Origin: a virus
IMG/VR virus record: IMGVR_UViG_3300032308_002578
Location: 1-64,000 of that record
Length of the DNA: 64,000 nucleotides
Reading direction: 5' to 3' (one strand)
Below are positions 1-64,000 of this stretch, piece by piece. The translations under genes were made by a program, and so were the position numbers. Each line of letters starts with the position of its first letter. Position 1 is the stretch's first letter. The notes beneath the pieces were generated by a model. That model made no database searches. It was not told the origin of the DNA and saw only the letters and a program-made list of their open reading frames with translations.

Positions 1-2
1 CC

Positions 3-710
3 GCTTCCGCGTGTTGCGTTTCTGGGGCCGAGTTGGCCGAACAACTGGGCGTGACCGCCCCAATCGCGTTTGATTTAGGGGCTAATTCAACGAAGCGCGC
101 GCAAGTTCAACTGGAAGCTTTAACTCAACTGGTACAGGCTGAGCAGGCGGGTACGCGGGATTGGCCGCGCGTGGCGTTATCGTCCGCCCCGGCAGTGCAA
201 CCCATTATTGATGTACACGGCTGCCCATCTGTTAAAATGTCGGAAGTGTTACGTGGACTGGCTGACGCTGGGGTCGTGTTACCACTACGCGACTTTTTGA
301 CGTTGACAGTTAAGGCGGCTGACGAGAGACTTATAAGTGCAGTGGCGAACGCGCTGCCCAACATCTTTTCGAAGATCGCGAATAGCACTGACGTCGTTTC
401 GTTACTGGAAAACAATGCTTATTACCCGGCGCCTGCGGCTTCAACCGCTACACGGGTATGGGCTGAAAAGGTAGCACATACACACAGCATACTTCCGGCG
501 CATGTTGAAAAGCGGGCGTATTTAGCGGCGCTTCGCAACGTAACACCGGAAGACGTTTCTTTTGAAAAACAAGCAGCCGGTAATGCAGAGATCGCACTTG
601 CACAACATTACGCGTTGTATAAGATTGCTGCCTTCGCCACTGTTTGTGAAAAATATGGAAACGACTTGTTGACAGCAAACCACTGCGTACTGCAAAATTA
701 TGTCACGTAA
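3..710 (+). CDS. C-terminal part of an unrecognised protein (5' end outside window)
   Basis: The frame is open to the left edge, so only the C-terminal part (about 235 residues) is visible. A TTG at 33 exists, but nothing shows that translation starts there. The sequence is Ala-rich and predominantly helical in character, with no motif, signal peptide or membrane segment that I recognise. It lies 46 bp upstream of the scaffold-like gene and reads into the head module. By position it could be a portal-adjacent, protease or internal head protein, but nothing in the sequence decides this. Confidence 0.7.
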   Translation, partial: ASACCVSGAELAEQLGVTAPIAFDLGANSTKRAQVQLEALTQLVQAEQAGTRDWPRVALSSAPAVQPIIDVHGCPSVKMSEVLRGLADAGVVLPLRDFLTLTVKAADERLISAVANALPNIFSKIANSTDVVSLLENNAYYPAPAASTATRVWAEKVAHTHSILPAHVEKRAYLAALRNVTPEDVSFEKQAAGNAEIALAQHYALYKIAAFATVCEKYGNDLLTANHCVLQNYVT

Positions 711-756
711 ATGGAAGCTAATCGTCGCAAACGGTTAGACCCCAAAGGAGATAACA

Positions 757-2181
757 ATGGCACGGATGCAACGTTCACTTTTTGCCCAACTCAACGCACT
801 GGCCGAAGAAATTTCGCAGAGTGCCGTTAAGGTCGCTGCCGAGAAGGCTGCCGGCCCGACCCCTGCTGATCCCGGCACGTACGTCGGATCTTCTTCGCAC
901 CCCACCGCCAGCGTTGACAACAACGTGCAGAATGCGGAAGAGGGTGAGCGCGCTCGTGAATACGAAGCCGACATCAAGAAGCAGCAGGGCGCCCTCGCCG
1001 TCGACAACACTCCTGAACTTTCTCAGGAAGGTCGGCAGAATGAGGTGCAACTGAATATCGGCACCAGCGCCAAGGCGACCGGCGAAGACCCGTCGTCTGA
1101 GAAAGATTACAAGGGCACTAAGGACGACCCGGGCACATCGCATCCGGCGAAGACCAACGATGGCGAGAAGTACAGCAGCGTTTCCTTCAAGGAAGCCCGC
1201 GTAGCCGCCGCCAATCTTGGCAACGACATCCTTGCGAACCTTATCAACTTCGGCACCAGCCAGTTGACCAAGCAGTCTGAGATGCCGGCATTCCTCAAGG
1301 AGAAGATCGAAGGAAAAAAAGAGGAAGCCGGTGAGTCCAAGAAGCACGAGGCCGCTGAATCACCGGCTAAGGAAAAAGCCGAGCACTCTGGCGAGTTAAA
1401 GGGTAACCAGCACAAACTGGACGTCGACAACGACGGCAAGATTGAGGGCTCTGACCTCGCTGCTCTGCGTAACGGCAAGGCTGCCGCGTTTAAGGCTGGC
1501 TATGAACTGGCCGCGCATCTCGGCATGGACAAGGCTGCGGCTGAAGCATCTGTCCGCGAAGTGTGTGCAAACACGATTCGCGAGGCTGACGAAATGGCCG
1601 ACCTGCTCATCGGTTTCCTCTCCACCAAGGCTGCCGCCGCTGACCCGACTGAAGAGGCCGCGGAAGGTGAAGATCACTCCGGCGAGGGCGATGCTGAATC
1701 TGGCGCGTCTGCGGCGCCGGCTGGTCTTGAGTCCATGATGGCTGGCGGCGACGCTGGCGCTGAAATTGATCCGGCTATGGCCGGTGGTGAGATGGGCGGC
1801 GCGCCGTCGGAAGACGAAGCCGTTCAAGAACTCGCTATGGCCCTTGAAGAACTCGGCATTCCGCCGGAGGCTCTGCTGCAAGCCCTGCAGTCTGGTGGCG
1901 CCGGTGGTGATCCCGCCGCTGCCGCTGGCATGGACCCTGCCGCTGCTGGCATGGACCCTGCCGCTGCTGGCATGGACCCTGCCGCTATGGGTGCTGGCAT
2001 GCCGGCAGAAGCCCCCAAGATGGCTGCTGCGAATCTTGCCGACGATCTGAACGCGATTGGCCGCGCTGTTGTGAATTTCAAGCGGGCTGGCAAGTTTCAG
2101 ATTAAGGAAGCCCGTACGAAGCGTTCGCGCCAACTGCGGGACATGATGAAGCAGCACGTTCTTGAACTCGTCAACCGCTAA
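757..2181 (+). CDS. Scaffold-like head protein with a dockerin-type calcium loop
   Basis: 474 residues, starting at ATG 757 after the SD AAAGGAG. The protein is dominated by Ala, Glu, Lys and Gly and looks largely helical or disordered. A 12-residue loop at about residues 222-233 (DVDNDGKIEGSD) has the calcium-ligand spacing of EF-hand and dockerin loops: Asp 1, 3, 5, Gly 6, Ile 8, Asp 12. A Gly/Ala/Met/Pro stretch at about 385-415 contains three 7-residue repeats (GMDPAAA). The C-terminal 40 residues are basic. Low-complexity charged composition just upstream of decoration and capsid genes fits a prohead scaffold or core protein. That role is inferred from position and composition, not from a recognised family. 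Confidence 0.55.
   Translation: MARMQRSLFAQLNALAEEISQSAVKVAAEKAAGPTPADPGTYVGSSSHPTASVDNNVQNAEEGERAREYEADIKKQQGALAVDNTPELSQEGRQNEVQLNIGTSAKATGEDPSSEKDYKGTKDDPGTSHPAKTNDGEKYSSVSFKEARVAAANLGNDILANLINFGTSQLTKQSEMPAFLKEKIEGKKEEAGESKKHEAAESPAKEKAEHSGELKGNQHKLDVDNDGKIEGSDLAALRNGKAAAFKAGYELAAHLGMDKAAAEASVREVCANTIREADEMADLLIGFLSTKAAAADPTEEAAEGEDHSGEGDAESGASAAPAGLESMMAGGDAGAEIDPAMAGGEMGGAPSEDEAVQELAMALEELGIPPEALLQALQSGGAGGDPAAAAGMDPAAAGMDPAAAGMDPAAMGAGMPAEAPKMAAANLADDLNAIGRAVVNFKRAGKFQIKEARTKRSRQLRDMMKQHVLELVNR
1927..1983 (+). repeat. Three 21-bp tandem repeats encoding GMDPAAA
   Basis: Copies begin at 1927, 1948 and 1969, each starting GGCATGGACCCTGCC. The period is 21 bp, so the frame is kept and each copy encodes seven residues of the scaffold-like protein. 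This is the pattern of recent in-frame slippage or unequal crossing-over. Confidence 0.9.
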
Positions 2182-2186
2182 AAACA

Positions 2187-2194
2187 CACGGAGG
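2187..2194 (+). promoter_or_regulatory. Extended ribosome-binding site CACGGAGG
   Basis: The octamer CACGGAGG lies 6 nt before ATG 2201. The same octamer precedes several other virion genes here. It also decides the start of the downstream gene, because an upstream in-frame codon at 2162 lies inside the preceding gene. Confidence 0.75.
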
Positions 2195-2200
2195 TTTTTA

Positions 2201-2626
2201 ATGTCCACGTCTAACAACGCCCTTGTGCAGAAAATCATCGACTACATCGGTTATTCCGATGCCGCGATGACCAAGGCTGCTGCCGACCTCAAGGTCCGCG
2301 AAGAGCAGCAAGAGAAACTCGCCCGCCTGATTCCCGAAGCCGTTAAGGCTTGCGTGGAGAACGAGCGGATCGAGGCGCACCAGAAGGAGGCTCTCGATTC
2401 GGCCCTCCGAGATCCGGTGCGCGCTATGGAACTCGTAATCAAATTGGCCTCGCATAAAAACGCGGCTGAGATGGCTCGTTTGGGTACACCGGTCGCCACC
2501 AAGACGGCCGGCTATGACCCGACGAGCAGCCTGACGAGCGGGTACGTGGGAGCCCGCGACGGTCGACTCAAGGCTTCCGACGTGAAACTGTTCACGGGTC
2601 TTGGACTGAATCCGCCCACTGCCTAA
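2201..2626 (+). CDS. Small helical head-module protein, unknown function
   Basis: 141 residues; ATG 2201 was chosen because CACGGAGG lies just upstream. The N-terminal 100 residues are helical and charged, with a run rich in Glu, Gln and Lys at about 25-45 that could form a coiled coil. The C-terminal 40 residues are Gly/Ser/Thr-rich and likely flexible. I do not recognise a family. Its place between the scaffold-like protein and the decoration-like protein makes a head-assembly or minor capsid role plausible. Confidence 0.7.
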   Translation: MSTSNNALVQKIIDYIGYSDAAMTKAAADLKVREEQQEKLARLIPEAVKACVENERIEAHQKEALDSALRDPVRAMELVIKLASHKNAAEMARLGTPVATKTAGYDPTSSLTSGYVGARDGRLKASDVKLFTGLGLNPPTA

Positions 2627-2672
2627 TCGTTTCCGACAAACAACCCGGGGATGTCCCCAACAGATTTAAAGA

Positions 2673-2680
2673 CACGGAGG
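2673..2680 (+). promoter_or_regulatory. Extended ribosome-binding site CACGGAGG
   Basis: Octamer 7 nt before ATG 2688. A small hairpin (GGGGA-TG-TCCCC, 2647-2658) lies 14 nt upstream and may shape the leader. Confidence 0.75.
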
Positions 2681-2687
2681 TCTAACA

Positions 2688-3236
2688 ATGCCTGCTCCCG
2701 ATCTTATGTTTGAACACGGCCTTGATGTTAAGAAGGGCTGGTTCGACATGGCGTCGCTCGATTACGACGCCAAACTTAATTCGAACGTTTCTTTCGACGT
2801 TCCGCGTGGTCGCGTTGTCCACGTTGACTCGAACGGCACGTTCACGCCCGGCGCTCACAACACCGGCGTTGCGATTTTCCTGCTGAACGGTTCGGCTGAC
2901 GCCGACGTCAGCAACCCCGGCACCACAGCCGCTGGCAACTTCATGCACAAGGCCATCGCGCCGAGTGGCAAGATGTCCGGCCTCGTGGCCACCGGTGGTT
3001 ACGAGATCTCGACTACCGAGTTTGATTCGGCGCGTACGTACGCTGCTGGTGACCTGCTCACAGCCGCTATCTCGACGTCGAACGCCACCACTGGCGGTGT
3101 CCTCACCAACAACGGTGTCGTGCAGTATGTCAACCCTGTCGTCGGCGTCGTGTCGAGCGGCAAGGCCAAGAACCACAACGGCGTCATGTCGCTGTCGTTC
3201 TGGTGCGTGTGGCTGCCCGGCGCGGCCGTTGGCTGA
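2688..3236 (+). CDS. Probable capsid decoration protein
   Basis: 182 residues rich in Gly, Ala, Thr, Val and Asn, with alternating short hydrophobic segments that suggest an all-beta fold. It has no cysteines in clusters, signal peptide or membrane segment. It sits immediately upstream of the major capsid candidate, behind the strong extended SD also used by that gene, consistent with high-level expression. Phage decoration proteins are typically small beta-rich proteins encoded next to the capsid gene. The call rests on composition, size and position; a head fibre or minor capsid protein is the main alternative. Confidence 0.5.
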   Translation: MPAPDLMFEHGLDVKKGWFDMASLDYDAKLNSNVSFDVPRGRVVHVDSNGTFTPGAHNTGVAIFLLNGSADADVSNPGTTAAGNFMHKAIAPSGKMSGLVATGGYEISTTEFDSARTYAAGDLLTAAISTSNATTGGVLTNNGVVQYVNPVVGVVSSGKAKNHNGVMSLSFWCVWLPGAAVG

Positions 3237-3258
3237 AACTAACTCTTAACTTTAGGAC

Positions 3259-3266
3259 CACGGAGG
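3259..3266 (+). promoter_or_regulatory. Extended ribosome-binding site CACGGAGG
   Basis: Octamer 7 nt before ATG 3274 of the major capsid candidate. Confidence 0.75.
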
Positions 3267-3273
3267 TTCCAAA

Positions 3274-4200
3274 ATGCCCACTCAGCAAGAAATCCAGTTG
3301 CTCAATGAGACGCTCTTTGAGCAACTCGATACCCCCGGCATGCAGAAGCAAGCCATTGATGCAGTTAACGACTTCACGCGCACCAAGATGCGTGAAGACG
3401 GGTTCTATCGGCGGATCATGCCGCCGCTCACCATCACCAATGACGAACTCGACCGTCAGGTCGATACCGACAAGCCGGTGAAGGTGGTCGACAAGGAGCC
3501 CGATTCCCCGGCGGCTGTGTCGCTTCCGTTTGCGACACTCCCGATCAACTTCTACATCCGTGGCCCGCGCTACCGCGTCATGTTTGACCGGATCGTGTCG
3601 CCCCGCGCTGTGAAGGACGTCGACGAACTCCGGACGTATGTCATCGACATCCGTCAGGTGCTCAGCGACAACATGATCAAGGACATGCTCGCTGAGGAAG
3701 ACGGCAAGTTCATCACCGCCTTCAACGCCGTCCTCCCGACCCCGGGCGTGGCGAATGTTGCTTCGGGCGCTGTTCAGTACGAAGAGATTCACGGCGGTAT
3801 CACCCGTGAAACGCTTGTTGATGCCCTGAAGGTCATGCCCCGTACGCCCTCGCACTTCGAGGTCGAGACTTGCCTCGTGAATAACATCACGATCAAGGAA
3901 CTCCTCAAGTTCGGTCGCGACGAGATGGGTGGTGACTTCTCGCAAGACATCATCAAGAACGGTTGGGCGGAGACGAACTTCCTCAACTGCCGCTGGATCG
4001 TCACGATCAAGCGCGATCTCGTACCTGACGACAGCCTGTTCATGTTCGCCTCGCCGAAGTTCATTGGCAAGAACTATGAACTGGAGCCCACCACGATGTA
4101 CATCCGTCGTGAGGCTTACATGCTGGAGTACTTTGCGTATCAAACGGCTGGCGGCTCGTTCGGTCACACGAACGGTCTCGCCCGCGTTGACTTCAAGTAA
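3274..4200 (+). CDS. Major capsid protein (HK97-fold candidate)
   Basis: 308 residues. The protein has an N-terminal helical segment, a mixed alpha/beta middle, and a C-terminal region typical of phage capsid proteins in which a fluoride-sized set of beta strands leads into an aromatic-rich tail (about 265-300). Length is in the normal range for HK97-fold capsid subunits. It is preceded by the extended SD, and it is the largest compact protein between the scaffold-like/decoration-like genes and the neck region. It would form the icosahedral shell around the packaged genome. I infer this mainly from module order and overall sequence character; no short diagnostic motif exists for the family. 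Confidence 0.7.
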   Translation: MPTQQEIQLLNETLFEQLDTPGMQKQAIDAVNDFTRTKMREDGFYRRIMPPLTITNDELDRQVDTDKPVKVVDKEPDSPAAVSLPFATLPINFYIRGPRYRVMFDRIVSPRAVKDVDELRTYVIDIRQVLSDNMIKDMLAEEDGKFITAFNAVLPTPGVANVASGAVQYEEIHGGITRETLVDALKVMPRTPSHFEVETCLVNNITIKELLKFGRDEMGGDFSQDIIKNGWAETNFLNCRWIVTIKRDLVPDDSLFMFASPKFIGKNYELEPTTMYIRREAYMLEYFAYQTAGGSFGHTNGLARVDFK

Positions 4201-4231
4201 TGCCGTGTAATCAACAACAAAGGAGCACTTT

Positions 4232-4615
4232 ATGGAAAACGTAAAAGAAGCGGCGGAACAAGCGTACGCCACTATTGTGACGGAACTTGCTGCCCCGCAC
4301 TTCTTTGAGAAGTTGTCCGCTGCCGGCATCCGGCCGCGGTCTGAGCAGGAGGCCGCTGAACTGTGGTCGGCTGGTCAGAAACTTCACGTGCTCTACACGG
4401 CAGAGCAGGAAAAAGCGGCGGCTGCGCAAGTGTCGGGTCTGTCGGCTGCTAACAAGCAGTTAGACGCCGCGCTTGCAGCCGCCGGGCTCGCCCCGGCTGA
4501 GAAGGTTGCGTCGTTTGACGCCACTGCCTCCGCCGCTGCCGAGCAGCCGGAAATCGCGAATGCTGTCCTGACTCTGCAAGCTGCCGTTGCGGCATCGCTG
4601 CAGAGCGCAACATGA
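4232..4615 (+). CDS. Small Ala-rich protein, unknown function
   Basis: 127 residues with ATG 4232 after AAAGGAG. It is very Ala-rich and Glu-rich, probably almost entirely helical, and has no Cys or membrane segment. It lies between the capsid candidate and another small protein in the same operon, so a head-associated or head-tail connector role is possible, but nothing specific can be read from the sequence. Confidence 0.65.
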   Translation: MENVKEAAEQAYATIVTELAAPHFFEKLSAAGIRPRSEQEAAELWSAGQKLHVLYTAEQEKAAAAQVSGLSAANKQLDAALAAAGLAPAEKVASFDATASAAAEQPEIANAVLTLQAAVAASLQSAT

Positions 4616-4630
4616 ACAATGGAGTGAACA

Positions 4631-4996
4631 ATGCCAAATACCACTACTGACCTGTATACAACGGTCAAAAACGTCTCCGGGAGCACTGCCGTATTCGGCT
4701 TTCTCGGTACCCACGGTAAGCGCCTCGCCAACAACGAGACCTATTCGGTCCCGGGCGATCTGGTTACCAAACTGGGTTCCAAGAGGTCGCAGCGGCAGTT
4801 CAAGGCGCTTGAAAATGCCTTGACCGAGGGCGTGCTGACAATTGTGAAGTCCCCCTCGGTGTACCTGTTGAGCGAAACTGGCAACGTGACGAGGGAACTC
4901 GGCATGGCTTCGACCAAAGAACTCGGCACTACGCAGCCGTCTTTTGTCGGCGGCGGCGACTTCACCGAAGGCGACCTTAACGCCAACGACGCCTGA
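4631..4996 (+). CDS. Small beta-rich structural protein, unknown function
   Basis: 121 residues; ATG 4631 follows GGAG at 4621. The first 75 residues look beta-rich (a VKNVSGSTAVFGF-like start, then a basic KRSQRQFKALENAL helix), and the C-terminal 30 residues are Gly/Thr/Asp-rich and likely flexible. It is the last gene before a strong terminator, so it probably ends the highly expressed capsid transcript. A virion role is inferred from this position. Confidence 0.65.
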   Translation: MPNTTTDLYTTVKNVSGSTAVFGFLGTHGKRLANNETYSVPGDLVTKLGSKRSQRQFKALENALTEGVLTIVKSPSVYLLSETGNVTRELGMASTKELGTTQPSFVGGGDFTEGDLNANDA

Positions 4997-5023
4997 TCGT
5001 TGTAATCTGATTCTTCTCTGTGA

Positions 5024-5058
5024 AAGGGCTGGCCGATTCTCGGCCAGCCCTTTCTATT
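5024..5058 (+). terminator. Rho-independent terminator after the capsid genes
   Basis: A perfect 11-bp stem (GGGCTGGCCGA / TCGGCCAGCCC) with loop TTC is followed by TTTCTATTT. It lies 28 bp after the stop codon of the preceding gene and separates the capsid transcript from the neck-like gene. Confidence 0.85.
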
Positions 5059-5060
5059 TG

Positions 5061-5066
5061 TATACT
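5061..5066 (+). promoter_or_regulatory. Possible -10 promoter element TATACT
   Basis: TATACT sits directly behind the terminator, 29 bp before ATG 5095, in the context TTTGTATACTTAG. A similar TATGTATACTACC lies before the sheath gene (12071). There is no convincing -35 here because that position falls in the terminator stem, so this is either an extended -10 type promoter or coincidence. Confidence 0.3.
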
Positions 5067-5094
5067 TAGTGCGTAATTAACACCGGAGGCTCTC

Positions 5095-6105
5095 ATGGCA
5101 GTCATCGCTACACCGACCTCGCATCCGCTGGTTGTTTGCGACCCGAACATTTCCGCCGCCCCGACGAGTCTGACGACTGTGCCGTGCGCTGGCCAGAACG
5201 TCATTAGCGCCCCGGTATCGGCAACCAACAGTCAACCCATTCTGACGCGCATGCGAGCCGTACAGGTCACGCAGGGCCAGTGCGCGACGATTGAGTGGCA
5301 GTTGCACGACAAGGATGGCAACCCCGTCGACCTGACGCCGTGCGGGCTGGCCATCGAAAGCAGTGAGCCGCTGTTTAAAGTGACACTGCGACTGAAAGAA
5401 CAACTGGCGCTGGGAAATGCCCGACCCGTCCAATCGGTAGACGCTGTCATGGTGGACGCTGGTGCCGGGAAAGTTGCCGCCACGCTGACGCAAAACATGG
5501 TGAATACGCCGGGCGTGTACTACGGCGAAATGGCGCTGATTAGTATTCCGGCTGAGGCTGCGGATACGCCGTGCGTCGTCTTCTCGAATACTTTCTACAT
5601 CATCATTAATCGCAGCACGTTTGGTCCGGGCGGTGATATGGGCGGCCCACCGAGCGTCGCCGAGATCCGCCTGCATCTGCGCGATTCCAGCCCGGCCGAG
5701 AGTTATCTGCTGGAACACCTGATGTTCGATGACGCCGAGATCGCCTTGGCCATTGCTCGCCCCGTCATGTACTGGAACGAGATCCCGCCCCCGCTCGATA
5801 TGGTCTACAACACGCAAAACTTCCCTTTTCGCTACCACTGGTTGGAAGGTATTTGCGCCAATCTGTTCATGATGGTGGCCGAGCAGTTCCGCCGCAACCA
5901 ACTGAGTTATTCAGCGGCTGGCGTTAACATCGACGATCAGAATAAAGAAGGTAGTTACGAGCGCGCCGGCCAAGCACGGTGGCAGGCTTACCGGGAATGG
6001 GTGCGGGCAACCAAGGCCAGCATCAATCTCGAAAGTTGCTACGGCGAAGTGACCAGTGCCTACAAGTACAGCGCTTACACAGACGCCCTGCGCATCCGAT
6101 ATTAG
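5095..6105 (+). CDS. Virion protein, probable neck/head-tail joining protein
   Basis: 336 residues; ATG 5095 follows CCGGAGG. The N-terminal half (about 1-180) is beta-rich and resembles an Ig-like or upper-baseplate-type domain. The C-terminal half (about 185-336) is helical and begins with a segment on the pattern LRDSSPAESYLLEHLMFDD, followed by aromatic helices. That two-part design and its place between capsid and tail genes fit a connector or neck component linking head and tail. The family is not recognised, so the specific role is inference. Confidence 0.5.
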   Translation: MAVIATPTSHPLVVCDPNISAAPTSLTTVPCAGQNVISAPVSATNSQPILTRMRAVQVTQGQCATIEWQLHDKDGNPVDLTPCGLAIESSEPLFKVTLRLKEQLALGNARPVQSVDAVMVDAGAGKVAATLTQNMVNTPGVYYGEMALISIPAEAADTPCVVFSNTFYIIINRSTFGPGGDMGGPPSVAEIRLHLRDSSPAESYLLEHLMFDDAEIALAIARPVMYWNEIPPPLDMVYNTQNFPFRYHWLEGICANLFMMVAEQFRRNQLSYSAAGVNIDDQNKEGSYERAGQARWQAYREWVRATKASINLESCYGEVTSAYKYSAYTDALRIRY

Positions 6106-6361
6106 CGCGTTCTGGAAAATGGAAAATTTGCCGCAAGTCCTGTGTTTGCAGTGACTTACGTAGTTCGCGAATTGCGAACGCCGGTGTTACAAGATTGCCG
6201 CTCAAAAAATTAAGAGCATTGGTTCTGTAACGCTCGGCGCTAAATATTGCCAAAAATTACGGCATATTCTCTGACGCGCCTTCTGCTATGGGCACGTTAA
6301 CCAATACACGCTGGGCACGCATGTACTGGTTTACGCTTCCGTGCCGTAGAGGTAACGCCTG
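6106..6361 (+). promoter_or_regulatory. 256-bp leader with dyads and a promoter-like motif
   Basis: No gene is seen here. The stretch holds an imperfect hairpin (AAGTC/GACTT with inner CTG/CAG, about 6135-6157) and a 17-bp dyad GTTCGC-GAATT-GCGAAC at 6163-6179 that could be a repressor operator. It also holds a 29-bp motif at 6240-6268 that recurs at 48015. It separates the head module from the MoxR-VWA unit, so that unit probably has its own transcription control. Confidence 0.45.
6240..6268 (+). promoter_or_regulatory. Candidate phage promoter motif, copy 1
   Basis: The motif runs CTAAAT, 14 nt, CGGCATATT. The copy at 48015-48043 has the same two end blocks at exactly the same spacing and matches at 21 of 29 positions. 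Both copies lie 60-95 bp upstream of a gene that starts a new unit. It has no proper sigma70 -35/-10 pair, so it may be read by a modified polymerase. Confidence 0.4.
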
Positions 6362-6820
6362 ATGAAGGCTGTTAACGCTCAAACGCAGTTCCTGTTGGAG
6401 AAACTGCGCACCAGACAGAAGGAGGCGATCGCGGCAGGGAAACCTTTGCCGTCGCCGTATGCGGCCCTCGACAAGGGTCGCCGTATGCTAGGCCGCGAGT
6501 GGGACGAGCCCACCAAGCGGATGGCTATTGAGGCCCTCGCGATGTGGGTCGTGAGTCTCGTGGCTGGCATGCTGACTGAGACGATGAACGAGATCAGCGC
6601 AGTCGGGCGGTTCGCTGCCAACAGCGAGTCCGAAGAGGGCAAGGCGGCGGCGCACGAACTCGTCACCTCGATGGGGTTTATCGAGTCGGTGATGAAGCTG
6701 TTTGCGGAGTCAATCGACTTCGAATACGTCGCTGAGCAACTCTTCGCCGACGGCCAGAAGGCGGGCGAGAGCGAGACAACGTCCGCCTTCGAAAAGAAGT
6801 GCAAGCCTAGCGCGAATTAA
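6362..6820 (+). CDS. Unrecognised helical protein at the head of the MoxR-VWA unit
   Basis: 152 residues; ATG 6362 is preceded by AGAGG at 6350. It is helical with no Cys clusters. A hydrophobic stretch around residues 55-75 (ALAMWVVSLVAGML) could be a buried amphipathic or membrane-touching helix, but it is too short and polar-flanked to call a transmembrane segment. It lies 55 bp before the AAA+ ATPase gene and probably shares its transcript. It could be an accessory factor or a substrate of the ATPase system; nothing confirms either. Confidence 0.6.
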   Translation: MKAVNAQTQFLLEKLRTRQKEAIAAGKPLPSPYAALDKGRRMLGREWDEPTKRMAIEALAMWVVSLVAGMLTETMNEISAVGRFAANSESEEGKAAAHELVTSMGFIESVMKLFAESIDFEYVAEQLFADGQKAGESETTSAFEKKCKPSAN

Positions 6821-6875
6821 CTTTCTCGCGGGCGACCGGTGTTCTGGGTTTCATTACTTCTAGGAAGGAGTCGAT

Positions 6876-7700
6876 ATGACCGAGACGCTGCTGCCGGGTT
6901 ACCATGCCCGACGCGGTGAGACCCTCGCGGCCAAGTTCTTGGCTATGGTTACGAATACCGTGCGCGCCGTGCTGCTCGTCGGCGCGCCCGGTACTGGCAA
7001 AACGTTCTTCGCGGAATGTTTTGCCAAAGGCCGGCAGGCAGAGCACTTCTTTGTGCCCTGCCATCCATGGTTGACCAACGAGGAGGTCAATCAGGGCATC
7101 GACATCGGCAAGGTCGCTGTCGGTGTCTCACACGCCGACGAGGCGTACCTCGACGGGCAGGTGCTGAAGGCGATCAAAGCCACCAAGCACCGCGAAGTTG
7201 TCCTCGTGCTGGACGAGGTCGAGAAGGCTGGAACGCGGTTCTACGCCCTGATTCTCGATTTCTTGCAGCACGGTCGGGTGCCAGACGCCCGACACCATTT
7301 CCATCAGGCAAATCTCCATAACCTCTTTATCGTGCTCACCGCGAACGAAGAGGGCGAGATCCCTGAAGCCGTGAAGCGGCGCTGCTTCAGAGTGGAAATG
7401 GAATTCCTGCCGGAGAACGTCGAGACCGACGTGCTTCGGAAGTCGACGGGCGCCCCGGGCGGCGCGTGTCGGCTTGCGGTTCGTATGGCTAACGCCATTC
7501 GGACTCGCGGGGAGTCCAAGCCCAGCCTGCAGGAGTTGCGTGAACTCCTGCGGACACGCGATCTGGTGGAGTCTGCCGACGAGGCGGACGCCCTGATCGA
7601 CGGGTTCCTTGTAAAGGACCCGAAGGACCGCGAGGCGATCGTCCGCGTGACGGCGCGTCCCGGCGCCGTTCTCTTCGGTGAGTTCAAGAAGAGCGGCTGA
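6876..7700 (+). CDS. MoxR-type AAA+ ATPase
   Basis: 274 residues; ATG 6876 follows AGGAAGGAG. Walker A (GAPGTGKT) is at about residues 36-43, Walker B (VVLVLDEVE) near 108-116, a sensor-1 Asn (LTAN) near 152, and an arginine-finger-like KRRCF near 166. A helical lid domain follows. This layout fits MoxR/CobS-type AAA+ proteins, which use ATP hydrolysis to remodel target proteins together with a VWA-domain partner. The next gene encodes exactly such a partner. The target in this phage is unknown; roles in virion assembly or in remodelling a host complex are both possible. Confidence 0.8.
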   Translation: MTETLLPGYHARRGETLAAKFLAMVTNTVRAVLLVGAPGTGKTFFAECFAKGRQAEHFFVPCHPWLTNEEVNQGIDIGKVAVGVSHADEAYLDGQVLKAIKATKHREVVLVLDEVEKAGTRFYALILDFLQHGRVPDARHHFHQANLHNLFIVLTANEEGEIPEAVKRRCFRVEMEFLPENVETDVLRKSTGAPGGACRLAVRMANAIRTRGESKPSLQELRELLRTRDLVESADEADALIDGFLVKDPKDREAIVRVTARPGAVLFGEFKKSG

Positions 7701-7710
7701 TGTTGTTTAT

Positions 7711-7744
7711 GGGGGCACGACCTTGTGGCGGAGGTCGTGCCCCC
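7711..7744 (+). terminator. Hairpin between the ATPase and VWA genes
   Basis: A perfect 13-bp stem (GGGGGCACGACCT / AGGTCGTGCCCCC) with loop TGTGGCGG, followed by TATTCCTTTCC. The T-tract is weak, so it may act as a partial terminator or a processing hairpin that sets the ratio of ATPase to VWA partner. Confidence 0.6.
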
Positions 7745-7772
7745 TATTCCTTTCCGCCAGCAAGGAGTGAAC

Positions 7773-9200
7773 ATGGCCGTAACCTTACGGCAATTGCAGC
7801 GGTGGCTGCACGCGTCACGGCAGAACAGCCGCGACGCGTTCGGCTACGAAGACGCCACCGAAGTTGGCCAGTTCGCCGGCTGGCTGCGGGGTGACAAAGT
7901 CGCGTCAGCGATGGTGCGTAACGGCACCATCGTTACAACGTGCACGTGTTCGCGGTGTATCGACAGCGCACCGCTTGTCGACGCGCGGGTTGGTAACCTC
8001 GTCGATTCATTGGCGAAAAAACACGGCGCAAACACCACGCTGGAGGCCCTCATGCGTCAGTCTCCGCCTGAAGGGTTTGAAAACCCGGACGGCGAGAGCA
8101 ATGATGATGAGGACGAGGGCGAGGACGAAAGCGACGGTCAGTCCGGACAGGGCGATGGCGAAGACGCTGATAACGAGTCCGACAACGAAAATGAGTCAAA
8201 TGATGGGTCGGAGTCTGAGAGCCAGAGCCAGCCGCAGCCGGGCCAAGCGAAAGGGCAGGAATCCCCGCAGCAGGCCAAAAAGCGGCAAGAGCAGGCAGCG
8301 CTGCAGGAAACCAAACAGAAGTTGCAGGACCTTCAACAGCAGATGAAGGACCGGCCGCATTCTTCTGTCGTACGGCAGCAAATCAAACGGACCAAGCGGG
8401 CGCTCAAAGAAGCGCGCCGCGCGGCGTCGTTTGGACGGGGTGACGGCCCGTCGCTCGAAGCCCGTAAGCAGATTGCCGGTGCCCACGGCAGGCTGCAAAA
8501 AGTTTCGCCCGCACTCCGGGCGCAAATGGCGGCCCTGATTAACCTGCTGGTTGGTCAGGGCAAAGCGGCCGGCGGCCAGATGGGGCCAATCCCCGTTCTG
8601 AGCCCGAGGAAGTTGGTTACGCGGATGCTTGTCCAGCGTCCGCTCGCCAACGCCCTCAAAGAAGACGTCGTGACTGGCCGCCCAGTCACGTTATTCTTGC
8701 CGGACGTTTCGCCGTCCTGTGAACGCCAAGCACAGGCGGCCTGCGACGTAGCCAACGCCGCAGGGTATTCCGGTGTGGCCGGTTCTGACGTACTGGTCTT
8801 CCCGCACAGCAACGGCTTCATCGACGAGACCGATGACGCCTACGTGCCGTGGTTTAACGGGAAAGTCCACACGACAGATCGGGCCGCCATAACCCGCCTC
8901 TTTAATGAGGTGGTAACCGGAAAGGGCAAGTGGCGTGTAAGGGCCGTCGTGATTATCGGCGATCACGACGGCGTGGACCTCTACCGACAACTCGCGGCAC
9001 TCCCGCGAATTGCTCGGATGATCTGGCTCCACAACGAGCAGAGGGATTACTCCAAACGCACGTTGTCAATGGCCGAAGGCGCCGACCGCAGGCTTGACGG
9101 CTGGCTCCCGGAAAGTTTGCAGAAGGTCTCGATGGTGTATGGGTGCGTAACCCAACCCCATATGGTGCAGGGTCTGAAAATGGCTCTGCAGGATCAATAG
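7773..9200 (+). CDS. VWA-domain protein, partner of the MoxR-type ATPase
   Basis: 475 residues. ATG 7773 was chosen because AAGGAG lies 6 nt upstream; the possible upstream GTG at 7725 falls inside the hairpin. Order of parts: a short N-terminal domain with a CTCSRC segment (about 50-60), a long acidic Ser/Asp/Glu region (about 105-165), a Gln/Lys-rich coiled coil (about 165-225), and a C-terminal alpha/beta domain. DVSPS at 311-315 in that domain fits the DxSxS metal-binding motif of VWA domains. The acidic linker followed by a VWA domain is the CobT-like design. Together with the preceding ATPase it should form a chaperone- or chelatase-type complex; the substrate cannot be read. Confidence 0.7.
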   Translation: MAVTLRQLQRWLHASRQNSRDAFGYEDATEVGQFAGWLRGDKVASAMVRNGTIVTTCTCSRCIDSAPLVDARVGNLVDSLAKKHGANTTLEALMRQSPPEGFENPDGESNDDEDEGEDESDGQSGQGDGEDADNESDNENESNDGSESESQSQPQPGQAKGQESPQQAKKRQEQAALQETKQKLQDLQQQMKDRPHSSVVRQQIKRTKRALKEARRAASFGRGDGPSLEARKQIAGAHGRLQKVSPALRAQMAALINLLVGQGKAAGGQMGPIPVLSPRKLVTRMLVQRPLANALKEDVVTGRPVTLFLPDVSPSCERQAQAACDVANAAGYSGVAGSDVLVFPHSNGFIDETDDAYVPWFNGKVHTTDRAAITRLFNEVVTGKGKWRVRAVVIIGDHDGVDLYRQLAALPRIARMIWLHNEQRDYSKRTLSMAEGADRRLDGWLPESLQKVSMVYGCVTQPHMVQGLKMALQDQ

Positions 9201-9526
9201 CCCGAATGTGCAAACGGCACGCAGAAAGGTGGTTTACGATGCCATTTCCTTAACTAGGGTCTTTATACCCTACGCGACCGTGGCTCCGACGGCCGCGTAG
9301 GGAGTTGGCAAACGGGCGGTGTTGATTCGGAGTAAAAGCCTTGTCACGTAAGGCTGGTGGACAAAAGTTTTACCCTTGTTGGGTGAGACAGCGTGACGGG
9401 AGACTGGCAAATAAGCCCTAGATTTAAACTTGACTGCATTTGGGACGTCGCTTGCGAAACGCCAAATACAGTGGGAGTCGAACCAATTTTGCCCCGTGCT
9501 GCTCGTTACCTGAACAAAAGGATCAG
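9201..9526 (+). other. Structured intergenic region, possible non-coding RNA
   Basis: No convincing gene in about 325 bp. It is dense in inverted repeats: TAGGGT-6 nt-ACCCTA (9255-9272); CCCTACGCG/CGCGTAGGG (9268-9302) with an inner CCGT/ACGG; GCCTT-7 nt-AAGGC (about 9338-9354); CTGCATTTGG/CCAAATACAG (about 9434-9471) with an inner TCGC/GCGA; and ACCTGAAC/GTTCAGGT (9508-9538). The first two share CCCTA and exclude each other. This density suggests a folded leader or a stand-alone RNA. It matches no RNA class I know. Confidence 0.45.
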
Positions 9527-9538
9527 ATGAGTTCAGGT
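9508..9538 (+). promoter_or_regulatory. Hairpin holding an SD and start codon in its loop
   Basis: A perfect 8-bp stem (ACCTGAAC / GTTCAGGT) encloses a 15-nt loop with AAAGGA and ATG 9527. The arrangement could present or restrict the initiation site of the small gene that follows. Confidence 0.5.
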
Positions 9539-9721
9539 TTAACACCAGCATGGACCGTGCCGCGCGCACATATAGTCAAGTGGCAGGAACTGATCTCCGA
9601 ACCACGTGCTTTCTCGTTGTGCCCCCGCAAGGGTGTTACCGTCACGACCGGTGAACAACGAGCCCAGAGTATGCGAGCAATCGCTATTACTGGGGCAGAG
9701 GGGGGCGACGGCGCGTCATAG
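9527..9721 (+). CDS. Possible small gene, 64 residues
   Basis: ATG 9527 follows AAAGGA by 6 nt. The product starts MSSGLTPAW and ends in a Gly/Asp/Ala run, with no recognised domain. Its stop codon lies in the loop of the strong terminator at 9698-9748, an arrangement seen in short translated leaders and small phage genes. Codon choice is not strongly phage-like, so it may be only part of a structured RNA. Confidence 0.35.
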   Translation: MSSGLTPAWTVPRAHIVKWQELISEPRAFSLCPRKGVTVTTGEQRAQSMRAIAITGAEGGDGAS

Positions 9722-9748
9722 TACGCCGCCGTCCCCCTCTTTTTTTTA
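9698..9748 (+). terminator. Strong rho-independent terminator before the tail module
   Basis: A long GC-rich stem (GAGGGGGGCGACGGCG pairing with CGCCGCCGTCCCCCTC, with a few mismatches or G-U pairs) is followed by eight T. It ends the MoxR-VWA/structured-RNA unit. Confidence 0.9.
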
Positions 9749-9787
9749 GCTATCAGCGATCGGGTAGAATAATAATAACGCGGGTTT

Positions 9788-9817
9788 TTGACGTTGCGTT
9801 CGGTTTCGCAGTATAAA
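9788..9817 (+). promoter_or_regulatory. Sigma70-like promoter of the tail module
   Basis: TTGACG (9788-9793), an 18-bp spacer, and TATAAA (9812-9817), 26 bp before ATG 9844 and just after the strong terminator. This is the best consensus-type promoter in the window. Confidence 0.65.
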
Positions 9818-9843
9818 ATTACGTCAAGCCACACGGAACTTCT

Positions 9844-11202
9844 ATGCCGCAAGACCGCATTTATCCGTTCCGCCGGGTTTCCGTCGACCACATGGTTCGC
9901 GGAGTAACGCGCGTCTGGTGGCAACTGGAGTCGCAATTTCGCGAGTCCGGGCCGTACGTCTTTCAACTGCAGTATGGCTACACGCCTAGCAATAAGTCTA
10001 CGGATTGGAAAAACGTCGGCGACCCGGTCACCAACGGGTATTTTGCGCTCGACCCCGGCTGGCGCGAGGGCGGCACAGAACTGCTTACCCATTACCGGGT
10101 GACGTTGACGACGCCCCAAGAGATTTACGTTTCTCAGCCAGCTAACTGCTTTGGCGAATTAACGGAGCGCGATTGGCTACTGGCCCGAGAGATTGTTCGA
10201 AAAGAGCAACTTCGGCACCGGCTCGTGTCTGTTCCCGGTTTCTTATTAAAGCAGTACCGGTATGGCAAACCGTGCAAACGCTGTCGCGATGAATTGACGC
10301 AAGAAATCACAGATAACAATTGCATTTTATGTAACGGCACAGGGTTCGAGGTCGGCTATCACCCGGCTATGCCTCTGCAGTGTTGGGACCTGTCGCCGGA
10401 AATGATAGAAGAACACGTCGACGCTGAGCTAAAAGGTTCGACACGAGAAAACGCGTATATTAAAGCCCGCGTAATCGGTTTCCCGGCGCTGAATAAAAAA
10501 GACATCTGGGTTAATGGTTCAACAGATGAGCGTTGGACAGTCGAGGTGGTGCAGGTCGTGGCAGCGGTGCGCAACGTGCCGCTGGTTTGCGAAGTGCGCC
10601 TCGGATTAGTGCCGTTTAACAACAGCATTTACGCCCTTGAAATTGGCGGAGAACCGCCGAACCGAGATCCGCGACCGCAGGTGGGGTTTGAGGGTTGCGG
10701 CGATATCGTTATCGATTCAAACTACACCGGTGATGACGCGCTGGCGTATGTTGACGCAACGGGCGACCCCATTGAAGGCGCGAGCGTATACGTTTTTAAA
10801 TTAACGGATATTGATGCAGCCAGCCCGGCGTTGCCAGACCGCGCAATAGCTGTCGCACAGACGATAACTGTGGCAAACGGTCGCTGGGCAGTACCCTTAA
10901 ACCTGTTTGCCGGTGATTACGGCGTGCTGTACGAGAAGTTGGGCGAATACGGCCCCGACTTGCAGATTATTACCGTACAGCCGGCTGCCGCGGCCCCGGG
11001 CTATATCTGGCGGATGCAGGCCCCTCTGCGCGCAGAAGCCGGTGACGGCTTTGACGGAATCGGCACGGAAACCGGCGCGCCGCTGTCAGTCGACGACAGG
11101 CAGCGCCCGGCAGCCCCCTTAAGAAGCACCGCGCGGCCGCCAGCACGCCGGGCATCGAACCGCAACACGCAAAACAACGACAACGATTTTTGGGCGGTGT
11201 AA
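9844..11202 (+). CDS. Tail/neck structural protein with a zinc-ribbon insert
   Basis: 452 residues. Residues 1-140 look beta-rich (Trp- and Tyr-rich strands with a GYTPSNKSTDW-type loop). Cys144/Cys147 and Cys160/Cys163 form a CxxC-x12-CxxC zinc ribbon. A second mixed domain spans about 165-280, a carboxypeptidase-like or Ig-like beta domain about 290-385 (GDDALAYVDATGDPIEGASV pattern), and the last 70 residues are Pro/Arg-rich and disordered. It opens the tail operon behind a sigma70-like promoter, upstream of terminator-like and sheath genes. A neck or head-tail joining role fits the position; the family is not recognised. Confidence 0.6.
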   Translation: MPQDRIYPFRRVSVDHMVRGVTRVWWQLESQFRESGPYVFQLQYGYTPSNKSTDWKNVGDPVTNGYFALDPGWREGGTELLTHYRVTLTTPQEIYVSQPANCFGELTERDWLLAREIVRKEQLRHRLVSVPGFLLKQYRYGKPCKRCRDELTQEITDNNCILCNGTGFEVGYHPAMPLQCWDLSPEMIEEHVDAELKGSTRENAYIKARVIGFPALNKKDIWVNGSTDERWTVEVVQVVAAVRNVPLVCEVRLGLVPFNNSIYALEIGGEPPNRDPRPQVGFEGCGDIVIDSNYTGDDALAYVDATGDPIEGASVYVFKLTDIDAASPALPDRAIAVAQTITVANGRWAVPLNLFAGDYGVLYEKLGEYGPDLQIITVQPAAAAPGYIWRMQAPLRAEAGDGFDGIGTETGAPLSVDDRQRPAAPLRSTARPPARRASNRNTQNNDNDFWAV

Positions 11203-11203
11203 C

Positions 11204-11356
11204 GTGACAAAACTCGATAAAGAAATGCAGCCAGCGGTTAAAATTAAAGACAAGCGCCAGCAACTGTTTCCAGTAATAGTTGTAAGTTCAGTTATCGACA
11301 AAAAGGACCCGCTCCGTGAGCACCTGCGACGACTCCCAAAATCCGCCGGAAATTGA
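11204..11356 (+). CDS. Possible small coupled gene, 50 residues
   Basis: GTG 11204 lies one base after the stop codon of the preceding gene, which allows reinitiation. The product is basic (MTKLDKEMQ start, many Lys/Arg) with a short hydrophobic stretch (LFPVIVVSSVI). It overlaps the next gene by 41 bp. It fills an otherwise empty 113-bp gap, which supports it, but there is no SD of its own. Confidence 0.4.
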   Translation: MTKLDKEMQPAVKIKDKRQQLFPVIVVSSVIDKKDPLREHLRRLPKSAGN

Positions 11357-12029
11357 AGCCCAGTTTCCGCCCGAGAGCGCTCCTGAAGTCCGGGTCGACC
11401 GGGTCAGTGCGCTATGTTCATACGGTATGCGCCCGCACGTCATGACGGGCCTGCTGCGGCAACTATTAGTAGGCCATTTCTCTGACCCCGAAAACATTGA
11501 CGACGCCCGAGTGCGGCGGATGGTCGAAGAGTTGGGCGGCTGGAAACCTGCCGACAACGGTTTAAACCAGACAGGTGTTTTGGTAGAAAGTATCACCCGC
11601 TGGAACCCGACTAATAACGACAAAAGACCCGGAATTTTGATTAAAAGAAATTCGTGGTCGTGGTTAAGAAAAGGTATTGGTGACAAATCAGGCGCAGATA
11701 CTTATACTGGATCTACTTCGTACACCGGGTTTTGGGAAGGCAGCCACACACTGTACTGCCTTGCCCAGAACGGCGGCGAAACCGAATTTTTGGCCACGGA
11801 AGTGGTCAAGTTTTTAGTCACATTTTCTCCGCTCATTGTTGACCAAATGGGCCTAATGCGCTTTTTTGTCAGCGAGGTTGGCGGAGTAGGAGAAGTTCAA
11901 GAGGTCGTGCAGGGTTATGCCGTACCTGTGACCGTGTCGTATGTTGCCGAGGAAGCTTGGTCGCTCCAGCCGTACGTGCCGCGTTTAAAGCGGATTGTCT
12001 TTAAGGCATCGGATTTACTGTCATATTAA
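11316..12029 (+). CDS. Probable tail terminator/completion protein
   Basis: 237 residues with a GTG start at 11316 behind AAAAGGA. The N-terminal 100 residues are helical, and the rest is a beta-rich domain with a FWEGSHTLYC segment and an alternating hydrophobic pattern. In contractile-tailed phages a protein of this size that caps tube and sheath is usually encoded just before the sheath gene, as here. I base the call on that position and on the mixed alpha/beta character. A head-tail adaptor is the alternative. Confidence 0.45.
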   Translation: MSTCDDSQNPPEIEAQFPPESAPEVRVDRVSALCSYGMRPHVMTGLLRQLLVGHFSDPENIDDARVRRMVEELGGWKPADNGLNQTGVLVESITRWNPTNNDKRPGILIKRNSWSWLRKGIGDKSGADTYTGSTSYTGFWEGSHTLYCLAQNGGETEFLATEVVKFLVTFSPLIVDQMGLMRFFVSEVGGVGEVQEVVQGYAVPVTVSYVAEEAWSLQPYVPRLKRIVFKASDLLSY

Positions 12030-12050
12030 AATTTGCGGTGAGATGTTTTT

Positions 12051-12076
12051 TTGTTGATTCGGTGGTTATGTATACT
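12051..12076 (+). promoter_or_regulatory. Possible promoter of the sheath gene
   Basis: TTGTTG (12051-12056) and TATACT (12071-12076) are 14 bp apart, short for sigma70. The -10 context TATGTATACTACC resembles the element at 5061. It lies in the 115-bp gap before the sheath gene, so the two virion genes needed in high copy may share a promoter type. Confidence 0.35.
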
Positions 12077-12128
12077 ACCGGCAAGCACGGAACCGCACAC
12101 ACAGGCTTACAAATCATCTAATCCAAGG

Positions 12129-12136
12129 CACGGAGG
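12129..12136 (+). promoter_or_regulatory. Extended ribosome-binding site CACGGAGG
   Basis: Octamer 8 nt before ATG 12145 of the tail sheath gene. Confidence 0.7.
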
Positions 12137-12144
12137 CCGGACGC

Positions 12145-14982
12145 ATGTCTAGTTACGTAAAACCACAAGTTCTCGTTTTCCAAGAGTTTACGATTGTTCC
12201 GACGGAGATTACGGAACCGCTGCGCGCCCACATCGCCGGTCCGCACGCCGTTCTCCATCGTTACAGCAACGTCACGGAGAAGAGCGACTGCCTGCTGGGT
12301 GATTACGACCGCCTGTCGGACACTTGCTATGCGTGGCCCCAGCGGACCGCCGGCTCGCTCGTCGACCTTGAGTACACCAAACTTTATATCGACAACGCGC
12401 TGCTCCTTTATTACGAGCACAACCTGACCGACATCGACACGGTTATTTCCCCGGTTGCAGGGCGTCAGAACTGGATTCAGTCGGACAACCTGTCGTTCAA
12501 GTCCAACACATCGGCTTACCCGCGCAGCGGCGCCTTCCACGACCGCGACGTCAAGGTGGGCGACCGTGTGTATCTCCGTTCGGTGAGCGAGGACAACGAG
12601 TGCGTCGAAACCGAACTGTGGACCGAAGTCGCTGGTTTTGCCAGTTCTATGGTTGACTCGCTGATTCAGCCGGCCACGGCTGATGTTGCCAACACCGGCA
12701 ATACCAATGCCGGCGCAAGCGTGACCAAGATTGCCGGCGCTGCTAACTGCATCGTGGCGGCTGTCGGCGGCACGTACAACGGTCTGGCTTCGGGCTATGT
12801 AAACGAAGAGTACACCATCGAAGTCGTGAAGAGTTCTGTCTCGGGTTGCAACGCTGCTCGCCTCCGCGTGCGTAGCGCCAGCGGCACCGACGATGTCGCT
12901 GAAGTCACCCCGGCCGCCATGGAAAGTGCGACAGCTATCGGCACGCGCGGCGTGACGGTGACGTTCGACGTCGTCCCGAACGAGAACTGCGAAGACGCTG
13001 CAACTGCGGCGGGTGTTGCGGCCGATCAGTTTGTGGTCGGCCAGAAGTGGCGTGTTGTTGTTGCGCAGCAGTTCATTGCTGTTACGGCGACCTCGTCTGC
13101 TGCTGGCGAGTACAGCACGGATGATGATGATAACATCGTTGGCGAGTATGCCGGCGAGAAGAATGACGTGTACGTCATCGAGTGCACAAAGGGCGGCCTC
13201 TGGGCGGCCCTGCCGGAAGTTACGGTTCGTACGGTTAAGGGTCTCGATTTCTCGGGTCCGACCGCGGTGACGAACACTGGCGTCAACGTGCCGGTTGGCA
13301 CAAACGGCGTGCAGGTGCAGTTCACAACCGGCGCCGGTCTGCGTAAAGGCGACAAGTGGTACATCACCGTGGTATCCAGCAAGGCTGGCCCGGTGCGCCA
13401 ACTTATCCTGCGCGACGACCTCCCGACCGACATGCTGTCGGCCGAAACGCTCGACCTGAAACTGTTCATCAAGGACGACATTCAGGTGTCGAAGAACCGG
13501 ACTGGTTTTGCTCCGCTGACCAACTACTACCTTGAAGCCACGCAGGTCTGCGTGCAGGAAGGCATTGTCGCCTACCACCCCGAGTGGACTGGCGGCGGCG
13601 TTGAACTGCCGCTGGAAGTGCGCGCTGGTCAACTGTACGTCGAGTACCGCGAGTGGCTGTCCGATCTCGCCGACGAGGTGAACTCGATCAGCGACGTGGC
13701 CGACCTTGATCAGATTGCGGGTCAACTCGATCCGGACAACCCGCTGAAGTGGGGCGTTTACAAGGCGCTGTCGAATTCGAACGGCACTGTGGTGAAGTAC
13801 ACCGCCGTGCTCGACCCGAAGAACCTCGACAGTTGGGTGCAGGTGCTTGAGCGACTCAAGGGTCGCGACGACCTGTACAACCTTGTTCCGATGACCTTCG
13901 ACATTCGCGTTCACAACCTGTGGGCTGCGCACATCGGCGCGGAGTCGAACGAGTACGCGAATAACTGGAAGGCCGGTTTCGTGGCGCTCAAGTCGGTGCC
14001 GCAAGTGCTGGTGGCTGGTGAGGGTGCGGCGATCGGTGGCGTTGCCGGTAACGTCGTGACCAGCCCCGTGCTGGCGACGGTTGGCGACGACCCGAATGCG
14101 ACCAACACGCAGTACACCAAACTGACGGTTACGTCTGGCAATGGTTACTTCATCACCAATGAAGTTCAGCCGGGCGACATCGTTCGTTACAACTTCGCCG
14201 TGGACGGTTTCGGTGACGAGCAGTACGAAGAGTACGTCGTCGACCGCGTGCTGTCCGAGTCGACCCTCCTGCTGTACTCGGGCACCAACACAGCGGTGAC
14301 CGTAGCCCAGCGGGTTGAGATCTACCACAATCGTAACCGCAACGAAATCGCTGACGGCATCGCCACACAGGCCGGCGCCCTCTCGAACCGTCGCGTTTGC
14401 GCCGTGTGGCCCGATCAGGTCGGCGAGGCTGGCACATTGCAGCCCGGTTATTACCTCGCTGCGGCTCTGGCTGGCCTTGTGAGCGGTGTGGTGCCGCACC
14501 AGCCGCTGACGAACGTCGAAGTGGCTGGTTTTGACGACTACAGCCGGTCCTACAAGTACTTCAATGAAACCCAACTGAACCGCATGGCGGAAGCCGGCGT
14601 GTGGATTGTCACGGAAGACCGTGACGGCACGCCTCACACCCGCCACGCGCTGACGACGGACAACCTCGACCTGAATCGTCGGGAAGAGATGATCCGCCGC
14701 AACGTGGACTCGATCTCGTATCTGTTCCTCCGTCGTCTGCGCCCGTACATCGGGCGGACGAACGCGTCGCAGAGCATGGTCGAGTTGCTGCGGACCAAGG
14801 TGGGTGACGTGATCCGTTTCCTGTCGACCAACGGCTATACACAAGAACTGGGCTCGCAGTTAATCAGCGGCGAGATCCGTGTCCTGCGTATTCACCCGCT
14901 GCTTAAGGACCGCATTGAAATCGTGCTTGACCTTGTTGTGCCGGCGCCGCTGAACAACATCGAACTGCACTTAGTTGTCTGA
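12145..14982 (+). CDS. Contractile tail sheath protein
   Basis: 945 residues. The C-terminal part (about 760-945) has the typical sheath ending: residues around 855-885 with RRLRPYIGRTN, then helices (FLSTNGYTQ) and a final beta-rich tail ending IELHLVV, the region that in known sheaths interlocks subunits and contacts the tube. Residues about 180-415 are an insertion made of two related beta domains, each ending in a (R)GVxVxF ... GxKW pattern. This makes the protein longer than T4 gp18 (659 residues). The tube gene follows directly. It drives DNA injection by contraction. Confidence 0.85.
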   Translation: MSSYVKPQVLVFQEFTIVPTEITEPLRAHIAGPHAVLHRYSNVTEKSDCLLGDYDRLSDTCYAWPQRTAGSLVDLEYTKLYIDNALLLYYEHNLTDIDTVISPVAGRQNWIQSDNLSFKSNTSAYPRSGAFHDRDVKVGDRVYLRSVSEDNECVETELWTEVAGFASSMVDSLIQPATADVANTGNTNAGASVTKIAGAANCIVAAVGGTYNGLASGYVNEEYTIEVVKSSVSGCNAARLRVRSASGTDDVAEVTPAAMESATAIGTRGVTVTFDVVPNENCEDAATAAGVAADQFVVGQKWRVVVAQQFIAVTATSSAAGEYSTDDDDNIVGEYAGEKNDVYVIECTKGGLWAALPEVTVRTVKGLDFSGPTAVTNTGVNVPVGTNGVQVQFTTGAGLRKGDKWYITVVSSKAGPVRQLILRDDLPTDMLSAETLDLKLFIKDDIQVSKNRTGFAPLTNYYLEATQVCVQEGIVAYHPEWTGGGVELPLEVRAGQLYVEYREWLSDLADEVNSISDVADLDQIAGQLDPDNPLKWGVYKALSNSNGTVVKYTAVLDPKNLDSWVQVLERLKGRDDLYNLVPMTFDIRVHNLWAAHIGAESNEYANNWKAGFVALKSVPQVLVAGEGAAIGGVAGNVVTSPVLATVGDDPNATNTQYTKLTVTSGNGYFITNEVQPGDIVRYNFAVDGFGDEQYEEYVVDRVLSESTLLLYSGTNTAVTVAQRVEIYHNRNRNEIADGIATQAGALSNRRVCAVWPDQVGEAGTLQPGYYLAAALAGLVSGVVPHQPLTNVEVAGFDDYSRSYKYFNETQLNRMAEAGVWIVTEDRDGTPHTRHALTTDNLDLNRREEMIRRNVDSISYLFLRRLRPYIGRTNASQSMVELLRTKVGDVIRFLSTNGYTQELGSQLISGEIRVLRIHPLLKDRIEIVLDLVVPAPLNNIELHLVV

Positions 14983-15019
14983 TCAAGTCAATAAAGACAC
15001 AAAATAGGAGATACGCAAT

Positions 15020-15496
15020 ATGGCATCTGTTTTTGCGGGCCCGGCCGGCGGAGTACAGTCCGTTCAAGGCGTCATTAAGGCCGAAGACGTCAAACTCAAA
15101 ATCAACGGCAACGACGCCGTTGGCGCGATTGTGCAACAGGCGCAGTGGTCGATTGAACGCACTGTGAACATGCTGTACGAAATCGGCACCCAAAACGTGT
15201 ACTACGTCGGCGACCGCCGCCGTGGTACCGCGCAATTCAACCGCGTGGTTGGCGGCGCGAAGGACTTTAAGGCGATTGTTGGCGCGTACGGCAACCTCTG
15301 TAACGCCAACACAAATACGCTCGGGCTTATCGCTGGCGCGCAGGGCGCCGGCGGTGGCGCGTGCAACGCGGCTGGCTCGGTGACGTACAACCTGCTCGGC
15401 GTAACGCTGAACAGCCTCGGCGCTTCTGTGACGGCGAATGACATCATCGTTACAGAATCCATGAGTTTCATGTTCGTGGACATGGAATACACCTGA
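15020..15496 (+). CDS. Tail tube protein
   Basis: 158 residues; ATG 15020 follows AGGAG. Compact, beta-rich, Gly/Asn/Val-rich protein with a central Tyr/Arg segment (VYYVGDRRRG) and a C-terminal strand (SMSFMFVDMEY) of the kind seen in tube subunits. Length and position directly after the sheath gene match contractile-tail tube proteins, which stack as hexameric rings inside the sheath. No competing tube candidate exists nearby apart from the tube-like protein at 23894. Confidence 0.8.
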   Translation: MASVFAGPAGGVQSVQGVIKAEDVKLKINGNDAVGAIVQQAQWSIERTVNMLYEIGTQNVYYVGDRRRGTAQFNRVVGGAKDFKAIVGAYGNLCNANTNTLGLIAGAQGAGGGACNAAGSVTYNLLGVTLNSLGASVTANDIIVTESMSFMFVDMEYT

Positions 15497-15527
15497 GCGC
15501 TGATCGTAGTAATTAAATCGGAACCAC

Positions 15528-15560
15528 AAGCGGCGGTTGCACAAAATGCAGCCGCCGCTT
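15528..15560 (+). terminator. Hairpin after the tail tube gene
   Basis: A 14-bp stem (AAGCGGCGGTTGCA / TGCAGCCGCCGCTT, one G-U pair) with loop CAAAA, 30 bp after the tube stop codon. There is no T-tract, so it more likely protects the 3' end of sheath/tube mRNA or weakly attenuates transcription. Confidence 0.5.
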
Positions 15561-15626
15561 AAGGTATTGGGCGGAAACGCCCGGGGCTTCGGCCCGTAAC
15601 CACACCATTGAATTGGTGGACAATTT

Positions 15627-18506
15627 ATGCCGGTCGACGGAAACCCTAATAATAAGGTGTGGCAGTCGCCTTCTACGGCGCCGCAACCGACCCAAGACTC
15701 CAGTCTGCCAGCCCGGCTGGTACGGCAAGAAACGGCCTACAGTTCGCCGTTTGCGACGTCTGCGTATGCTGCGCAGATGCGCCCCGTGGCCGACCCGAAC
15801 TGCAACTTGACTGCGTATCGCACCGGTTTTATTGAATCTGGGCGGCTGCTTATCGGGTTCATTATGGACGGTACGGCGATAGCCAACTGCTATCGCGTCC
15901 ATATTGAAAAGGGCGCTGCGCCCATCATTGCCGCTGCCTGTATGCACGGCAGCGGCGTTTGCATGGGCGCCAGCGAGATCACGACCTATGCGCCGGGAAC
16001 GGCTGTAATCGTGATGACTCACGACAACCACTACGAGGGTTATATCCTCGGCGCTGCCCCGAGCGTCTTGGACGTGGGGAACCGCGCTTACCACGACTAT
16101 ATCTCGCAGGCGTCCCGCAAGCGCGTGGACGACGTTCACAAGAAACACCTCAAACAGCCCGATGGCGGGCAGCAGGTCGATTACAGCGCGTGGCGGCCGT
16201 TTGACGCCACACTAGCCAGCGAGTGGGGCGCGATCTCCACGACCGGCATGGGCGTCACGCTGGACGACTTTATGGTTCGCATGTCCGTGAACGAGTTTAC
16301 GGGCGTGTTCGGTTTCTACCACGACTCGTTGTTGCGCGTGACCGGCTACAACATGCAGGTCTGGACGTCCGGTCACGAGCGGGACGCTTTCACAGATCAG
16401 GCTGAATACAACGACGTGCAGGGTTACTCGCCGTACCCGTGGGAGGCGATGGGTTTGATGTCGCCCGGCGTGGAAATGATTCAAGAGTATCAACCCGGCA
16501 CGTATCAGTGCGCATTAGAAAAGCCGTTTTACGCGCACTGGGAAAACCAACACGAATTTCAACAGCCCTATCATCGGACGCAGCAGTTCTACGGTTATCT
16601 CGGCCAAGGTGCGCGCATGCACGTGCATGCGCCGCCGCAATCCGTACCGCGCTGGACATATGAACCCGGACAGCTTGGCGACCCCGGTAAGCCGTACGAT
16701 TCGATTGTTAATTCAAAAGACATCGGCAAAGCAGAGTGCACAGGCGGCGATAAAAAGTTAACAGACCACGAGGTTAAACCCGTCTACGGCCTGCACGAAG
16801 ATAACGTGGGACTGGATGGTCGGCGGTTTATTGCGTCTGCCAAGGGCATCGTGTTGTCTAAGCGCATCCTGCTGCCGTTCCCGCAACGCATCAAACGCCC
16901 CGAAGACGAGAAGGGCGACAATGCCGAAACTAACTACAAAGCCGCCAGCAAGTTCGGCAGCGGGCCTGAGCACAAGATTACCGGCGATATCGAAACTACA
17001 GATTCCGAATGGCCCAACATGCAAAGGGCCGCGGCTGTACTCGACCTGCACGGTTACCTGTTTAATTACGCCGGAATTCATCCGTTCTATTGGCACGCGA
17101 AGGATTACAAGACGTGGGAACAGAGCAATTTGTCGGACGAGGGATACGCTGACGTAAATCAGAAGATTCCGCAGTTCTCTGAATTGCAGGGCTCAATGTA
17201 TTTAAAACAGCCGCAGCCCAAGAAGTGGAACATCGACCACAGGTACAACGAGCAGAACTTCTACGAGTCCGAAAGTTTTATCTCGCTGCTGGAAGACGGC
17301 AGCGTAGTCATCGGCGACGGTTATGGCGCTGAAATCCGCATGGCTGGCGGGTGTTTAACACTTTCGGCCCCGGGCGACGTGTGGGTCAAATCTGGCCGCC
17401 ACGCGCAGATCTGGTCTGGAGCCGACTGCATCTTCCGCGCACACGACAGCGTGGACATCTCGACCACCGAAAAGAGCGTCCGCATCAAGAGCGAGAAGCA
17501 CGTTATGGTGCTGGCTGGCAACGAGGAAAACGACGGCGGCGTGCTCATTGAAAGCCGCTCGAACCGCAAAGACTACGACTTCGAGACGTGCGGCGACGAT
17601 GTCAAGTTCGGCGGCGTGGTTCTGCGCGCGCCCAATTCAAATGTCGTTGGCCTTGGCAACCAGATTTACATGCGCACAGGCGGCGGCGGCATCCAGCCGG
17701 GCGAGATCGTGCTGGACGCCGCAAAGGGCGACAAAGACATCATCACTAAGTCGAACAACTTGTTTAACTACGTCGGGCGTAGCGGGTCCGTATATCACTT
17801 CTTCGGCCAAACAGACTACCAGAAAGCCAACAAGTTTTCGGAGCAGAACACACTGCTGTCTGGCATGGTCGGCACAGAAAAAATGATCGTGGCGGGCGGC
17901 GGCATCTTGAGCGACGGCAGCGTGCTCGTAAAGAAGGGTCACATTCTGACGCAGGCCGCCGATCAGGGCGCGTTCTTCGTCGGCCCGTGCGACGGCGACT
18001 GCCAAGGACAGGTGGGCGCGGCTATCGAAACTATTCGAAATTTAATTGATGACACGTTGCCGCAGTTGGGCGCGCAGATCGACAACAGTCTGCTTGAAAT
18101 GCAGTTCTACGGCGACAAGAAGCCCGGCAACGACCGCGTTATCAACATCATGGAATTCTCGTTCCGCACAGACGAACAATACGCCGTTCCAGACTTCCTA
18201 CTCTATGAAGACCGCTGGCAGCAGATGGCAGACATCGGCGGCCAGACGACCAAGAAGTGGGAAGAAAAGGGCGTGAAGTCGAAAGTGTGCGACAAGACGT
18301 ACCCATTCCCCGGTAAGAAATGGTTAATCGACGAAGATGCGTATGTGCAGCAAGAGTTCAACATTGTCGAATTCCAAGACGGCGGATTCAGGGACGCCGA
18401 TCGTGGCGAGGCTCCGGGGCTGATTGGCGCGTACAGTCAGCCAAAATTTGCGGAGAACAATAAGACAATTATTAACGGGAACTACCCCATCATCGGAAGG
18501 AAGTGA
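15627..18506 (+). CDS. Baseplate central spike protein (VgrG/gp5-like)
   Basis: 959 residues; ATG 15627 with GGTGG upstream. Residues about 70-150 look like an OB-fold region (segments RLLIGFIMD and IVMTHDNHYEGYILG). Residues about 550-740 form a regular run of short alternating strands (for example GDVWVKSGRHAQIWSGAD, then SVDISTTEKSVRIKSEKHV), the signature of an intertwined beta-helix like that of T4 gp5 and VgrG needles. The protein would pierce the outer membrane at the tip of the tail tube. The middle segments (about 200-540) are unassigned. Whether a lytic domain is present cannot be seen. Confidence 0.65.
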   Translation: MPVDGNPNNKVWQSPSTAPQPTQDSSLPARLVRQETAYSSPFATSAYAAQMRPVADPNCNLTAYRTGFIESGRLLIGFIMDGTAIANCYRVHIEKGAAPIIAAACMHGSGVCMGASEITTYAPGTAVIVMTHDNHYEGYILGAAPSVLDVGNRAYHDYISQASRKRVDDVHKKHLKQPDGGQQVDYSAWRPFDATLASEWGAISTTGMGVTLDDFMVRMSVNEFTGVFGFYHDSLLRVTGYNMQVWTSGHERDAFTDQAEYNDVQGYSPYPWEAMGLMSPGVEMIQEYQPGTYQCALEKPFYAHWENQHEFQQPYHRTQQFYGYLGQGARMHVHAPPQSVPRWTYEPGQLGDPGKPYDSIVNSKDIGKAECTGGDKKLTDHEVKPVYGLHEDNVGLDGRRFIASAKGIVLSKRILLPFPQRIKRPEDEKGDNAETNYKAASKFGSGPEHKITGDIETTDSEWPNMQRAAAVLDLHGYLFNYAGIHPFYWHAKDYKTWEQSNLSDEGYADVNQKIPQFSELQGSMYLKQPQPKKWNIDHRYNEQNFYESESFISLLEDGSVVIGDGYGAEIRMAGGCLTLSAPGDVWVKSGRHAQIWSGADCIFRAHDSVDISTTEKSVRIKSEKHVMVLAGNEENDGGVLIESRSNRKDYDFETCGDDVKFGGVVLRAPNSNVVGLGNQIYMRTGGGGIQPGEIVLDAAKGDKDIITKSNNLFNYVGRSGSVYHFFGQTDYQKANKFSEQNTLLSGMVGTEKMIVAGGGILSDGSVLVKKGHILTQAADQGAFFVGPCDGDCQGQVGAAIETIRNLIDDTLPQLGAQIDNSLLEMQFYGDKKPGNDRVINIMEFSFRTDEQYAVPDFLLYEDRWQQMADIGGQTTKKWEEKGVKSKVCDKTYPFPGKKWLIDEDAYVQQEFNIVEFQDGGFRDADRGEAPGLIGAYSQPKFAENNKTIINGNYPIIGRK

Positions 18507-18507
18507 C

Positions 18508-19506
18508 ATGGAACTGGTCGAAAATCCCTACGTCTCCGAATTCACCCGTAAAACGCTGGAGCAGTTCGGGTGGAAGACCAACGACCCGATTCCAGCTTCG
18601 CTGGGCGATCTTTTGGTCAAAATTAAAGAAACGCTGCCGCCACCCAAGCGCGCCGACGTCTTAATTGACGCAGCATCAATGCCGCCCGAGTCAGTCGCCG
18701 AAGTTAAAGAAATGCTGGCCGCGGCCAAAGGCGCCGCGGCAGAATTAGCCAAGCAGCAAGCCAAGCAGCAGGAGGTGGAGAAGATCGCCCCCCATTTGCG
18801 CGCGCAGTACGAAAGCGTGATGAGCCAGTTTGAGATTGTCGATGATCGCGAACAACCCGTTCCCGCCACGCCCACCATTCCGGCAACAGAAAACAAACCC
18901 GCGGAACCGCCGCCACCAGAGCCGACTGCGCCGGCTCCCGCGGCACAGGCGTCCTCCGCGCCGGCAATCTTGCCGTTCTGCCCGCGTTGCGGGTGGGACA
19001 TGATGCAGAAGTTTGAGGTGGTGCCGACGGACCGCGATAAAGAAGATTTTTTGGCTACGATCCTTGGCGGGTCGCGATTTCGCAAGCAGTACGAATTATT
19101 TGGCGGCAAGATCATCGTGACGTTCCGCGGACTGCTAGCCGAAGAAAACAAACTGATCTATCGGCAACTTGTGCTCGACCAGCAAGAGGGCCGCATCGCG
19201 TCCGAGGCTGAGTGGTTTACGCAGTTAATGGATTACCGGCTGTCGTGCTCGCTGGAGGCGATTGCCAGCAACACCGGCAAAGTCATTTCCATCGTGCCCG
19301 AACTGGCCGAGATGCCGGCCGTGCAGGATAAAGAGAAGCCGCTGGCTACGCCGCTCGTAGATCAGTTGAATTTTGTTAATAACACGGTACTGGCGCAAGA
19401 AGTAACAAGGCGCCTCGTCGGCCTGCACCTCCGACAGTTTCAGAGACTTCTTGAAGCACTTGAGGCCATGGCGCTTGAACCAAGTTTTTGGACAGGGATC
19501 GCGTAG
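18508..19506 (+). CDS. Probable tail assembly chaperone, short form
   Basis: 332 residues; ATG 18508 follows GGAAGGAAG. Order: N-terminal helical part (1-120) with an Ala/Lys/Gln coiled coil, a Pro/Ala-rich linker (about 120-150), a zinc-ribbon half (Cys158, Cys161 in FCPRCGWD), then a domain with the pattern RKQYELFGGKIIVTFRGL (about 192-210) and helices to the end. It sits immediately before the tape measure gene and overlaps a second frame in -1 register, the classic arrangement of tail assembly chaperone genes. Such chaperones coat the tape measure during tail assembly and leave the finished virion. T4-type hub-assembly proteins are an alternative. Confidence 0.5.
   Translation: MELVENPYVSEFTRKTLEQFGWKTNDPIPASLGDLLVKIKETLPPPKRADVLIDAASMPPESVAEVKEMLAAAKGAAAELAKQQAKQQEVEKIAPHLRAQYESVMSQFEIVDDREQPVPATPTIPATENKPAEPPPPEPTAPAPAAQASSAPAILPFCPRCGWDMMQKFEVVPTDRDKEDFLATILGGSRFRKQYELFGGKIIVTFRGLLAEENKLIYRQLVLDQQEGRIASEAEWFTQLMDYRLSCSLEAIASNTGKVISIVPELAEMPAVQDKEKPLATPLVDQLNFVNNTVLAQEVTRRLVGLHLRQFQRLLEALEAMALEPSFWTGIA
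19483..19490 (+). other. Candidate programmed -1 frameshift site
   Basis: In the upstream frame the codons are AGT TTT TGG, 15 nt before the stop. A run of five T lets the Phe tRNA on TTT slip back one base and still pair with TTT. Translation then continues in the downstream frame from TTG 19488, giving a product of about 460 residues. The downstream frame is open from 19479. It is not a canonical two-tRNA heptamer, so the claim stays tentative. Confidence 0.4.
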
Positions 19507-19889
19507 CGGCCTATATGGTGCGGGCCGCCGCCTCCGGAGCGTTCGACTACTCCGGTGCCGATCCCCTGAACAAAAACTGGCGAATAAAGCACCGGTTGTT
19601 GCTGTTGGAAATTCACCGGCAAGAAGAGCACCGCCTGCTGGGGCATGTGCATCAGCACTGGTGCGCTTATCTGTCTCATGGCGGGCTGGAGCCGGACAGT
19701 TTCAAGAACGTAAAAGAGTCGACGAGTGGCTCGCTGACCCGGCTGCAGCGCGTCATTTTTCCGTGGGACAGCCAGCCAGAAGTTAAAACCGAATCACCGA
19801 CCGGAAATAGTACAATAGACCCGGAAACACAGCGCTTAATCGACAGATATAAAACAGCGGTCGCCGGCCAACGGCCGGCCGCAGGGTGA
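19488..19889 (+). CDS. Tail assembly chaperone, -1 frame extension
   Basis: 133 residues from TTG 19488, or about 124 if it starts independently at ATG 19515. It lies in the -1 frame relative to the preceding gene and ends 3 bp before the tape measure gene. The sequence is helical with several His/Trp residues (HVHQHWCAYLSHGG) and a disordered end. No SD is well placed for either start, which supports expression by frameshift or reinitiation. It would be the C-terminal part of a long chaperone form that binds the tape measure. Confidence 0.55.
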   Translation: MDRDRVAAYMVRAAASGAFDYSGADPLNKNWRIKHRLLLLEIHRQEEHRLLGHVHQHWCAYLSHGGLEPDSFKNVKESTSGSLTRLQRVIFPWDSQPEVKTESPTGNSTIDPETQRLIDRYKTAVAGQRPAAG

Positions 19890-19892
19890 TTT

Positions 19893-22800
19893 ATGTCAGA
19901 TCAACCGTTTGATTTTAAAAATCCATCGTATTATTCGCCGGGCCAGATTGCGTTCAATAACAACGCAGAAATGTCCCGGCTTATTTCGTTATTCGGCGGC
20001 GGGCTCCTGCAAAACCTTGCCGGGCCGGGCAATTTCATGCCCCACATGACGCCGTCGCAAAACGTTATAGATCAATACATAGCCCGGCAATATCAAAATC
20101 AAACCCGCGCAAGTGAGTTTTACATGGCAGGCGCGGGCAACCAAGATGTTGCCAAGCGCCTACTGGCCCTGCGCACAGCGTCCACGCACAAACCTGCCAC
20201 CGAGTTAAACAGGATGCAGGCCGAGCAGTTTGCCGGGTTTATTAACAATCCTATGACCAAGGCGATCGCAGGCGCCATCATTGGCCCCGAAAACCTTGAA
20301 GCCGCCCTGCACGGACGGAAAGGCGACGTGGCGGGGCTAAATCAGGTCGTCAATCGCATTGGATTTTTTCGTCGCGATCCTTCGGGCGGGCGCCGCATGG
20401 ACGCGCAGTCGCTGGAAGATTTTTCCCGCGGCGTCTACGCGCACCTGTACGACGAGGGTGGCAATCTTAGCGGCGCTGAGCGGGATGCTCGCATCGGCGG
20501 CGGTAGCGTAGAGGATTACAACCAAAAAAATACCGGCGTCCAGCGGCTGAAAAAATTCGCGCGAATGGAAACTAAGAATGTAGTCTCAGACGACGAAATT
20601 GTAAGTCGGATCACTAAGCGTCTCGCCGCGAAAGAACTCGATAACGAGGACGTCAGCGCCGCGTATAAAAAGTACGTTTCTGGCGACGAAAAAGACGTTA
20701 CCAAACAAGCCGAAGCGTTAACCAAATTTGACGACGCCATCAAAGCGCTCGACCAGACTGTTAAGGGCAAGACCACCGACAGAACTGGATTGCTAAAAAA
20801 AGACGAGGTCACCCTCGACCAAACCATCAAACAGGCGCGCGAAAACAGTCTCGGCCAAATGCACGGATTTATGGCCGGACAGATCGGGCAGATGACCGAG
20901 CAAATGTTCCAGCGCGGAATGTTGCCGCAGGCGATCGGTGCGATGTCGCCGGCTGCTCGCGTCAAACTGTTGTCAGACGAACGCGAGCGCGATCCTGAAA
21001 CGCTGCGGCGGCTCGCTGAAGAATTTGGCCACCGCGACCTGATGGCTCGTGACGCCGAGTACGCGAAAATGCTGCCGGCAGATCAGCGCAAAGTATTAAA
21101 TGAAAGAATCGGCGCATCCGGCGGATATCAAGACAAATTAACCAACGTTTTTAATGCTGTTGACGAGTTCAACGCCGGTAATCGAACAGACGTGCAGCAA
21201 ATTGAAAAGATGGAAGGCTTCGACGCCGTTGCCGGTAACGTCGACGCCAAGCGTAGCGCCGCGGCTATTAAGAAGTACACCGGGGCTGTCGCCGCTGTGC
21301 GCGAGATCTTCGGCGAAAACGGCAACCCCAATGCGCCGATGCCCGCGCTGTTGGCAGCCCTTGACCACCTGAGTCAAGGCGCCATGGGGCAAATGGACCC
21401 CAAACAGATTGAAACAGCCTTGCGAGCAATGCAGCAAACAGCCCGAGAGTCTGGCATTGGTTTCGAGCAGATGGCCGCGATGGCAGCCCAAATGGGCGGC
21501 ATGGGTGACATGCTGGGTATTTCTAAATCCCAGACAATGCACAACCAAGTAAACGCCATGGCCATGATCAAGACCATGCGTGACGACGGAGCCTTTTCGC
21601 GGCCGGTGTTTGGCAGCCTAAATCAAGCGGAAGCGACACAATTTGCGGCGCAGCAACAACAAGCCGCGACGGCCAGCGACAACGGCCGCATGATGGCGGG
21701 GTTCGCGGGCATATACAAAACATCACCGAACTCGTTCAAGATAAAAGACAAAAACGGCGCAGAGGTTGACAGTGAATTCGCCAAAGCCATGCAGGCATAC
21801 CTAGATGAATCTTCGGGTGGTGAGTACGAATTCAATGGTGTTAAGAAAAACGTCTATAAGTTGCTGGGCGAAGGCGGGCCGCAGGCAGTGCTGTCGTTGT
21901 TTAAACAAACCGGCGGCACCGAAGCCGAAGCCGCAGCAGCATTTAGGAATCCAAATAACCAGCAATTTGCCAATAAGATTAACGGCGTATTACAGTCGCA
22001 GAAATACGAAATGCTGCGCGATATAAATAACGCGGCCGTGCGTGGCAAACTTGAAACGCAACTGGAAGCCGCCAGAAAAGCCAATCCGGGGTCAGAACTT
22101 TCGAAACTCGATACTGAAGCAGTGGCCAACACGACAGGCAGCGCGCTAACCGAGTTAATTTTTGAATCGTCCGACAAACCGCACGACGAGCAAATCAAGC
22201 ACATTCGCGAAAACATGGTCCCGACGCTCAAGTCGTCGTTTATGGCCAGCGGGATCGCCGAACCGGAAGCCGAGCGGCTCGCGCATCAGGCCGCAGCCGC
22301 CTACATGGGTTCCGGCAACGCAGAGAGCCAGAATCGTGCCATTAATGAAATGGTTAACGAAGCGAACGCATTTGTATTCGACGAGTCTGGTAAAACAATG
22401 GCGGCGCATCATTTGGTGCACGGTAAGAATCGCGCGGTCAGGAGCGCGAAAGAAGCGCTCAGATCTCAAAATATCGCGCAGCGCAAGTCTGAAGCCGGGC
22501 TGAACTTTAACTCGCCCGTACTGGCCGGCGTATCAGACTATCTGCTTGAAATGGGCGAGAAGGGCGGAAACGTCACGCAAGAAGGGCTATTCAAAGCGCT
22601 ATTCAAAGCCATTCCAGAGCAAGATCTGCGCGACAAATATAGCGCCGGTATGGAAACTGGGCTTAACGCGCTGCAAGAGCAAATCAACGCGCTGAGCGTT
22701 ACAGAAAAGACTATTGGCGATCTCGGCACGGCCAGCAAGTCCGACAACGCGGCTGAGGCTGAAACTGCGCTAAGCCGGCTGAAAAAACTTGCTGGCGTTA

Positions 22801-23879
22801 AAGACGACACAAAAATTATCAGCGACAGCGAGGTCAAGCGCAGGCAAACCGACAAAGCGACCGAGGCGCTCACCGACGACAAAAAGGTCACAGAACTTTA
22901 CAAGCGGTTCGTCAATGGCGGTGCGGACACGACAATTTCACTGGCGGAACAGCGAAAGCAGTTGCTGGTCAGGGCCGACGTGCTGCAAGAGTTGGGCGGT
23001 AACGGCGTGGCCGAAGGCGAAATGTCGCACGGACAATTGTTAGCTCAATCCCTCGAAAAAGGGATCGGACAGGCGCACTGGAACAATACTGCACAGCAAA
23101 ACGAGCAACGTGAGCGTGCGCGCCGCGTTATGAGTGGTACGTTCAACGCCGCAAACGACGAAAGCGTGCTGGCGTCTACGGTCTACGAGGCGCTGACCCT
23201 CGCCGGCATCGATCCGACAAAGAAAGACGATAAGGGGCAAACGGCCGCAGAAAAAATCGCCGGGCTCGCCGGCAGAAACGCGGTCGACGATGGCGAGGAC
23301 GAAGGGCATAAAAATAATCTAACAACTGCGCTTTCTGAATTGGGGATCAGTGACGAAAAGCAGCAAAGCGTTTTCGAGAATATCCGACTTGGTAATAGGA
23401 TTGATCTCGGCGGCACAATCGGCGACGCGCAGCAGGCAGCCGCCGGGGCTGAAAATACAGCGCAGCAGATATCGCAGCAAATTGCCAACGCCAGTATCGC
23501 CGCGACAAGCGTGACGATTAACGCAGATAAAGTCGAAGGTGGAAAATCGGCTACCGACGCTGCGGCAAACGATCCGGCGGCAAACGCCCTGCCCGGATCT
23601 GCCAGCGGTGACAGGGGTGCCGCAGGTAGTACAGCGGCTGGTGCTGCGGGAAGCGCCAGCGCCGCCGCCCAAAACACGACGGAAGCATCCAAGACAGTGG
23701 CGCCTGCGCCGCCGCCTGCGCCCGGCGGTCCGGGCGGTGGCGGGCAAGAATTAACCGTATCGGGCGAATTGCGTATTACGAATCTTGAAAAAGGCATACT
23801 GCAAGTAATGGGCAAAAATAAACAACCGACGGCGACGCCCGGCGGCGGCTCGCCCATATACGGCGCGACACAGCAATAA
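19893..23879 (+). CDS. Tape measure protein
   Basis: 1328 residues; ATG 19893 follows AGGGTG. It is the longest tail-module protein, almost wholly helical, and rich in Ala, Gln, Lys, Glu and Asn, with a Gly/Ala/Pro-rich tail (about 1210-1310). It sits between the chaperone-like pair and the baseplate genes. Tape measures fix tail length at roughly 0.15 nm per residue, so a tail near 200 nm is expected if the whole chain is extended. I see no long transmembrane block and no clear peptidase or lysozyme motif. The role follows from length, composition and position. Confidence 0.75.
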   Translation: MSDQPFDFKNPSYYSPGQIAFNNNAEMSRLISLFGGGLLQNLAGPGNFMPHMTPSQNVIDQYIARQYQNQTRASEFYMAGAGNQDVAKRLLALRTASTHKPATELNRMQAEQFAGFINNPMTKAIAGAIIGPENLEAALHGRKGDVAGLNQVVNRIGFFRRDPSGGRRMDAQSLEDFSRGVYAHLYDEGGNLSGAERDARIGGGSVEDYNQKNTGVQRLKKFARMETKNVVSDDEIVSRITKRLAAKELDNEDVSAAYKKYVSGDEKDVTKQAEALTKFDDAIKALDQTVKGKTTDRTGLLKKDEVTLDQTIKQARENSLGQMHGFMAGQIGQMTEQMFQRGMLPQAIGAMSPAARVKLLSDERERDPETLRRLAEEFGHRDLMARDAEYAKMLPADQRKVLNERIGASGGYQDKLTNVFNAVDEFNAGNRTDVQQIEKMEGFDAVAGNVDAKRSAAAIKKYTGAVAAVREIFGENGNPNAPMPALLAALDHLSQGAMGQMDPKQIETALRAMQQTARESGIGFEQMAAMAAQMGGMGDMLGISKSQTMHNQVNAMAMIKTMRDDGAFSRPVFGSLNQAEATQFAAQQQQAATASDNGRMMAGFAGIYKTSPNSFKIKDKNGAEVDSEFAKAMQAYLDESSGGEYEFNGVKKNVYKLLGEGGPQAVLSLFKQTGGTEAEAAAAFRNPNNQQFANKINGVLQSQKYEMLRDINNAAVRGKLETQLEAARKANPGSELSKLDTEAVANTTGSALTELIFESSDKPHDEQIKHIRENMVPTLKSSFMASGIAEPEAERLAHQAAAAYMGSGNAESQNRAINEMVNEANAFVFDESGKTMAAHHLVHGKNRAVRSAKEALRSQNIAQRKSEAGLNFNSPVLAGVSDYLLEMGEKGGNVTQEGLFKALFKAIPEQDLRDKYSAGMETGLNALQEQINALSVTEKTIGDLGTASKSDNAAEAETALSRLKKLAGVKDDTKIISDSEVKRRQTDKATEALTDDKKVTELYKRFVNGGADTTISLAEQRKQLLVRADVLQELGGNGVAEGEMSHGQLLAQSLEKGIGQAHWNNTAQQNEQRERARRVMSGTFNAANDESVLASTVYEALTLAGIDPTKKDDKGQTAAEKIAGLAGRNAVDDGEDEGHKNNLTTALSELGISDEKQQSVFENIRLGNRIDLGGTIGDAQQAAAGAENTAQQISQQIANASIAATSVTINADKVEGGKSATDAAANDPAANALPGSASGDRGAAGSTAAGAAGSASAAAQNTTEASKTVAPAPPPAPGGPGGGGQELTVSGELRITNLEKGILQVMGKNKQPTATPGGGSPIYGATQQ

Positions 23880-23893
23880 TAAAGGTAATTAGT

Positions 23894-24484
23894 ATGTCAC
23901 TCGTATTTACTCCCTGCGCCGGCGTCGTCGAGATCAAACGCACGTGGTGTGGCGACGACACATTTTTCACTCTCAAAGTAGACGGACAAGAAATTAACGG
24001 CATTGCTACCGGCATTGAAATTGAAATGTCCGGCAATTATCAGTTCCAGCACACGGTCAACAATTTCATCTATTTTTATGCGTTTGGTGACCGCATTGGC
24101 TCGATCAATGTTACGGGTATTGGCTTCGTAAAAGGTTGCGGTAGCTCGCGCTGGAACAATATTTTCGACGTGCAGAAAAAAGGCGAACTGCTGCAATTGT
24201 ATGATTATTACATGCAGCATCGAGCCGCGGCCAGCGGTAACAAATCGTCGAAATTAACCATCTCTAGCGCGGACGGCGGCACCAAAACACTGCGCGGGTT
24301 TTTAACCGGTATGCGCATGGACATCAAAGCCACGGAAGCACTCGGCACTGTTGGTTACTGGACGTTCCGCTTCGAAGTTATTCCCGAAAGACCAAACACC
24401 GCTTTTCGCTTTCCTGTCGCTTTCGGGCCCGGCGGCAATGCGTCAAGCGGCGCCGGTGCAACAGACGTTGGAATAGGTAGATAG
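23894..24484 (+). CDS. Tube-like baseplate protein (possible tube initiator)
   Basis: 196 residues; ATG 23894 after AAAGG. Beta-rich with features of tube-type folds: strand-turn-strand segments around residues 10-80, a central helix (KKGELLQLYDYYMQHRAAA, about 97-115), and a further strand pair with a GYWTFRFEVIPE ending near 155-170. The last 25 residues are Gly/Ala-rich. Contractile phages encode tube-like hub-proximal proteins that nucleate tube growth on the baseplate. Its place right after the tape measure fits that job. I rate the fold more likely than the exact role. Confidence 0.5.
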   Translation: MSLVFTPCAGVVEIKRTWCGDDTFFTLKVDGQEINGIATGIEIEMSGNYQFQHTVNNFIYFYAFGDRIGSINVTGIGFVKGCGSSRWNNIFDVQKKGELLQLYDYYMQHRAAASGNKSSKLTISSADGGTKTLRGFLTGMRMDIKATEALGTVGYWTFRFEVIPERPNTAFRFPVAFGPGGNASSGAGATDVGIGR

Positions 24485-24485
24485 C

Positions 24486-25469
24486 ATGATCAACCACGCG
24501 CGCACCCTGCTGCTGAACGTCAGCCCGCAGAAAAACCAACGACAAGACGCCGGCTATGAATACATGTCAGCCGCGTTTTGGCCCAGTACGTTGTCGCCCG
24601 CGCTCGCCGCGGTCTACAAGATCCTGTTCGGTCGCCAGCCAGACATGTACTTCTTGAATCTGCGCGCCCGCGAACTGCTCACGTATGTTCACCAAACGGA
24701 ACTGGCTGACTACGTTTACAAACTCGACCCGCGCGTCACGTATTGGCCGACGACAGACGCTGCGTTTTTTGAAAACGCCAAGGCGACACTGGTCGTCACG
24801 CAAACTGTCGGGCCGCCGCTGCCGCTGAACTGGGGCGGCGGTTTCGTTGCCAGTAACTCGCTGGGCGTCACCACGAAGCAATTTGAGATCACAGCCAGCA
24901 ACACAGACGCCATCTACATAAGCATCCGTGATCTAAACAGCCTTACCGCGCCGCAGGTTACACTGCTGCCCGATCCGATGCAGCCGCCCACGATTCCGTT
25001 GCCTGAGACAAACCTGCAGTTCAAATTCAACCCGCAGGTTACGACCGAAGTCTACGCCACACTAACCGAACTCGAACAACTGCTTATTCTGGAGCAGTAC
25101 GACGCGGAAATCGGACTCGGGCTTGATCCGGCCGTGATCGTGCAACCGCAGCCGCCGGCAATGCCGTTTAAAGAGCGGCGGCCTATCTTGCGCATGACAG
25201 GGCAGTCGCTGCCCCAAGGCGTAGACACAGCCAAGTGGCTCGTGACAGCGCGCGCAAACCCACAACCAGCAATTACCTCGGTCCTGCCTGTGTTAGAGAT
25301 TCTGGGTGAACCGTTGTTTCTAGAGTTGTTTGGCGTTGCGCCCGTTGAGCCGTACGCTACCTTTAAAAACCTGTGGTTTGACCACCCGTTGTCCGCGTAT
25401 CGACTGGCTGGGCTTGTGCTGGCATTTATTTACCGAGCCGAGGAACTGCGAAAGGCAAATGATGGCTGA
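24486..25469 (+). CDS. Baseplate-module protein, unknown function
   Basis: 327 residues, starting one base after the previous stop codon. Helical N-terminus (to about 70), a beta-rich middle with many Pro/Thr/Gln (about 95-180), and a helical C-terminus ending in FIYRAEELRKANDG. No recognised motif. It overlaps the hub gene by 8 bp, so the two are probably translationally coupled and made in matching amounts. A hub or inner-baseplate role is the natural guess. Confidence 0.6.
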   Translation: MINHARTLLLNVSPQKNQRQDAGYEYMSAAFWPSTLSPALAAVYKILFGRQPDMYFLNLRARELLTYVHQTELADYVYKLDPRVTYWPTTDAAFFENAKATLVVTQTVGPPLPLNWGGGFVASNSLGVTTKQFEITASNTDAIYISIRDLNSLTAPQVTLLPDPMQPPTIPLPETNLQFKFNPQVTTEVYATLTELEQLLILEQYDAEIGLGLDPAVIVQPQPPAMPFKERRPILRMTGQSLPQGVDTAKWLVTARANPQPAITSVLPVLEILGEPLFLELFGVAPVEPYATFKNLWFDHPLSAYRLAGLVLAFIYRAEELRKANDG

Positions 25470-27135
25470 AAATTTTGTCCGGTCTGAATTTGAACTAACG
25501 GCAGAATTCACCGACGCAAAGTCCGGTGCGAGGAAAGCACTGTTTAAAGACATCCTTTCGATTTCGGCTACGTTTGCGCTGAATTCAATTCCGGTTGCGT
25601 CCCTTGTGGTCGCGTGCGGGCGGAACGTGTCAGACAAGTCGCAGCCCGCCACCATTGACGCCGCGCTAAAAGTGTTAAAGCCGCGCGACAAGGTCAAAGT
25701 TACGCTGACAATCAGGACAAACGACGGCGAGACAAGTTTAATGCCCGAGGGTCGCGGCGTAATTTTCGACGGGTATTACGCCGGTGCGGGCTATCAGCGG
25801 TCAAATAATTCGGTTAGTTATGCGCTGCATTTGATTCATTGGTTGGACGATTTAAACTGCTCTTCCATGATCAACGGCAACTGGCACCCCGGCGTGCCGC
25901 ACGATTTGGCGCAAGCCGCCAACTCTGACGTGGCGCTCATGCGCGGCGGTGCGGACTGGACAGGCAAGAATAAAGGTCTGACAAATCCCGTGCCGATTGT
26001 GGACGCGACAGGAAGCATTATTAATAAATCCAACATGCAAGATGATTTATGGGAAAAAGTCCTCAAGCCCATGTTCAAAGAAATCGCGTCGTTCAGCCAC
26101 CCCCGCGAGCAAAACTACGCGCGAGACAATAACCCGCTTACAAACGGCAACAACGCGGCGGCATTACTGGCGCTGGAGCGCATGCCTGGCACGGCGCCTT
26201 TTCCGGGAAAACTGCCGCTCTTTATGGGCGGCGTAAACGCCAAGGCTATCGCTGACGGCGCAAACAAAGGGATTAGCGGTATCGCCAAAAACGGAATGGC
26301 CTACTCGTCATTCTGGAGCAAACTCGTCGGCGAATATGCGCCTGAATTTTTGTTTGCCGTGTCGCCGTGCCCTGAGTTTGCAAACGTTGTTCCGTTCTTT
26401 GGCGGTCTTCGTGGCTACTGGAAAGAGATCGACGGCCGGGAATATACCTACGCGAATTTTGATTCCAACCTCGCGAGCCTTATTGAGTCGATCGAGATTC
26501 GGTATTCTCAAAAGGCCACGTCTAATTGGGCGCTTGGCGGCAGAGCCCCCGGGCTTTCATATTTCAGGCCGTGGGGTCGGTTTCCAAAAAAGAATAATGA
26601 TCTCCGCGGCCAAATTATCGTAAAAGATCCGCCGGGTTGGCTGGCAAACGCTATTTCGCAGGGCGCATTCTCGCCACTGACGACCGGCTTTGGTCGACGC
26701 CTTGGCGACACTGCGTGCCCCGGCAAGGGCCCCGAAGATACGCCGGCGGGTGTGCTCCGCCCGGCGGACGCTGAAAAAGATGTAGAGAAATCGAACATCG
26801 TCAACATATTTTGCGAGCACTGGTACAAAACTGAAGTGCTCTCTAAGCGGTACGGTGAAATGTCTGGAAAGTTACGTTTTGACATTGCACCCGGCAGCAT
26901 TGTCAAAATTAAAGAGCCAGATCTAAGCGCCGGTAGCGAACTCACGACATACGCCGCTGTCACGCATGTGTCATTTTTGATTAACACAGAGCAACACACA
27001 GCCGGCACGTCGTTTACACTATTAAATCTGCGGTCGGAACTTGAGAACAACGACGATTTATTTACAAGCGCTGCGCCGCCCCTGTACCCGACCGCAAAGT
27101 GGGTTGGCGGGCCGCTGGTAAGAGGGTTATCCTGA
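25462..27135 (+). CDS. Probable baseplate hub protein (gp27/gpD-like)
   Basis: 557 residues; ATG 25462 chosen over the adjacent ATG 25459 because AAAGG lies 6 nt upstream. The N-terminal 130 residues are beta-rich, starting FVRSEFELTAEF and including a DKVKVTLTIRTNDGE-type strand pair as in the tube-like domains of hub proteins. The C-terminal part (about 430-557) returns to beta strands with a RFDIAPGSIVKIKEP segment, a pattern typical of late-control-D/gp27-type hubs that hold the spike. Position between tube-like and wedge genes agrees. Direct homology is not demonstrated. Confidence 0.5.
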   Translation: MAENFVRSEFELTAEFTDAKSGARKALFKDILSISATFALNSIPVASLVVACGRNVSDKSQPATIDAALKVLKPRDKVKVTLTIRTNDGETSLMPEGRGVIFDGYYAGAGYQRSNNSVSYALHLIHWLDDLNCSSMINGNWHPGVPHDLAQAANSDVALMRGGADWTGKNKGLTNPVPIVDATGSIINKSNMQDDLWEKVLKPMFKEIASFSHPREQNYARDNNPLTNGNNAAALLALERMPGTAPFPGKLPLFMGGVNAKAIADGANKGISGIAKNGMAYSSFWSKLVGEYAPEFLFAVSPCPEFANVVPFFGGLRGYWKEIDGREYTYANFDSNLASLIESIEIRYSQKATSNWALGGRAPGLSYFRPWGRFPKKNNDLRGQIIVKDPPGWLANAISQGAFSPLTTGFGRRLGDTACPGKGPEDTPAGVLRPADAEKDVEKSNIVNIFCEHWYKTEVLSKRYGEMSGKLRFDIAPGSIVKIKEPDLSAGSELTTYAAVTHVSFLINTEQHTAGTSFTLLNLRSELENNDDLFTSAAPPLYPTAKWVGGPLVRGLS

Positions 27136-27947
27136 TGCCAACACAGCCGCAACCAAAAGGTATGCCGTCTATCCTCGGTGACGTAGATGCGCCGTTCTCT
27201 GCCCCAACCCGGATTACCGGCGTTGCGGATGACTTCACGGACATTCACACCCAGTGGCTGAAAAACAAGACGCCAGACACGAACACGCAACTGCTGAAAC
27301 GCGTGCAGCCCGTGATCGACACGGCTGTCAGCAGTTACGGCGGCGCATCTTCCAGTCCTGTGTTTAAGTCGCGCGCGCGACTAATGGCGCTAAAAGCCAT
27401 GGAGACGTACGACCCCAAGCGCGGTAACGTCAGAACACACCTCCTGTCGCAACTGCAGAGTCTCCGCCGCTTGTCCGCGCAGGAGCAGAACATCATTTCG
27501 ATTCCGGAGCAGGTCGGGTTGGACTACCAGCGGCTCCACGCCGCCGAGAACGAACTGCGCGACAGTCTTAGCCGCGACCCTAGTGACGAGGAACTGGCTG
27601 ACGCCACGGGCCTGTCGATCAAGCGGCTGCGAAAAGTGCGCGCGTTTAACCAGCCGATTGCGTCCGGTACCACAGTGCGCGAAACAGCCGAAGAAAACTA
27701 CGACGGCGACATCGCTAGTTCTATCCCAAACCAGAACCGGTCAGCGGATGCGTGGCTGGATTTTGTATATGGCGATTTGACACCCACGGATCGGCTCGTT
27801 ATGGACATGACGCTCGGCAGAAACGGCCGGAGGCGCGCCAGCACGCAAGACATCGCGGCTCGTTTAAATATCACGCCGGGCGCTGTCAGCCAGCGCGCAG
27901 CCAAAATTCAGGCCATGATCGACAAAAGGTACGAGCACAATTTTTAA
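27135..27947 (+). CDS. Sigma70-family-like protein inside the baseplate operon
   Basis: 270 residues; ATG 27135 overlaps the preceding stop (TGATG), so it is translationally coupled to the hub. Residues about 80-112 resemble part of sigma region 2 (ALKAMETYDPKRGNVRTHL). Residues about 133-170 match the region 3 pattern (ELRDSLSRDPSDEELADATG). Residues about 215-265 look like region 4 with a helix-turn-helix (STQDIAARLNITPGAVSQR). The acidic region 1 and most of region 2 needed for -10 melting are missing or divergent. It could direct RNA polymerase to late phage promoters, or be a virion protein derived from a sigma factor. Confidence 0.65.
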   Translation: MPTQPQPKGMPSILGDVDAPFSAPTRITGVADDFTDIHTQWLKNKTPDTNTQLLKRVQPVIDTAVSSYGGASSSPVFKSRARLMALKAMETYDPKRGNVRTHLLSQLQSLRRLSAQEQNIISIPEQVGLDYQRLHAAENELRDSLSRDPSDEELADATGLSIKRLRKVRAFNQPIASGTTVRETAEENYDGDIASSIPNQNRSADAWLDFVYGDLTPTDRLVMDMTLGRNGRRRASTQDIAARLNITPGAVSQRAAKIQAMIDKRYEHNF

Positions 27948-27956
27948 GGAAACGCC

Positions 27957-28469
27957 ATGGCGCACGGAACTAAAAAAGGCCAAGTTGATTCGCAATTCGA
28001 GAATCGCGTTAACGAACTCGAGGCGTGCGCTAAAAGCATGGCGTATCAATTCAAAACTTTTAACGACTACCGCCTGTGGCATACACCCAAGGGGACCGGA
28101 GATTTGCTGGACGTGCCTGCGCTGCACATTCCAGCGTGGGAGCGTAACAAAATCAACGAACTGTACTCCGAAACTATTTTGGCGGGCACCGGTGACGAAA
28201 GCGGCACCTGCGGCGATCTAATCGCTATGAAGTGGCAGGCTGATTTTATGGCTGCCGAAGAGCGGGCGTTTAGGACACGGCACGCCAGTTACGCCCGCTG
28301 TGCTTCATTGATGCACGGGCGGCTCAAAGGTCACGGTACCGAGAAATTTGGTATTTTTTCGTTTTTGAGAGACGCCATCCAGACGCACATCGACGTGGGC
28401 GGCCTGTACAGCCCATACGACGGCTCCCTCGGCATCGATCCGAGCGGCGGCATTTCAACACAGGTATAG
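27957..28469 (+). CDS. Baseplate-module protein, unknown function
   Basis: 170 residues; ATG 27957 after AAGGA. Mostly helical, with scattered Cys and His but no regular zinc pattern, and a Gly-rich C-terminus (YDGSLGIDPSGG). It lies between the sigma-like gene and the gp25-like gene in the same closely spaced run. No family recognised. Confidence 0.6.
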   Translation: MAHGTKKGQVDSQFENRVNELEACAKSMAYQFKTFNDYRLWHTPKGTGDLLDVPALHIPAWERNKINELYSETILAGTGDESGTCGDLIAMKWQADFMAAEERAFRTRHASYARCASLMHGRLKGHGTEKFGIFSFLRDAIQTHIDVGGLYSPYDGSLGIDPSGGISTQV

Positions 28470-28476
28470 GTGGCCC

Positions 28477-28944
28477 ATGAGTTTACAAGACTACGCACAA
28501 CGTAAATACGACTACCTCGGGCTGCGAAATGTAAATCCAGCCAAAGAGGCCAAACTTGGCCTTGAGTTGTTTAACACTGCCAGTAACGGACAGATCTGTG
28601 TCGGCGTGCAAAAACTAGCCCAGCGTTGGCTGCTGGAGTTTATGACCGAAGTTGGGTCGATGCCCGGGCTGTCTGACCGCGGTTGCGACTTTATGACGTA
28701 CGTCCGCCAAGGTCGCCTGCGCACACAAATCGAGGTGCAGGCGCTGTTTTCGGCTGCCGAACTTGACGTGCGTCGCAACCTGCAGCGAGAAGAATACGCC
28801 GGCATGCCTAACGACGAGCGCCTTAATTTCGCCGAGTTATTGTCGTCGTCGATTCTGCCGGGTTATTTACAGATTCGTGTTAAAATTAACAACGTTCTAG
28901 GCGACACGCGTGAGATCATCGTGCCGGTCTCGACACTTCCGTAG
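28477..28944 (+). CDS. Probable baseplate wedge protein, gp25/W-like
   Basis: 155 residues; AGGTGG precedes ATG 28477. The sequence follows the general gp25/W plan: an Arg/Gly-containing segment (SDRGCDFMTYVRQG) then a helix (EVQALFSAAELDVRRNLQREE), then a C-terminal beta pair (LQIRVKIN, then REIIVPVS). gp25-like proteins are small wedge components that contact the sheath base. It is followed directly by the J-like wedge gene, as in many contractile-tail clusters. Confidence 0.55.
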   Translation: MSLQDYAQRKYDYLGLRNVNPAKEAKLGLELFNTASNGQICVGVQKLAQRWLLEFMTEVGSMPGLSDRGCDFMTYVRQGRLRTQIEVQALFSAAELDVRRNLQREEYAGMPNDERLNFAELLSSSILPGYLQIRVKINNVLGDTREIIVPVSTLP

Positions 28945-28952
28945 GGTGAAAC

Positions 28953-30602
28953 ATGGCTATTGAAATCGCAAGTTTGAGCGAACTGGATACTGCAAAAGTT
29001 GAGCAAATGGTTGCGAAACTTGCGCAGTATATGCAGGAGCGGCATCCGGAAGTGGAGTTGACCCGCGGCGTGTTTCATGACCTCGTGCTGTACTTCAACG
29101 GTGTTCTGAATGCGGCTATCCAAGAGAACATCGACCGGGTGCGGCAAAGCCAAAGCCTGTACGCCATCACGCAGAATCCGGCCCTTGCGGAGCCGGCTAT
29201 CGTCGATCAGGTACTGTCGAACTACAACCTGACCCGAGACGCAGGCACACCAGCCACCGGCGTAGTAACGCTGTTGCTTAATTTGCCGCTTACCACTCGA
29301 CTGACGACAGACGCGCTGTTCACGGCAAACGACGTGCAGTTCGCGCCTACGCAGAACTTTACCGCACTGCCGCCCGGGTCGACGCCAACCAACGACGGCG
29401 ACCGCGTCATGATCGACGTAGGCGACGGTACGTATGCGATCAACATCACGGCGCAGGCACTGACAGTCGGCGCAGCGGGTAATATTCGTCGGGGCGTCAC
29501 CGTGACACCGAACTTCGTGACCAACAACACGCTGGCGGCATTTGCGGCGTCGGACTTCATCGACGGACGCGACCCGCTGACCAACGCCGAGTACATCCAG
29601 AAGTTGCCCGAGGCGCTAGCGGCCAAGACGGTCGGCGGCCGGGCCAGTTACACCGCTACGATCAAAGCGCAACCGGCGTTTCAGAACATCAAACACCTGT
29701 CGATTCTCGGCTGCGGCGACGCTGAACAACAACGCGATCAACACAGCCTGTTTCCGATCTCCGGCGGCGGGAAGATTGACGTCTACGCGCAGACGAACAG
29801 TTATGCTCAAGAAACAGAGCACTTGCTGCGCGCGACATTCATCGGCACGTCGGCAAACGGGACGATTTGGCAGGTTACGCTGGACAAGAATACGTCGGCT
29901 GGGTTTTATGAGGTGCGCCGAATAGCCGCCGCAAATGACACGACAAGTTCTGGCTATCAGATCCTCACGGACGTCCGCGGCGTAGACACGGCTGACGCGC
30001 TGTTCGTGCCCGATATGCGCTATCTGGCCGAGACAGCCTACACGCGCTACCAGACCGCCGTGATCCAGTTCGAGGACCCGGACGTACCCACAGCCGGACT
30101 TGTGCCGAACGTTAGCAAGGCGTACTACCGCGTGCGTACGGTCGGCCTGCCGCTGGTGGCCGAACTGAACGACTTCCTGACCACGCGCGACCGGCGACCA
30201 CGCGGCACCGACATTCTGGTCAAAGCCGCGGTGCCGTGTTTCACCAAGATTGCGTTCCAGATCAGGACCGAGACTAACGACACGATTACAGACGCCACCA
30301 TCGCTGAAATCAAACAAGCGGTGGTAGACGCCGCGGCTAAGGTTGGCTTCTCTGGCCAACTCCACGCCTCAATCGTCGACAGCGCTGCGCACAAGTACCT
30401 ATCTGGCCGGCAGGTGGTCAGCAAAATCGACATGTTTGGGCGGATTCGTCGGCCAGACGGCTCTGCGGCGTATCTGCGCGACCCGGCGGTGCTGACGATC
30501 CCGAACGACCCGGCACGCTTGGTGACTGGCAGGACGACTGTATTTCTTGTAGGGGTCGACGACGTTTCAGTATCAGTCGCCGCGGCTGGCTTTCTGAATT
30601 GA
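28953..30602 (+). CDS. Baseplate J-like wedge protein
   Basis: 549 residues; AGGGTG precedes ATG 28953. The N-terminal 90 residues are helical. The core (about 90-330) has the J-protein pattern: a TLLLNLP-type strand region, then ALTVGAAGNIRRG (about 170-182), then the FIDGRDPLTNAEYIQKLPEAL segment (about 200-220). The C-terminus has the KAAVPCFTKIAFQI and DATIAEIKQAVVDAA elements seen in J/gp6-like proteins. Such proteins form the wedge ring of the baseplate that triggers sheath contraction. Confidence 0.75.
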   Translation: MAIEIASLSELDTAKVEQMVAKLAQYMQERHPEVELTRGVFHDLVLYFNGVLNAAIQENIDRVRQSQSLYAITQNPALAEPAIVDQVLSNYNLTRDAGTPATGVVTLLLNLPLTTRLTTDALFTANDVQFAPTQNFTALPPGSTPTNDGDRVMIDVGDGTYAINITAQALTVGAAGNIRRGVTVTPNFVTNNTLAAFAASDFIDGRDPLTNAEYIQKLPEALAAKTVGGRASYTATIKAQPAFQNIKHLSILGCGDAEQQRDQHSLFPISGGGKIDVYAQTNSYAQETEHLLRATFIGTSANGTIWQVTLDKNTSAGFYEVRRIAAANDTTSSGYQILTDVRGVDTADALFVPDMRYLAETAYTRYQTAVIQFEDPDVPTAGLVPNVSKAYYRVRTVGLPLVAELNDFLTTRDRRPRGTDILVKAAVPCFTKIAFQIRTETNDTITDATIAEIKQAVVDAAAKVGFSGQLHASIVDSAAHKYLSGRQVVSKIDMFGRIRRPDGSAAYLRDPAVLTIPNDPARLVTGRTTVFLVGVDDVSVSVAAAGFLN

Positions 30603-30612
30603 TAGGGCTGCC

Positions 30613-32334
30613 ATGCAAAAACAAGAATTCGTATATCCCGGTTCAGATCTTGACCGGAGCCGCAATTTGATTGCGCTGCTCGGCAGTTTCTGGTCGCGCA
30701 ACTATGCCGGGATCGATCAGATTCACTCGTACGTGGACGCAGTTGGCGAAACGGTCACCCAGTCGTATCGGAACGTGCTGGAAGCTGCCGCAGCCGTAAG
30801 CCGGTTTGACGTTCCGCTGTTTCACGAAGAACTGCTGGTTCCCGTGACGTTAAAAAAGCGCGAATTAAACAAAGGCGTCACAAGTCGGGACTTGTTCGAC
30901 CGTGGCGTAAAAACAATCGACGGTACGCTGACATTCGACCGGCCGCTGCAGAAAGAGTTCTTCGCGTTTCCCCTGCCGAAGAATCTTGTCGATGTCGCGC
31001 ACTTCTTTAACCGCATCGCATTTCCGACTGCAGCGTTCGCCAAAAACATTGACTTCCTCATTGACATCGAGCGCGGCGCCATCGTTTTTGCTTCGAACCC
31101 GTTTGAGAACGCGGCGTTTATTAAGCGGTTGTACGATCACGCCGGCGGGACAGACGAGGAAATCACGCTGTGGGGTTTCTGCGGCCAGTACGATTACAAC
31201 TACGTCTTTGAGCAGTTTGCCTACGCCATCAGCCTGAAACTGAAAACCAGCCAAGGCTACAAAGATCTGACAAACGCCATTATTACGGCGCTCATTGACG
31301 GTGGCTCGACCGCAAAAACACTGGATACGGCACTGACGGCGATCTGTGGTATTCCAGTCACAAGCGATCCGTATGAGACAGTCGAAGTCGTACAGTACGA
31401 CCGACAGGGCTTATTCATAGCCACCGACCGCAACGTGTACCGGTTCAGTTATAGCGCCACACCACTCGTGACTGTTGGGCAAAAACTTTCTGCCGGGAGT
31501 TATTTAGTGCGCGGGTTTGACGTAAGTGAGTTCTACACCGGAAACACTTACATCGCAGCCGACAACACACAGCAAGTTATCTGTCAAAGCGTCAGCGGCA
31601 CTGTCCTAGAGACAAATGAAAACGCCGATTTAACGACAGAGACTGATGAAGACCTCGTAATCAATCTGGACGCCACCACGTGCCGGCGGGTGCGGCAGGA
31701 CATCTCGGCGCTCGCGCTGGATGCTGGCTTCCTGTCGGCCTGTTTCTACGGCGATCTAGTATTTGAAAACAAAGACGTACCGTTAGAGGTCGACGTCGAT
31801 CATCCAAGCGGTTTTACGTACGTGAAATTTGGCCTCGGCGGCCTTCCGGCGGACGTCGAGCATTTTTTCGACGAATTACACGCGCGGGGCATACATTACG
31901 CCACGCAGCCGCCGAACCCGTGCCACCCCGGCCGCCGCCAAGGCACGCTGGCGCAAATGCTCGATAGCCGTGTGCAGCCAGAAACACAGCCAACAACCGC
32001 GCATTTACCGAATACTATTAATCCGCTGAAATTCCTCATCGAAAACGTGCTGCGTAACAACGTTTTCGTGGTCAGAATCTTCGTACCCGCGTTGGGGCAA
32101 AATCATCTCGGACTGTACAATATTAGGCACCTTCGGCAATTAATACCGCCGCAGACGGCTATGGTGGTCGTTTTTGAACTAGTTATGGATTTAGATACGA
32201 TTGACGCTAACGACCATATTGCAGAGGATGTAAATACGTTTACCGGGCTGGAACCGCAGGCAGACACGATCTCCGACACCCTGCTGCGGGATATCGGGGT
32301 TACCGCGCATCTGGTGTCCGGCACGTGCCAATAA
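30613..32334 (+). CDS. Baseplate wedge-associated protein, unknown family
   Basis: 573 residues; AGGG lies before ATG 30613. Helical N-terminus (about 1-75), a beta-rich middle (about 245-370), and a C-terminal part with a CRRVRQDISALALDAGF helix and later VFVVRIFVPALG strands. Its place directly after the J-like gene is where contractile phages usually encode a second wedge protein that links wedge and fibres. No motif confirms this. A Cys/His/Gly-rich loop (NPCHPGRRQG) near 437-446 is unusual and may bind metal. Confidence 0.5.
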   Translation: MQKQEFVYPGSDLDRSRNLIALLGSFWSRNYAGIDQIHSYVDAVGETVTQSYRNVLEAAAAVSRFDVPLFHEELLVPVTLKKRELNKGVTSRDLFDRGVKTIDGTLTFDRPLQKEFFAFPLPKNLVDVAHFFNRIAFPTAAFAKNIDFLIDIERGAIVFASNPFENAAFIKRLYDHAGGTDEEITLWGFCGQYDYNYVFEQFAYAISLKLKTSQGYKDLTNAIITALIDGGSTAKTLDTALTAICGIPVTSDPYETVEVVQYDRQGLFIATDRNVYRFSYSATPLVTVGQKLSAGSYLVRGFDVSEFYTGNTYIAADNTQQVICQSVSGTVLETNENADLTTETDEDLVINLDATTCRRVRQDISALALDAGFLSACFYGDLVFENKDVPLEVDVDHPSGFTYVKFGLGGLPADVEHFFDELHARGIHYATQPPNPCHPGRRQGTLAQMLDSRVQPETQPTTAHLPNTINPLKFLIENVLRNNVFVVRIFVPALGQNHLGLYNIRHLRQLIPPQTAMVVVFELVMDLDTIDANDHIAEDVNTFTGLEPQADTISDTLLRDIGVTAHLVSGTCQ

Positions 32335-32343
32335 GGAAACGCT

Positions 32344-32973
32344 ATGGCTACCGACAAAATCAATGCTGGCGGGTTTGGCGTTCGTGGGCACGTCACCCTG
32401 TGGCAAGTAGACGAAAAAACCGGCCTGAAGCTCCCCCTAGGCGCGCAACCGAATCAAATTCAATATTCGTGGGGTTTTGCTGCGGCCAAGCAACTGGGCT
32501 TCCGGCCAAACCCGGAGCGCCCGAGCTACCACATTTCGGCTATGTATATCGAATTCGAAAATCAGGCTGATCCGGCGGTCGTGATCGCCGTTTCGCCGTT
32601 CGACCGAGATCTGGGGATCGGCTACTACAACGGCCTGCTCACCTCCGGCAACCGCGACTTTCTCCGCATCCCACTCAGCGTCGAGCCGGCCACGTCGGTC
32701 TCTGCTGGGTTTGAAGCCAACCTGCCTGTTGATCAGCAGGCGAACCAACTCACGTTTTTTGTGCAGACGTCGGGCACTACGGGCGTTCACGGCAAAACAT
32801 TCAGCCACGTAGTAAACAGCAAAGTGTATTCGGCTGCGCTCGTCGCCGCGCCGCACATTGGCGACCGGACGAAAGACGTAATATTTGCGCGGACAATTCT
32901 TTCGCCGGCCAATCAGGTCACAAAAGAAGCGTCATCGCAAGTCGGAATCACATGGGACGTGGCGTTCGAATAA
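32344..32973 (+). CDS. Virion-associated protein at the start of the adsorption module
   Basis: 209 residues; AAGGA precedes ATG 32344. Beta-rich, with no Cys pairs, signal or membrane segment. Composition is like the neighbouring fibre proteins. It lies between the last baseplate gene and the large fibre/appendage genes, so a fibre-attachment or small baseplate role is plausible. Confidence 0.6.
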   Translation: MATDKINAGGFGVRGHVTLWQVDEKTGLKLPLGAQPNQIQYSWGFAAAKQLGFRPNPERPSYHISAMYIEFENQADPAVVIAVSPFDRDLGIGYYNGLLTSGNRDFLRIPLSVEPATSVSAGFEANLPVDQQANQLTFFVQTSGTTGVHGKTFSHVVNSKVYSAALVAAPHIGDRTKDVIFARTILSPANQVTKEASSQVGITWDVAFE

Positions 32974-33001
32974 TCGCGTAAATATACGCCGGAGGACACG
33001 G

Positions 33002-34873
33002 ATGTCCGGAAACTGGCTTCATAACATTAAACACGTTCAGCCCGGCGAACCCGTCGAGGCTGGTGTCGTCGGTCGTCCGGATCGCACCCTTGAGGAGCGC
33101 ACCGAGTATTTAAAAGACCGGCTCGACGCCGCCGAACTTGGGCGGGCGTTGTTTGACAGTGACGCCTCGATTGCGCCGGACGTTATGCCGGGCCATCCGG
33201 TGTACTGGAACTACGTCAGCCAGCGCTACGAAAAGGCTCTGGCCGCTGTCTCTGTTGAGCAAACGACACAGACACTGACTGTGCAGCCGTCCTCGGACTG
33301 CGTAGGCATCTGCTACCGCAAGAAGTCGTCCACGCTGGCCGACATCGTCCTGCGTGGCATCGTAGCTATCCCCGAGTTAACAAACGCCATCGGGCCGACC
33401 ATTGCGCCCGGGCGGTATTACCTGTCCGCGGTCGAGCCGGGCAAACTCGTTCAACAGCGGCCCGCGGTAACTGTTTACGTTTGTTACGTGCAGGGCCCGA
33501 AGGACAACTGCTCGGACGTGCCGCGCGTGGTGGTCATGCCGCACGTGCGCGACTTCCTCGATGATCATACGCACTACCGGTTTGATCTGGTGTGTCAGCC
33601 CGCCGGCAATCTGGCAAGCACAATAGTTAACGATGTACAGCAAGTCAGCATCTTGACCACCCCGCAGAGTCCGAATCTGCCCGGTTGGCTCCCGGCAAAC
33701 CACGAGATTTTCGCTGGCAAGGCGCCCGCTGGTGCTGTGTTTGGTTACAACCTGTCGCAGCATTTGGCGCTGTCGCGCGTCTGGCCGCCACTTCCCGTGC
33801 AATCCGTGGCCGTGCTGTGGGACAAGGGCCTCGACCACGTTGGCGCGACTGAGGTACCGCTAGGCCGCACCGGGCTCGTGACCTGTGACGTCAACGGTAT
33901 TTGGTGGATGAGCAACTGTTACGGCGACACGCCGTGGCCTGCTAATTACACCAGCGCACCGATTGAGGTCACAAACCCGCCTGTCGCCGAGTGCCCGCGC
34001 GAAGAGGGTATGCGCATTTCGGTTGTGTACTTGCGTATGCTGCTCAGCAATGACCGCCGAATGGTGACAAAACTTGAGCCGGGACCGGACAGCCCGATCA
34101 CAGTGACAAACTGCGACGGCCTGCCCGCGACCACTGGCGACCTTGAATTAAACCTCAACCTGCAAGTCGACCCCACCGAAATCAAAGGCGGCGAGGCGTT
34201 CAAGGCTGTCCTGAACGGGCGCAAACTGCAGAAGGGTTGGCTAGCCGAAGGTTTTATCGCGCACAACCAGCCGCAGGTAACAGTCACCAGTAGCCGCACG
34301 CGTAATTTGACTACGAACGAAAAAGATCTGCTGGAATTGCCGCTGACCGATACGGTTGTCGCGCATCAGGGCTTAATCAATTTCAACTTCGACAACCAGT
34401 TTGCGGATCGGGAGATTTTGCCGCAAATCATCAGACTGAGCGACACGGTTGAGCGGCTGTACATGGATATCCCGTATCTGGGCTTCCCGGCCGGGCAGGC
34501 GTCGCTGCTGCGTATCCGATTGAACGTACCCGACGCCAATCTGGGTACAAATTTGCAAATGAAAATCCGCGTGCGGTACTTCGGGCGCGGCACCGCGGCG
34601 CAGTCGATACCGGCGCTGTATATGACGTACCGCCGGCTTGTGAAACCCGCTACGACTGGCACGGGGCTGGTGCTGGAAGACAACACTGACGTGACGTTTA
34701 ATTCAGTCGTAGCGCTTCCGGTTAATACCGTTGTCGAACGCGACAGTTCAAATTTTGATGTCGCTGAGGGCGACGTAGTCCTCGTAACTCTCGGCCGCGC
34801 GGATGGCGATAGCTACCCGGAAGTCGGCGTACTTCGTATCTCGGGGATTATCTCTAAAAAGCCGACAGTGTAA
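33002..34873 (+). CDS. Large appendage/fibre protein, unknown family
   Basis: 623 residues; ATG 33002 chosen because CCGGAGG lies upstream; an upstream in-frame start at 32885 would overlap the previous gene. The first 75 residues contain a helical, charged linker (ERTEYLKDRLDAAELGR). The rest is beta-rich with several Cys and a FGRGTAAQSIPALYMTYRR segment near 520-545. It opens the run of adsorption proteins and is likely a fibre or baseplate appendage subunit. I do not recognise a known fold. Confidence 0.55.
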   Translation: MSGNWLHNIKHVQPGEPVEAGVVGRPDRTLEERTEYLKDRLDAAELGRALFDSDASIAPDVMPGHPVYWNYVSQRYEKALAAVSVEQTTQTLTVQPSSDCVGICYRKKSSTLADIVLRGIVAIPELTNAIGPTIAPGRYYLSAVEPGKLVQQRPAVTVYVCYVQGPKDNCSDVPRVVVMPHVRDFLDDHTHYRFDLVCQPAGNLASTIVNDVQQVSILTTPQSPNLPGWLPANHEIFAGKAPAGAVFGYNLSQHLALSRVWPPLPVQSVAVLWDKGLDHVGATEVPLGRTGLVTCDVNGIWWMSNCYGDTPWPANYTSAPIEVTNPPVAECPREEGMRISVVYLRMLLSNDRRMVTKLEPGPDSPITVTNCDGLPATTGDLELNLNLQVDPTEIKGGEAFKAVLNGRKLQKGWLAEGFIAHNQPQVTVTSSRTRNLTTNEKDLLELPLTDTVVAHQGLINFNFDNQFADREILPQIIRLSDTVERLYMDIPYLGFPAGQASLLRIRLNVPDANLGTNLQMKIRVRYFGRGTAAQSIPALYMTYRRLVKPATTGTGLVLEDNTDVTFNSVVALPVNTVVERDSSNFDVAEGDVVLVTLGRADGDSYPEVGVLRISGIISKKPTV

Positions 34874-34881
34874 GGTGAGCC

Positions 34882-35826
34882 ATGCCTATCGGAAATTGGA
34901 ACCTACAATGGCTCAACCACAACTCGCAGCGGTCGTACCCGCTGACTGAGCGGGCCACTAAGGTAGACACAACTGAAACTATCCGCATTCCCGACAGTTT
35001 CATTGTCGGGCTGTATTTTCCCGTCCATGCCGGCACGGCAGTTTCGCCTAGCAACTTTTTTGTTAAATCGCTGTTAATTGCTCCCACCGGCTTTAATATC
35101 GTCATCGGCTACAGTGACGGGACCACTACCGTCGACGTAGCCGCGGCGAACGTAGTCCGCAGCAACTACCTGCCCAACAGGTCATACGCGCTGGGCGGAC
35201 TCGATGGGTTTGACGAATCTGTCGGGCAGGTCGTGCTCGGACCGCTGGACGAAATCAATCCGTTGCCGTACGGCCTGTATACGTTTACGCCAGAAGCCGG
35301 CGAACTGGAATCAGACGCCATTCGGCCGATGATTCGTGGCGTCAGTAGCCTGCGTGTCGTAAACGGACAAGAAACAAGCGCTGCCATCTACGGGCACGTC
35401 ACGCTGGTGGCTGGGCCCAACATTCGGCTCGACGTGGGCACTGCGTCTGGCGGCGAAACCGAGATCACGTTCAGGGCCATCTCCGGCGAGAACCTGACGC
35501 AAGACTGCGCCTGCGATATTCCAGATTCGGGTGAGTGCATCCGGTGCATCAACGGCGTGTGCAGTACGGACGGCACATTTATTCTGGCCCAAGACGACTG
35601 TATTGAAATTACGCCAATTACAAACGGGCTGTCGTTCGCCGATACGTGCGCGCAGCCATGCTGCGGCTGCGCAGAACTGGACGCCATCACAACGCAAATC
35701 AATCGCTTTGGCGACGGCGTAACAACGCTGCAAAATTTTGTCACGCGGCTCGGGTCTGAAGTTACACAGATGAGCCTTGTCGTACTAGGCAGCAAATTGG
35801 GCGATTCCAGTTGCTCGGGAGGGTGA
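34882..35826 (+). CDS. ING-motif adsorption protein, paralogue 1
   Basis: 314 residues; AAGGTGAG before ATG 34882. The N-terminus carries the family signature NWNLQWLN...RSYPLTE (about 4-23), then a beta-rich domain. Near 230-245 lies a Cys-rich version of the shared motif (CIRCINGVCSTDGTFIL). A Cys cluster (CAQPCCGCAEL) near 265-275 and a helical end follow. Four more genes downstream share parts of this plan. It is probably a tail-fibre or receptor-contact protein; the Cys clusters suggest disulphides or metal. Confidence 0.55.
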   Translation: MPIGNWNLQWLNHNSQRSYPLTERATKVDTTETIRIPDSFIVGLYFPVHAGTAVSPSNFFVKSLLIAPTGFNIVIGYSDGTTTVDVAAANVVRSNYLPNRSYALGGLDGFDESVGQVVLGPLDEINPLPYGLYTFTPEAGELESDAIRPMIRGVSSLRVVNGQETSAAIYGHVTLVAGPNIRLDVGTASGGETEITFRAISGENLTQDCACDIPDSGECIRCINGVCSTDGTFILAQDDCIEITPITNGLSFADTCAQPCCGCAELDAITTQINRFGDGVTTLQNFVTRLGSEVTQMSLVVLGSKLGDSSCSGG

Positions 35827-35829
35827 GTC

Positions 35830-37350
35830 ATGGCGTGCCCAGATTTCGCCATTTCCCAGTCCGGCCGCCGCGGGGTCGGCGTTATCCAAGCCCACAGCGG
35901 CTTGGACTATCCGTTCTTCGCCCCGTCGGAAGATATTCGCTATCTCGTCGCTGACTTTTATCTGGCGTACGAAGCCCCGGAAAGCGAATGGCGCAATCAG
36001 CCGCCATCCCCGCCGTTCCGCCTGCAATATCTTTACAATTTTGGCTGCATTGTAAATACACGACCAGTCGGGTTTCCGGAAGAACCGGCCAACAGCTCAG
36101 GTATTATTGTCGTCGACGCGCATGACAATACAGTATTTGACTCAATCACTCAGCCGGCGGAGTACGCAGCGCGGGACTGGGGCGCCGACTACACGGTGAT
36201 CGAATGGCGTACGGACACAGCGACGTGTCGGATGCTGATTTACAAGACATGGCCTGAAACAGACGACAACAAACGCAATTACCCTGTCTATTTAGCGCCG
36301 CAACAGGCAGTGCTGGACGCCCGCACGCTCTACCGGATTCCAGACCGTGTAAAGTCGATCAGCGTTCGCAACGGCACAGCGCCATCGGAGCAGTTCCGCG
36401 GCGACATCGTTTTTCGCAACAGCTACAACACCGAAATTGTCGCCGGCGCTCCCGCTACGACTAATTTCAAAGTTACGACGCCAGTCACGTTCTCTGCTGT
36501 CCCGGGTTCAGGCGAAGGAAAATATCCCTGCGACGCAGATTTCAATATCAATGATTTGCGTGTAATTACGCAAATCAATGGCCTGTCCGGGAATAACGGC
36601 GATTTTACATTGTCAGGCAAAGACTGCCTGTGGCTGCGACGCCCGACGATTTACGCCGACGAAACGGCCACCGCGTCGCCAACAGCAAACCTTCAAATTG
36701 GTGCGGACTGTAAGCCGTGCTGCGCCTGCGAAGATTACGCCAGTACAGCGCTGTACATGAATAGTGTCCGCGACCGCTACAAACTGATCGGCACCCGCGC
36801 TGAGGCTGTGCGGTCGCGGCACGAGGAAAACATCGCGCGTTGGAACGAGTATCGTATTTGCAGCGTGCAGTCGCCGTTGCGTTTAATTTTCGTGCCCCAG
36901 CGCTGCCCGTACATAGACGTAGTGCTGCTGCTTTGCAATCCGTGCCAGTCGTGCCTGCCGACCAGCACGCTGACGTTAACACTGACCGCTGAGGGCGACG
37001 CCGTCACATCCGCCGAAGAGCCAGTAACTGCCGAAATCGCCTGCGGTTACACGGCGATGTACGCCACTGGAATTAATGGCGCTGCAACGTCAATCGACAC
37101 GACCGGCACGATGACGTACGCCGTCACGTTCCCGCAACTGCAACCGGGCGATTCGGCTTATGTTAAATTCCGACTCAAGTTCTCATTGAAAGCGCCGTAC
37201 CTTATTCGTGGCGCGCTGACTGGTGTACTTACTGTCTCTGAGCAACCTATCACCATCGACTGTGACGGCGTTTCGACAGAACCGGCGCAGGCAGAAGCCG
37301 CACAGACGATCTACTGCGACGAAACCGGCAACACTGAGATGCCCTGTTAA
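35830..37350 (+). CDS. ING-motif adsorption protein, paralogue 2
   Basis: 506 residues, 3 bp after the preceding stop; AGGGTGAG before the ATG. The N-terminus is diverged from the family start but keeps a YPFF segment. The shared motif appears as VITQINGLSGNNGDFTLSG near 240-258, followed by a Cys cluster (CKPCCACEDY) near 295-305. A further region (about 345-480) is Thr-rich and beta-rich with CNPCQSC. Likely part of the same adsorption apparatus as its neighbours. Confidence 0.55.
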   Translation: MACPDFAISQSGRRGVGVIQAHSGLDYPFFAPSEDIRYLVADFYLAYEAPESEWRNQPPSPPFRLQYLYNFGCIVNTRPVGFPEEPANSSGIIVVDAHDNTVFDSITQPAEYAARDWGADYTVIEWRTDTATCRMLIYKTWPETDDNKRNYPVYLAPQQAVLDARTLYRIPDRVKSISVRNGTAPSEQFRGDIVFRNSYNTEIVAGAPATTNFKVTTPVTFSAVPGSGEGKYPCDADFNINDLRVITQINGLSGNNGDFTLSGKDCLWLRRPTIYADETATASPTANLQIGADCKPCCACEDYASTALYMNSVRDRYKLIGTRAEAVRSRHEENIARWNEYRICSVQSPLRLIFVPQRCPYIDVVLLLCNPCQSCLPTSTLTLTLTAEGDAVTSAEEPVTAEIACGYTAMYATGINGAATSIDTTGTMTYAVTFPQLQPGDSAYVKFRLKFSLKAPYLIRGALTGVLTVSEQPITIDCDGVSTEPAQAEAAQTIYCDETGNTEMPC

Positions 37351-37352
37351 TC

Positions 37353-38972
37353 ATGTCTATCCGTAATCAAAACTGGTACAACCTGCAATCGACACGGCGC
37401 TACCCGCTGGACGAAACCAGCACGGGCGACGGCGATGACGGCACGACTATGCGCGACGACATTCTCGTCGATTGCCATATTCGTTTCCCCAGCACCTACG
37501 GCGAATACCTGTACGTGCAGGGCATTACCGTGTCGGCTGGTCTGGTTACGGTACTCTTCGGAGCAGCAAACAATTTACAAGCCGCTACGGGCGTGACGAT
37601 TGCGACAGTAGCGCTGCCGAAACCCGTAGCGCCTAGCGTCAATTACGCCGTGACTGGATTGATTCCCGGTGTATCTGGCTGGGTGGTGTTCGGCCCGGGT
37701 ATCGACACAAATTTTGTCGGGCGTTACACAAAGCCCAGCCAGAGTCTGGTGGCTCCTCGCTGCGGCCGGCCGATTCGCGCGCTGCCGATTCCGACGATGG
37801 GCAAACTCGGCGTCGCAACATCGCTACAAGGGCTTGTCACTTTAAATGCGGTGACGCCGGTCAAAGTCACGTACAAAGAAAATGCCGGCGACGTGGTCCT
37901 TGGCGCTAATGGTCACATTATTCGGCAGGCCAAGCAGGCGCTCATATTTGAATTAGATCAGTCGCTCGCCAACGACACCTACAATCCGCTGTCGTTGTTT
38001 TTGGGTCCGTGTAGCCAGCGCCCCGAAAGTGGCACATGCCCCAAGACGCCGATTGAGTCAATTAACGGCGTCACGCCGGATTGCGACGGTAATATTGAAA
38101 TTGAATTCCCAGGTTTTACGGCGCGCGATATTTCTTGCGGGTATTCCTGTTGCGGCGTCGATGTACTAGCTGACGTAAGTCTGTCGGAAACGTGCTTGGC
38201 TGGGCTGCCAGATCCGCAAAAACAGTTCACAGACATCTGCTGCACGCCGCAACCAAACACGCCTGTTGATGAGTATTGCTGGGCTGACCCGACGCCAAAT
38301 ATCGACGTAGTTATCGATGATCCGCTGCAATTTAATTACACCTGCGCGACGTTGCCCGTGTGCCTCGATTTTTCATCCTGCGCCGAGCCGATTGACATGC
38401 TCACGGCGTCGGGTTCGTTCATGCCCGTGCAGACCGAGGCGCCGGATTTGTGTAACAGCCCAAACACGTCCGGCAATCACTTCACCTACGCCGCGATCGG
38501 CAATGCGCTTAATCTTGCGTTATTTAAAAACTGCACATCAGATTGGGCGTTGAATCACACGATCCGTACGCAATTAAAAATTAGCGCAAAAGGCATAAAC
38601 CGAAATGGCGGTCTCGTATTGAACTACCGGCAAGAAGTCGGCACTGCGGCGCTCCGCACGACATACATCGTCGTGCTGCTTGACGTAAATCGCCACCGGT
38701 TGCGTGTGCTGCGATATACAGGCAGTAGTTTTATTGAAGAACATTTCGTCACAATCAGCGCTAAGACTAATACGTGGTACACCATCTCAGCCACACCGAT
38801 TGCCAACGAAAACGACACGGTGACGCTTGAGTTTGCGGCTGCGGTGCTGGACGGGAGTAAGCCCACGGTTACCGGCAGCGTCACACTAAGCCAATACGGC
38901 ACGCCGACCGGCCAAGCGGGCATATTTACTCGCCAGTCTTATGCGTATTTCAACCAGTTTAGAATCGATTAA
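37353..38972 (+). CDS. ING-motif adsorption protein, paralogue 3, with LamG-like end
   Basis: 539 residues; starts 2 bp after the previous stop with no clear SD, so probably coupled. N-terminus NWYNLQSTRRYPLDE matches the family signature. The shared motif is SINGVTPDCDGNIEIEF near 231-247, followed by Cys clusters. The C-terminal ~180 residues (about 355-539) look like a concanavalin/LamG-type jelly roll (alternating strands, LRTTYIVVLLDVNRHRLRVL segment). Such domains often bind glycans, which fits a receptor-binding role. Confidence 0.55.
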   Translation: MSIRNQNWYNLQSTRRYPLDETSTGDGDDGTTMRDDILVDCHIRFPSTYGEYLYVQGITVSAGLVTVLFGAANNLQAATGVTIATVALPKPVAPSVNYAVTGLIPGVSGWVVFGPGIDTNFVGRYTKPSQSLVAPRCGRPIRALPIPTMGKLGVATSLQGLVTLNAVTPVKVTYKENAGDVVLGANGHIIRQAKQALIFELDQSLANDTYNPLSLFLGPCSQRPESGTCPKTPIESINGVTPDCDGNIEIEFPGFTARDISCGYSCCGVDVLADVSLSETCLAGLPDPQKQFTDICCTPQPNTPVDEYCWADPTPNIDVVIDDPLQFNYTCATLPVCLDFSSCAEPIDMLTASGSFMPVQTEAPDLCNSPNTSGNHFTYAAIGNALNLALFKNCTSDWALNHTIRTQLKISAKGINRNGGLVLNYRQEVGTAALRTTYIVVLLDVNRHRLRVLRYTGSSFIEEHFVTISAKTNTWYTISATPIANENDTVTLEFAAAVLDGSKPTVTGSVTLSQYGTPTGQAGIFTRQSYAYFNQFRID

Positions 38973-38974
38973 TC

Positions 38975-39769
38975 ATGGCAGACGCGCGCATACTATTTCC
39001 AGAGTTTCGCGACGAGCAGTCGGATTCAAAGTATCCGTTTGCGGATTACGTCACGCTTGCCGCGAACGAACGCGCGGTCACTATCGCCAGCGATACATTT
39101 GTCGACGCCACGTTTTTTCCGATTGACGCTGGCGCTGGTTTGTACATCTCTGCCATTACAGTCACGGCACAAACTATTTCAATCGCGGTAGGCGACCGCA
39201 ACACACCTGCGCTGATTACAAGCACGTACTCTGCGCCGTCTCCGCCAGCCGACGGCGTATTACCGTTTTTTGACACGTATGGCCGGCCAGCCGGCATGCT
39301 GTTGTCGACCCCGCTGAATCTTGGGCGGCTTTCAACGTGGCTAGAGGGTACATATACGTTTGACCGCACTGCCACGGAATTTGTTGCCACCGTTTGCATA
39401 CCCGCGCGGGAGCCGGGCGTACGCGGCATTTTGACGCCAGCCGGCGAATTACTGGCAGGTGACGTGTGGTTGGTCGGCGACGCTGGCGTGATTATTCGCG
39501 GCGCCGAAGAAAGCGGCATTCGCGTCGACGTAATCGGCGTGCCGCTCTTTAAGCGGTTTGTCTGCGAGCCGCTCGACGACTTTCCCGCCAAGAATTACTT
39601 GCGCACGATCAACGGCTGCGGCCCTGATCAGTTCGGCAATTTTACAATTACCGCAACTGGACAGGGCGTCAACGCGCGGACAGCCGGTACGAAAGACGAC
39701 ACAGTGTTGCGTGTTTACCCGCAGAACGGAACAATCGTATTCGACACCGTCGGTAGGAGTACGAACTAA
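38975..39769 (+). CDS. ING-motif adsorption protein, paralogue 4
   Basis: 264 residues; starts 2 bp after the previous stop, no clear SD. The N-terminus has the related DSKYPFADYVT segment. The shared motif LRTINGCGPDQFGNFTITA lies near 211-229. The middle is beta-rich with few Cys. It is the shortest family member and may represent the minimal domain plan. Its stop codon overlaps the next start (TAATG). Confidence 0.55.
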   Translation: MADARILFPEFRDEQSDSKYPFADYVTLAANERAVTIASDTFVDATFFPIDAGAGLYISAITVTAQTISIAVGDRNTPALITSTYSAPSPPADGVLPFFDTYGRPAGMLLSTPLNLGRLSTWLEGTYTFDRTATEFVATVCIPAREPGVRGILTPAGELLAGDVWLVGDAGVIIRGAEESGIRVDVIGVPLFKRFVCEPLDDFPAKNYLRTINGCGPDQFGNFTITATGQGVNARTAGTKDDTVLRVYPQNGTIVFDTVGRSTN

Positions 39770-41007
39770 TGCCTCGTCCCGGATTTTACAACGACAACGA
39801 ATATCGCGCGTATCCGTTCATTTACACGGGCAGCGCTGATACTTCGTTGCCAACTAGCCTCATTGTAGACGCCGGCGTTGTTATGGGGCTGGATGCAGAA
39901 TTCGACCCGGCCAGCCACAGTGTGTGGCTCAGCAGTATTGCGCGCATAAATCAAATGCTGACAGTTGAATTTGCCACAGACGCGCCCGGCGCGCTAGAGG
40001 TGCCGCTCCAATTTACTATGACCATCGCCGACAACGTGTGGCAAACAGGGTTCGCAGAAACGCGCACGGCAGATCTTACCGCGGTGCCGTGCGCTGCCGA
40101 ACCCATTTGGGAGGGATTTTTAACGACAGGCGCGCTGGCGGCCGATTTGGACCCGTATTTCATAATTACATTTGCCGCGAACCAGCACCAACTCGAACCA
40201 GCGCGAATTCAAAATCTCGCCAAATCGTATTTACGCTCTATTAGCGTCGGTAATTTTGCCAGAACAACCATTCCGGCCTGCGACACGCTCAACAATACAA
40301 ACCGTCCGATTGTGTTAAACACCGAGTGCATACAAGGCGACATTCGATTTAGAGAAGGGTATAACTGCGCCATTACGCAAACAGATCGTAATCGCGAAAT
40401 TAGTATTGCCGCGACAAAAGGCGCTGGCGCTGGCGCGACAGGCGACGAACTGTGCGAAAAAAGCGGCGAATTGCCGCTGTATACCGGCGAACAGTTACCG
40501 CTCGGCCCGATTAAAGAGACAACTTTTATCGCAGCTTTTGATGTTCATGGTCAAAATCCGCCAACTGACGAGCAACTTGCAGGCTTGTTGCCAGCCACGT
40601 GCGCCGGAAACAAGACTGGTGATACATACGGCTGGAAATCAGATCTTAAACAAGCGCCCGACGTCGTACCGCCGCTACTCTACTACGATGCGCGTTATTA
40701 CACATGGAACAATATAAGCTGGATGCAGTCGTCAATTGTACGATTTAATGAAATTGTAAGCGAAAACGTCGCGGCGCCGGCGCGCGAGTTTGAAGACTTC
40801 CCGACACACATGCCGCCTGACGTGCAATCTGTGCAGGCGTTTTTAAGTGGTGGCCCGCGGTGTTGCGAACTAATTACCACAATAAACGGCGCAGGTGGCC
40901 GCACGCTTAATATCATTGGCGGTACAGGCGTTCAAATCGGTACAGCGCCGCACAAGATCACTGTGACGCTCAATACAAACTCACAAAATAGTTGCGCTAC
41001 GCCATGA
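39769..41007 (+). CDS. ING-motif adsorption protein, paralogue 5
   Basis: 412 residues; ATG 39769 overlaps the previous stop codon. N-terminus FYNDNEYRAYPFIYTG matches the family start. The shared motif is seen near the C-terminus as ITTINGAGGRTLNIIGGTG (about 369-387). A region around 230-350 is extra compared with paralogue 4. Its own stop overlaps the start of the giant fibre gene (ATGA), so expression of the two is coupled. Confidence 0.55.
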   Translation: MPRPGFYNDNEYRAYPFIYTGSADTSLPTSLIVDAGVVMGLDAEFDPASHSVWLSSIARINQMLTVEFATDAPGALEVPLQFTMTIADNVWQTGFAETRTADLTAVPCAAEPIWEGFLTTGALAADLDPYFIITFAANQHQLEPARIQNLAKSYLRSISVGNFARTTIPACDTLNNTNRPIVLNTECIQGDIRFREGYNCAITQTDRNREISIAATKGAGAGATGDELCEKSGELPLYTGEQLPLGPIKETTFIAAFDVHGQNPPTDEQLAGLLPATCAGNKTGDTYGWKSDLKQAPDVVPPLLYYDARYYTWNNISWMQSSIVRFNEIVSENVAAPAREFEDFPTHMPPDVQSVQAFLSGGPRCCELITTINGAGGRTLNIIGGTGVQIGTAPHKITVTLNTNSQNSCATP

Positions 41008-44000
41008 GCGAAAATTTATTTAAAGACTCGCAGTGCCCGATTCAGGACGTCCCGGCCGTCGACTTCGATTTCATCACAATCGACGTCTGCTCGCCGGTCC
41101 CGATCCCGCCACCTATTTTCGGCTGCATGACGCCGGTCGTGCCGCGCGAGCCGGACACGGAACTCGGCCTGAAGTGCCCGGCGTTTGCGACAACAACTGA
41201 CATTGCAGTCGGGTACGTCGGCGATGGAAATACCGATTGCGGTGTCGACCCGAATCCGCGCCTCACGCTCGCGTTCGTCAAGACAGCCATTGATCCGTGC
41301 AATTACGAGGTCGCGGTAGACCTTAACGTGCCGATTCCTAGACCGCCGTGTGCGCCGACGGTTACGGCTGGTGAATTTATCGTCGAGGCCGGTTTTGACG
41401 ACTGCGTCGCGCCGGGCGGAGCAATTTTGGTCACGAAGAACACCACGCCGGGCGATTGCACAACGCCCGACCAGTGCGAGTTCGTCATCGATTTCAATTT
41501 GAATGTGCCGATTCCCCGCACGCCCTGCCCCGTAATCGACGCCGGAGTGTTTAAAGTCTCTTCCGGTTATTCCGATTCGCCGTGCATGCAGAACACGAAC
41601 AACAGGTTCTCAATCCGGTCAAATGTCATTCCCGGGAGTTGCAACGTCGCCGACCAGTGCGAATTTCTGGTCGATCTTGAAATTGCCGTACCGATCCCTC
41701 GCACGCCCTGCCCGGAAATCAACCTCAATAATTTTGCTGTCAGCAGCGGTTATCAAGATGCCGCGTGCATGCAGGATAAGCAAAACAAATTCAGCATTGT
41801 GGCAACCAACATTCCGGGTGACTGCAATACACCGGACCGGTGCGCGTTCGACGTTGAACTTGAAATTGCTATTCCAATTCCGCGGACACCGTGCCCAGAA
41901 ATTGGCATTACAGCACTATCGGTGTCGACGGGGTACAACGACTCGGCGTGCGTGACCGACAAAGACAACCGGTTTGAAATCACTACCCGGCATGTTCCGG
42001 GCGTAGATTGCAACGACCCGGGTACTTGCAGTTTCGATATCGAGTTGGAGTTAGTCGTTCCAATTCCAAAACCGCCGTGCCCGGAAATTAATATTACAAA
42101 ATTTTCGGTGTCGACGGGGTACAACGACTCGGCGTGCGTGACCGACAAAGACAACCGGTTTGAAATCACTACCCGGCATGTTCCGGGCGTAGATTGCAAC
42201 GACCCGGGTACTTGCAGTTTCGATGTCGAATTGGAGCTAGTCGTTCCGGTTCCGAAACCGACGTGCCCAAACATTTACGTCAACAAATTCGAGATCACTG
42301 CCGGCTATTCGCAGCAGGCGTGCGTCAAAGACAAAGACAGTAAATTTGAGATTATCGCGACGACGACGCCGAGCACAGATTGCAACACGCCGGACGCATG
42401 TGATTTTGAAATCAATCTGGAACTGTACGTTCCGATTCCAGAAACGCCGTGTCCTGAGATCAACGTTAATAAATTTGAAGTAGTTACCGCGTACGCTGGG
42501 TCGTCGTGCCTGATTAACAAGACAAACACGTTCGTTATTACGTCGACAAAAAAGCCCGGCGCCGGTTGCAATGATCCTGAGACGTGCGCGTTCGACGTAG
42601 AACTTGAGATCTATGTGCCGGTTCCGCCGCCGCCCTGCGTCGAGTTAAACGCGGGAGTTGTTACTGTCTATTCTGGCTATGCGGGTTTTGAGTGCGTCAA
42701 CAAAACCAGTGAATTACGAATTACCAAAACTACGACGCCGGCAGAGGGGTGTGATACGCCGGACACGTGCTCGTTCGATATCGACATTGACGTCGTTGTG
42801 CCAATTCCGTTGCCGCCGTGCCCTATTATCTCGAACAGCAGCACGTTCTTCACGCGCTACTCCGACGTGCCAGCGGTGCGGCAGGGTAGTTTTTTTAGGC
42901 TGATCACGCTTCCGCCGACGCCCGACTGTCAAGACCCCGGCACATGCGTGTATGTGCTCGATATTAACGTAGATACTGTTATGCCGCGGCCGCCGTGCCC
43001 GGAGTTCAACAAACAGAACATCAGAATCACGGCGGAGTACGACAATTGGAATAACCTCAATTTCAATATCACGCCGAACCACGAACTCAATATCGGTACC
43101 AACGATCCGCCAGAGTGCAAATACGACATCGATCTTGAAATTGATGTAAACATCCCGCGCCCGCCATGCACGGAAATCATTGACGGCGGCGTGTACAACA
43201 AAGGCGAACTTGTCGGGCGTTTCATCATTCAGCCCAATTTTTCTCCGGGCGATTACTGCATCAATACGCTCGGCCTCGATCTTAACCTGTGCGAAACAGA
43301 AATCGCGTTCGACCCAACAGGGGCGAAGACCGGTGGCCCTGCCGACAATTTCAAAATTTGGTATCACGACAAGGGCGAACCGTGCTCGATCGAGCCGCGT
43401 TTTGAACTGTTCATTGCGCGCGATGAAATAGACAAGTGCAAGTGGTGGATTTCGCCGTACGTCAAAATTTGTATTGAGCAGCCCAAATTTATCGTAGACG
43501 ACACGGTATACGAAGGCTGCACCTCCAGCAGCGGTGTCTATCAGCCTATTGACGAAGTAACACTTGAGACTACGACCACCGGCGGTCAGGGCGAGGAGCC
43601 GGCTGACATCAAGCACCAACTCACCGTTAAAATGAATTGCCTGCAGCCGGGCACAGTTACAATTTCGCCCAGCAGCATTGGCAGCGGCACGCTTGAGATT
43701 GCCGAAAATAAAATCAATCTTAACTTAGAGTTTAATGTTACAGACTGCCCGACAAGCGGCGGTTCAGGCGGCAGCGGTTCAGGCAGCGGTGGTTCAGGCG
43801 GCGGTGGCGGTTCTTGCGGCGGGCAAGGTGACCCCGGACCCACAGGCCCAGAAGGGCCGCAAGGGCGACCGGGCCAAAAAGGCGACAAAGGCGACAAAGG
43901 AAATGACGGACCGGCTGGGCCGGCAGGCCCGATGGGTCCTATGGGCTTGCAAGGCCCGCCGGGTGACCCCGGACCACAAGGCCAAAAGGGCGACCGCGGC

Positions 44001-45572
44001 CCGCAAGGTTTAAGGGGCCCGCAGGGTTTAATGGGTCCGATGGGTGTAGGTTTGCAGGGCCTCATGGGGCCGACAGGCTGCCGCGGCGAGCAGGGCGAGA
44101 CCGGCCTGCGCGGAATAGATGGGCCAGCAGGCGCCACAGGCGTCTCGGGCGTTACCGGGCCCACGGGCATGACAGGCCCCACTGGCGGCATAGGTGTAAC
44201 TGGCCCGTCTGGCCCGAGCGGCGCCACTGGCGCTATAGGCCCAGCTGGCGCGAGAGGAGTTACAGGCCCGTCAGGCTTGCGTGGCGCCGCAGGCCCCGCT
44301 GGCCCCGCAGGCCCCGCTGGCGCGAAAGGCGCAACGGGCGCAAACGGGCCTACAGGCCCGCAGGGCGCTACAGGCGTTGGCATTAGGGGCGCGACTGGTG
44401 TAACCGGCCCCGCAGGCCCACAGGGCGTTACGGGCGTGATAGGCGCCACCGGGGCCACAGGTGTCGGCGTTACGGGCGCAACGGGGCAGATCGGAGCTAC
44501 TGGGCTGCGGGGCGCCACCGGAGTCGGCACTACGGGCGCAACTGGTCCGGCCGGACAACGCGGCCTACAAGGCGCGCCCGGTAGTCGTGGGGCAACGGGT
44601 GTAACTGGCCCGAGCGGTATATCCGGCACAGCCGGTGTTACAGGTGCTACAGGGCCGTGCGGGCCTGCCGGGGCGCCCGCGATTGCGCCGCGGTGGCTCG
44701 GCGTAGCGTACGACGACCCGAGAAAATTTGGACCATATGTACGTAAAGGCGACTATTATCTCGCAAGTGCGCGAGCAGAAAAAATTTCAGCCGCCGCCGC
44801 CGAGCCGAACGCTAACTTGTCGCCATTTATTGATATTCAATTACATGCACAAGACATCGCTGAAGACGATATTTTTATTGCTGTGTACTACAACTGGGAC
44901 GCCGAGGAACGCGAATTTTGTCTAGACGCGCTCACCGAAACGGAAGCTAACGCGTTGTGGCACGACAATTCTCACAATATTTCTTGGCTGCACATTCCAG
45001 CAATTGCTGGACTGCGAGAATCATTAGAGACAACCGGCGCGCCAACAAACGAACAAGCAGCAATCATACGAACAACCGTACTTGAAACTATAATTGCGTT
45101 GTGCCCCGGCGGAGACGACCCTGAAGACGCAATTTTAATTTACGCTACGCTTTTTAACGTAGGTAATTTTTTAGGTTCGTGCGACGACAGCCCGAATCGA
45201 ATTTACAGCGCAACACGAACAGCAATAAAAACATTTGGCTTGTTTGCGGGCGCAACGTTTTTAGTCGACTATACGTCGTTGAATGACGAGCCGTCGCCAG
45301 CGCAAATAAACGACGACGGCAAGTGTTACATGTTTGCGCCGGAACCGCCCGTTATACCGGTTAACACCACGCCCGGCAGAGGAGTGGTCCGTGCGCCAGC
45401 GGTTGAAAATTTAAGCTGGCAAGCGTTTGGTAATCTGTACAACCCAGCACGCGTGACAAACGTGACAGCGTTAATCGGGGCTCTAGCGACCGACGGCGCA
45501 GGCAACCCACTGCACCCGACGTTCTACAACAGTTTCAAAACTGTTTTACAAACCATGTTGGGTTTAACATAA
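41004..45572 (+). CDS. Giant Cys-rich repeat/collagen-like fibre protein
   Basis: 1522 residues; ATG 41004 in an ATGA overlap with the previous stop. Residues about 60-740 hold some eleven repeats of about 62 residues. Each has a GY(N/S/Q)D segment, paired Cys and an end of the type [10 protein letters not shown] Gly/Ser-rich linker leads into a collagen-like Gly-X-Y domain of about 95 triplets (about 940-1224), many with Thr in the Y position, as usual in bacterial and phage collagens. A globular C-terminal domain (about 1228-1522) follows, of unknown fold. It would form a trimeric fibre with the C-terminal head as likely receptor or surface contact. Confidence 0.75.
41919..42038 (+). repeat. 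Perfect 120-bp direct repeat, copy 1
   Basis: Identical to 42105-42224, offset by 186 bp (62 codons). It lies in two adjacent repeats of the fibre protein, and sequence outside the block has diverged. Confidence 0.9.
42105..42224 (+). repeat. Perfect 120-bp direct repeat, copy 2
   Basis: Identical to 41919-42038. The identity at synonymous positions shows recent duplication or gene conversion between fibre repeats. Confidence 0.9.
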
Positions 45573-45579
45573 TTGAAAA

Positions 45580-46356
45580 ATGAACAATTTCGACGAGCAA
45601 TTACCCGACGTTGAGGCCATGCAGCCGTTTGACGGCCCCGTACTGGCTAATACCGACGGCTGCACCAGTTGCCCACCCGGCCCGCGCGGCCCGCAAGGCC
45701 CGCAAGGTTTACGCGGCCCGATGGGGCCGTCTGGCCCACGCGGCAATGTTGGCCCAGCCGGCGCAACCGGCGTTAAAGGGCAGACGGGCGCTACCGGTGC
45801 GACTGGGCCGTCGGGGCCAAAGGGTCAAACGGGTGTTACAGGGGCCATAGGCACAAAAGGGCAGACTGGCGCTACAGGAGCCCCCGGACCCACAGGCCAA
45901 ACTGGTGTCACGGGTATAACGGGTGTCACCGGCCCGCGTGGCGCAACTGGGGCGTCTGGTGTAACTGGCGTTCAGGGCGCTACCGGACCTACTGGTGTAA
46001 CCGGCGTGACAGGACTTAGCGGCCCTACTGGCGCGACCGGCGCTACCGGGCCTACTGGTATAACCGGCGTGACAGGACTGCGCGGCCCGGCGGGACAAAC
46101 TGGCCCGCGCGGAGCTACCGGTTTACTTGGCATGACGGGCCCTATCGGCCCGACCGGCATAACTGGTCCGGTTGGTGTTACTGGCGCCACTGGCGCGAGC
46201 GGTCCGAAGGGCGACACCGGCGCGGCAGGCCCGCAGGGCGCGACTGGACCGTGCGGCTCGCTAACATTGACTCCGGCATTTGTATCGCAATTGATTGCAG
46301 AAATCGGTACAAATACGGCGCTGCGTACTGCGATTCAAGACGCGGCTGCCAGCTAA
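45580..46356 (+). CDS. Second collagen-like fibre protein
   Basis: 258 residues, starting 7 bp after the giant fibre gene, with no strong SD. Residues about 31-228 are Gly-X-Y triplets rich in GATG, GPTG and GVTG units. The N-terminal 30 residues contain CTSC just before the collagen region, and the C-terminal 30 residues are helical ([14 protein letters not shown]). It resembles a short fibre or a co-assembling partner of the larger fibre. The CTSC and terminal helix could register and lock trimers. Confidence 0.75.
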
Positions 46357-46388
46357 GCCCACTCGCATTAACCCGCAAGGAAGCGCAA

Positions 46389-46760
46389 ATGACACGCCGG
46401 TTTTCCCGCATGATCTCGTTGAGTCGAGAAAACATTACGCGTTTTGTCACTGAACCGGAGTTCTTCACCAAAAACCCCGGATTGCAACCACTGGCCGCAC
46501 AGATGGCTGAGTGCAACGCCGCATTCGCCAAGTCTGCTGCCGAAAAGGGCTGCCGGTGCCGGGCTGACGCAAACACGCTCACGCCGTGCATGACAGCATT
46601 TATTCAAACGCTGCTGGACGCAAAAGAGAATAATCCCAGCGTCGTACAAGACTTTGTGAAATATGCGGCAAAAAAAGATCAAGTTGATGACACCGGGATT
46701 ACAATATATTTCGCGGCCTTAGACGGCAGTAAGGCACTCCAACGGTACGAGTTTCCATGA
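46389..46760 (+). CDS. Small adsorption-module protein, unknown function
   Basis: 123 residues; ATG 46389 with AAGGAAG upstream, preferred over the in-frame codon at 46251 inside the collagen gene. Helical, basic N-terminus, one Cys-rich segment (KGCRCRAD, C at about 56 and 58). It overlaps the next gene by 4 bp (ATGA). Possibly a fibre chaperone or small tail protein; no family recognised. Confidence 0.6.
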   Translation: MTRRFSRMISLSRENITRFVTEPEFFTKNPGLQPLAAQMAECNAAFAKSAAEKGCRCRADANTLTPCMTAFIQTLLDAKENNPSVVQDFVKYAAKKDQVDDTGITIYFAALDGSKALQRYEFP

Positions 46761-47038
46761 GTTACGTCAGCCCAGCACACTCCAAACTGCTATACGGCGC
46801 ACAACCGCATGTACTGGCGAACGGCGTGCAGCAGGGCATCGTAAAAATACGCTTGCGGGACGACCACGACCAGCCCGTCGCTGGCCGCCAAGTCGAACTA
46901 ATTGCTGATCGCGCAAACGTAGCCATCGAGCAGCCCGGCCTAACTGACGCGAACGGTACAGCACTGGCGTATGTCACGTCGACCGTTCCCGGGCCGGTCA
47001 ATATTAGTGGTCGTGTTGTTCCGGTCACACCCACATGA
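46757..47038 (+). CDS. Small protein with a Big_1-type Ig-like domain
   Basis: 93 residues; ATG 46757 overlaps the previous stop. Nearly the whole protein matches the Ig-like bacterial group 1 plan: VKIRLRDDHDQPVAGRQVEL (about 28-47), then a second strand set with DANGTALAYVTSTVPG (about 63-78). Such domains are common on phage virions and may give weak surface binding. There is no signal peptide, as expected for a virion protein. Confidence 0.65.
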   Translation: MSYVSPAHSKLLYGAQPHVLANGVQQGIVKIRLRDDHDQPVAGRQVELIADRANVAIEQPGLTDANGTALAYVTSTVPGPVNISGRVVPVTPT

Positions 47039-47045
47039 GGATGCC

Positions 47046-47570
47046 ATGAGTTGTAACCCAATTAACAACGACGATCAGATCATCGAACTGCCCGACGCGA
47101 TTAATCTGAATTTCTACGACCCACAAATTGAGCCCCCGCCACCGCAGCCAGACAACGGCCGGCGTTTAAAACTCACATGGCAAGTCAGCCGCTACAACTT
47201 TAACAGGGTCGACGGCATTCGCGTTAGAATTGCGGCGACCAACGCGGCCGGGATGTCGGATAAGGTGTTCGCGTACCTGATGCTGCCACTCAAGGCCGGC
47301 GCTGATTCCAAAGCCGGCGCGTTCGACCACGTGTGCTCGCCGGCCGATCTTGAAGAATACCCCGAAGATGACCCGATTCCGAATAGCCGCCCGGCGTGGT
47401 TCCGATTGAGTTACGTAGACGTGCTCTTGCGGTCACGAGCGGAAGTCGAAGCGTTTATTCGAGACGTGGTTGAAGATGTGCAACGGCTCAAGAACACGCT
47501 CGATCTGATGGACGACTTGTTGCCCGGTAACGAAGTATGGATCGGCGTACCACCCACCCCGCCAGCATGA
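47046..47570 (+). CDS. Adsorption-module protein, unknown function
   Basis: 174 residues; ATG 47046 with GAGG at 47036. Beta-rich middle (RLKLTWQVSRYNFN, then GIRVRIAATNAAGMSD), Pro-rich segment near 30-40, and a helical C-terminus with a coiled-coil-like stretch (VEAFIRDVVEDVQRLKN). It may be a small fibre or adaptor protein by context. No family recognised. Confidence 0.6.
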   Translation: MSCNPINNDDQIIELPDAINLNFYDPQIEPPPPQPDNGRRLKLTWQVSRYNFNRVDGIRVRIAATNAAGMSDKVFAYLMLPLKAGADSKAGAFDHVCSPADLEEYPEDDPIPNSRPAWFRLSYVDVLLRSRAEVEAFIRDVVEDVQRLKNTLDLMDDLLPGNEVWIGVPPTPPA

Positions 47571-47582
47571 TTGGAGCGCAGG

Positions 47583-47888
47583 ATGTCAGCCCTCATTGTT
47601 TTGGACGACAGCACGATCATGAGCATGTTGAACAACACGGCTTTTTCAACGCAATTTCCGTGTCTGTTCAATAAGCGCGATATTTTCAAATCAGCGGCGG
47701 CATCCGGTTGCGGTATGTGCGCCAAGAAACGGCAAGAACGGCAGCGCAAAGAAATGGCCGCGCTCAAAACCTGTCTGGCCGGCATGGGCCCAGAAAAAAA
47801 GGCCATGCTTAAAAAAATGCTGGAAGCCGAGCAGATCCGTATCGTGTACACCAATCTCGCCGGTCAGGTTGTGCAACTGACCTTCTGA
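47583..47888 (+). CDS. Small Cys-containing helical protein
   Basis: 101 residues; ATG 47583 follows GGAG by 7 nt. CGMC near residues 43-46 is followed by a long basic/helical region and a short C-terminal strand pair (IRIVYTNLAG). It is the last gene before the structured RNA-like element and closes the adsorption run. Function unknown. Confidence 0.6.
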   Translation: MSALIVLDDSTIMSMLNNTAFSTQFPCLFNKRDIFKSAAASGCGMCAKKRQERQRKEMAALKTCLAGMGPEKKAMLKKMLEAEQIRIVYTNLAGQVVQLTF

Positions 47889-47920
47889 CGCCGCACCTGC
47901 CACGCGTAGGTTGCGATCTT

Positions 47921-48015
47921 CCGCCGCCCTGCGCTGACTGAACGGCTGCGTTCCACGCGGCCACCGGGCTCCACGCCCTAGGTCAGCGCGGGGCGGCGGT
48001 TGCATTCTGCCGCCC
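47921..48015 (+). ncRNA. Branched RNA-like element with an alternative hairpin
   Basis: An 18-bp stem (47921-47938 with 47982-47999, one G-U pair) encloses two hairpins: 47944-47962 (GGCTGCGT / ACGCGGCC around TCC) and 47966-47978 (GGGC / GCCC around TCCAC). Both inner loops carry CCAC. The 3' arm of the closing stem can instead pair GGGCGGC (47991-47997) with GCCGCCC (48009-48015). Two mutually exclusive folds are typical of attenuators and riboswitch-like leaders. It has no poly-T tail, so plain termination is unlikely. The class is unknown. Confidence 0.5.
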
Positions 48016-48043
48016 TAAATTTCGGGGCAAATCGCGGCATATT
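48015..48043 (+). promoter_or_regulatory. Candidate phage promoter motif, copy 2
   Basis: CTAAAT, 14 nt, CGGCATATT, with the same spacing as the copy at 6240-6268. It lies 62 bp before ATG 48105, which starts the accessory region, and directly behind the branched RNA-like element. Confidence 0.4.
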
Positions 48044-48104
48044 AAGTGTACCCACTGTGTCGTATCAGTGGATTCTCATCACCGCCTTACAAGGGAGTTA
48101 AGGC

Positions 48105-48545
48105 ATGAGCGTTCTGCTGCTGAGTGCTGCCGATGTCAAGAAGACGTGGGCTGCGGTCGAGGCTCGTATTAAGAAGCGACCGGTGTTTCAGGTCGTGCCC
48201 GAGGAGGCGATGGTGACGATTGAGAACGTCATCCTCGCCAACGAGGACGAGGCGTGGGATCGCTTCCCCGCCGACCAGAAGTGCCGTGTGCACTTCTGGA
48301 AAACGCTGTTGCTCGCCGCCGTCCCCGAGAACGAGCGGGGATTGTGGGCAGTGTACTTCCACGAGTACATTGCGGCTTCTCTCCGCGGCGATGGCGCTGC
48401 AGGCGTCGAGGTCGACGATGACACTGACGTCATCGTCTACTCCCGGCGCAGTGTTTCCCCGGCTATCGCCCAACGGGCATTGGCCGAAGCGTACCAGACC
48501 TGCGCTGCGGGTCTGGAAGGCTACAGGGTTTCGTGGGACGAATAG
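48105..48545 (+). CDS. Unrecognised accessory protein
   Basis: 146 residues; AAGGGAG lies 8 nt before ATG 48105. Mixed helical/beta sequence with no Cys pair beyond two single Cys residues, and an acidic segment (VEVDDDTDVIVYSRR) near 100-115. It is a single-gene unit between the candidate promoter motif at 48015 and a strong terminator at 48563. A moron-like or early gene is possible. Function unknown. Confidence 0.65.
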   Translation: MSVLLLSAADVKKTWAAVEARIKKRPVFQVVPEEAMVTIENVILANEDEAWDRFPADQKCRVHFWKTLLLAAVPENERGLWAVYFHEYIAASLRGDGAAGVEVDDDTDVIVYSRRSVSPAIAQRALAEAYQTCAAGLEGYRVSWDE

Positions 48546-48562
48546 TCCTGCAACCCACATGT

Positions 48563-48636
48563 GTTAACGACGATGCCGTCGGACACGTATTACCTTTACA
48601 GGTGATATGTTGTCCGACGGCATCCGTTAACTTTTT
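48563..48636 (+). terminator. Long-stem rho-independent terminator
   Basis: GTTAACG and GATGCCGTCGGACA pair with TGTCCGACGGCATC and CGTTAAC across a loop, with only a 2-nt bulge, and TTTTTC follows. It ends the single-gene unit at 48105-48545. Confidence 0.85.
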
Positions 48637-48709
48637 CTATTGACCTTTTCCTTAGATATCAACGAGGGCCACCATCAAAAAGAAATATCGGCTCGACAAA
48701 AAGGTTGAT

Positions 48710-49159
48710 GTGGTCAAGCCGCCTTTTGTCATGGCAGACCCAAATGACGACTCGGCGGCGTTCGGTTGGTCGCTCGGGAAGCTGCGCTACCCGGGCGAGC
48801 CAGACCCAAACGACCCCGGAACTAATTGGCCCGGTTCGCATGTCTTCAGTGTGCCGACGCCGTTGGAAGTCCGACAGGTTTACGGGCACAACATCGAGTT
48901 TGTCTGCCCGGCTTTCGTGCAGTTGATGCTCGACGCTGAGCCGGAGATCCGCAAAGGCGCCGAGCGGGTTCGCGCCGCGGGCTACACGCCCGAGGCGCTC
49001 AATAAATACCGCCGGGTCGTGTTGACTGTATTTAACGAAAAAATTCTGCCGCAGATGGTTAAACGGTTCGAAGAAGTTTCTGGGCTGGTGGCTGAATTTT
49101 ACGCCGCCCGCCTTGCCCACATTGACGCTTTTGGAATTGAGGACGAAGAAGAACAATGA
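48710..49159 (+). CDS. Unrecognised accessory protein
   Basis: 149 residues from GTG 48710, which has AAGG 5 nt upstream. The frame stays open to 48656, and an ATC at 48674 has its own GAGG, so the protein may carry 12 more Lys-rich residues if that rare start is used. The rest is helical with a Pro/Asp/Trp-rich middle (GEPDPNDPGTNWPGSH). It overlaps the next gene by 4 bp. Function unknown. Confidence 0.55.
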   Translation: MVKPPFVMADPNDDSAAFGWSLGKLRYPGEPDPNDPGTNWPGSHVFSVPTPLEVRQVYGHNIEFVCPAFVQLMLDAEPEIRKGAERVRAAGYTPEALNKYRRVVLTVFNEKILPQMVKRFEEVSGLVAEFYAARLAHIDAFGIEDEEEQ

Positions 49160-49485
49160 AAACCAAGACCAAATCCAAGACCAAGATCTTGAAGCGTGCG
49201 TCCAAGAAAAAGGCTGCGCCGCGTAAGGTGCGCAGCGCAGCCAAGTCCGGTATGTCCGGTTACGTTGTGGTGTGGCGTCACACGATGGACGACATCCCGC
49301 TCGGGCTGTACGCCGACGAAAAGGACGCCATCAAGGTGGCCACGACGATTACGTGGAAACAGGCTTACGCCATCGCGCGTCGACTGGATATCGACGCGTC
49401 GACGCCGGTGTGCTTTGCGTACGCTGCGTTTAAGGCCGGCCTTGCGACAACGTTCACCATTGTAGATCGCAAGGACGACGCTTGA
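49156..49485 (+). CDS. Small protein with a basic N-terminal tail
   Basis: 109 residues; ATG 49156 overlaps the previous stop (ATGA). The first 32 residues are almost all Lys, Arg, Thr, Ser and Ala, a histone-tail-like nucleic-acid-binding segment. The rest is a compact alpha/beta domain (SGYVVVWRHTMDD, then helices). It may bind phage or host DNA/RNA; nothing more specific can be said. It ends flush against a minus-strand gene. Confidence 0.6.
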   Translation: MKTKTKSKTKILKRASKKKAAPRKVRSAAKSGMSGYVVVWRHTMDDIPLGLYADEKDAIKVATTITWKQAYAIARRLDIDASTPVCFAYAAFKAGLATTFTIVDRKDDA

Positions 49486-49761
49486 TTACAGGGACGCCAG
49501 CACTACGAAGTCGCGGCGATACCCAACCACCGGACCACGTTTGCCGAGGAGCAGGTCATCGTCGGTCTTGCCGTCGGTGTCCACAGGGTACGGCCCGCCG
49601 GCGTTCGACACGCCCGGACGATTCAACCCCAGCGCCGCGGCTTTCTGCAGCACAATGTTCGACGTTGCAGCCGACATCAGTTCTTCGATATTATCGCCGA
49701 AGACTACGAACTCAGCCCGACCATGCGTGGTATTAGAAAGGTCATCAAGAATGGAAACCAT
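49486..49761 (-). CDS. Small minus-strand protein, unknown function
   Basis: 91 residues. Minus-strand ATG at 49761 has a good SD (CGGAGG, 7 nt away), supporting the call over the plus-strand alternatives, which are low complexity. The product has a beta-rich start (GRAEFVVFGDNIEELM) and a Gly/Asp-rich middle (NAGGPYPVDTDGKTDDD). It sits convergent to the previous gene and its start overlaps the next plus-strand gene by 11 bp. No family recognised. Confidence 0.6.
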   Translation of the reverse strand: MVSILDDLSNTTHGRAEFVVFGDNIEELMSAATSNIVLQKAAALGLNRPGVSNAGGPYPVDTDGKTDDDLLLGKRGPVVGYRRDFVVLASL

Positions 49762-50251
49762 GGAAACCTCCGGTGAGAAAAAAGATCTGACGTTGCGTAT
49801 GGTAATCCCTGTGCTTAATTTGAGCAAGTTGCAAATTCGCTCAATTTTCACGGCTGTTTTAAATAAGCCGCAGCCGGAAATAGACACACCGCTGGATAAG
49901 CGCGCCGTGTTCTTTTTGCTGGTCGGCGACATGCTGGAGCGCTTGGCGTTTTTAAAGCCGGAGCAACGCACACTGATCTTGCAGGAACTCCAGTCCCTGT
50001 TCGATGACGCAGATGGCTGTCGCGATTGCCTCAAGCAATTGGTGTTCGCGGACGGCAAACTCTGCACGTGGACTGGACAGTCCGGTTTCACCGATCTGGA
50101 GTCTGGGGAACAGGTTACGACTCTTCCGCACCCGCCTATGGAGACCATTGCGTATAATCTAGATGAACTGTACCGCCGGGGCGTACTGCTGATCGAAAAA
50201 AGGAATGGACTCCATGCCCAAAAATCTCCTGCAGGAAGCGTGGACGAGTAA
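49751..50251 (+). CDS. Unrecognised accessory protein
   Basis: 166 residues from ATG 49751, or three fewer from ATG 49760. GAAAGG lies about 10 nt upstream. Helical with a Leu/Val-rich first half and two Cys (CRDCLKQ) near 95-98. It starts inside the minus-strand gene's 5' end, so one of the two starts may be further in. It overlaps the next gene by about 38 bp. Function unknown. Confidence 0.55.
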   Translation: METMETSGEKKDLTLRMVIPVLNLSKLQIRSIFTAVLNKPQPEIDTPLDKRAVFFLLVGDMLERLAFLKPEQRTLILQELQSLFDDADGCRDCLKQLVFADGKLCTWTGQSGFTDLESGEQVTTLPHPPMETIAYNLDELYRRGVLLIEKRNGLHAQKSPAGSVDE

Positions 50252-50888
50252 GGAAACGTTCGCCAGCGTTCTGCTGACGCTATTTATCGACAAGTTCGGG
50301 ACCGAGAGCCTGCAGTGGGACCCGGCGACCATCGCCATGGAAATCGAAGAAGATTTTCATGTCGAACTCCCGCAACAGTCGATGGACAAGTTAATGGTCG
50401 CAATTCAACTGCTGACCACAGATCGGTTCTTCAAGAGCCTGCCCGACTTTATTACCTTCTGCAACATCCTCGGCGGGGACACATACAACCCCGATATGTG
50501 GGACCCAGCCGACGCTGAGGAGGTGGCGTGGGGGATCACCGAGGCCCTGCTCATCTCCCCGCCGGACGACGAGGACGAAGAACCGTTCACCAATGAGATC
50601 CGCGCCTACATCGGCTCAGCGCTGGACAGCGAGGGCATTATTAACCCGCCGGACATCCTGCGGATCGCGCTCCGTACAGCCCGCGTCTCCCCCAGCGTCG
50701 GCGACTTCTCGGACGACCCTGCGATGTTTAACGCCATCTACGACATGGAAGAAGGCAAGAAAGAAGACATCAACCAGTCGATTCTGATGAAGACGAAGTT
50801 GTTGGCAGCCCAGTTAGCGGCGTTGAACTTAGAGAACGGTAAAACCCAGTACGTGGCTGAGATGCTGCAGCGGTCACTGCAGAATTAA
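50214..50888 (+). CDS. Unrecognised accessory protein
   Basis: 224 residues; ATG 50214 preferred over ATG 50205 because AAAAAGG is then at proper distance. Acidic and helical, with clusters of Asp/Glu (DDEDEEPF near 118-125) and no Cys pair or membrane segment. It lies 17 bp before csrA and probably shares its transcript. Function unknown. Confidence 0.6.
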   Translation: MPKNLLQEAWTSKETFASVLLTLFIDKFGTESLQWDPATIAMEIEEDFHVELPQQSMDKLMVAIQLLTTDRFFKSLPDFITFCNILGGDTYNPDMWDPADAEEVAWGITEALLISPPDDEDEEPFTNEIRAYIGSALDSEGIINPPDILRIALRTARVSPSVGDFSDDPAMFNAIYDMEEGKKEDINQSILMKTKLLAAQLAALNLENGKTQYVAEMLQRSLQN

Positions 50889-50905
50889 ACCCAGAAAGCG
50901 TTATT

Positions 50906-51106
50906 ATGTTAGTGCTATCGCGGAAAAAAGAAGAGCAGATTGTGATCGGGAACGGCATCGTGGTGAAGGTAATCGAGATTTGCGGCAACCGCGTCAAACT
51001 TGGTTTGACGGCGCCGCCGTCGGTACCCATTGCCCGCGGTGAGATTTACACCGCCGAAAAGAAGGAGAAGAAGGAAAAAAATGGGGTGGAACGACAGACT
51101 TCCTGA
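50906..51106 (+). CDS. csrA: CsrA-family RNA-binding regulator
   Basis: 66 residues. The N-terminal 48 residues match CsrA throughout: MLVLSRK start, GNRVKLGL (about 27-34), and IARGEIY (42-48). Leu4, Arg6 and Arg44 are at the positions used by E. coli CsrA to bind GGA in RNA loops. Residue 7 is Lys rather than Arg, and position 45 is Gly rather than Glu. The tail is Lys/Glu-rich. CsrA homodimers block or alter translation of target mRNAs. Carried by a phage, it could rewire host regulation or control phage transcripts, whose SD sites contain GGA. It overlaps the next gene. Confidence 0.85.
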   Translation: MLVLSRKKEEQIVIGNGIVVKVIEICGNRVKLGLTAPPSVPIARGEIYTAEKKEKKEKNGVERQTS

Positions 51107-51362
51107 AGACCCCTATATCCCGTACGAGTCGCAGGACGACCGGGACGCCTACGAAAACTGGGCGATGTACATAGAGTTCTTGAGCGCCGAGGCCGAGTCT
51201 CGCGGTTTGACGTCAAACAATATCCAGCCCGGCGACCTACCCGTGAAAGAAACGCAGGACAACGTGGAGATCCTTGCCCGCCTGCGTGAATTGCCGCTAA
51301 AAACAGAGCGAAAAAATGAAGACCAGAATTCACGTCAATCAGCAGATCATCAAGAAAAATAA
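51081..51362 (+). CDS. Small acidic protein, unknown function
   Basis: 93 residues; ATG 51081 is preceded by a purine run with AAGGAG and AAGGA and lies within csrA's 3' end (26-bp overlap). Tyr/Asp-rich start (LPEDPYIPYESQDDRDAYENW), helical rest. Coupled to csrA by overlap; a matching role is possible but not shown. Confidence 0.55.
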   Translation: MGWNDRLPEDPYIPYESQDDRDAYENWAMYIEFLSAEAESRGLTSNNIQPGDLPVKETQDNVEILARLRELPLKTERKNEDQNSRQSADHQEK

Positions 51363-51645
51363 CAAGACAGGACGCCGAACGCCGCCGATCACTGTCAAGA
51401 ACTACAAAATTAACATCAAGGCGCGGGATGTATTTATTGACGGCCCGTGCCGTGTTGTTTATATGCCAGACAAGCCGCTCTCGTGCGGCGCCCGGGTATG
51501 GATCGAGACCGACAGTGAAATTGTTGTTAATCCTTTAGACACACACGAGACAACTAATGCCGGTAAAGGCAAAAACAAAGGTAAAGGCAAAGCCAAAGCG
51601 GCGCGCACGCCTGCCGTCACCCCAAGATTTTATTGCTGCCGGTGA
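51316..51645 (+). CDS. Small basic protein, unknown function
   Basis: 109 residues; ATG 51316 overlaps the previous gene by 47 bp. The core (about 20-75) looks like a small beta domain. The C-terminus is a Gly/Lys run (KGKNKGKGKAKAA), likely flexible and nucleic-acid-binding. The last 89 bp are shared with the next gene in another frame. Confidence 0.5.
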   Translation: MKTRIHVNQQIIKKNNKTGRRTPPITVKNYKINIKARDVFIDGPCRVVYMPDKPLSCGARVWIETDSEIVVNPLDTHETTNAGKGKNKGKGKAKAARTPAVTPRFYCCR

Positions 51646-52009
51646 CATGCAAATCGAAGAGGTGCAGCAGTACCGGTGGTCTAGTTATGGCCCGTACGCG
51701 TTTTTTGTGGACATCGTTATGCCGCTTGAAATTGGTTCGGCGCAGATGATCGTGGACCTCGCCCACAACCGGATCTGCGAAATGACCGTCTGCGACTACA
51801 CCCAACCCAAAAACAAGGAGGCGTACCTGTGGCGTAATCCACTGTTTCGCAAGGCCCACGCCGCCGAAGCCCGGCAGCGCGGCTACACGAAGAAACAGAT
51901 GTCGTACGCGTGGGACAACACACCGTGGGTCAACGTGCCGCCGGCGCAGATATTCAAACGGCTGCGGGAAATGGTAGCCCGGGCAAAAAAGAAAAACCCG
52001 CCGAAGTGA
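51557..52009 (+). CDS. Unrecognised protein with a basic N-terminus
   Basis: 150 residues; ATG 51557 lies inside the previous gene. The first 20 residues are Lys/Arg/Ala-rich. The rest is a compact domain with many aromatics (RWSSYGPYAFFVD, then AYLWRNPLF) and a basic helical end. Its 3' end contains one arm of a terminator that serves the next, minus-strand gene. Function unknown. Confidence 0.6.
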   Translation: MPVKAKTKVKAKPKRRARLPSPQDFIAAGDMQIEEVQQYRWSSYGPYAFFVDIVMPLEIGSAQMIVDLAHNRICEMTVCDYTQPKNKEAYLWRNPLFRKAHAAEARQRGYTKKQMSYAWDNTPWVNVPPAQIFKRLREMVARAKKKNPPK

Positions 52010-52035
52010 GCATCGTTGAGAGGCCCGGCGGGTTT
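51984..52035 (-). terminator. Terminator of the minus-strand gene at 52059
   Basis: Read on the minus strand: AAACCCGCCG, 22-nt loop, CGGCGGGTTT, then TTTCTTTTTTG. The stem is perfect over 10 bp. It overlaps the 3' end of the convergent plus-strand gene. Confidence 0.75.
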
Positions 52036-52058
52036 GCTGCGCGCAACTAATTAACGTG

Positions 52059-53231
52059 TCAGGCTTCTTCCTGCGCGGCCAGTTCAAACAACCGGTCAAT
52101 GGTCAGGAGATCCTCGGCGGCTGGGTTGCGGGCAACCACCGACGCCTGCTTCTCGGACATCAACTGGTCGAGTGTGGTCGCCATGCCGCGGTCGAGCGTG
52201 GGAACAATAGCCGCTAATTTATCGCGGTCCATGTACACCCCGCCGGCACTCACGGCCTCAGCGAAATCATCGCCTAAGTAGGCGCGAACATCTTCGACGG
52301 CCAACTTCTCAAGGTCGTCAAGCGCGTACACGTTGCCCGTGGTTGTCTCGACGTTCTGGTTCAGGAACTCGCGCGCAACCTTCTCGGTCACGGCAAACAG
52401 AACCTCCTCGGGCCGCGGCAGGCCACCCGCATCGTACAGTCGATACAGGTGGGTGCTGCGGTCGAAATTATCGACCGCGCTCGCCAACTTCAGCCGAGTG
52501 TCAACGGCCCGAGCCCTTTCGGGGTTCTGGTCGATGATCTCGGCCAACTTGGACAACTCACCAGCCAGATCTTTGTACTGGCGCTGGGTAAGCCGTACGC
52601 GGTCTTTAAGCATTTGGCTGGCCATCTTCGCGGCGCACGCGCCGTAGCCCGCAGCCAGTTCCAGCGTACCCTCGGCCACGCTGACATCGGCGTTAAAGTG
52701 GGCAGCCTTTTCCAGAATCTTGGTGGCAATGCGATTACGATCTTCGAAGACAAATTCGTCGCGGTACTGCTTAAAGTGCGCAGCGGCAAACTTGACCTCG
52801 CTGCCGTTCCGCAGGGGCCAGTGCCGTTCCTTGCGCCCGTCAGCCGCCACCCACACGATGCCGAAATCGTCGTCGGATACCGCGTCGAGCCCGGTCGAAG
52901 CAGTCTTTTCAAGTCCGGCGATCAGGCCCGAAATACCGAAGTACTCGGCGGCCTTATTAATGCGGGATTTAATGACATCGGCCTGCTTTTCCTCGAACTG
53001 CGCCTGCTTGTCCGCGAAGAACAAAGCCGACATCCACGTTGCGGGAGCCGTGTGACATGGGTAAAGTTTATTGTGCTGGTCCGCGTACAGGTGCCGAGGC
53101 AGCGTTTCGTCGCCGTTGAGACGCTCGTCCGCCGCAGACTTAACGAAGTCGGGCGCCGGGTGCAGCGCGGTCAACCTGTGCGTTTCACGGCCACTGATGT
53201 CGTGAGCATGGTCCAGCGGGATATTTGTCAT
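52059..53231 (-). CDS. Large minus-strand protein, unknown function
   Basis: 390 residues; minus-strand ATG at 53231 was chosen, with only a weak AGGCAG upstream. Helical throughout, rich in Ala, Leu, Glu and Lys, with a His-rich start (DHAHDISGRETHRLT) and Cys/His near 65 (KLYPCHTAP). No catalytic motif, signal peptide or membrane segment recognised. Its start overlaps the start of the divergent primase-like gene by 2 bp. The helical, repeat-free character would suit a virion core or DNA-associated protein, but this is open. Confidence 0.6.
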   Translation of the reverse strand: MTNIPLDHAHDISGRETHRLTALHPAPDFVKSAADERLNGDETLPRHLYADQHNKLYPCHTAPATWMSALFFADKQAQFEEKQADVIKSRINKAAEYFGISGLIAGLEKTASTGLDAVSDDDFGIVWVAADGRKERHWPLRNGSEVKFAAAHFKQYRDEFVFEDRNRIATKILEKAAHFNADVSVAEGTLELAAGYGACAAKMASQMLKDRVRLTQRQYKDLAGELSKLAEIIDQNPERARAVDTRLKLASAVDNFDRSTHLYRLYDAGGLPRPEEVLFAVTEKVAREFLNQNVETTTGNVYALDDLEKLAVEDVRAYLGDDFAEAVSAGGVYMDRDKLAAIVPTLDRGMATTLDQLMSEKQASVVARNPAAEDLLTIDRLFELAAQEEA

Positions 53232-55866
53232 GGGTCTGCCTATTTCTTTAGTCCGCCGACATAACCACATGGGTGCCCTGTCGGCTTTGGGGGTGGCGCC
53301 GGAAATTCCAGCATTTCCGGCTGTGGTCAGTTGTCCATTATGTCAGCAAAATACGCTTCATCTATTCGACGATATCGTAACAGATGGTATTTGGCTGTAC
53401 TGTAACTCCTGTCTCGCCCATGGAAATATCATAACGTTTGGAGCCCAGATCTGGAATACAAGCCTCCCGGCCGTATTAACCCGGTTGACCGACCTTGGGT
53501 TTATAGCCCCGGGCGATGGCGATAAGTGCGCTGGCGAGTACGAGCGCGCCCACAGCAAGTTACAGGCCGCCAACGTTTTCTGGGACGCGGCTGCTTCTCA
53601 GGTCTGGAATCACGGTGACGACATCATTGCCGTCCGGCTCCGCGAAGTGGGCGTGCAGCACGAGATTGTCGCCTGTCAGGGGCTCGTCGGCGTAGCCCAC
53701 ACCGACCAGATTGCAGAACTGTATGCCGCTATGGGTCGGTCCAAACCGGCAGCGCTGCGCCCGCGGGCTCCCAGCATCGTGTTTCCGTACTACGACCTGC
53801 CCGGGCGATTTACAGGGTTTTTTCTGGTCCAGTACGACGAAGACTTTGCCGTGAAAACATCGTTCGTTTCACGGGAGTATAAAAAGCGCCGAGCGGACGC
53901 TGGTTACTGGCATCTTATTTCGGGATTATTGCCTGTGCCGCAATTATTGCGGAATAGAATGTTTATCGTTGACGACCCGTTTTGGGCACTTTCGGCCCAG
54001 TGTCGGCAACTAAAATACGGCCTGCCGTTCTTGCCGCTGGCCGCCAGTTATAGCGGGCCGGAAGCCACCAGTTACGGCCAGAACTGGCAGTCCTTTTATC
54101 CGACCACCCGATTGTTTCAGGGCCGCGTCAGCACGCCTGAGCTTGTCAGCCAAGCCTGCACGGCCAAGGGCTACGTATGTATTGCCCCGTTGGACAAAAA
54201 CGAGTACACGCAAAAAAAGCCTAAATACAATCTGGTCCGGCTGGCGGCGCTTCAGGCCGTCGCCGAGACGTGGCAGTCGAACCTCCTTAACACGCTTACC
54301 GCATCCAGCGAACTTACGGCGTTTGCGTTCGCTACCCGGCTCCGAATTTCGGTTGACCGCCTGCAGATGTTTTTCAACAAACACGCCGATAAGTTTTCGA
54401 CCAGGTTTGCCGAAAAAGTGCTCGACACCGTGAAACTGGCACCGGCAGCACCCACCAAGATCTTCCGGCGGTGGACGCTGATCGAGCGCGACAACAAATG
54501 GTGGACGCAAGTCGGCCAGCAAATCTGCAACGCGCGGCCCGTCATTACCAAGATTTTGCAAGACGATGATGGCGAAAAAATGTACGGCGGGCAGATCTAC
54601 GTCGGCGAAGAGGTTTACGAATTTACCGACAGCGCCGAAAAGATTGAACGGATGGGGCTGCTCGCGTACGCGTTCGCGCACATGGCGCCGCTGGGCAAAC
54701 TGATCACCTACGACCGGCACTGGAACCCCAAGAGCCATTTGCTGGCCATGCAGTTGCACCCACCAGCGCTCGAAGTCGTGTCGTCCAAGATCGGCTGGGA
54801 CGAACAAACAAATACGTTTCGGCTTGGTGCGTACGGCATCACGAATAGTGGCGAAATCACCGAAACACCAACGTTGCCCAACAAGCGGTTAAAGACCAGT
54901 TTTCCGGAACCCGTGCTCGTGGCGCCGATCAGCATTCGGCAGTTTTTAACGACTAGTCCGCAAAACGCGTTTGTCTGGAATGTGTTCTCGTCTGTCACTG
55001 CGGCATTAATTGCGCCCATTCTGCGCAAAGACCCGGAAGGCACGATCATTTGCGGCCCGGCGTTCAATACCGCGGCCAAGATCGGGGCTGCCTTGAACTG
55101 CGAGCACGTCCAGACATCGGCGCTACGCAAATACGACGCCGGCCGGTTTCTGGACGCCGCGACCCGGGAAAGATCATGGCCGGTCTTTGCCTCTAGCGCG
55201 TTTAACGACACCCTGTTCAATGCCGCCTTGAGCAAATGCCACAATCAGGCGGCCGTCGTACGCATGACCGAAGATGCTGCGGCGGTGGGTGTCGGCTACG
55301 GTTGGCAGAGCATTGTCGGTGTCGCGCCGCCGCCCGATACCGATTTCTCGGCGCTGCAGTATGTGCTGCCGGGTTATATTCAGCGGCTGCTCAAAATGCG
55401 GATGAGTTTCGCCGCGCAAAATAAACATTTAACGACAGGTGTGCTGCAGGACATCCATAAATGGCTGCAGGAAACCTACGACGCCACGTTTCATTTACCC
55501 CAAGCCTTAAATCAGTTAACGACCCCCGCAGACGCGCACAAAGCCATTATGCGGGAAATTAACAGAGCCGTTCAGGCCGATAAAATAGCGATTATTCCCA
55601 GACCACGCCGGCGCGATCAGGCCAGTAATTACGTACTGCGCCGCAAAGACCACTGGTGGTTAAACCGCAGGGCTATCGACAACTATCTTGCCGCCTGTAA
55701 AAATATTCCACCGAACTGGCTGGCAATTATAGACTTAATGCTTGCTGCCGGTGTGTACGCCGGAGAGGAAACCATCCACAACCTGCCCGGCATACTCGTC
55801 GATACGCGGTGGTGCGATCAATTCTGGGAAGATTGCGATTTGTCATCTAGTCGTGAAATTGGGTGA
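53230..55866 (+). CDS. Primase/helicase-like protein with a CHC2-type zinc finger
   Basis: 878 residues from ATG 53230; ATG 53269 is an alternative and neither has an SD. Cys35/Cys38 and Cys58/Cys61 form a CHC2-like zinc ribbon (CPLCQQ ... YCNSC). A segment around 246 (FIVDDPFWALS) resembles a TOPRIM strand with its acidic pair changed. Residues about 500-700 have the feel of replicative helicase/DUF927 domains (EVVSSKIGWDE), but the P-loop position near 606 reads CGPAFNTAAK and lacks the GKT/S end. It could be an inactivated or diverged primase-helicase, or a primase-derived nucleic-acid-binding protein. Confidence 0.6.
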   Translation: MGLPISLVRRHNHMGALSALGVAPEIPAFPAVVSCPLCQQNTLHLFDDIVTDGIWLYCNSCLAHGNIITFGAQIWNTSLPAVLTRLTDLGFIAPGDGDKCAGEYERAHSKLQAANVFWDAAASQVWNHGDDIIAVRLREVGVQHEIVACQGLVGVAHTDQIAELYAAMGRSKPAALRPRAPSIVFPYYDLPGRFTGFFLVQYDEDFAVKTSFVSREYKKRRADAGYWHLISGLLPVPQLLRNRMFIVDDPFWALSAQCRQLKYGLPFLPLAASYSGPEATSYGQNWQSFYPTTRLFQGRVSTPELVSQACTAKGYVCIAPLDKNEYTQKKPKYNLVRLAALQAVAETWQSNLLNTLTASSELTAFAFATRLRISVDRLQMFFNKHADKFSTRFAEKVLDTVKLAPAAPTKIFRRWTLIERDNKWWTQVGQQICNARPVITKILQDDDGEKMYGGQIYVGEEVYEFTDSAEKIERMGLLAYAFAHMAPLGKLITYDRHWNPKSHLLAMQLHPPALEVVSSKIGWDEQTNTFRLGAYGITNSGEITETPTLPNKRLKTSFPEPVLVAPISIRQFLTTSPQNAFVWNVFSSVTAALIAPILRKDPEGTIICGPAFNTAAKIGAALNCEHVQTSALRKYDAGRFLDAATRERSWPVFASSAFNDTLFNAALSKCHNQAAVVRMTEDAAAVGVGYGWQSIVGVAPPPDTDFSALQYVLPGYIQRLLKMRMSFAAQNKHLTTGVLQDIHKWLQETYDATFHLPQALNQLTTPADAHKAIMREINRAVQADKIAIIPRPRRRDQASNYVLRRKDHWWLNRRAIDNYLAACKNIPPNWLAIIDLMLAAGVYAGEETIHNLPGILVDTRWCDQFWEDCDLSSSREIG

Positions 55867-55870
55867 ATAA

Positions 55871-56197
55871 ATGAAGCGTCGTCGAAACCGGTATAACTCA
55901 GACCGCCAGCCGTTCAATCAAAACGATGATCTCGACGACGATTTCATCGAAGAGGAATGGCAATTTGTCGACGACGAGGATGACGACGACGAGGACGACT
56001 TTGATTTCGACAGCGGCCATAAAACCGACTGGTACATCCCCGACGACAACGACGAAGATGAAGACGACGAAGACTACGAGGACGAAGATTACGAAAACGA
56101 AGACGACGACGCTGACGACGCCGCGTTTAACTGGGACGATGACGACGATGAGGACGACGACCCAGCGTACGAGGACAATTTCAACATAGACGAATAG
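55871..56197 (+). CDS. Extremely acidic protein, possible DNA mimic
   Basis: 108 residues; starts 4 bp after the previous stop. About half of all residues (56 by my count) are Asp or Glu, behind a short basic start (MKRRRNRY). Several Tyr/Trp/Phe residues are spaced within the acidic run. Phage proteins of this type, such as DNA mimics that inhibit restriction or DNA-binding enzymes, show similar charge, but most are folded and less extreme. A flexible charge-screening or counter-ion role is also possible. Confidence 0.65.
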   Translation: MKRRRNRYNSDRQPFNQNDDLDDDFIEEEWQFVDDEDDDDEDDFDFDSGHKTDWYIPDDNDEDEDDEDYEDEDYENEDDDADDAAFNWDDDDDEDDDPAYEDNFNIDE

Positions 56198-56202
56198 GTG
56201 TC

Positions 56203-56682
56203 ATGCAAACATTTCTGCCGCTACCGAGATTTAAACATTCGGCGGCAGTTCTTGATAACAAACGACTCGGCAAACAACGGGTCGAATGCAAACAGATCTT
56301 GTTGTGTTTGGGTGTGCCAATTGGCGACCATACGCCAACGCCCGGCGGTTCGAAGTGGCGCAATCACCCAGCCGTGCGCATGTGGGCTGGCCATGAGATT
56401 GCCCTCGCGGCATACTCCATCGTGGTTTGCCGAGAATGGCGCCGGCGTGGCTTTCGCGACACGCTGCTCGCGCAGTTCATGGCCTGCTACGGCGTGCTGC
56501 GGCCGACAGTAACGCGCGTGGACTATCCGCCATGGTTTGGCGACTATGACTTGCACGCCAGCCACCGCAGCAATTTGTTACGCAAGGACTATCGCTTTTA
56601 TTCGCAGTTTGGATGGATGGAGCCCATCGACCTACCGTACATTTGGCCCGTGGAGAAAGAACATGCAGGCAGTGCTCATTGA
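56203..56682 (+). CDS. Pyrimidine-dimer DNA glycosylase-like protein
   Basis: 159 residues; starts 5 bp after the previous stop. The sequence follows the small family annotated as pyrimidine dimer DNA glycosylase (Pyr_excise): MQTFLPLPRF start, LDNKRLGKQRVE (about 17-28), RNHPAVRMW (about 53-61), a REWRRRGFRD segment (about 77-86), and HASHRSNLLRKD (about 119-130). Members are proposed to repair UV damage by base excision; T4 endonuclease V is the classic phage case. Neighbouring genes are unrelated. Confidence 0.65.
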   Translation: MQTFLPLPRFKHSAAVLDNKRLGKQRVECKQILLCLGVPIGDHTPTPGGSKWRNHPAVRMWAGHEIALAAYSIVVCREWRRRGFRDTLLAQFMACYGVLRPTVTRVDYPPWFGDYDLHASHRSNLLRKDYRFYSQFGWMEPIDLPYIWPVEKEHAGSAH

Positions 56683-57010
56683 CCCGTACAAAGAAGAAGT
56701 CACAAACGTCGAGTACAACGGCGACTATAAGCAGATCTATGACCACATTAAGGCTGACTGTTTTACGCTGGTGCGGCTACACGACAACGACGACGTATTC
56801 GTGGACGATGAGGGTCTGCTCAAAGTCACCAAGGACACGAAATTTTTCATGCTCAAGGACTACCCACAGCCGCTCGCGGGCTACGGGTTGATTCTCGGCA
56901 ACGACGACGAGGGCGAATCGGTAGCCGTGCACCACACTGCCGAATTCTACCGGCCCAAGGTACAATTCCTCGACGCGCAGATGGTGCGGGTGTTTGGTTA
57001 CTTTAAGTAA
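56663..57010 (+). CDS. DUF3846-like small protein
   Basis: 115 residues; ATG 56663 with GGAGAAAG upstream; overlaps the previous gene by 20 bp. The start MQAVLIDPYKEEVTNVEYNG and the later VFVDDEGLL and GYGLILGNDDEGESV segments fit the pattern of DUF3846 proteins found in phages and plasmids. Function of that family is unknown. Acidic and compact, with one Cys. Confidence 0.55.
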   Translation: MQAVLIDPYKEEVTNVEYNGDYKQIYDHIKADCFTLVRLHDNDDVFVDDEGLLKVTKDTKFFMLKDYPQPLAGYGLILGNDDEGESVAVHHTAEFYRPKVQFLDAQMVRVFGYFK

Positions 57011-57055
57011 TTGCTGATTTGTAATTTAGGTTGTAGTTACAACGTAAAACCGCTA

Positions 57056-57066
57056 AACAGTTTAAA
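57056..57066 (+). repeat. Left arm of an inverted repeat flanking the tRNA-like gene
   Basis: AACAGTTTAAA here pairs with TTTAAACTGTT just after the tRNA-like gene (about 57152-57163), 11 bp perfect. Confidence 0.7.
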
Positions 57067-57080
57067 TGGCCCGCAAAAAC

Positions 57081-57151
57081 GCCCCCATAGCATAATGATA
57101 ATGCGGCTGATTTGTAATCAGCGGATGAAGGTTTGATTCCTTCTGGGGGCT
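57081..57151 (+). tRNA. tRNA-Thr-like gene, anticodon TGT
   Basis: A complete cloverleaf: 7-bp acceptor (GCCCCCA/TGGGGGC), 4-bp D stem (GCAT/ATGC), 5-bp anticodon stem (GCTGA/TCAGC) with loop TTTGTAA (anticodon TGT), and 5-bp T stem (GAAGG/CCTTC). CCA is not encoded. The D loop (AATGATA) lacks the usual GG and the T loop (TTTGATT) has T in place of the conserved C56, so the normal elbow contacts are missing. Confidence 0.75.
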
Positions 57152-57176
57152 TTTAAACTGTTAAAATCATGGCACA

Positions 57177-57184
57177 CACGGAGG
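57177..57184 (+). promoter_or_regulatory. Extended ribosome-binding site CACGGAGG
   Basis: Octamer 7 nt before ATG 57192, matching those before the head genes and sheath gene. Confidence 0.7.
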
Positions 57185-57191
57185 TGTTGCC

Positions 57192-57635
57192 ATGAACGAG
57201 TTTACGATCAAGATCCGCGATATTAACAAGTTGAGCCTGATCGACGCGACGGCTATCTACAGCCGGCTGTCGTGGCCTGACTCCGGTAGCACGAGTTCCA
57301 TTCAGCGAGAATTGGAAAAACGCTACCTCACGCCAGAGCCCGGACCGCACCCGGAGATGGCCATTGCGCTGATCTGGCACAACAGCCTGCTCGTCGCGTG
57401 GGTCGGGAGCCGGCTGTGGCCGGAACGATTCAAGGGCGAGACGATCATGGCCCAGACTATCGAGTGCTTCACAGATCCGGAACTGCGACAGCGGGGATAT
57501 GCCGCGCTAGGCTTGCAAGCATTGCTTACGGCCGGATTTATTGATAGAGCTAAGCACGTCGCAGTCTACGCCAAGAACGTGGTCAAGATAGCCGAGCGCT
57601 GCGGCTGCAAAAGCGTGCTGCTGTGCGAGCCGTAA
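57192..57635 (+). CDS. GNAT-family acetyltransferase
   Basis: 147 residues. The acetyl-CoA-binding motif (RQRGYA, Arg99-Ala104) follows a beta strand (IECFTDPE), and the next helix (LGLQALLTAGF) and strand (HVAVYAKNVV) complete the GNAT core. Substrate cannot be predicted. It sits alone between the tRNA-like gene and a terminator, with a strong SD, and may modify a host protein or small molecule. Confidence 0.65.
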   Translation: MNEFTIKIRDINKLSLIDATAIYSRLSWPDSGSTSSIQRELEKRYLTPEPGPHPEMAIALIWHNSLLVAWVGSRLWPERFKGETIMAQTIECFTDPELRQRGYAALGLQALLTAGFIDRAKHVAVYAKNVVKIAERCGCKSVLLCEP

Positions 57636-57668
57636 ACAAACACACAGTTAACTTACTGTATGCAGTTT

Positions 57669-57703
57669 AAACCCGTGGCATGATTGCCGCGGGTTTTTTA
57701 TTT
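57669..57703 (+). terminator. Rho-independent terminator after the acetyltransferase gene
   Basis: AAACCCGTGGCA / TGCCGCGGGTTT (one G-U pair) with loop TGAT, followed by TTTATTT. Confidence 0.85.
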
Positions 57704-57759
57704 ACACAATTAGTTTGCGTATGTGAGTGTTTTTAACAATAACTAACAAAGGAAAAGAC

Positions 57760-58518
57760 ATGGCAACCATGCTCAAGGGTTCGAAGAAGACGCAAGCCAA
57801 GGCCAAGACGACAAAGACTGCCGCCAAAGAGCACCTCGGCCCCGATGACGATAAGGGCGATTTGGCAATTGCTGATCGCGTGGGCGTGACGATCACAGCG
57901 CCCAACTTCAAGACCGTGGAGATCACAATCCGCGGCACGGCGCCGTACGTGCAGTTGGCGTTCGGCAAGAAGGCGCGCGAAATGATGCGCGAGAAGCAGG
58001 CTGCCGGCTCGACCGCCGCCAAGGGCAAGAAGCGCGAAGCCAAGGACTTCGATGCGAACTTCAAGGAAGCCCAGCACGTCTCAACCAAGGGCTGGTGTGG
58101 CATCCCAGCCAGCGCCCTTCGTAACGCGCTGGTTGACTCCTGCGTGGTCGTGGGCTATCACAAGACCAAGGCGAAGAAGGCTATTTTCGTCGAGGCCGAC
58201 GGTTTCGACGCTGTCGAAGGCACGCCGCTCATCCGGTTGTACAATGACGGCAAGGGTAAGTTGGTAGACGCCAAGCCGAAGCACGTCGAGCACACCGTTC
58301 GCAACGCGACCGGCGTTGCCGATATCCGTGTTCGAGCGATGTTTGAGCAGTGGCAGGCCAAGGTCCGCGTGCGTTTTGATGCCGACATGTTCACGCCGGC
58401 CGACATTGCCAATCTCATGCTGCGCGCTGGTATGCAAGTCGGAATCGGCGAAGGCCGCGCAGATTCGCCCAATTCGTGCGGTATGGGCTGGGGTCATTTC
58501 GAGTGCGTGAAGGGTTAA
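57760..58518 (+). CDS. Conserved-type phage protein with a C-terminal Gly-rich loop
   Basis: 252 residues; ATG 57760 after AAAGGAAAAG. Lys/Thr/Ala-rich start (about 1-35), then an alpha/beta protein with EITIRGTAPYVQLAFG (about 50-65), a KGWCGIPASALRNALVD segment (about 112-128), and an end with VGIGEGR ... GMGWGHFE (about 226-248). I recognise the general sequence type from other phages but know no function for it. The end resembles the glycine-rich loop of Cas7/RAMP-like RNA-binding folds; that similarity is only a pattern. Confidence 0.6.
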   Translation: MATMLKGSKKTQAKAKTTKTAAKEHLGPDDDKGDLAIADRVGVTITAPNFKTVEITIRGTAPYVQLAFGKKAREMMREKQAAGSTAAKGKKREAKDFDANFKEAQHVSTKGWCGIPASALRNALVDSCVVVGYHKTKAKKAIFVEADGFDAVEGTPLIRLYNDGKGKLVDAKPKHVEHTVRNATGVADIRVRAMFEQWQAKVRVRFDADMFTPADIANLMLRAGMQVGIGEGRADSPNSCGMGWGHFECVKG

Positions 58519-58537
58519 TTTAACAAGGAGAAATGTT

Positions 58538-59017
58538 ATGGGGCGTAAACGGCAAATGTCTTCCATCAAGGAAGAACTGACGCAGATTTTTCAAAAGCAC
58601 AACGGCAATCTTCCGCCCGAAGCCGTTGTCGAATTTGCGCGCAATAAAAACACCGCGTTGCACGCAGAGTTTGAGTGGGATGATACAGAAGCGGCGCATC
58701 AGTTTCGGCTAGTGCAGGCACGAAATATCATCCGACTGAACATAGACATCGTCGAAACGCCCAACGGCAATGTTCGCGTTCCCGTGTATGTGTCGCTTGT
58801 TTCAGACCGACGCAGCGGCCTCGGCTACCGGGCGCTCACAGACGTCATGAGCGACGCCGACATGCGTGCTCAGTTATTGCAACAGGCGATCGACGAGTTG
58901 CAGCGAGTTCGGCGCAAGTATGAATCGCTGCGCGAATTGGCGCCTGTGTTCTCGGCTTTAGATCGCGTCGCCCGCAACGCCAGCAGGCGGCCAACACGTC
59001 GCGCCGCTCGGGCTTAA
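58538..59017 (+). CDS. Phage protein of unknown function
   Basis: 159 residues; AAGGAG before ATG 58538. Helical start with KHNGNLPPEAVVEFARN (about 20-36), a FEWDDTEAAHQFRLVQARNIIR segment in the middle (split here by residue limits at about 45-66), then beta-type segments and an Arg-rich end (RRPTRRAARA). This general pattern occurs in other phages without assigned role. It lies 20 bp after the Gly-loop protein and probably works with it. The pentanucleotide array begins 6 bp after its stop. Confidence 0.6.
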   Translation: MGRKRQMSSIKEELTQIFQKHNGNLPPEAVVEFARNKNTALHAEFEWDDTEAAHQFRLVQARNIIRLNIDIVETPNGNVRVPVYVSLVSDRRSGLGYRALTDVMSDADMRAQLLQQAIDELQRVRRKYESLRELAPVFSALDRVARNASRRPTRRAARA

Positions 59018-59022
59018 ATATT

Positions 59023-59628
59023 TAGACACGGCAGGCTTGGCAGGGCAACGCTAGGCTCGGCTACGCACGGCGCGGATCGGCAGGCGTGGAATGACGCTGC
59101 TCGGTTCGGCATGCCTAGGCATGGGTCGTTTTGGCTTGGCAGGTATGGCACGGCGAGGCGGGGCGACGAGCGGTGAGGTGTGGATAGCCAAGACTTGGTT
59201 CGGATCGGCAGGCTGGGTAAGGCACGGCGTGGACGCGCGAGCAGCGACATGGCGAGGCAGGCAGAGCAAGGCACGGCATGCTTTGGTGAGGATCGGTGTC
59301 GCTTAGACATGGCAGGCACGGACAGGCAAGGCGCGCTTTGGTAGGGTTTGGCTCGGCAAGGCAGGCTAGGCACGGCTCGTCTCGACGCGGCCAGATAGGC
59401 TCGGCAGGCGAGGTATGGCAAGGCCGGGAGCGCCCCGGCCGGGATAGACATGGCAGGAATGGCATGGCTGGGTTCGGCACGGCGCGGTACGGATGGGCTT
59501 TAGACATGGCAGGCGTGGACAGGCTAGGCGGGGAATGCCGGCGCGCGCAGACGCATAGACACGGCAGGCAGGGTTAGGCAGGGCGAGGAGAGGCCGGGAG
59601 TGGCTCGGCAAATCACGGCAGGCTCGGA
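59023..59628. repeat. Pentanucleotide (NGGCW) array in five TAGAC-headed blocks
   Basis: About 606 bp without a gene. The plus strand reads as successive 5-mers of the type NGGCW (AGGCA, TGGCA, CGGCA, AGGCT), with a few substitutions and indels. Five blocks each begin TAGAC-AYGGC-AGG, at 59023, 59304, 59445, 59501 and 59556, with the pentamer phase kept. A GGCCGGG-AGCGC-CCCGGCC hairpin lies at about 59422-59440. Strong G-over-C skew and many GG pairs are present. Frames on both strands are open over long stretches, but only because the repeat contains no stop. Confidence 0.85.
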
Positions 59629-59640
59629 ATTACATAAATT

Positions 59641-59680
59641 AAACAGGGGGCGGTTATTAACGTAGCCGCCCCCTGTTTTA
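59641..59680 (+). terminator. Terminator-like hairpin after the array
   Basis: A perfect 13-bp stem (AAACAGGGGGCGG / CCGCCCCCTGTTT) with a 12-nt loop, followed by TTTACAATC. It ends 11 bp before the next ATG, so it may also control translation of that gene. Confidence 0.75.
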
Positions 59681-59690
59681 CAATCACAGT

Positions 59691-59936
59691 ATGAAAAGAT
59701 ACCACGCTGAAAAGCACATCATCGACAGTCGCGTAAAAAAGTATAAGCAGATCGCAGGCTGGCTTGACCCGGCGGATACGCGGTTCCTGCCCGATGCGGG
59801 CCGTTTCCGCAAATCTATCCGCTGCTCAGGCTGCGGCCGGGCGCGGTGCCAATTGTGCCACCCGGAGAAGTTTCCGCGGCGTATTCCAACAATTAAAGAA
59901 CAACAGGCGCAGTATGACTGGCGCGATTACGAATAA
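59691..59936 (+). CDS. Small CxxC-CxxC zinc protein
   Basis: 81 residues. Cys45, Cys48, Cys53 and Cys56 form CxxC-x4-CxxC (CSGCGRARCQLC), a compact zinc knuckle. The surrounding sequence is basic, with HPEKFPRRIPT after the knuckle and aromatic residues near the end. It likely binds nucleic acid or protein. No SD is evident before ATG 59691, but the hairpin at 59641 ends close to it. Confidence 0.6.
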   Translation: MKRYHAEKHIIDSRVKKYKQIAGWLDPADTRFLPDAGRFRKSIRCSGCGRARCQLCHPEKFPRRIPTIKEQQAQYDWRDYE

Positions 59937-59974
59937 ACCAGTCACGTTTTAACAACTAACTTTTTGGAGAATTC

Positions 59975-60286
59975 ATGCCTAACTTCGTAAACAACATCGT
60001 CCAAGCCTCGGGCCGGCTCGCCGATGCCGTAATGTCTGAGATGGCGTACGAGGACAACCGGCACAACGTCAAGATGCAGGTGATCGAGCGACTTATGGCC
60101 GGCGAGAACAAGTTGACCGGCAAGCCCCATTCGTTCAGTTCGGCCGAGACCGCGGCGGCCTCTGACCCGGCCTACACCGATTATCTTGAGCAGTTGCGCA
60201 ACGCCACCCGCGAGCGTATTCTCGCCAAGGGCGTCTATGACGCAGCCGTGGCTGCCGCCCGGCTGCAGGAGGTGGTCAGTGACTGA
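59975..60286 (+). CDS. Small helical protein, unknown function
   Basis: 103 residues; TTTGGAG lies 7 nt before ATG 59975. Helical, with mixed charge, no Cys, and an Ala-rich end (KGVYDAAVAAARLQEV). Its stop overlaps the next gene's start region (8 bp), so translation is coupled. Function unknown. Confidence 0.6.
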   Translation: MPNFVNNIVQASGRLADAVMSEMAYEDNRHNVKMQVIERLMAGENKLTGKPHSFSSAETAAASDPAYTDYLEQLRNATRERILAKGVYDAAVAAARLQEVVSD

Positions 60287-60755
60287 CGAACCGGAGTTTG
60301 ACGGCCGTATCGCTGCCACGCTTGAAATGCTGCGTGATGAGGCGATTTCACTATTTGACCGTTTTGTTGCGCACCGTAGCGGCATGCCGCCGGCCGGCGC
60401 TGTAAACGCGACGCTAGAAGACAAACAGAAATTTCTTACGCTGGCCGAAACTGAAAATATCGTTAAAGAACATGCTGTGATCACTGAAGACGCGTACGCC
60501 ATCGGCGGTGACACGCCTGAAGAGGCTGCGCGGCAGATTCGAATCGTCATGGCCGCGCTCATGCAACGCATTCTGTCTAACGTGCTGAATGCTGGTGCGG
60601 GACTTGAGTTGTTTGACGTTTCATTTGACGAGAAACGAAATGATTTTTGTTTTCAAGTCAGTGAAAAAGGGAAAAAGTTAAATGACCGTATCCAAAAGCA
60701 AATCGAAAACGGCGAAGAAGTCGATTACGATCTCGACGCGGATGAAGACAATTAA
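60279..60755 (+). CDS. Unrecognised helical protein
   Basis: 158 residues; GTG 60279 chosen because AGGAGG lies 6 nt upstream. Helical first half (ATLEMLRDEAISLFDRF), a mixed middle, and an acidic, helical end (EEVDYDLDADEDN). The last 74 bp overlap the next gene. Function unknown. Confidence 0.55.
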   Translation: MTDEPEFDGRIAATLEMLRDEAISLFDRFVAHRSGMPPAGAVNATLEDKQKFLTLAETENIVKEHAVITEDAYAIGGDTPEEAARQIRIVMAALMQRILSNVLNAGAGLELFDVSFDEKRNDFCFQVSEKGKKLNDRIQKQIENGEEVDYDLDADEDN

Positions 60756-61059
60756 GTCTTATATTGCCGACTTCGAAAAATGCCGCACAAAGCATAAAAA
60801 GTACGGCGCCAGTGACACCGAGCCTGACACTGTATTTCAAATTCTTATTGACCGCGCCAGCCGCGGTACGCAGCCAGAGGTTCCCCGCACACCCAGCGGC
60901 TGGGAACTGCTGCACGGTTCTGATCCCGGCTGCGGCAGAGCGGCAATGGCGCTACATCATGCGGCATGTAACGTTGTGGACGCGATTGAAGCCTGTCCTG
61001 TGCGGGAAATAAACGACCTGCGCGCTCTGGTGCGCGACTACTGCTGGAGGCTCGGATGA
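60682..61059 (+). CDS. Unrecognised basic protein
   Basis: 125 residues; ATG 60682, or possibly ATG 60742. The first 20 residues are Lys/Ser/Thr-rich and likely flexible. Two Cys/His groups (EKCRTKHKK near 33-41 and HHAACNVVDAIEAC near 91-104) are present but not in a standard zinc pattern. It overlaps the previous gene and its stop overlaps the next start. Function unknown. Confidence 0.5.
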   Translation: MTVSKSKSKTAKKSITISTRMKTIKSYIADFEKCRTKHKKYGASDTEPDTVFQILIDRASRGTQPEVPRTPSGWELLHGSDPGCGRAAMALHHAACNVVDAIEACPVREINDLRALVRDYCWRLG

Positions 61060-61283
61060 TGGCGTTTCATGGAAAAGCCGGTGACCGCGTGCAGATGGTT
61101 TTCATGCCTAACGACCCCGAGCCTATTCCGGTTGGCACGACCGGCACCGTCGTTGGCGTTAACGATATGCCGTGGGGCCAAGATCGCATGACGCAGGTCA
61201 TGGTCAAATGGGATAACGGCCGCAACCTGTCGTGCATCTGCCCGCCAGACCATCTGGAAATCATTCCAGCCACGGCTGATTAG
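61056..61283 (+). CDS. DUF4314-family protein
   Basis: 75 residues; ATG 61056 overlaps the previous stop. The sequence fits the DUF4314 pattern closely: GDRVQMVFMPNDPEPIPVG (about 9-27), TTGTVVGVND (about 28-37), QVMVKWDNGRNLS (about 47-59), and a final HLEII. It is a small SH3-like beta fold found in phages and mobile elements; its role is unknown. It is convergent with the terminase gene and overlaps it by 4 bp. Confidence 0.7.
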   Translation: MMAFHGKAGDRVQMVFMPNDPEPIPVGTTGTVVGVNDMPWGQDRMTQVMVKWDNGRNLSCICPPDHLEIIPATAD

Positions 61284-64000
61284 TATTGGAAGTAGCCGCT
61301 GCCAATAGCGTCGTCGGCCCAGTCTTCGCCCGGTGTCTGGGCGGCAACGGCCCGTTCCGTTACGCGGCCAATGCCGGCTAACTGCGCGAAGTTGGGCCAC
61401 GCGTCGTTAATGTGCCACGCGGCGGCACAGCCAATATTGACAGCCTGCGCGAAGTCATCGCTGAGCAGCGTATTTCGCGTGATTGTATAAATGTCGCCGC
61501 CCATACGAGACTCGGCTTTGTTTTCCACCAGCGCCAAGAAGTCGGCGATAAGTCCGGGCGAGTCTTGCGACGCCCAATCGTATTGGAAGAACCTGATCTG
61601 TTTTAACTTAATCGCCTGACAGGTGTAGAGCAACGACCGGGTCTTATCAAGACTGTAATGGGCCCGGTGATTAATCGGCGTCGGCGGCTTGTAAATCATC
61701 AAGTCCTGCGCGGCCGACCGGACAAGCCGCAGAGCCAGCACCCGGTCTAAATTAAAGCCAGCCTGCACCATGACTGTTTCGCGGACCGTGCCGGCACCGG
61801 TGTAATCGTGCGCGACAAAATCGCAATTAAACGTGTTCGACCACTTCATGCACTCAATGGCTTCGGCCAGATGGTCGCCGCCGATCAGCAGGCGTTTCGA
61901 CCAAATAACATCGATAGTGCCGTCCGGCCGAAAACCAAGTACGGCTACGACAGTAAACGAGATACCCTCTTCGCCACCGCCGCCCCAGTCGATGGCCAGA
62001 ATCCGATGTTTGTACTCCTGCAGGTGTTGGAAGCATTTTGGGTTAGGTTCTTTCTTGTTCTCCCAGTCGAGTAAACACGCCGCGCGCAGTTCTGTCTCGC
62101 TGATCAATTTCTGCCCGGCGTCAACAGACTCGCCCAAAACTTCGTTGTAGAACTGCGCCTGCGTCATGTTGCCGTAGCCTTCGCGCTTGAGCAGCAGCGT
62201 GTTCCATTTCTCGGGATCTGAGAAATGCAACGGCAGAATTAACTGCGGCACGTGATATCCGGCGAACTGCCAGCGGCGATCAGGGTGCCTGTGCACCCAA
62301 CGTCCGTGCCGCGGGCTGATAGGCTTGCGACATTTCGCGCAAATTGTGCCCGGATTCTTTTCACTAATGTGAATATTAAACGGGCCAATAATAGCGTCGA
62401 GGTCATGGTCGATAGATGGAATGTTCCAATACTTACAAGAGCGGCACGGGATAAACCATTCAGCCTGCGATGAACGTTTGTATAACCCCTCTAACGGGTT
62501 ATCTACGGATTTTGGCGTTCCTGTGAAATGGCTAATGGCATAGCGTGAATAACTCATCGTCTCTTGAATGATTGGAATATGATCCGGGTCCATGTCTTGA
62601 ATTTCGTCAAGCGCGATACGGTCAGCAGACACACCGCGGACACGATCTGCGTCGAGCAGCGCGAACGAGAACAGCATTAACGACTTGTTCTTAAAGCTGC
62701 GCTGCAATACAGAATTCTCAGTATCGCTCCCCGCCCACTGCGACTTGATGGGCGACTGATCAATGAATGGGCGCACGTAGTTGTTCGAGAATCTGCGGAT
62801 CTGCTCGTACAACGGCGTAACGTACAGAGTCTTGAAAAACGGAATCGAGTTCGCCACCACGATGCCGTGCGCCGCGAGCGAGGTTGAATTGTGATTTACA
62901 ATACCGTCGACGACGTAATTGTGCTCGCCGCTGACTTCGATGTCCCAGCACGGCAGCACGCCCAGCGGCTCGATCTTTTCGATTTTGTCCCAAATAATAT
63001 CCGGACTTGCGAGCCGCTCTAGTTCTGAAAGTTTTGGATGTTCGGGACAATGTTCTCGAAAATGCTCAATGTACTTTTTGAGTTTGGCGCGGGTCAACGC
63101 GTGCTTGGGTTTTAGACGCAGACCGCCGCTCAAAAGAGATTTGCCGTTTTGCGCCCAGCGAATACTCTCGGCAATCTCGCTGATTAATTCGCGAACTTCC
63201 AGCGGCACGGTGTCGCGGTTGTTGTTTTCAACCGCTTCAGGCAGCACTACAGGCGGTTTTCCCGGCACTTGGAATTCATCAAGAAAACGACGCCAGCCAT
63301 CTCTTGTTTCGACGTGCACGATGTACGCATCGTTGCAGTGTACGCGTGCGCCGTTTTTATCGCGGTAACCAGTTGGTCGGACTTTGATTGTGGCCGGAAT
63401 GCCGAACTTTAACAGCATCGCTTTGATATCAAACGCCAGATCTCGCGATATAGTGCAATATGTGATCGCTGGCGCCCGCTGCTTGCCGCTAGCGGGGCGG
63501 ATCATACCATCCGTTGCCCATAAGCGGCTCAAAAACAGCGCGGCGTCACCGCGCGACAGATCAAAAACCCAATCGGGCAGGCTTTTTTCTAACGCGTTTT
63601 TACCGTACAGCCTGTCTTCTTCCAGCCAGCCGCGAATCACACCGCCACGACTCTTTGAGATGTCGATACGTACGGCATTCGTTTTGACTTTGCTGACAAA
63701 CGTAGCGGGGCTACCCTGCACACGCGTGATTACCCCGTTCACCTCGTTTATCACTTCAGCGCTGTCTGTTGTAATATTAATTGCGTTAGTCACGCATCCG
63801 TCACCGATAAGATACGCCGTGATGATGATGCGATCACGATCCACGCGTCGATCGCCGAACGTGCCGCCTTTACGCACTGCGCAGACGCGGTCGCCAACCC
63901 GTAAGTTCGCACCGGTTGTCCAGCCGCTGACTTTGAGTAATGGATGCGTGTCGGCCAGTTCGATCACGGCACCCGTTCGCGTCGTAACTCGGTAGACGTG
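61280..64000 (-). CDS. Terminase large subunit with an intein (5' end outside window)
   Basis: Read leftward; frame open to the window edge. The C-terminal extein (61280-62887, 535 residues) starts STSLAAHGI, the end of a Walker A motif. It has Walker B (IALDEIQDMD), a coupling motif (HFTGTPKS), a CxxC...CxxC zinc ribbon typical of GpA-like terminases, and a nuclease start (ILAIDWGGGGEEG). This is the DNA-packaging motor and end-cutting nuclease. The intein (62888-64000 and beyond) interrupts GK/S of the P-loop. Its N-terminal Cys lies outside the window. Confidence 0.85.
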   Translation of the reverse strand, partial: HVYRVTTRTGAVIELADTHPLLKVSGWTTGANLRVGDRVCAVRKGGTFGDRRVDRDRIIITAYLIGDGCVTNAINITTDSAEVINEVNGVITRVQGSPATFVSKVKTNAVRIDISKSRGGVIRGWLEEDRLYGKNALEKSLPDWVFDLSRGDAALFLSRLWATDGMIRPASGKQRAPAITYCTISRDLAFDIKAMLLKFGIPATIKVRPTGYRDKNGARVHCNDAYIVHVETRDGWRRFLDEFQVPGKPPVVLPEAVENNNRDTVPLEVRELISEIAESIRWAQNGKSLLSGGLRLKPKHALTRAKLKKYIEHFREHCPEHPKLSELERLASPDIIWDKIEKIEPLGVLPCWDIEVSGEHNYVVDGIVNHNSTSLAAHGIVVANSIPFFKTLYVTPLYEQIRRFSNNYVRPFIDQSPIKSQWAGSDTENSVLQRSFKNKSLMLFSFALLDADRVRGVSADRIALDEIQDMDPDHIPIIQETMSYSRYAISHFTGTPKSVDNPLEGLYKRSSQAEWFIPCRSCKYWNIPSIDHDLDAIIGPFNIHISEKNPGTICAKCRKPISPRHGRWVHRHPDRRWQFAGYHVPQLILPLHFSDPEKWNTLLLKREGYGNMTQAQFYNEVLGESVDAGQKLISETELRAACLLDWENKKEPNPKCFQHLQEYKHRILAIDWGGGGEEGISFTVVAVLGFRPDGTIDVIWSKRLLIGGDHLAEAIECMKWSNTFNCDFVAHDYTGAGTVRETVMVQAGFNLDRVLALRLVRSAAQDLMIYKPPTPINHRAHYSLDKTRSLLYTCQAIKLKQIRFFQYDWASQDSPGLIADFLALVENKAESRMGGDIYTITRNTLLSDDFAQAVNIGCAAAWHINDAWPNFAQLAGIGRVTERAVAAQTPGEDWADDAIGSGYFQY
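62888..64000 (-). mobile_element. Intein with a LAGLIDADG homing endonuclease
   Basis: The intein ends VVDGIVNHN, directly before extein Ser, as splicing requires. A block B-type ADTHPLL lies near the visible N-terminal side. Two LAGLIDADG-type helices are visible (AYLIGDGC and LFLSRLWATDG). The intein should splice itself out of the terminase, and the endonuclease could spread the element to intein-free alleles. Its first splice motif (block A) lies beyond 64000. Confidence 0.85.

Follow-up and report, generated by a model that had tools for sequence, protein, structure and literature searches.

Layout of the insert

The window, the whole 64,000-nt stretch of viral DNA analysed here, carries on its + strand an insert in which genes for a small protein, a MoxR-type ATPase and a VWA-like protein are followed by a structured RNA and a terminator. 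Its features are as follows.

6106..9843, + strand: whole optional insert, flanked by resident genes 5095-6105 and 9844-11202
6164..6178, + strand: leader inverted repeat TTCGC-N5-GCGAA
6362..6820, + strand: small protein of 152 aa, no family (ORF call)
6876..7700, + strand: MoxR (NorQ/CbbQ-type) AAA+ ATPase, 274 aa
7711..7744, + strand: intergenic hairpin, 14 bp with a 6-nt loop
7753..7759, + strand: strand complementary to the hairpin loop, possible pseudoknot, 2 nt before the VWA Shine-Dalgarno
7773..9200, + strand: VWA-like protein, 475 aa, with DxSPSC at 8703-8720 and GDHD at 8958-8969
9224..9697 (ends approximate), + strand: structured non-coding RNA, from core covariation
9239..9253, + strand: mini-ORF ATG CCA TTT CCT TAA (MPFP) behind a Shine-Dalgarno
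9698..9747, + strand: intrinsic terminator with a U8 tract, from folding of 9692-9752

The two genes named in the preliminary description of this DNA are real, and the unit does have its own leader: the motif GGCATATT is present in 9/9 distinct cassette loci and the inverted repeat in seven of the nine. A scan of 14 among the 32 pair-less loci did not reveal the repeat. Homologs of the small protein were detected in 7/8 distinct relatives at 22-47% identity (weakest in L018, E 2e-4), and none was seen in L020. The small protein gave nothing above cut-off in Pfam or NCBIfam and no match in PHROGs or PADLOC; what remained were chance-level matches, such as one to ArdA (E 0.077; 14 bits, cut-off 27). 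Nine other ORFs of the window had no match in PHROGs at E up to 0.01.

The ATPase and its VWA-like partner

The first protein of the pair is a NorQ/CbbQ-type MoxR AAA+ ATPase, in agreement with the MoxR assignment made earlier. It matched AAA_5 in a Pfam profile search (E 5.1e-13), and ranks 1-10 of a fold search were all NorQ/CbbQ proteins (MoxR-type; Z 16.8-19.7, ~20% identity over aligned parts), the first other protein being ClpA (15.4). Walker A, Walker B, the sensor 1 Asn and the Arg pair (RR) are retained in 14/14 aligned sequences. The predicted model was examined for the helix-2 and pre-sensor-1 inserts: strands 134-136 and 142-144 precede the sensor strand, which is compatible with a pre-sensor-1 hairpin, and residues 65-84 and 87-90 have a pLDDT below 50. 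Close relatives have ATPases of 66-82% identity with every motif intact, which indicates that this protein is under selection.

In NCBIfam the ATPase scored best with the MadB ATPase, MadB being part of a defence system; the score was 37.8 bits, the cut-off being 475. PADLOC returned only weak matches to its AAA part (best 2.2e-6) and none for its partner proteins, and searches of phage records gave seven weak matches, each partial and at 23-31% identity, to entries without annotation. Loci L031-L033, retrieved with the ATPase alignment, matched over 51 residues only and were left out. A weak AAA_5 match, below cut-off, was also seen in G004 at 129577 (E 4.3e-4).

The partner gene product is probably a divergent VWA-like protein, the fold being assigned from a predicted model (mean pLDDT 69.7) in which strands and helices alternate over residues 300-475. 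Structural matches included the Rea1/MDN1 MIDAS (Z 7.0-7.5) and integrin or other VWA domains (5.6-6.3), none of these reaching a Z of 8 and unrelated folds ranking in between; Foldseek ranked first a chain of the NorQD complex, subunit not stated, at only E 0.06 and a TM-score of 0.16. The DxSxS motif described earlier was confirmed as an invariant D-x-S-P-S-C (13/13 aligned sequences), but the protein had no Pfam match above cut-off. Asp397 is likewise invariant (13/13) and, by alignment, a candidate for the later MIDAS Asp; for the MIDAS Thr, no column in 300-475 has Thr in 10 or more of the 13 sequences. Loss of the Walker or MIDAS motifs in relatives, a point raised in the preliminary description, did not occur (Walker 14/14, DxSPS and Asp 13/13). 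The CoxE-type VWA profile matched 2/13 members weakly (best E 0.0084). We obtained no VWA match by sequence against solved structures, no match in phage records and, with Foldseek against viral models, nothing at E up to 0.001, and a search of genome contigs with the VWA alignment confirmed 0/21 candidates. Two long helices are predicted at 165-193 and 198-219, where a coiled coil had been placed. The acidic linker is present in the window (36% D/E), but close relatives do not keep it, since the linkers of seven close relatives contain 4-26% D/E and are mostly Q/P-rich; five distant relatives have a short stretch (27-31 residues) with 26-37% D/E.

RNA elements of the cassette

The hairpin reported between the two genes proved robust. 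It folds far beyond chance (z -5.8), and in an alignment of seven loci 99% of cells pair and 7/14 pairs change on both sides, a covariation score matched by 0/500 shuffles. It is absent in 2/9 loci, both with very short junctions. A consensus scan labelled it terminator-like, with 8 such sites in the region against 4.9 expected. The loop is complementary to 7753-7759 over 6-7 bp in 7/7 hairpin-bearing loci, suggesting a possible junction pseudoknot. L020 retains the complementarity with an altered sequence, and the three changed loop pairs all come from this one lineage; the chance of such pairing, estimated by tail shuffling, is 0.001 to 0.105 per locus. The geometry would be tight, as a loop of 7-9 nt would have to cross a stem of 14-15 bp, and in the window two loop-strand bases also pair within the hairpin stem. 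A fusion of ATPase and VWA through stop-codon readthrough was also considered; the window and L018 have the two frames joined, but according to ORF coordinates they differ in L001, L002, L015, L016, L017 and L021, so a readthrough fusion is not conserved.

Behind the VWA gene, the RNA core comprises 22 pairs, and in 14 of them both partners change (0/500 shuffles). The region has no reading frame common to all loci and matches no Rfam family at threshold; with the limit relaxed to E 10, a search of 9150-9950 gave seven Rfam matches, all far below gathering scores and mostly microRNA models on the terminator. Short BLAST matches in many frames and on both strands, mostly L015-L016, were read as conserved RNA. 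A mini-ORF of 3-5 codons follows a Shine-Dalgarno in 8/8 loci (six counted by script, L001 and L034 by eye). GOLLD and ROOL RNAs occur in phages. The cassette RNA resembles these large RNAs (PMC12286853) in being a structured RNA of several hundred nt, but it has no Rfam match, and the sole tRNA of the 64-kb window is 47 kb from it.

A terminator had been described behind the unit. A strong one exists (9692-9752, MFE -33.1, z -3.9), but it lies ~500 nt beyond the VWA gene, after the structured RNA and ahead of the tail gene (9844-11202). It was missed by scans for terminator-like sites on the + strand behind the VWA gene, which found none, and was revealed by folding. Seven to eight T occupy the aligned position in 5/7 loci; the tract is interrupted in L021 and displaced in L015. 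As the terminator intervenes and no frame is common to all loci, we rejected the RNA as a piece of the tail gene or of a split gene.

Presence and absence of the cassette and its possible role

We collected 42 contigs spanning the site with the capsid-like protein as query, a search unbiased toward the pair. The pair is present in 10 and absent in 32. Just 3-62 nt separate the two resident genes in 15 of the 32 pair-less sites, and in 16 the gap is 519-1414 nt, most of these containing other small ORFs, which makes this a variable cargo site. The insertion between head and tail modules described earlier is therefore literal, as empty sites exist. The RNA model matched 10/10 contigs with the pair and 0/32 without, although it was built from cassette phages and a diverged RNA could escape it; 0/5 distant records with a related pair matched. 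Within the family, pair and RNA thus form one unit. Among the phages without the pair are some whose capsid-like protein is 97-99% identical to that of the window (maximum 98.7%) and whose sheath and tail genes are homologous, and 14/14 long family records without the cassette contain no VWA, ATPase or RNA copy elsewhere (the same queries recovered 6/6 and 9/9 expected records). This argues that the pair is accessory cargo and not an obligatory virion assembly factor; the ATP-driven assembly role suggested earlier is possible as an optional function only. These comparisons establish the anatomy of the cassette, its conservation, its co-inheritance within the family and the empty sites.

On this basis we tentatively regard the small protein, the NorQ/CbbQ-type MoxR ATPase, the VWA partner and the structured RNA as a cassette of optional cargo (a moron) in a family of uncultured, ~200-kb myovirus-like phages, with a probability of about 0.45. 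The ATPase would form a hexamer, on which the VWA protein would dock while its MIDAS-like site and N-terminal domain grip a target, and ATP hydrolysis would twist or pull the target, as proposed for NorQD. The junction hairpin or pseudoknot, near the VWA Shine-Dalgarno, may set the dose of VWA relative to the hexameric ATPase. Since the cassette is dispensable for the virion architecture of the family, we consider it most probable that the machine acts on a complex of the host or of a competitor, or else on some other target that is not universal. The data are compatible with a role against the host or in competition. Ro60-type VWA proteins bind Y RNAs; by analogy, the structured RNA might be held by the VWA protein and be a functional component of the MoxR-VWA complex, as its guide, scaffold or client, the cassette being gained and lost whole, but we consider this improbable.

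Points against the cargo reading include the following: the cassette is kept by a cluster of related phages, with two state changes on both trees, and could thus serve a lineage-specific structural part, and it shares the strand of the structural module and sits among its genes. It is possible, if somewhat unlikely, that the pair is an accessory chaperone maturing a component of the tail or neck that only the cassette clade has. The position between the 5095 and 9844 homologs is constant in 7/8 distinct relatives with contigs reaching that far (the L002 and L020 contigs stop before the tail gene, leaving six complete loci), and the upstream order is retained in 8/8. There is a precedent in Acidianus two-tailed virus (ATV), whose MoxR ATPase p618 is a virion component that binds the VWA protein p892 and to which a function in tail development has been ascribed (PMC4124505), and a similar role was proposed for the MoxR-vWA of jumbo group 2.2 by its authors (PMC7824862). 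Yet the pair is missing from phages whose capsid-like protein is near-identical and whose sheath and tail genes are homologous, and in 4/6 distant loci the genes upstream of a related pair look replicative, as judged by eye. We find it very unlikely that the proteins are passengers and that selection acts on the RNA and its terminator, for instance as an element controlling transcription of the tail gene; the strong covariation and the location of the terminator ahead of that gene would fit, but the ATPase is itself under selection and 32/42 phages manage the tail gene without detected RNA.

A CobS/CobT-like metal chelatase helper raising host cobalamin synthesis seems to us the least likely role. 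CobST pairs are widespread in tailed viruses and interpreted as cobalamin boosters (PMC8651126); like the cassette, those of haloarchaeal viruses and cyanophages have the ATPase-VWA order, and the cassette ATPase weakly matches phrog_249 (3.9e-6). However, the cassette VWA carries DxSPS, not DxSGS, and 13 VWA members lack the CobT profile (CobT_C, E up to 1). A separate, second pair in the same virus (phrog_249 6.6e-41, CobT_C 3.1e-12) fits the CobS/CobT label better. CobN is found in 0/9 virus records, though the host enzyme could serve instead. The CobS/CobT plan proposed in the preliminary description is thus weak, given the missing profile, the linker that close relatives do not conserve and this second pair.

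MoxR-VWA pairs in phages are already known. N4 gp24/gp25 may be a parallel. NorQ/NorD and CbbQ/CbbO share the ATPase fold and a separate adjoining VWA partner gene with the cassette, which differs in its ~20% ATPase identity, its VWA without a profile match above cut-off and its being phage cargo. ATV p618/p892 is also a virus-encoded pair (PMC4124505), but ATV is an archaeal spindle virus with p618 in the virion, whereas the cassette is absent from most spanning relatives. Jumbo group 2.2 and Bacillus phage 0305phi8-36 (orf66/orf63) have the pair in large tailed phages, likened here by description; the former, unlike the cassette, has its vWA in a fusion with a metallopeptidase, and for the latter the pair is given among non-structural genes (PMC7824862, PMC2147016). 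The available parts of both describe no linked RNA. Bacterial MoxR-vWA ternary conflict systems share the core and an accessory distribution, but the cassette has no recognised third effector of the described kinds (PMC7159879).

Published readings of phage MoxR-VWA pairs are tail assembly, cobalamin synthesis or conflict, and we found no published account of a linked RNA, empty sites or a covarying junction for such pairs. The linked RNA, not reported for known MoxR-VWA pairs in the available parts of the literature, is a candidate third component. Because empty sites occur naturally, and phages carrying the pair can be set beside phages lacking it against very similar capsid backgrounds, the role of phage MoxR-VWA pairs becomes directly testable.

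The ATPase-VWA pair, its relatives and its neighbourhood

The virus record containing the window (G000) is 87,750 nt long. A MoxR ATPase gene and the gene of a VWA-like protein lie there in a unit of three ORFs, among genes for structural proteins.

3274-4200: capsid-like protein
5095-6105: upstream neighbour gene of the three-ORF unit
6362-6820, + strand: small ORF
6876-7700, + strand: MoxR ATPase
7773-9200, + strand: VWA-like protein
9239-9253: mini-ORF (3-5 codons) preceded by a Shine-Dalgarno sequence and heading a structured RNA; same place in 7 relatives
9844-11202: downstream neighbour gene
11316-12029: weakly Neck1-like gene (phrog_879, E 0.0046)
12145-14982: tail sheath gene (phrog_279, E 3.5e-7)
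28953-30602: baseplate J-like protein
68139-69638 and 69642-73061 of G000, outside the window: second MoxR-VWA pair, resembling CobS/CobT (pair span, 5140-10062 of locus L063)

The 3274-4200 protein is labelled capsid-like solely by its place and conservation, profile searches having given no match for it.

The preliminary description had set the two genes in a CobS/CobT plan. The ATPase matched AAA_5 (5.1e-13), and its closest solved relative by sequence was NorQ (E 2.6e-4). Its predicted structure (mean pLDDT 84.3) likewise resembled NorQ/CbbQ, which took ranks 1 to 10 in VIA-align (Z 16.8-19.7, with ClpA next at 15.4), and the Foldseek search was concordant (NorQ at rank 1, TM 0.70). Walker A (GxPGTGKT), Walker B (DE), TAN/TSN and RR are conserved in all 14 aligned ATPases, namely that of the window and 13 others 30-82% identical to it.

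The Pfam search of the VWA-like protein gave no match above cut-off, and 2 of 13 members matched VWA_CoxE weakly (best E 0.0084). Across these 13 sequences, with identities down to 18%, the invariant residues include D311, S313, P314, S315, C316, P344, N347, G348, D397, R415 and W418. The model was poor overall (pLDDT 69.7), with an alternating strand-helix domain at residues 300-475. Among the 50 VIA-align matches listed, a designed protein ranked first (Z 8.1); Rea1-MIDAS (7.5 and 7.3), MDN1-MIDAS (7.0), Ro60 (6.7) and many integrin/VWA domains (5.6-6.3) were also present, with unrelated folds interspersed. We regard a VWA fold as probable, not proven.

Searching IMG/VR with the ATPase alignment yielded 21 loci: 12 records of the family (roughly 200-kb myovirus-like phages), six distant ones and three short spurious hits. 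Two sets of three records had identical BLAST values, leaving 8 distinct relatives. The VWA protein is the next gene after the ATPase in 12 of 12 family records; in L002 and L020 it is truncated because the contig stops there. The distant loci L024-L029 lie on contigs of 18-44 kb; in all six, the ATPase is extended at its N terminus and a VWA-like ORF comes next, identified by BLAST in five and by profile in L025 (E 5e-53). The four whose gene order was listed (L024, L025, L026 and L028) have, by eye, genes resembling exonuclease/polymerase and ligase upstream of the pair, and opposite-strand genes after it.

The second pair of G000 comprises a 499-aa ATPase (phrog_249, 6.6e-41; AAA_5, 8.5e-24) and a 1139-aa VWA protein (CobT_C, 3.1e-12; VWA, 7.9e-6) with a DQSGSMS motif. 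Of 15 records, three (G000 with its look-alikes G005 and G016) were found to contain the latter; the cassette records of 198 kb and 205 kb were not among them. The ATPases of the two pairs are 25% identical over 223 columns and the VWA proteins match with a best E of 0.98; judged by sequence, the pairs are not close copies.

Elsewhere in the window, the terminase large subunit gene (GpA_ATPase; 61280-63967, - strand) bears an apparent LAGLIDADG intein (LAGLIDADG_3, 1.8e-13; Intein_splicing, 4.2e-8, slightly below cut-off). The + strand ORF at 27099-27947 matches Sigma70 region 3 (1.3e-10) and weakly region 4, a possible phage sigma factor. RNA family matches were obtained for abiF (51996-52032, - strand, 45.8 bits), with a 403-aa ORF weakly matching DUF6582 upstream on the same strand, and for DUF3800-VIII (47923-47997, + strand, 42.6 bits). 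Long hairpins lie at 59641-59678 (17 bp) and 5022-5054 (15 bp).

RNA structures of the cassette

The preliminary description had noted a hairpin between the two genes. A hairpin of 14-15 bp with a 6-nt loop separates the ATPase stop from the VWA start in 7 of 9 distinct loci; the junctions of L017 and L021 are too short and lack it. In the alignment, 99% of cells are paired and both sides have changed in 7 of 14 pairs. None of 500 shuffles reached its covariation score and 21 reached its count of further pair types; a one-column shift of the alignment lowered pairing to 56-64%. The loop shows 6-7 nt of complementarity to a strand that lies 7-9 nt downstream of the hairpin and ends 0-3 nt upstream of the VWA Shine-Dalgarno sequence. 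In L020 the loop is distinct (AGCGGG) and the partner strand is altered to match. This complementarity suggests a pseudoknot or switch that would control VWA translation.

Behind the VWA gene, 643 nt precede the next gene in the window. Aligned over 7 loci, this region shows a Shine-Dalgarno sequence with the 3-5 codon ORF, conserved blocks and a terminator, an element that the preliminary description had also placed there. The mini-ORF encodes MPFP in four loci, MTWP, MHWPR and, by eye, MFT (L001) and MNFT (L034), closing with Pro-stop in 5 of 8. The RNA core, A8, aligned from 8 loci, contains 22 pairs, of which 14 have changed on both sides. Its covariation was 0.52; shuffles gave 0.25, with none of 500 reaching the observed value, and slid versions gave 0.05-0.14. 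Beyond this core covariation support is weak, at 0.03 for the 3' block A9 (both sides changed in 6 of 17 pairs) and 0.08 for the whole-length alignment. Folding energy z-scores were -2.8 to -4.7 (30 mononucleotide shuffles each), and an Rfam search of the region returned no family at threshold.

An optional insert at a putative cargo site

With the capsid-like protein as query we obtained 49 loci, 42 of which contain the complete site flanked by homologs of the 5095 and 9844 genes. The pair is present in 10 of these contigs (6 distinct, since L082-L084 are alike, as are L091-L093) and absent by BLAST and profile from the other 32, among which five row pairs are identical in upstream genes. Outside the 42, L096 and L099 carry the pair on contigs that end early, and no pair was seen in L080, L106 and L109-L111, which do not span the site. 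The pair-less sites hold 3-62 nt between the genes in 15 cases, 139 nt in one and 519-1414 nt in 16, most of which contain other small ORFs.

The RNA model (E up to 1) matched every one of the 10 spanning contigs that carry the pair and 0 of the 32 that lack it. By record it matched 9 of 15, i.e., all nine family records reaching beyond the VWA gene; there was no match in the L020 contig, which ends inside that gene, nor in any of the five distant records with a related pair. In 14 long pair-less family records (153-205 kb), two of which (L106 and L111) do not cover the whole site in the stretch analysed, no VWA, ATPase, second-pair VWA or RNA was found. As a control, the VWA and ATPase queries recovered all six records known to bear the pair, among them two distant ones, and gave no match in the pair-less record; most of the recovered records' sequences are part of the VWA query alignment.

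On quick trees of the upstream and of the downstream genes (38 rows, 7 with the cassette; long branches flagged), the cassette label required 2 changes versus a shuffled mean of about 6.6. Its distribution is thus clustered and comes close to a single clade, from which L082 is separated in the tree of upstream genes; the tree of downstream genes is compatible with a single origin. Identity of the capsid-like protein to that of the window reaches 98.7% in phages without the cassette and is 88-95% in those with it.

Proposed mode of action and role of the pair

In NorQD, the VWA finger inserts into the pore of the hexamer; twisting and stretching of a NorD linker by ATP-driven motion has been proposed (PMC13036017). 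The VWA-like protein resembles NorD in its order of an N-terminal part, a flexible linker and a C-terminal VWA-like domain. By analogy, a NorQD-like mode of action may apply to the cassette pair. MoxR-VWA pairs in viruses, and a MoxR ATPase gene in a cyanophage, are already published; in the literature searched, largely open-access, we found no phage MoxR-VWA pair linked to a structured RNA and no empty-site evidence for such a pair.

In the pair-less phages L071, L072, L074, L078, L081, L086 and L087, other small ORFs fill the same site, which therefore resembles a hotspot for cargo genes in general. In L102, a 218-aa ORF in the site, from 14013, starts with NEHLFDQLNTP, by eye similar to the capsid-like protein, and is possibly a duplicated fragment of it. 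A tail role of the pair is possible by analogy with the case of Acidianus two-tailed virus (PMC4124505). The dispensability of the pair and its variable site point instead to a cargo role, which we favour.
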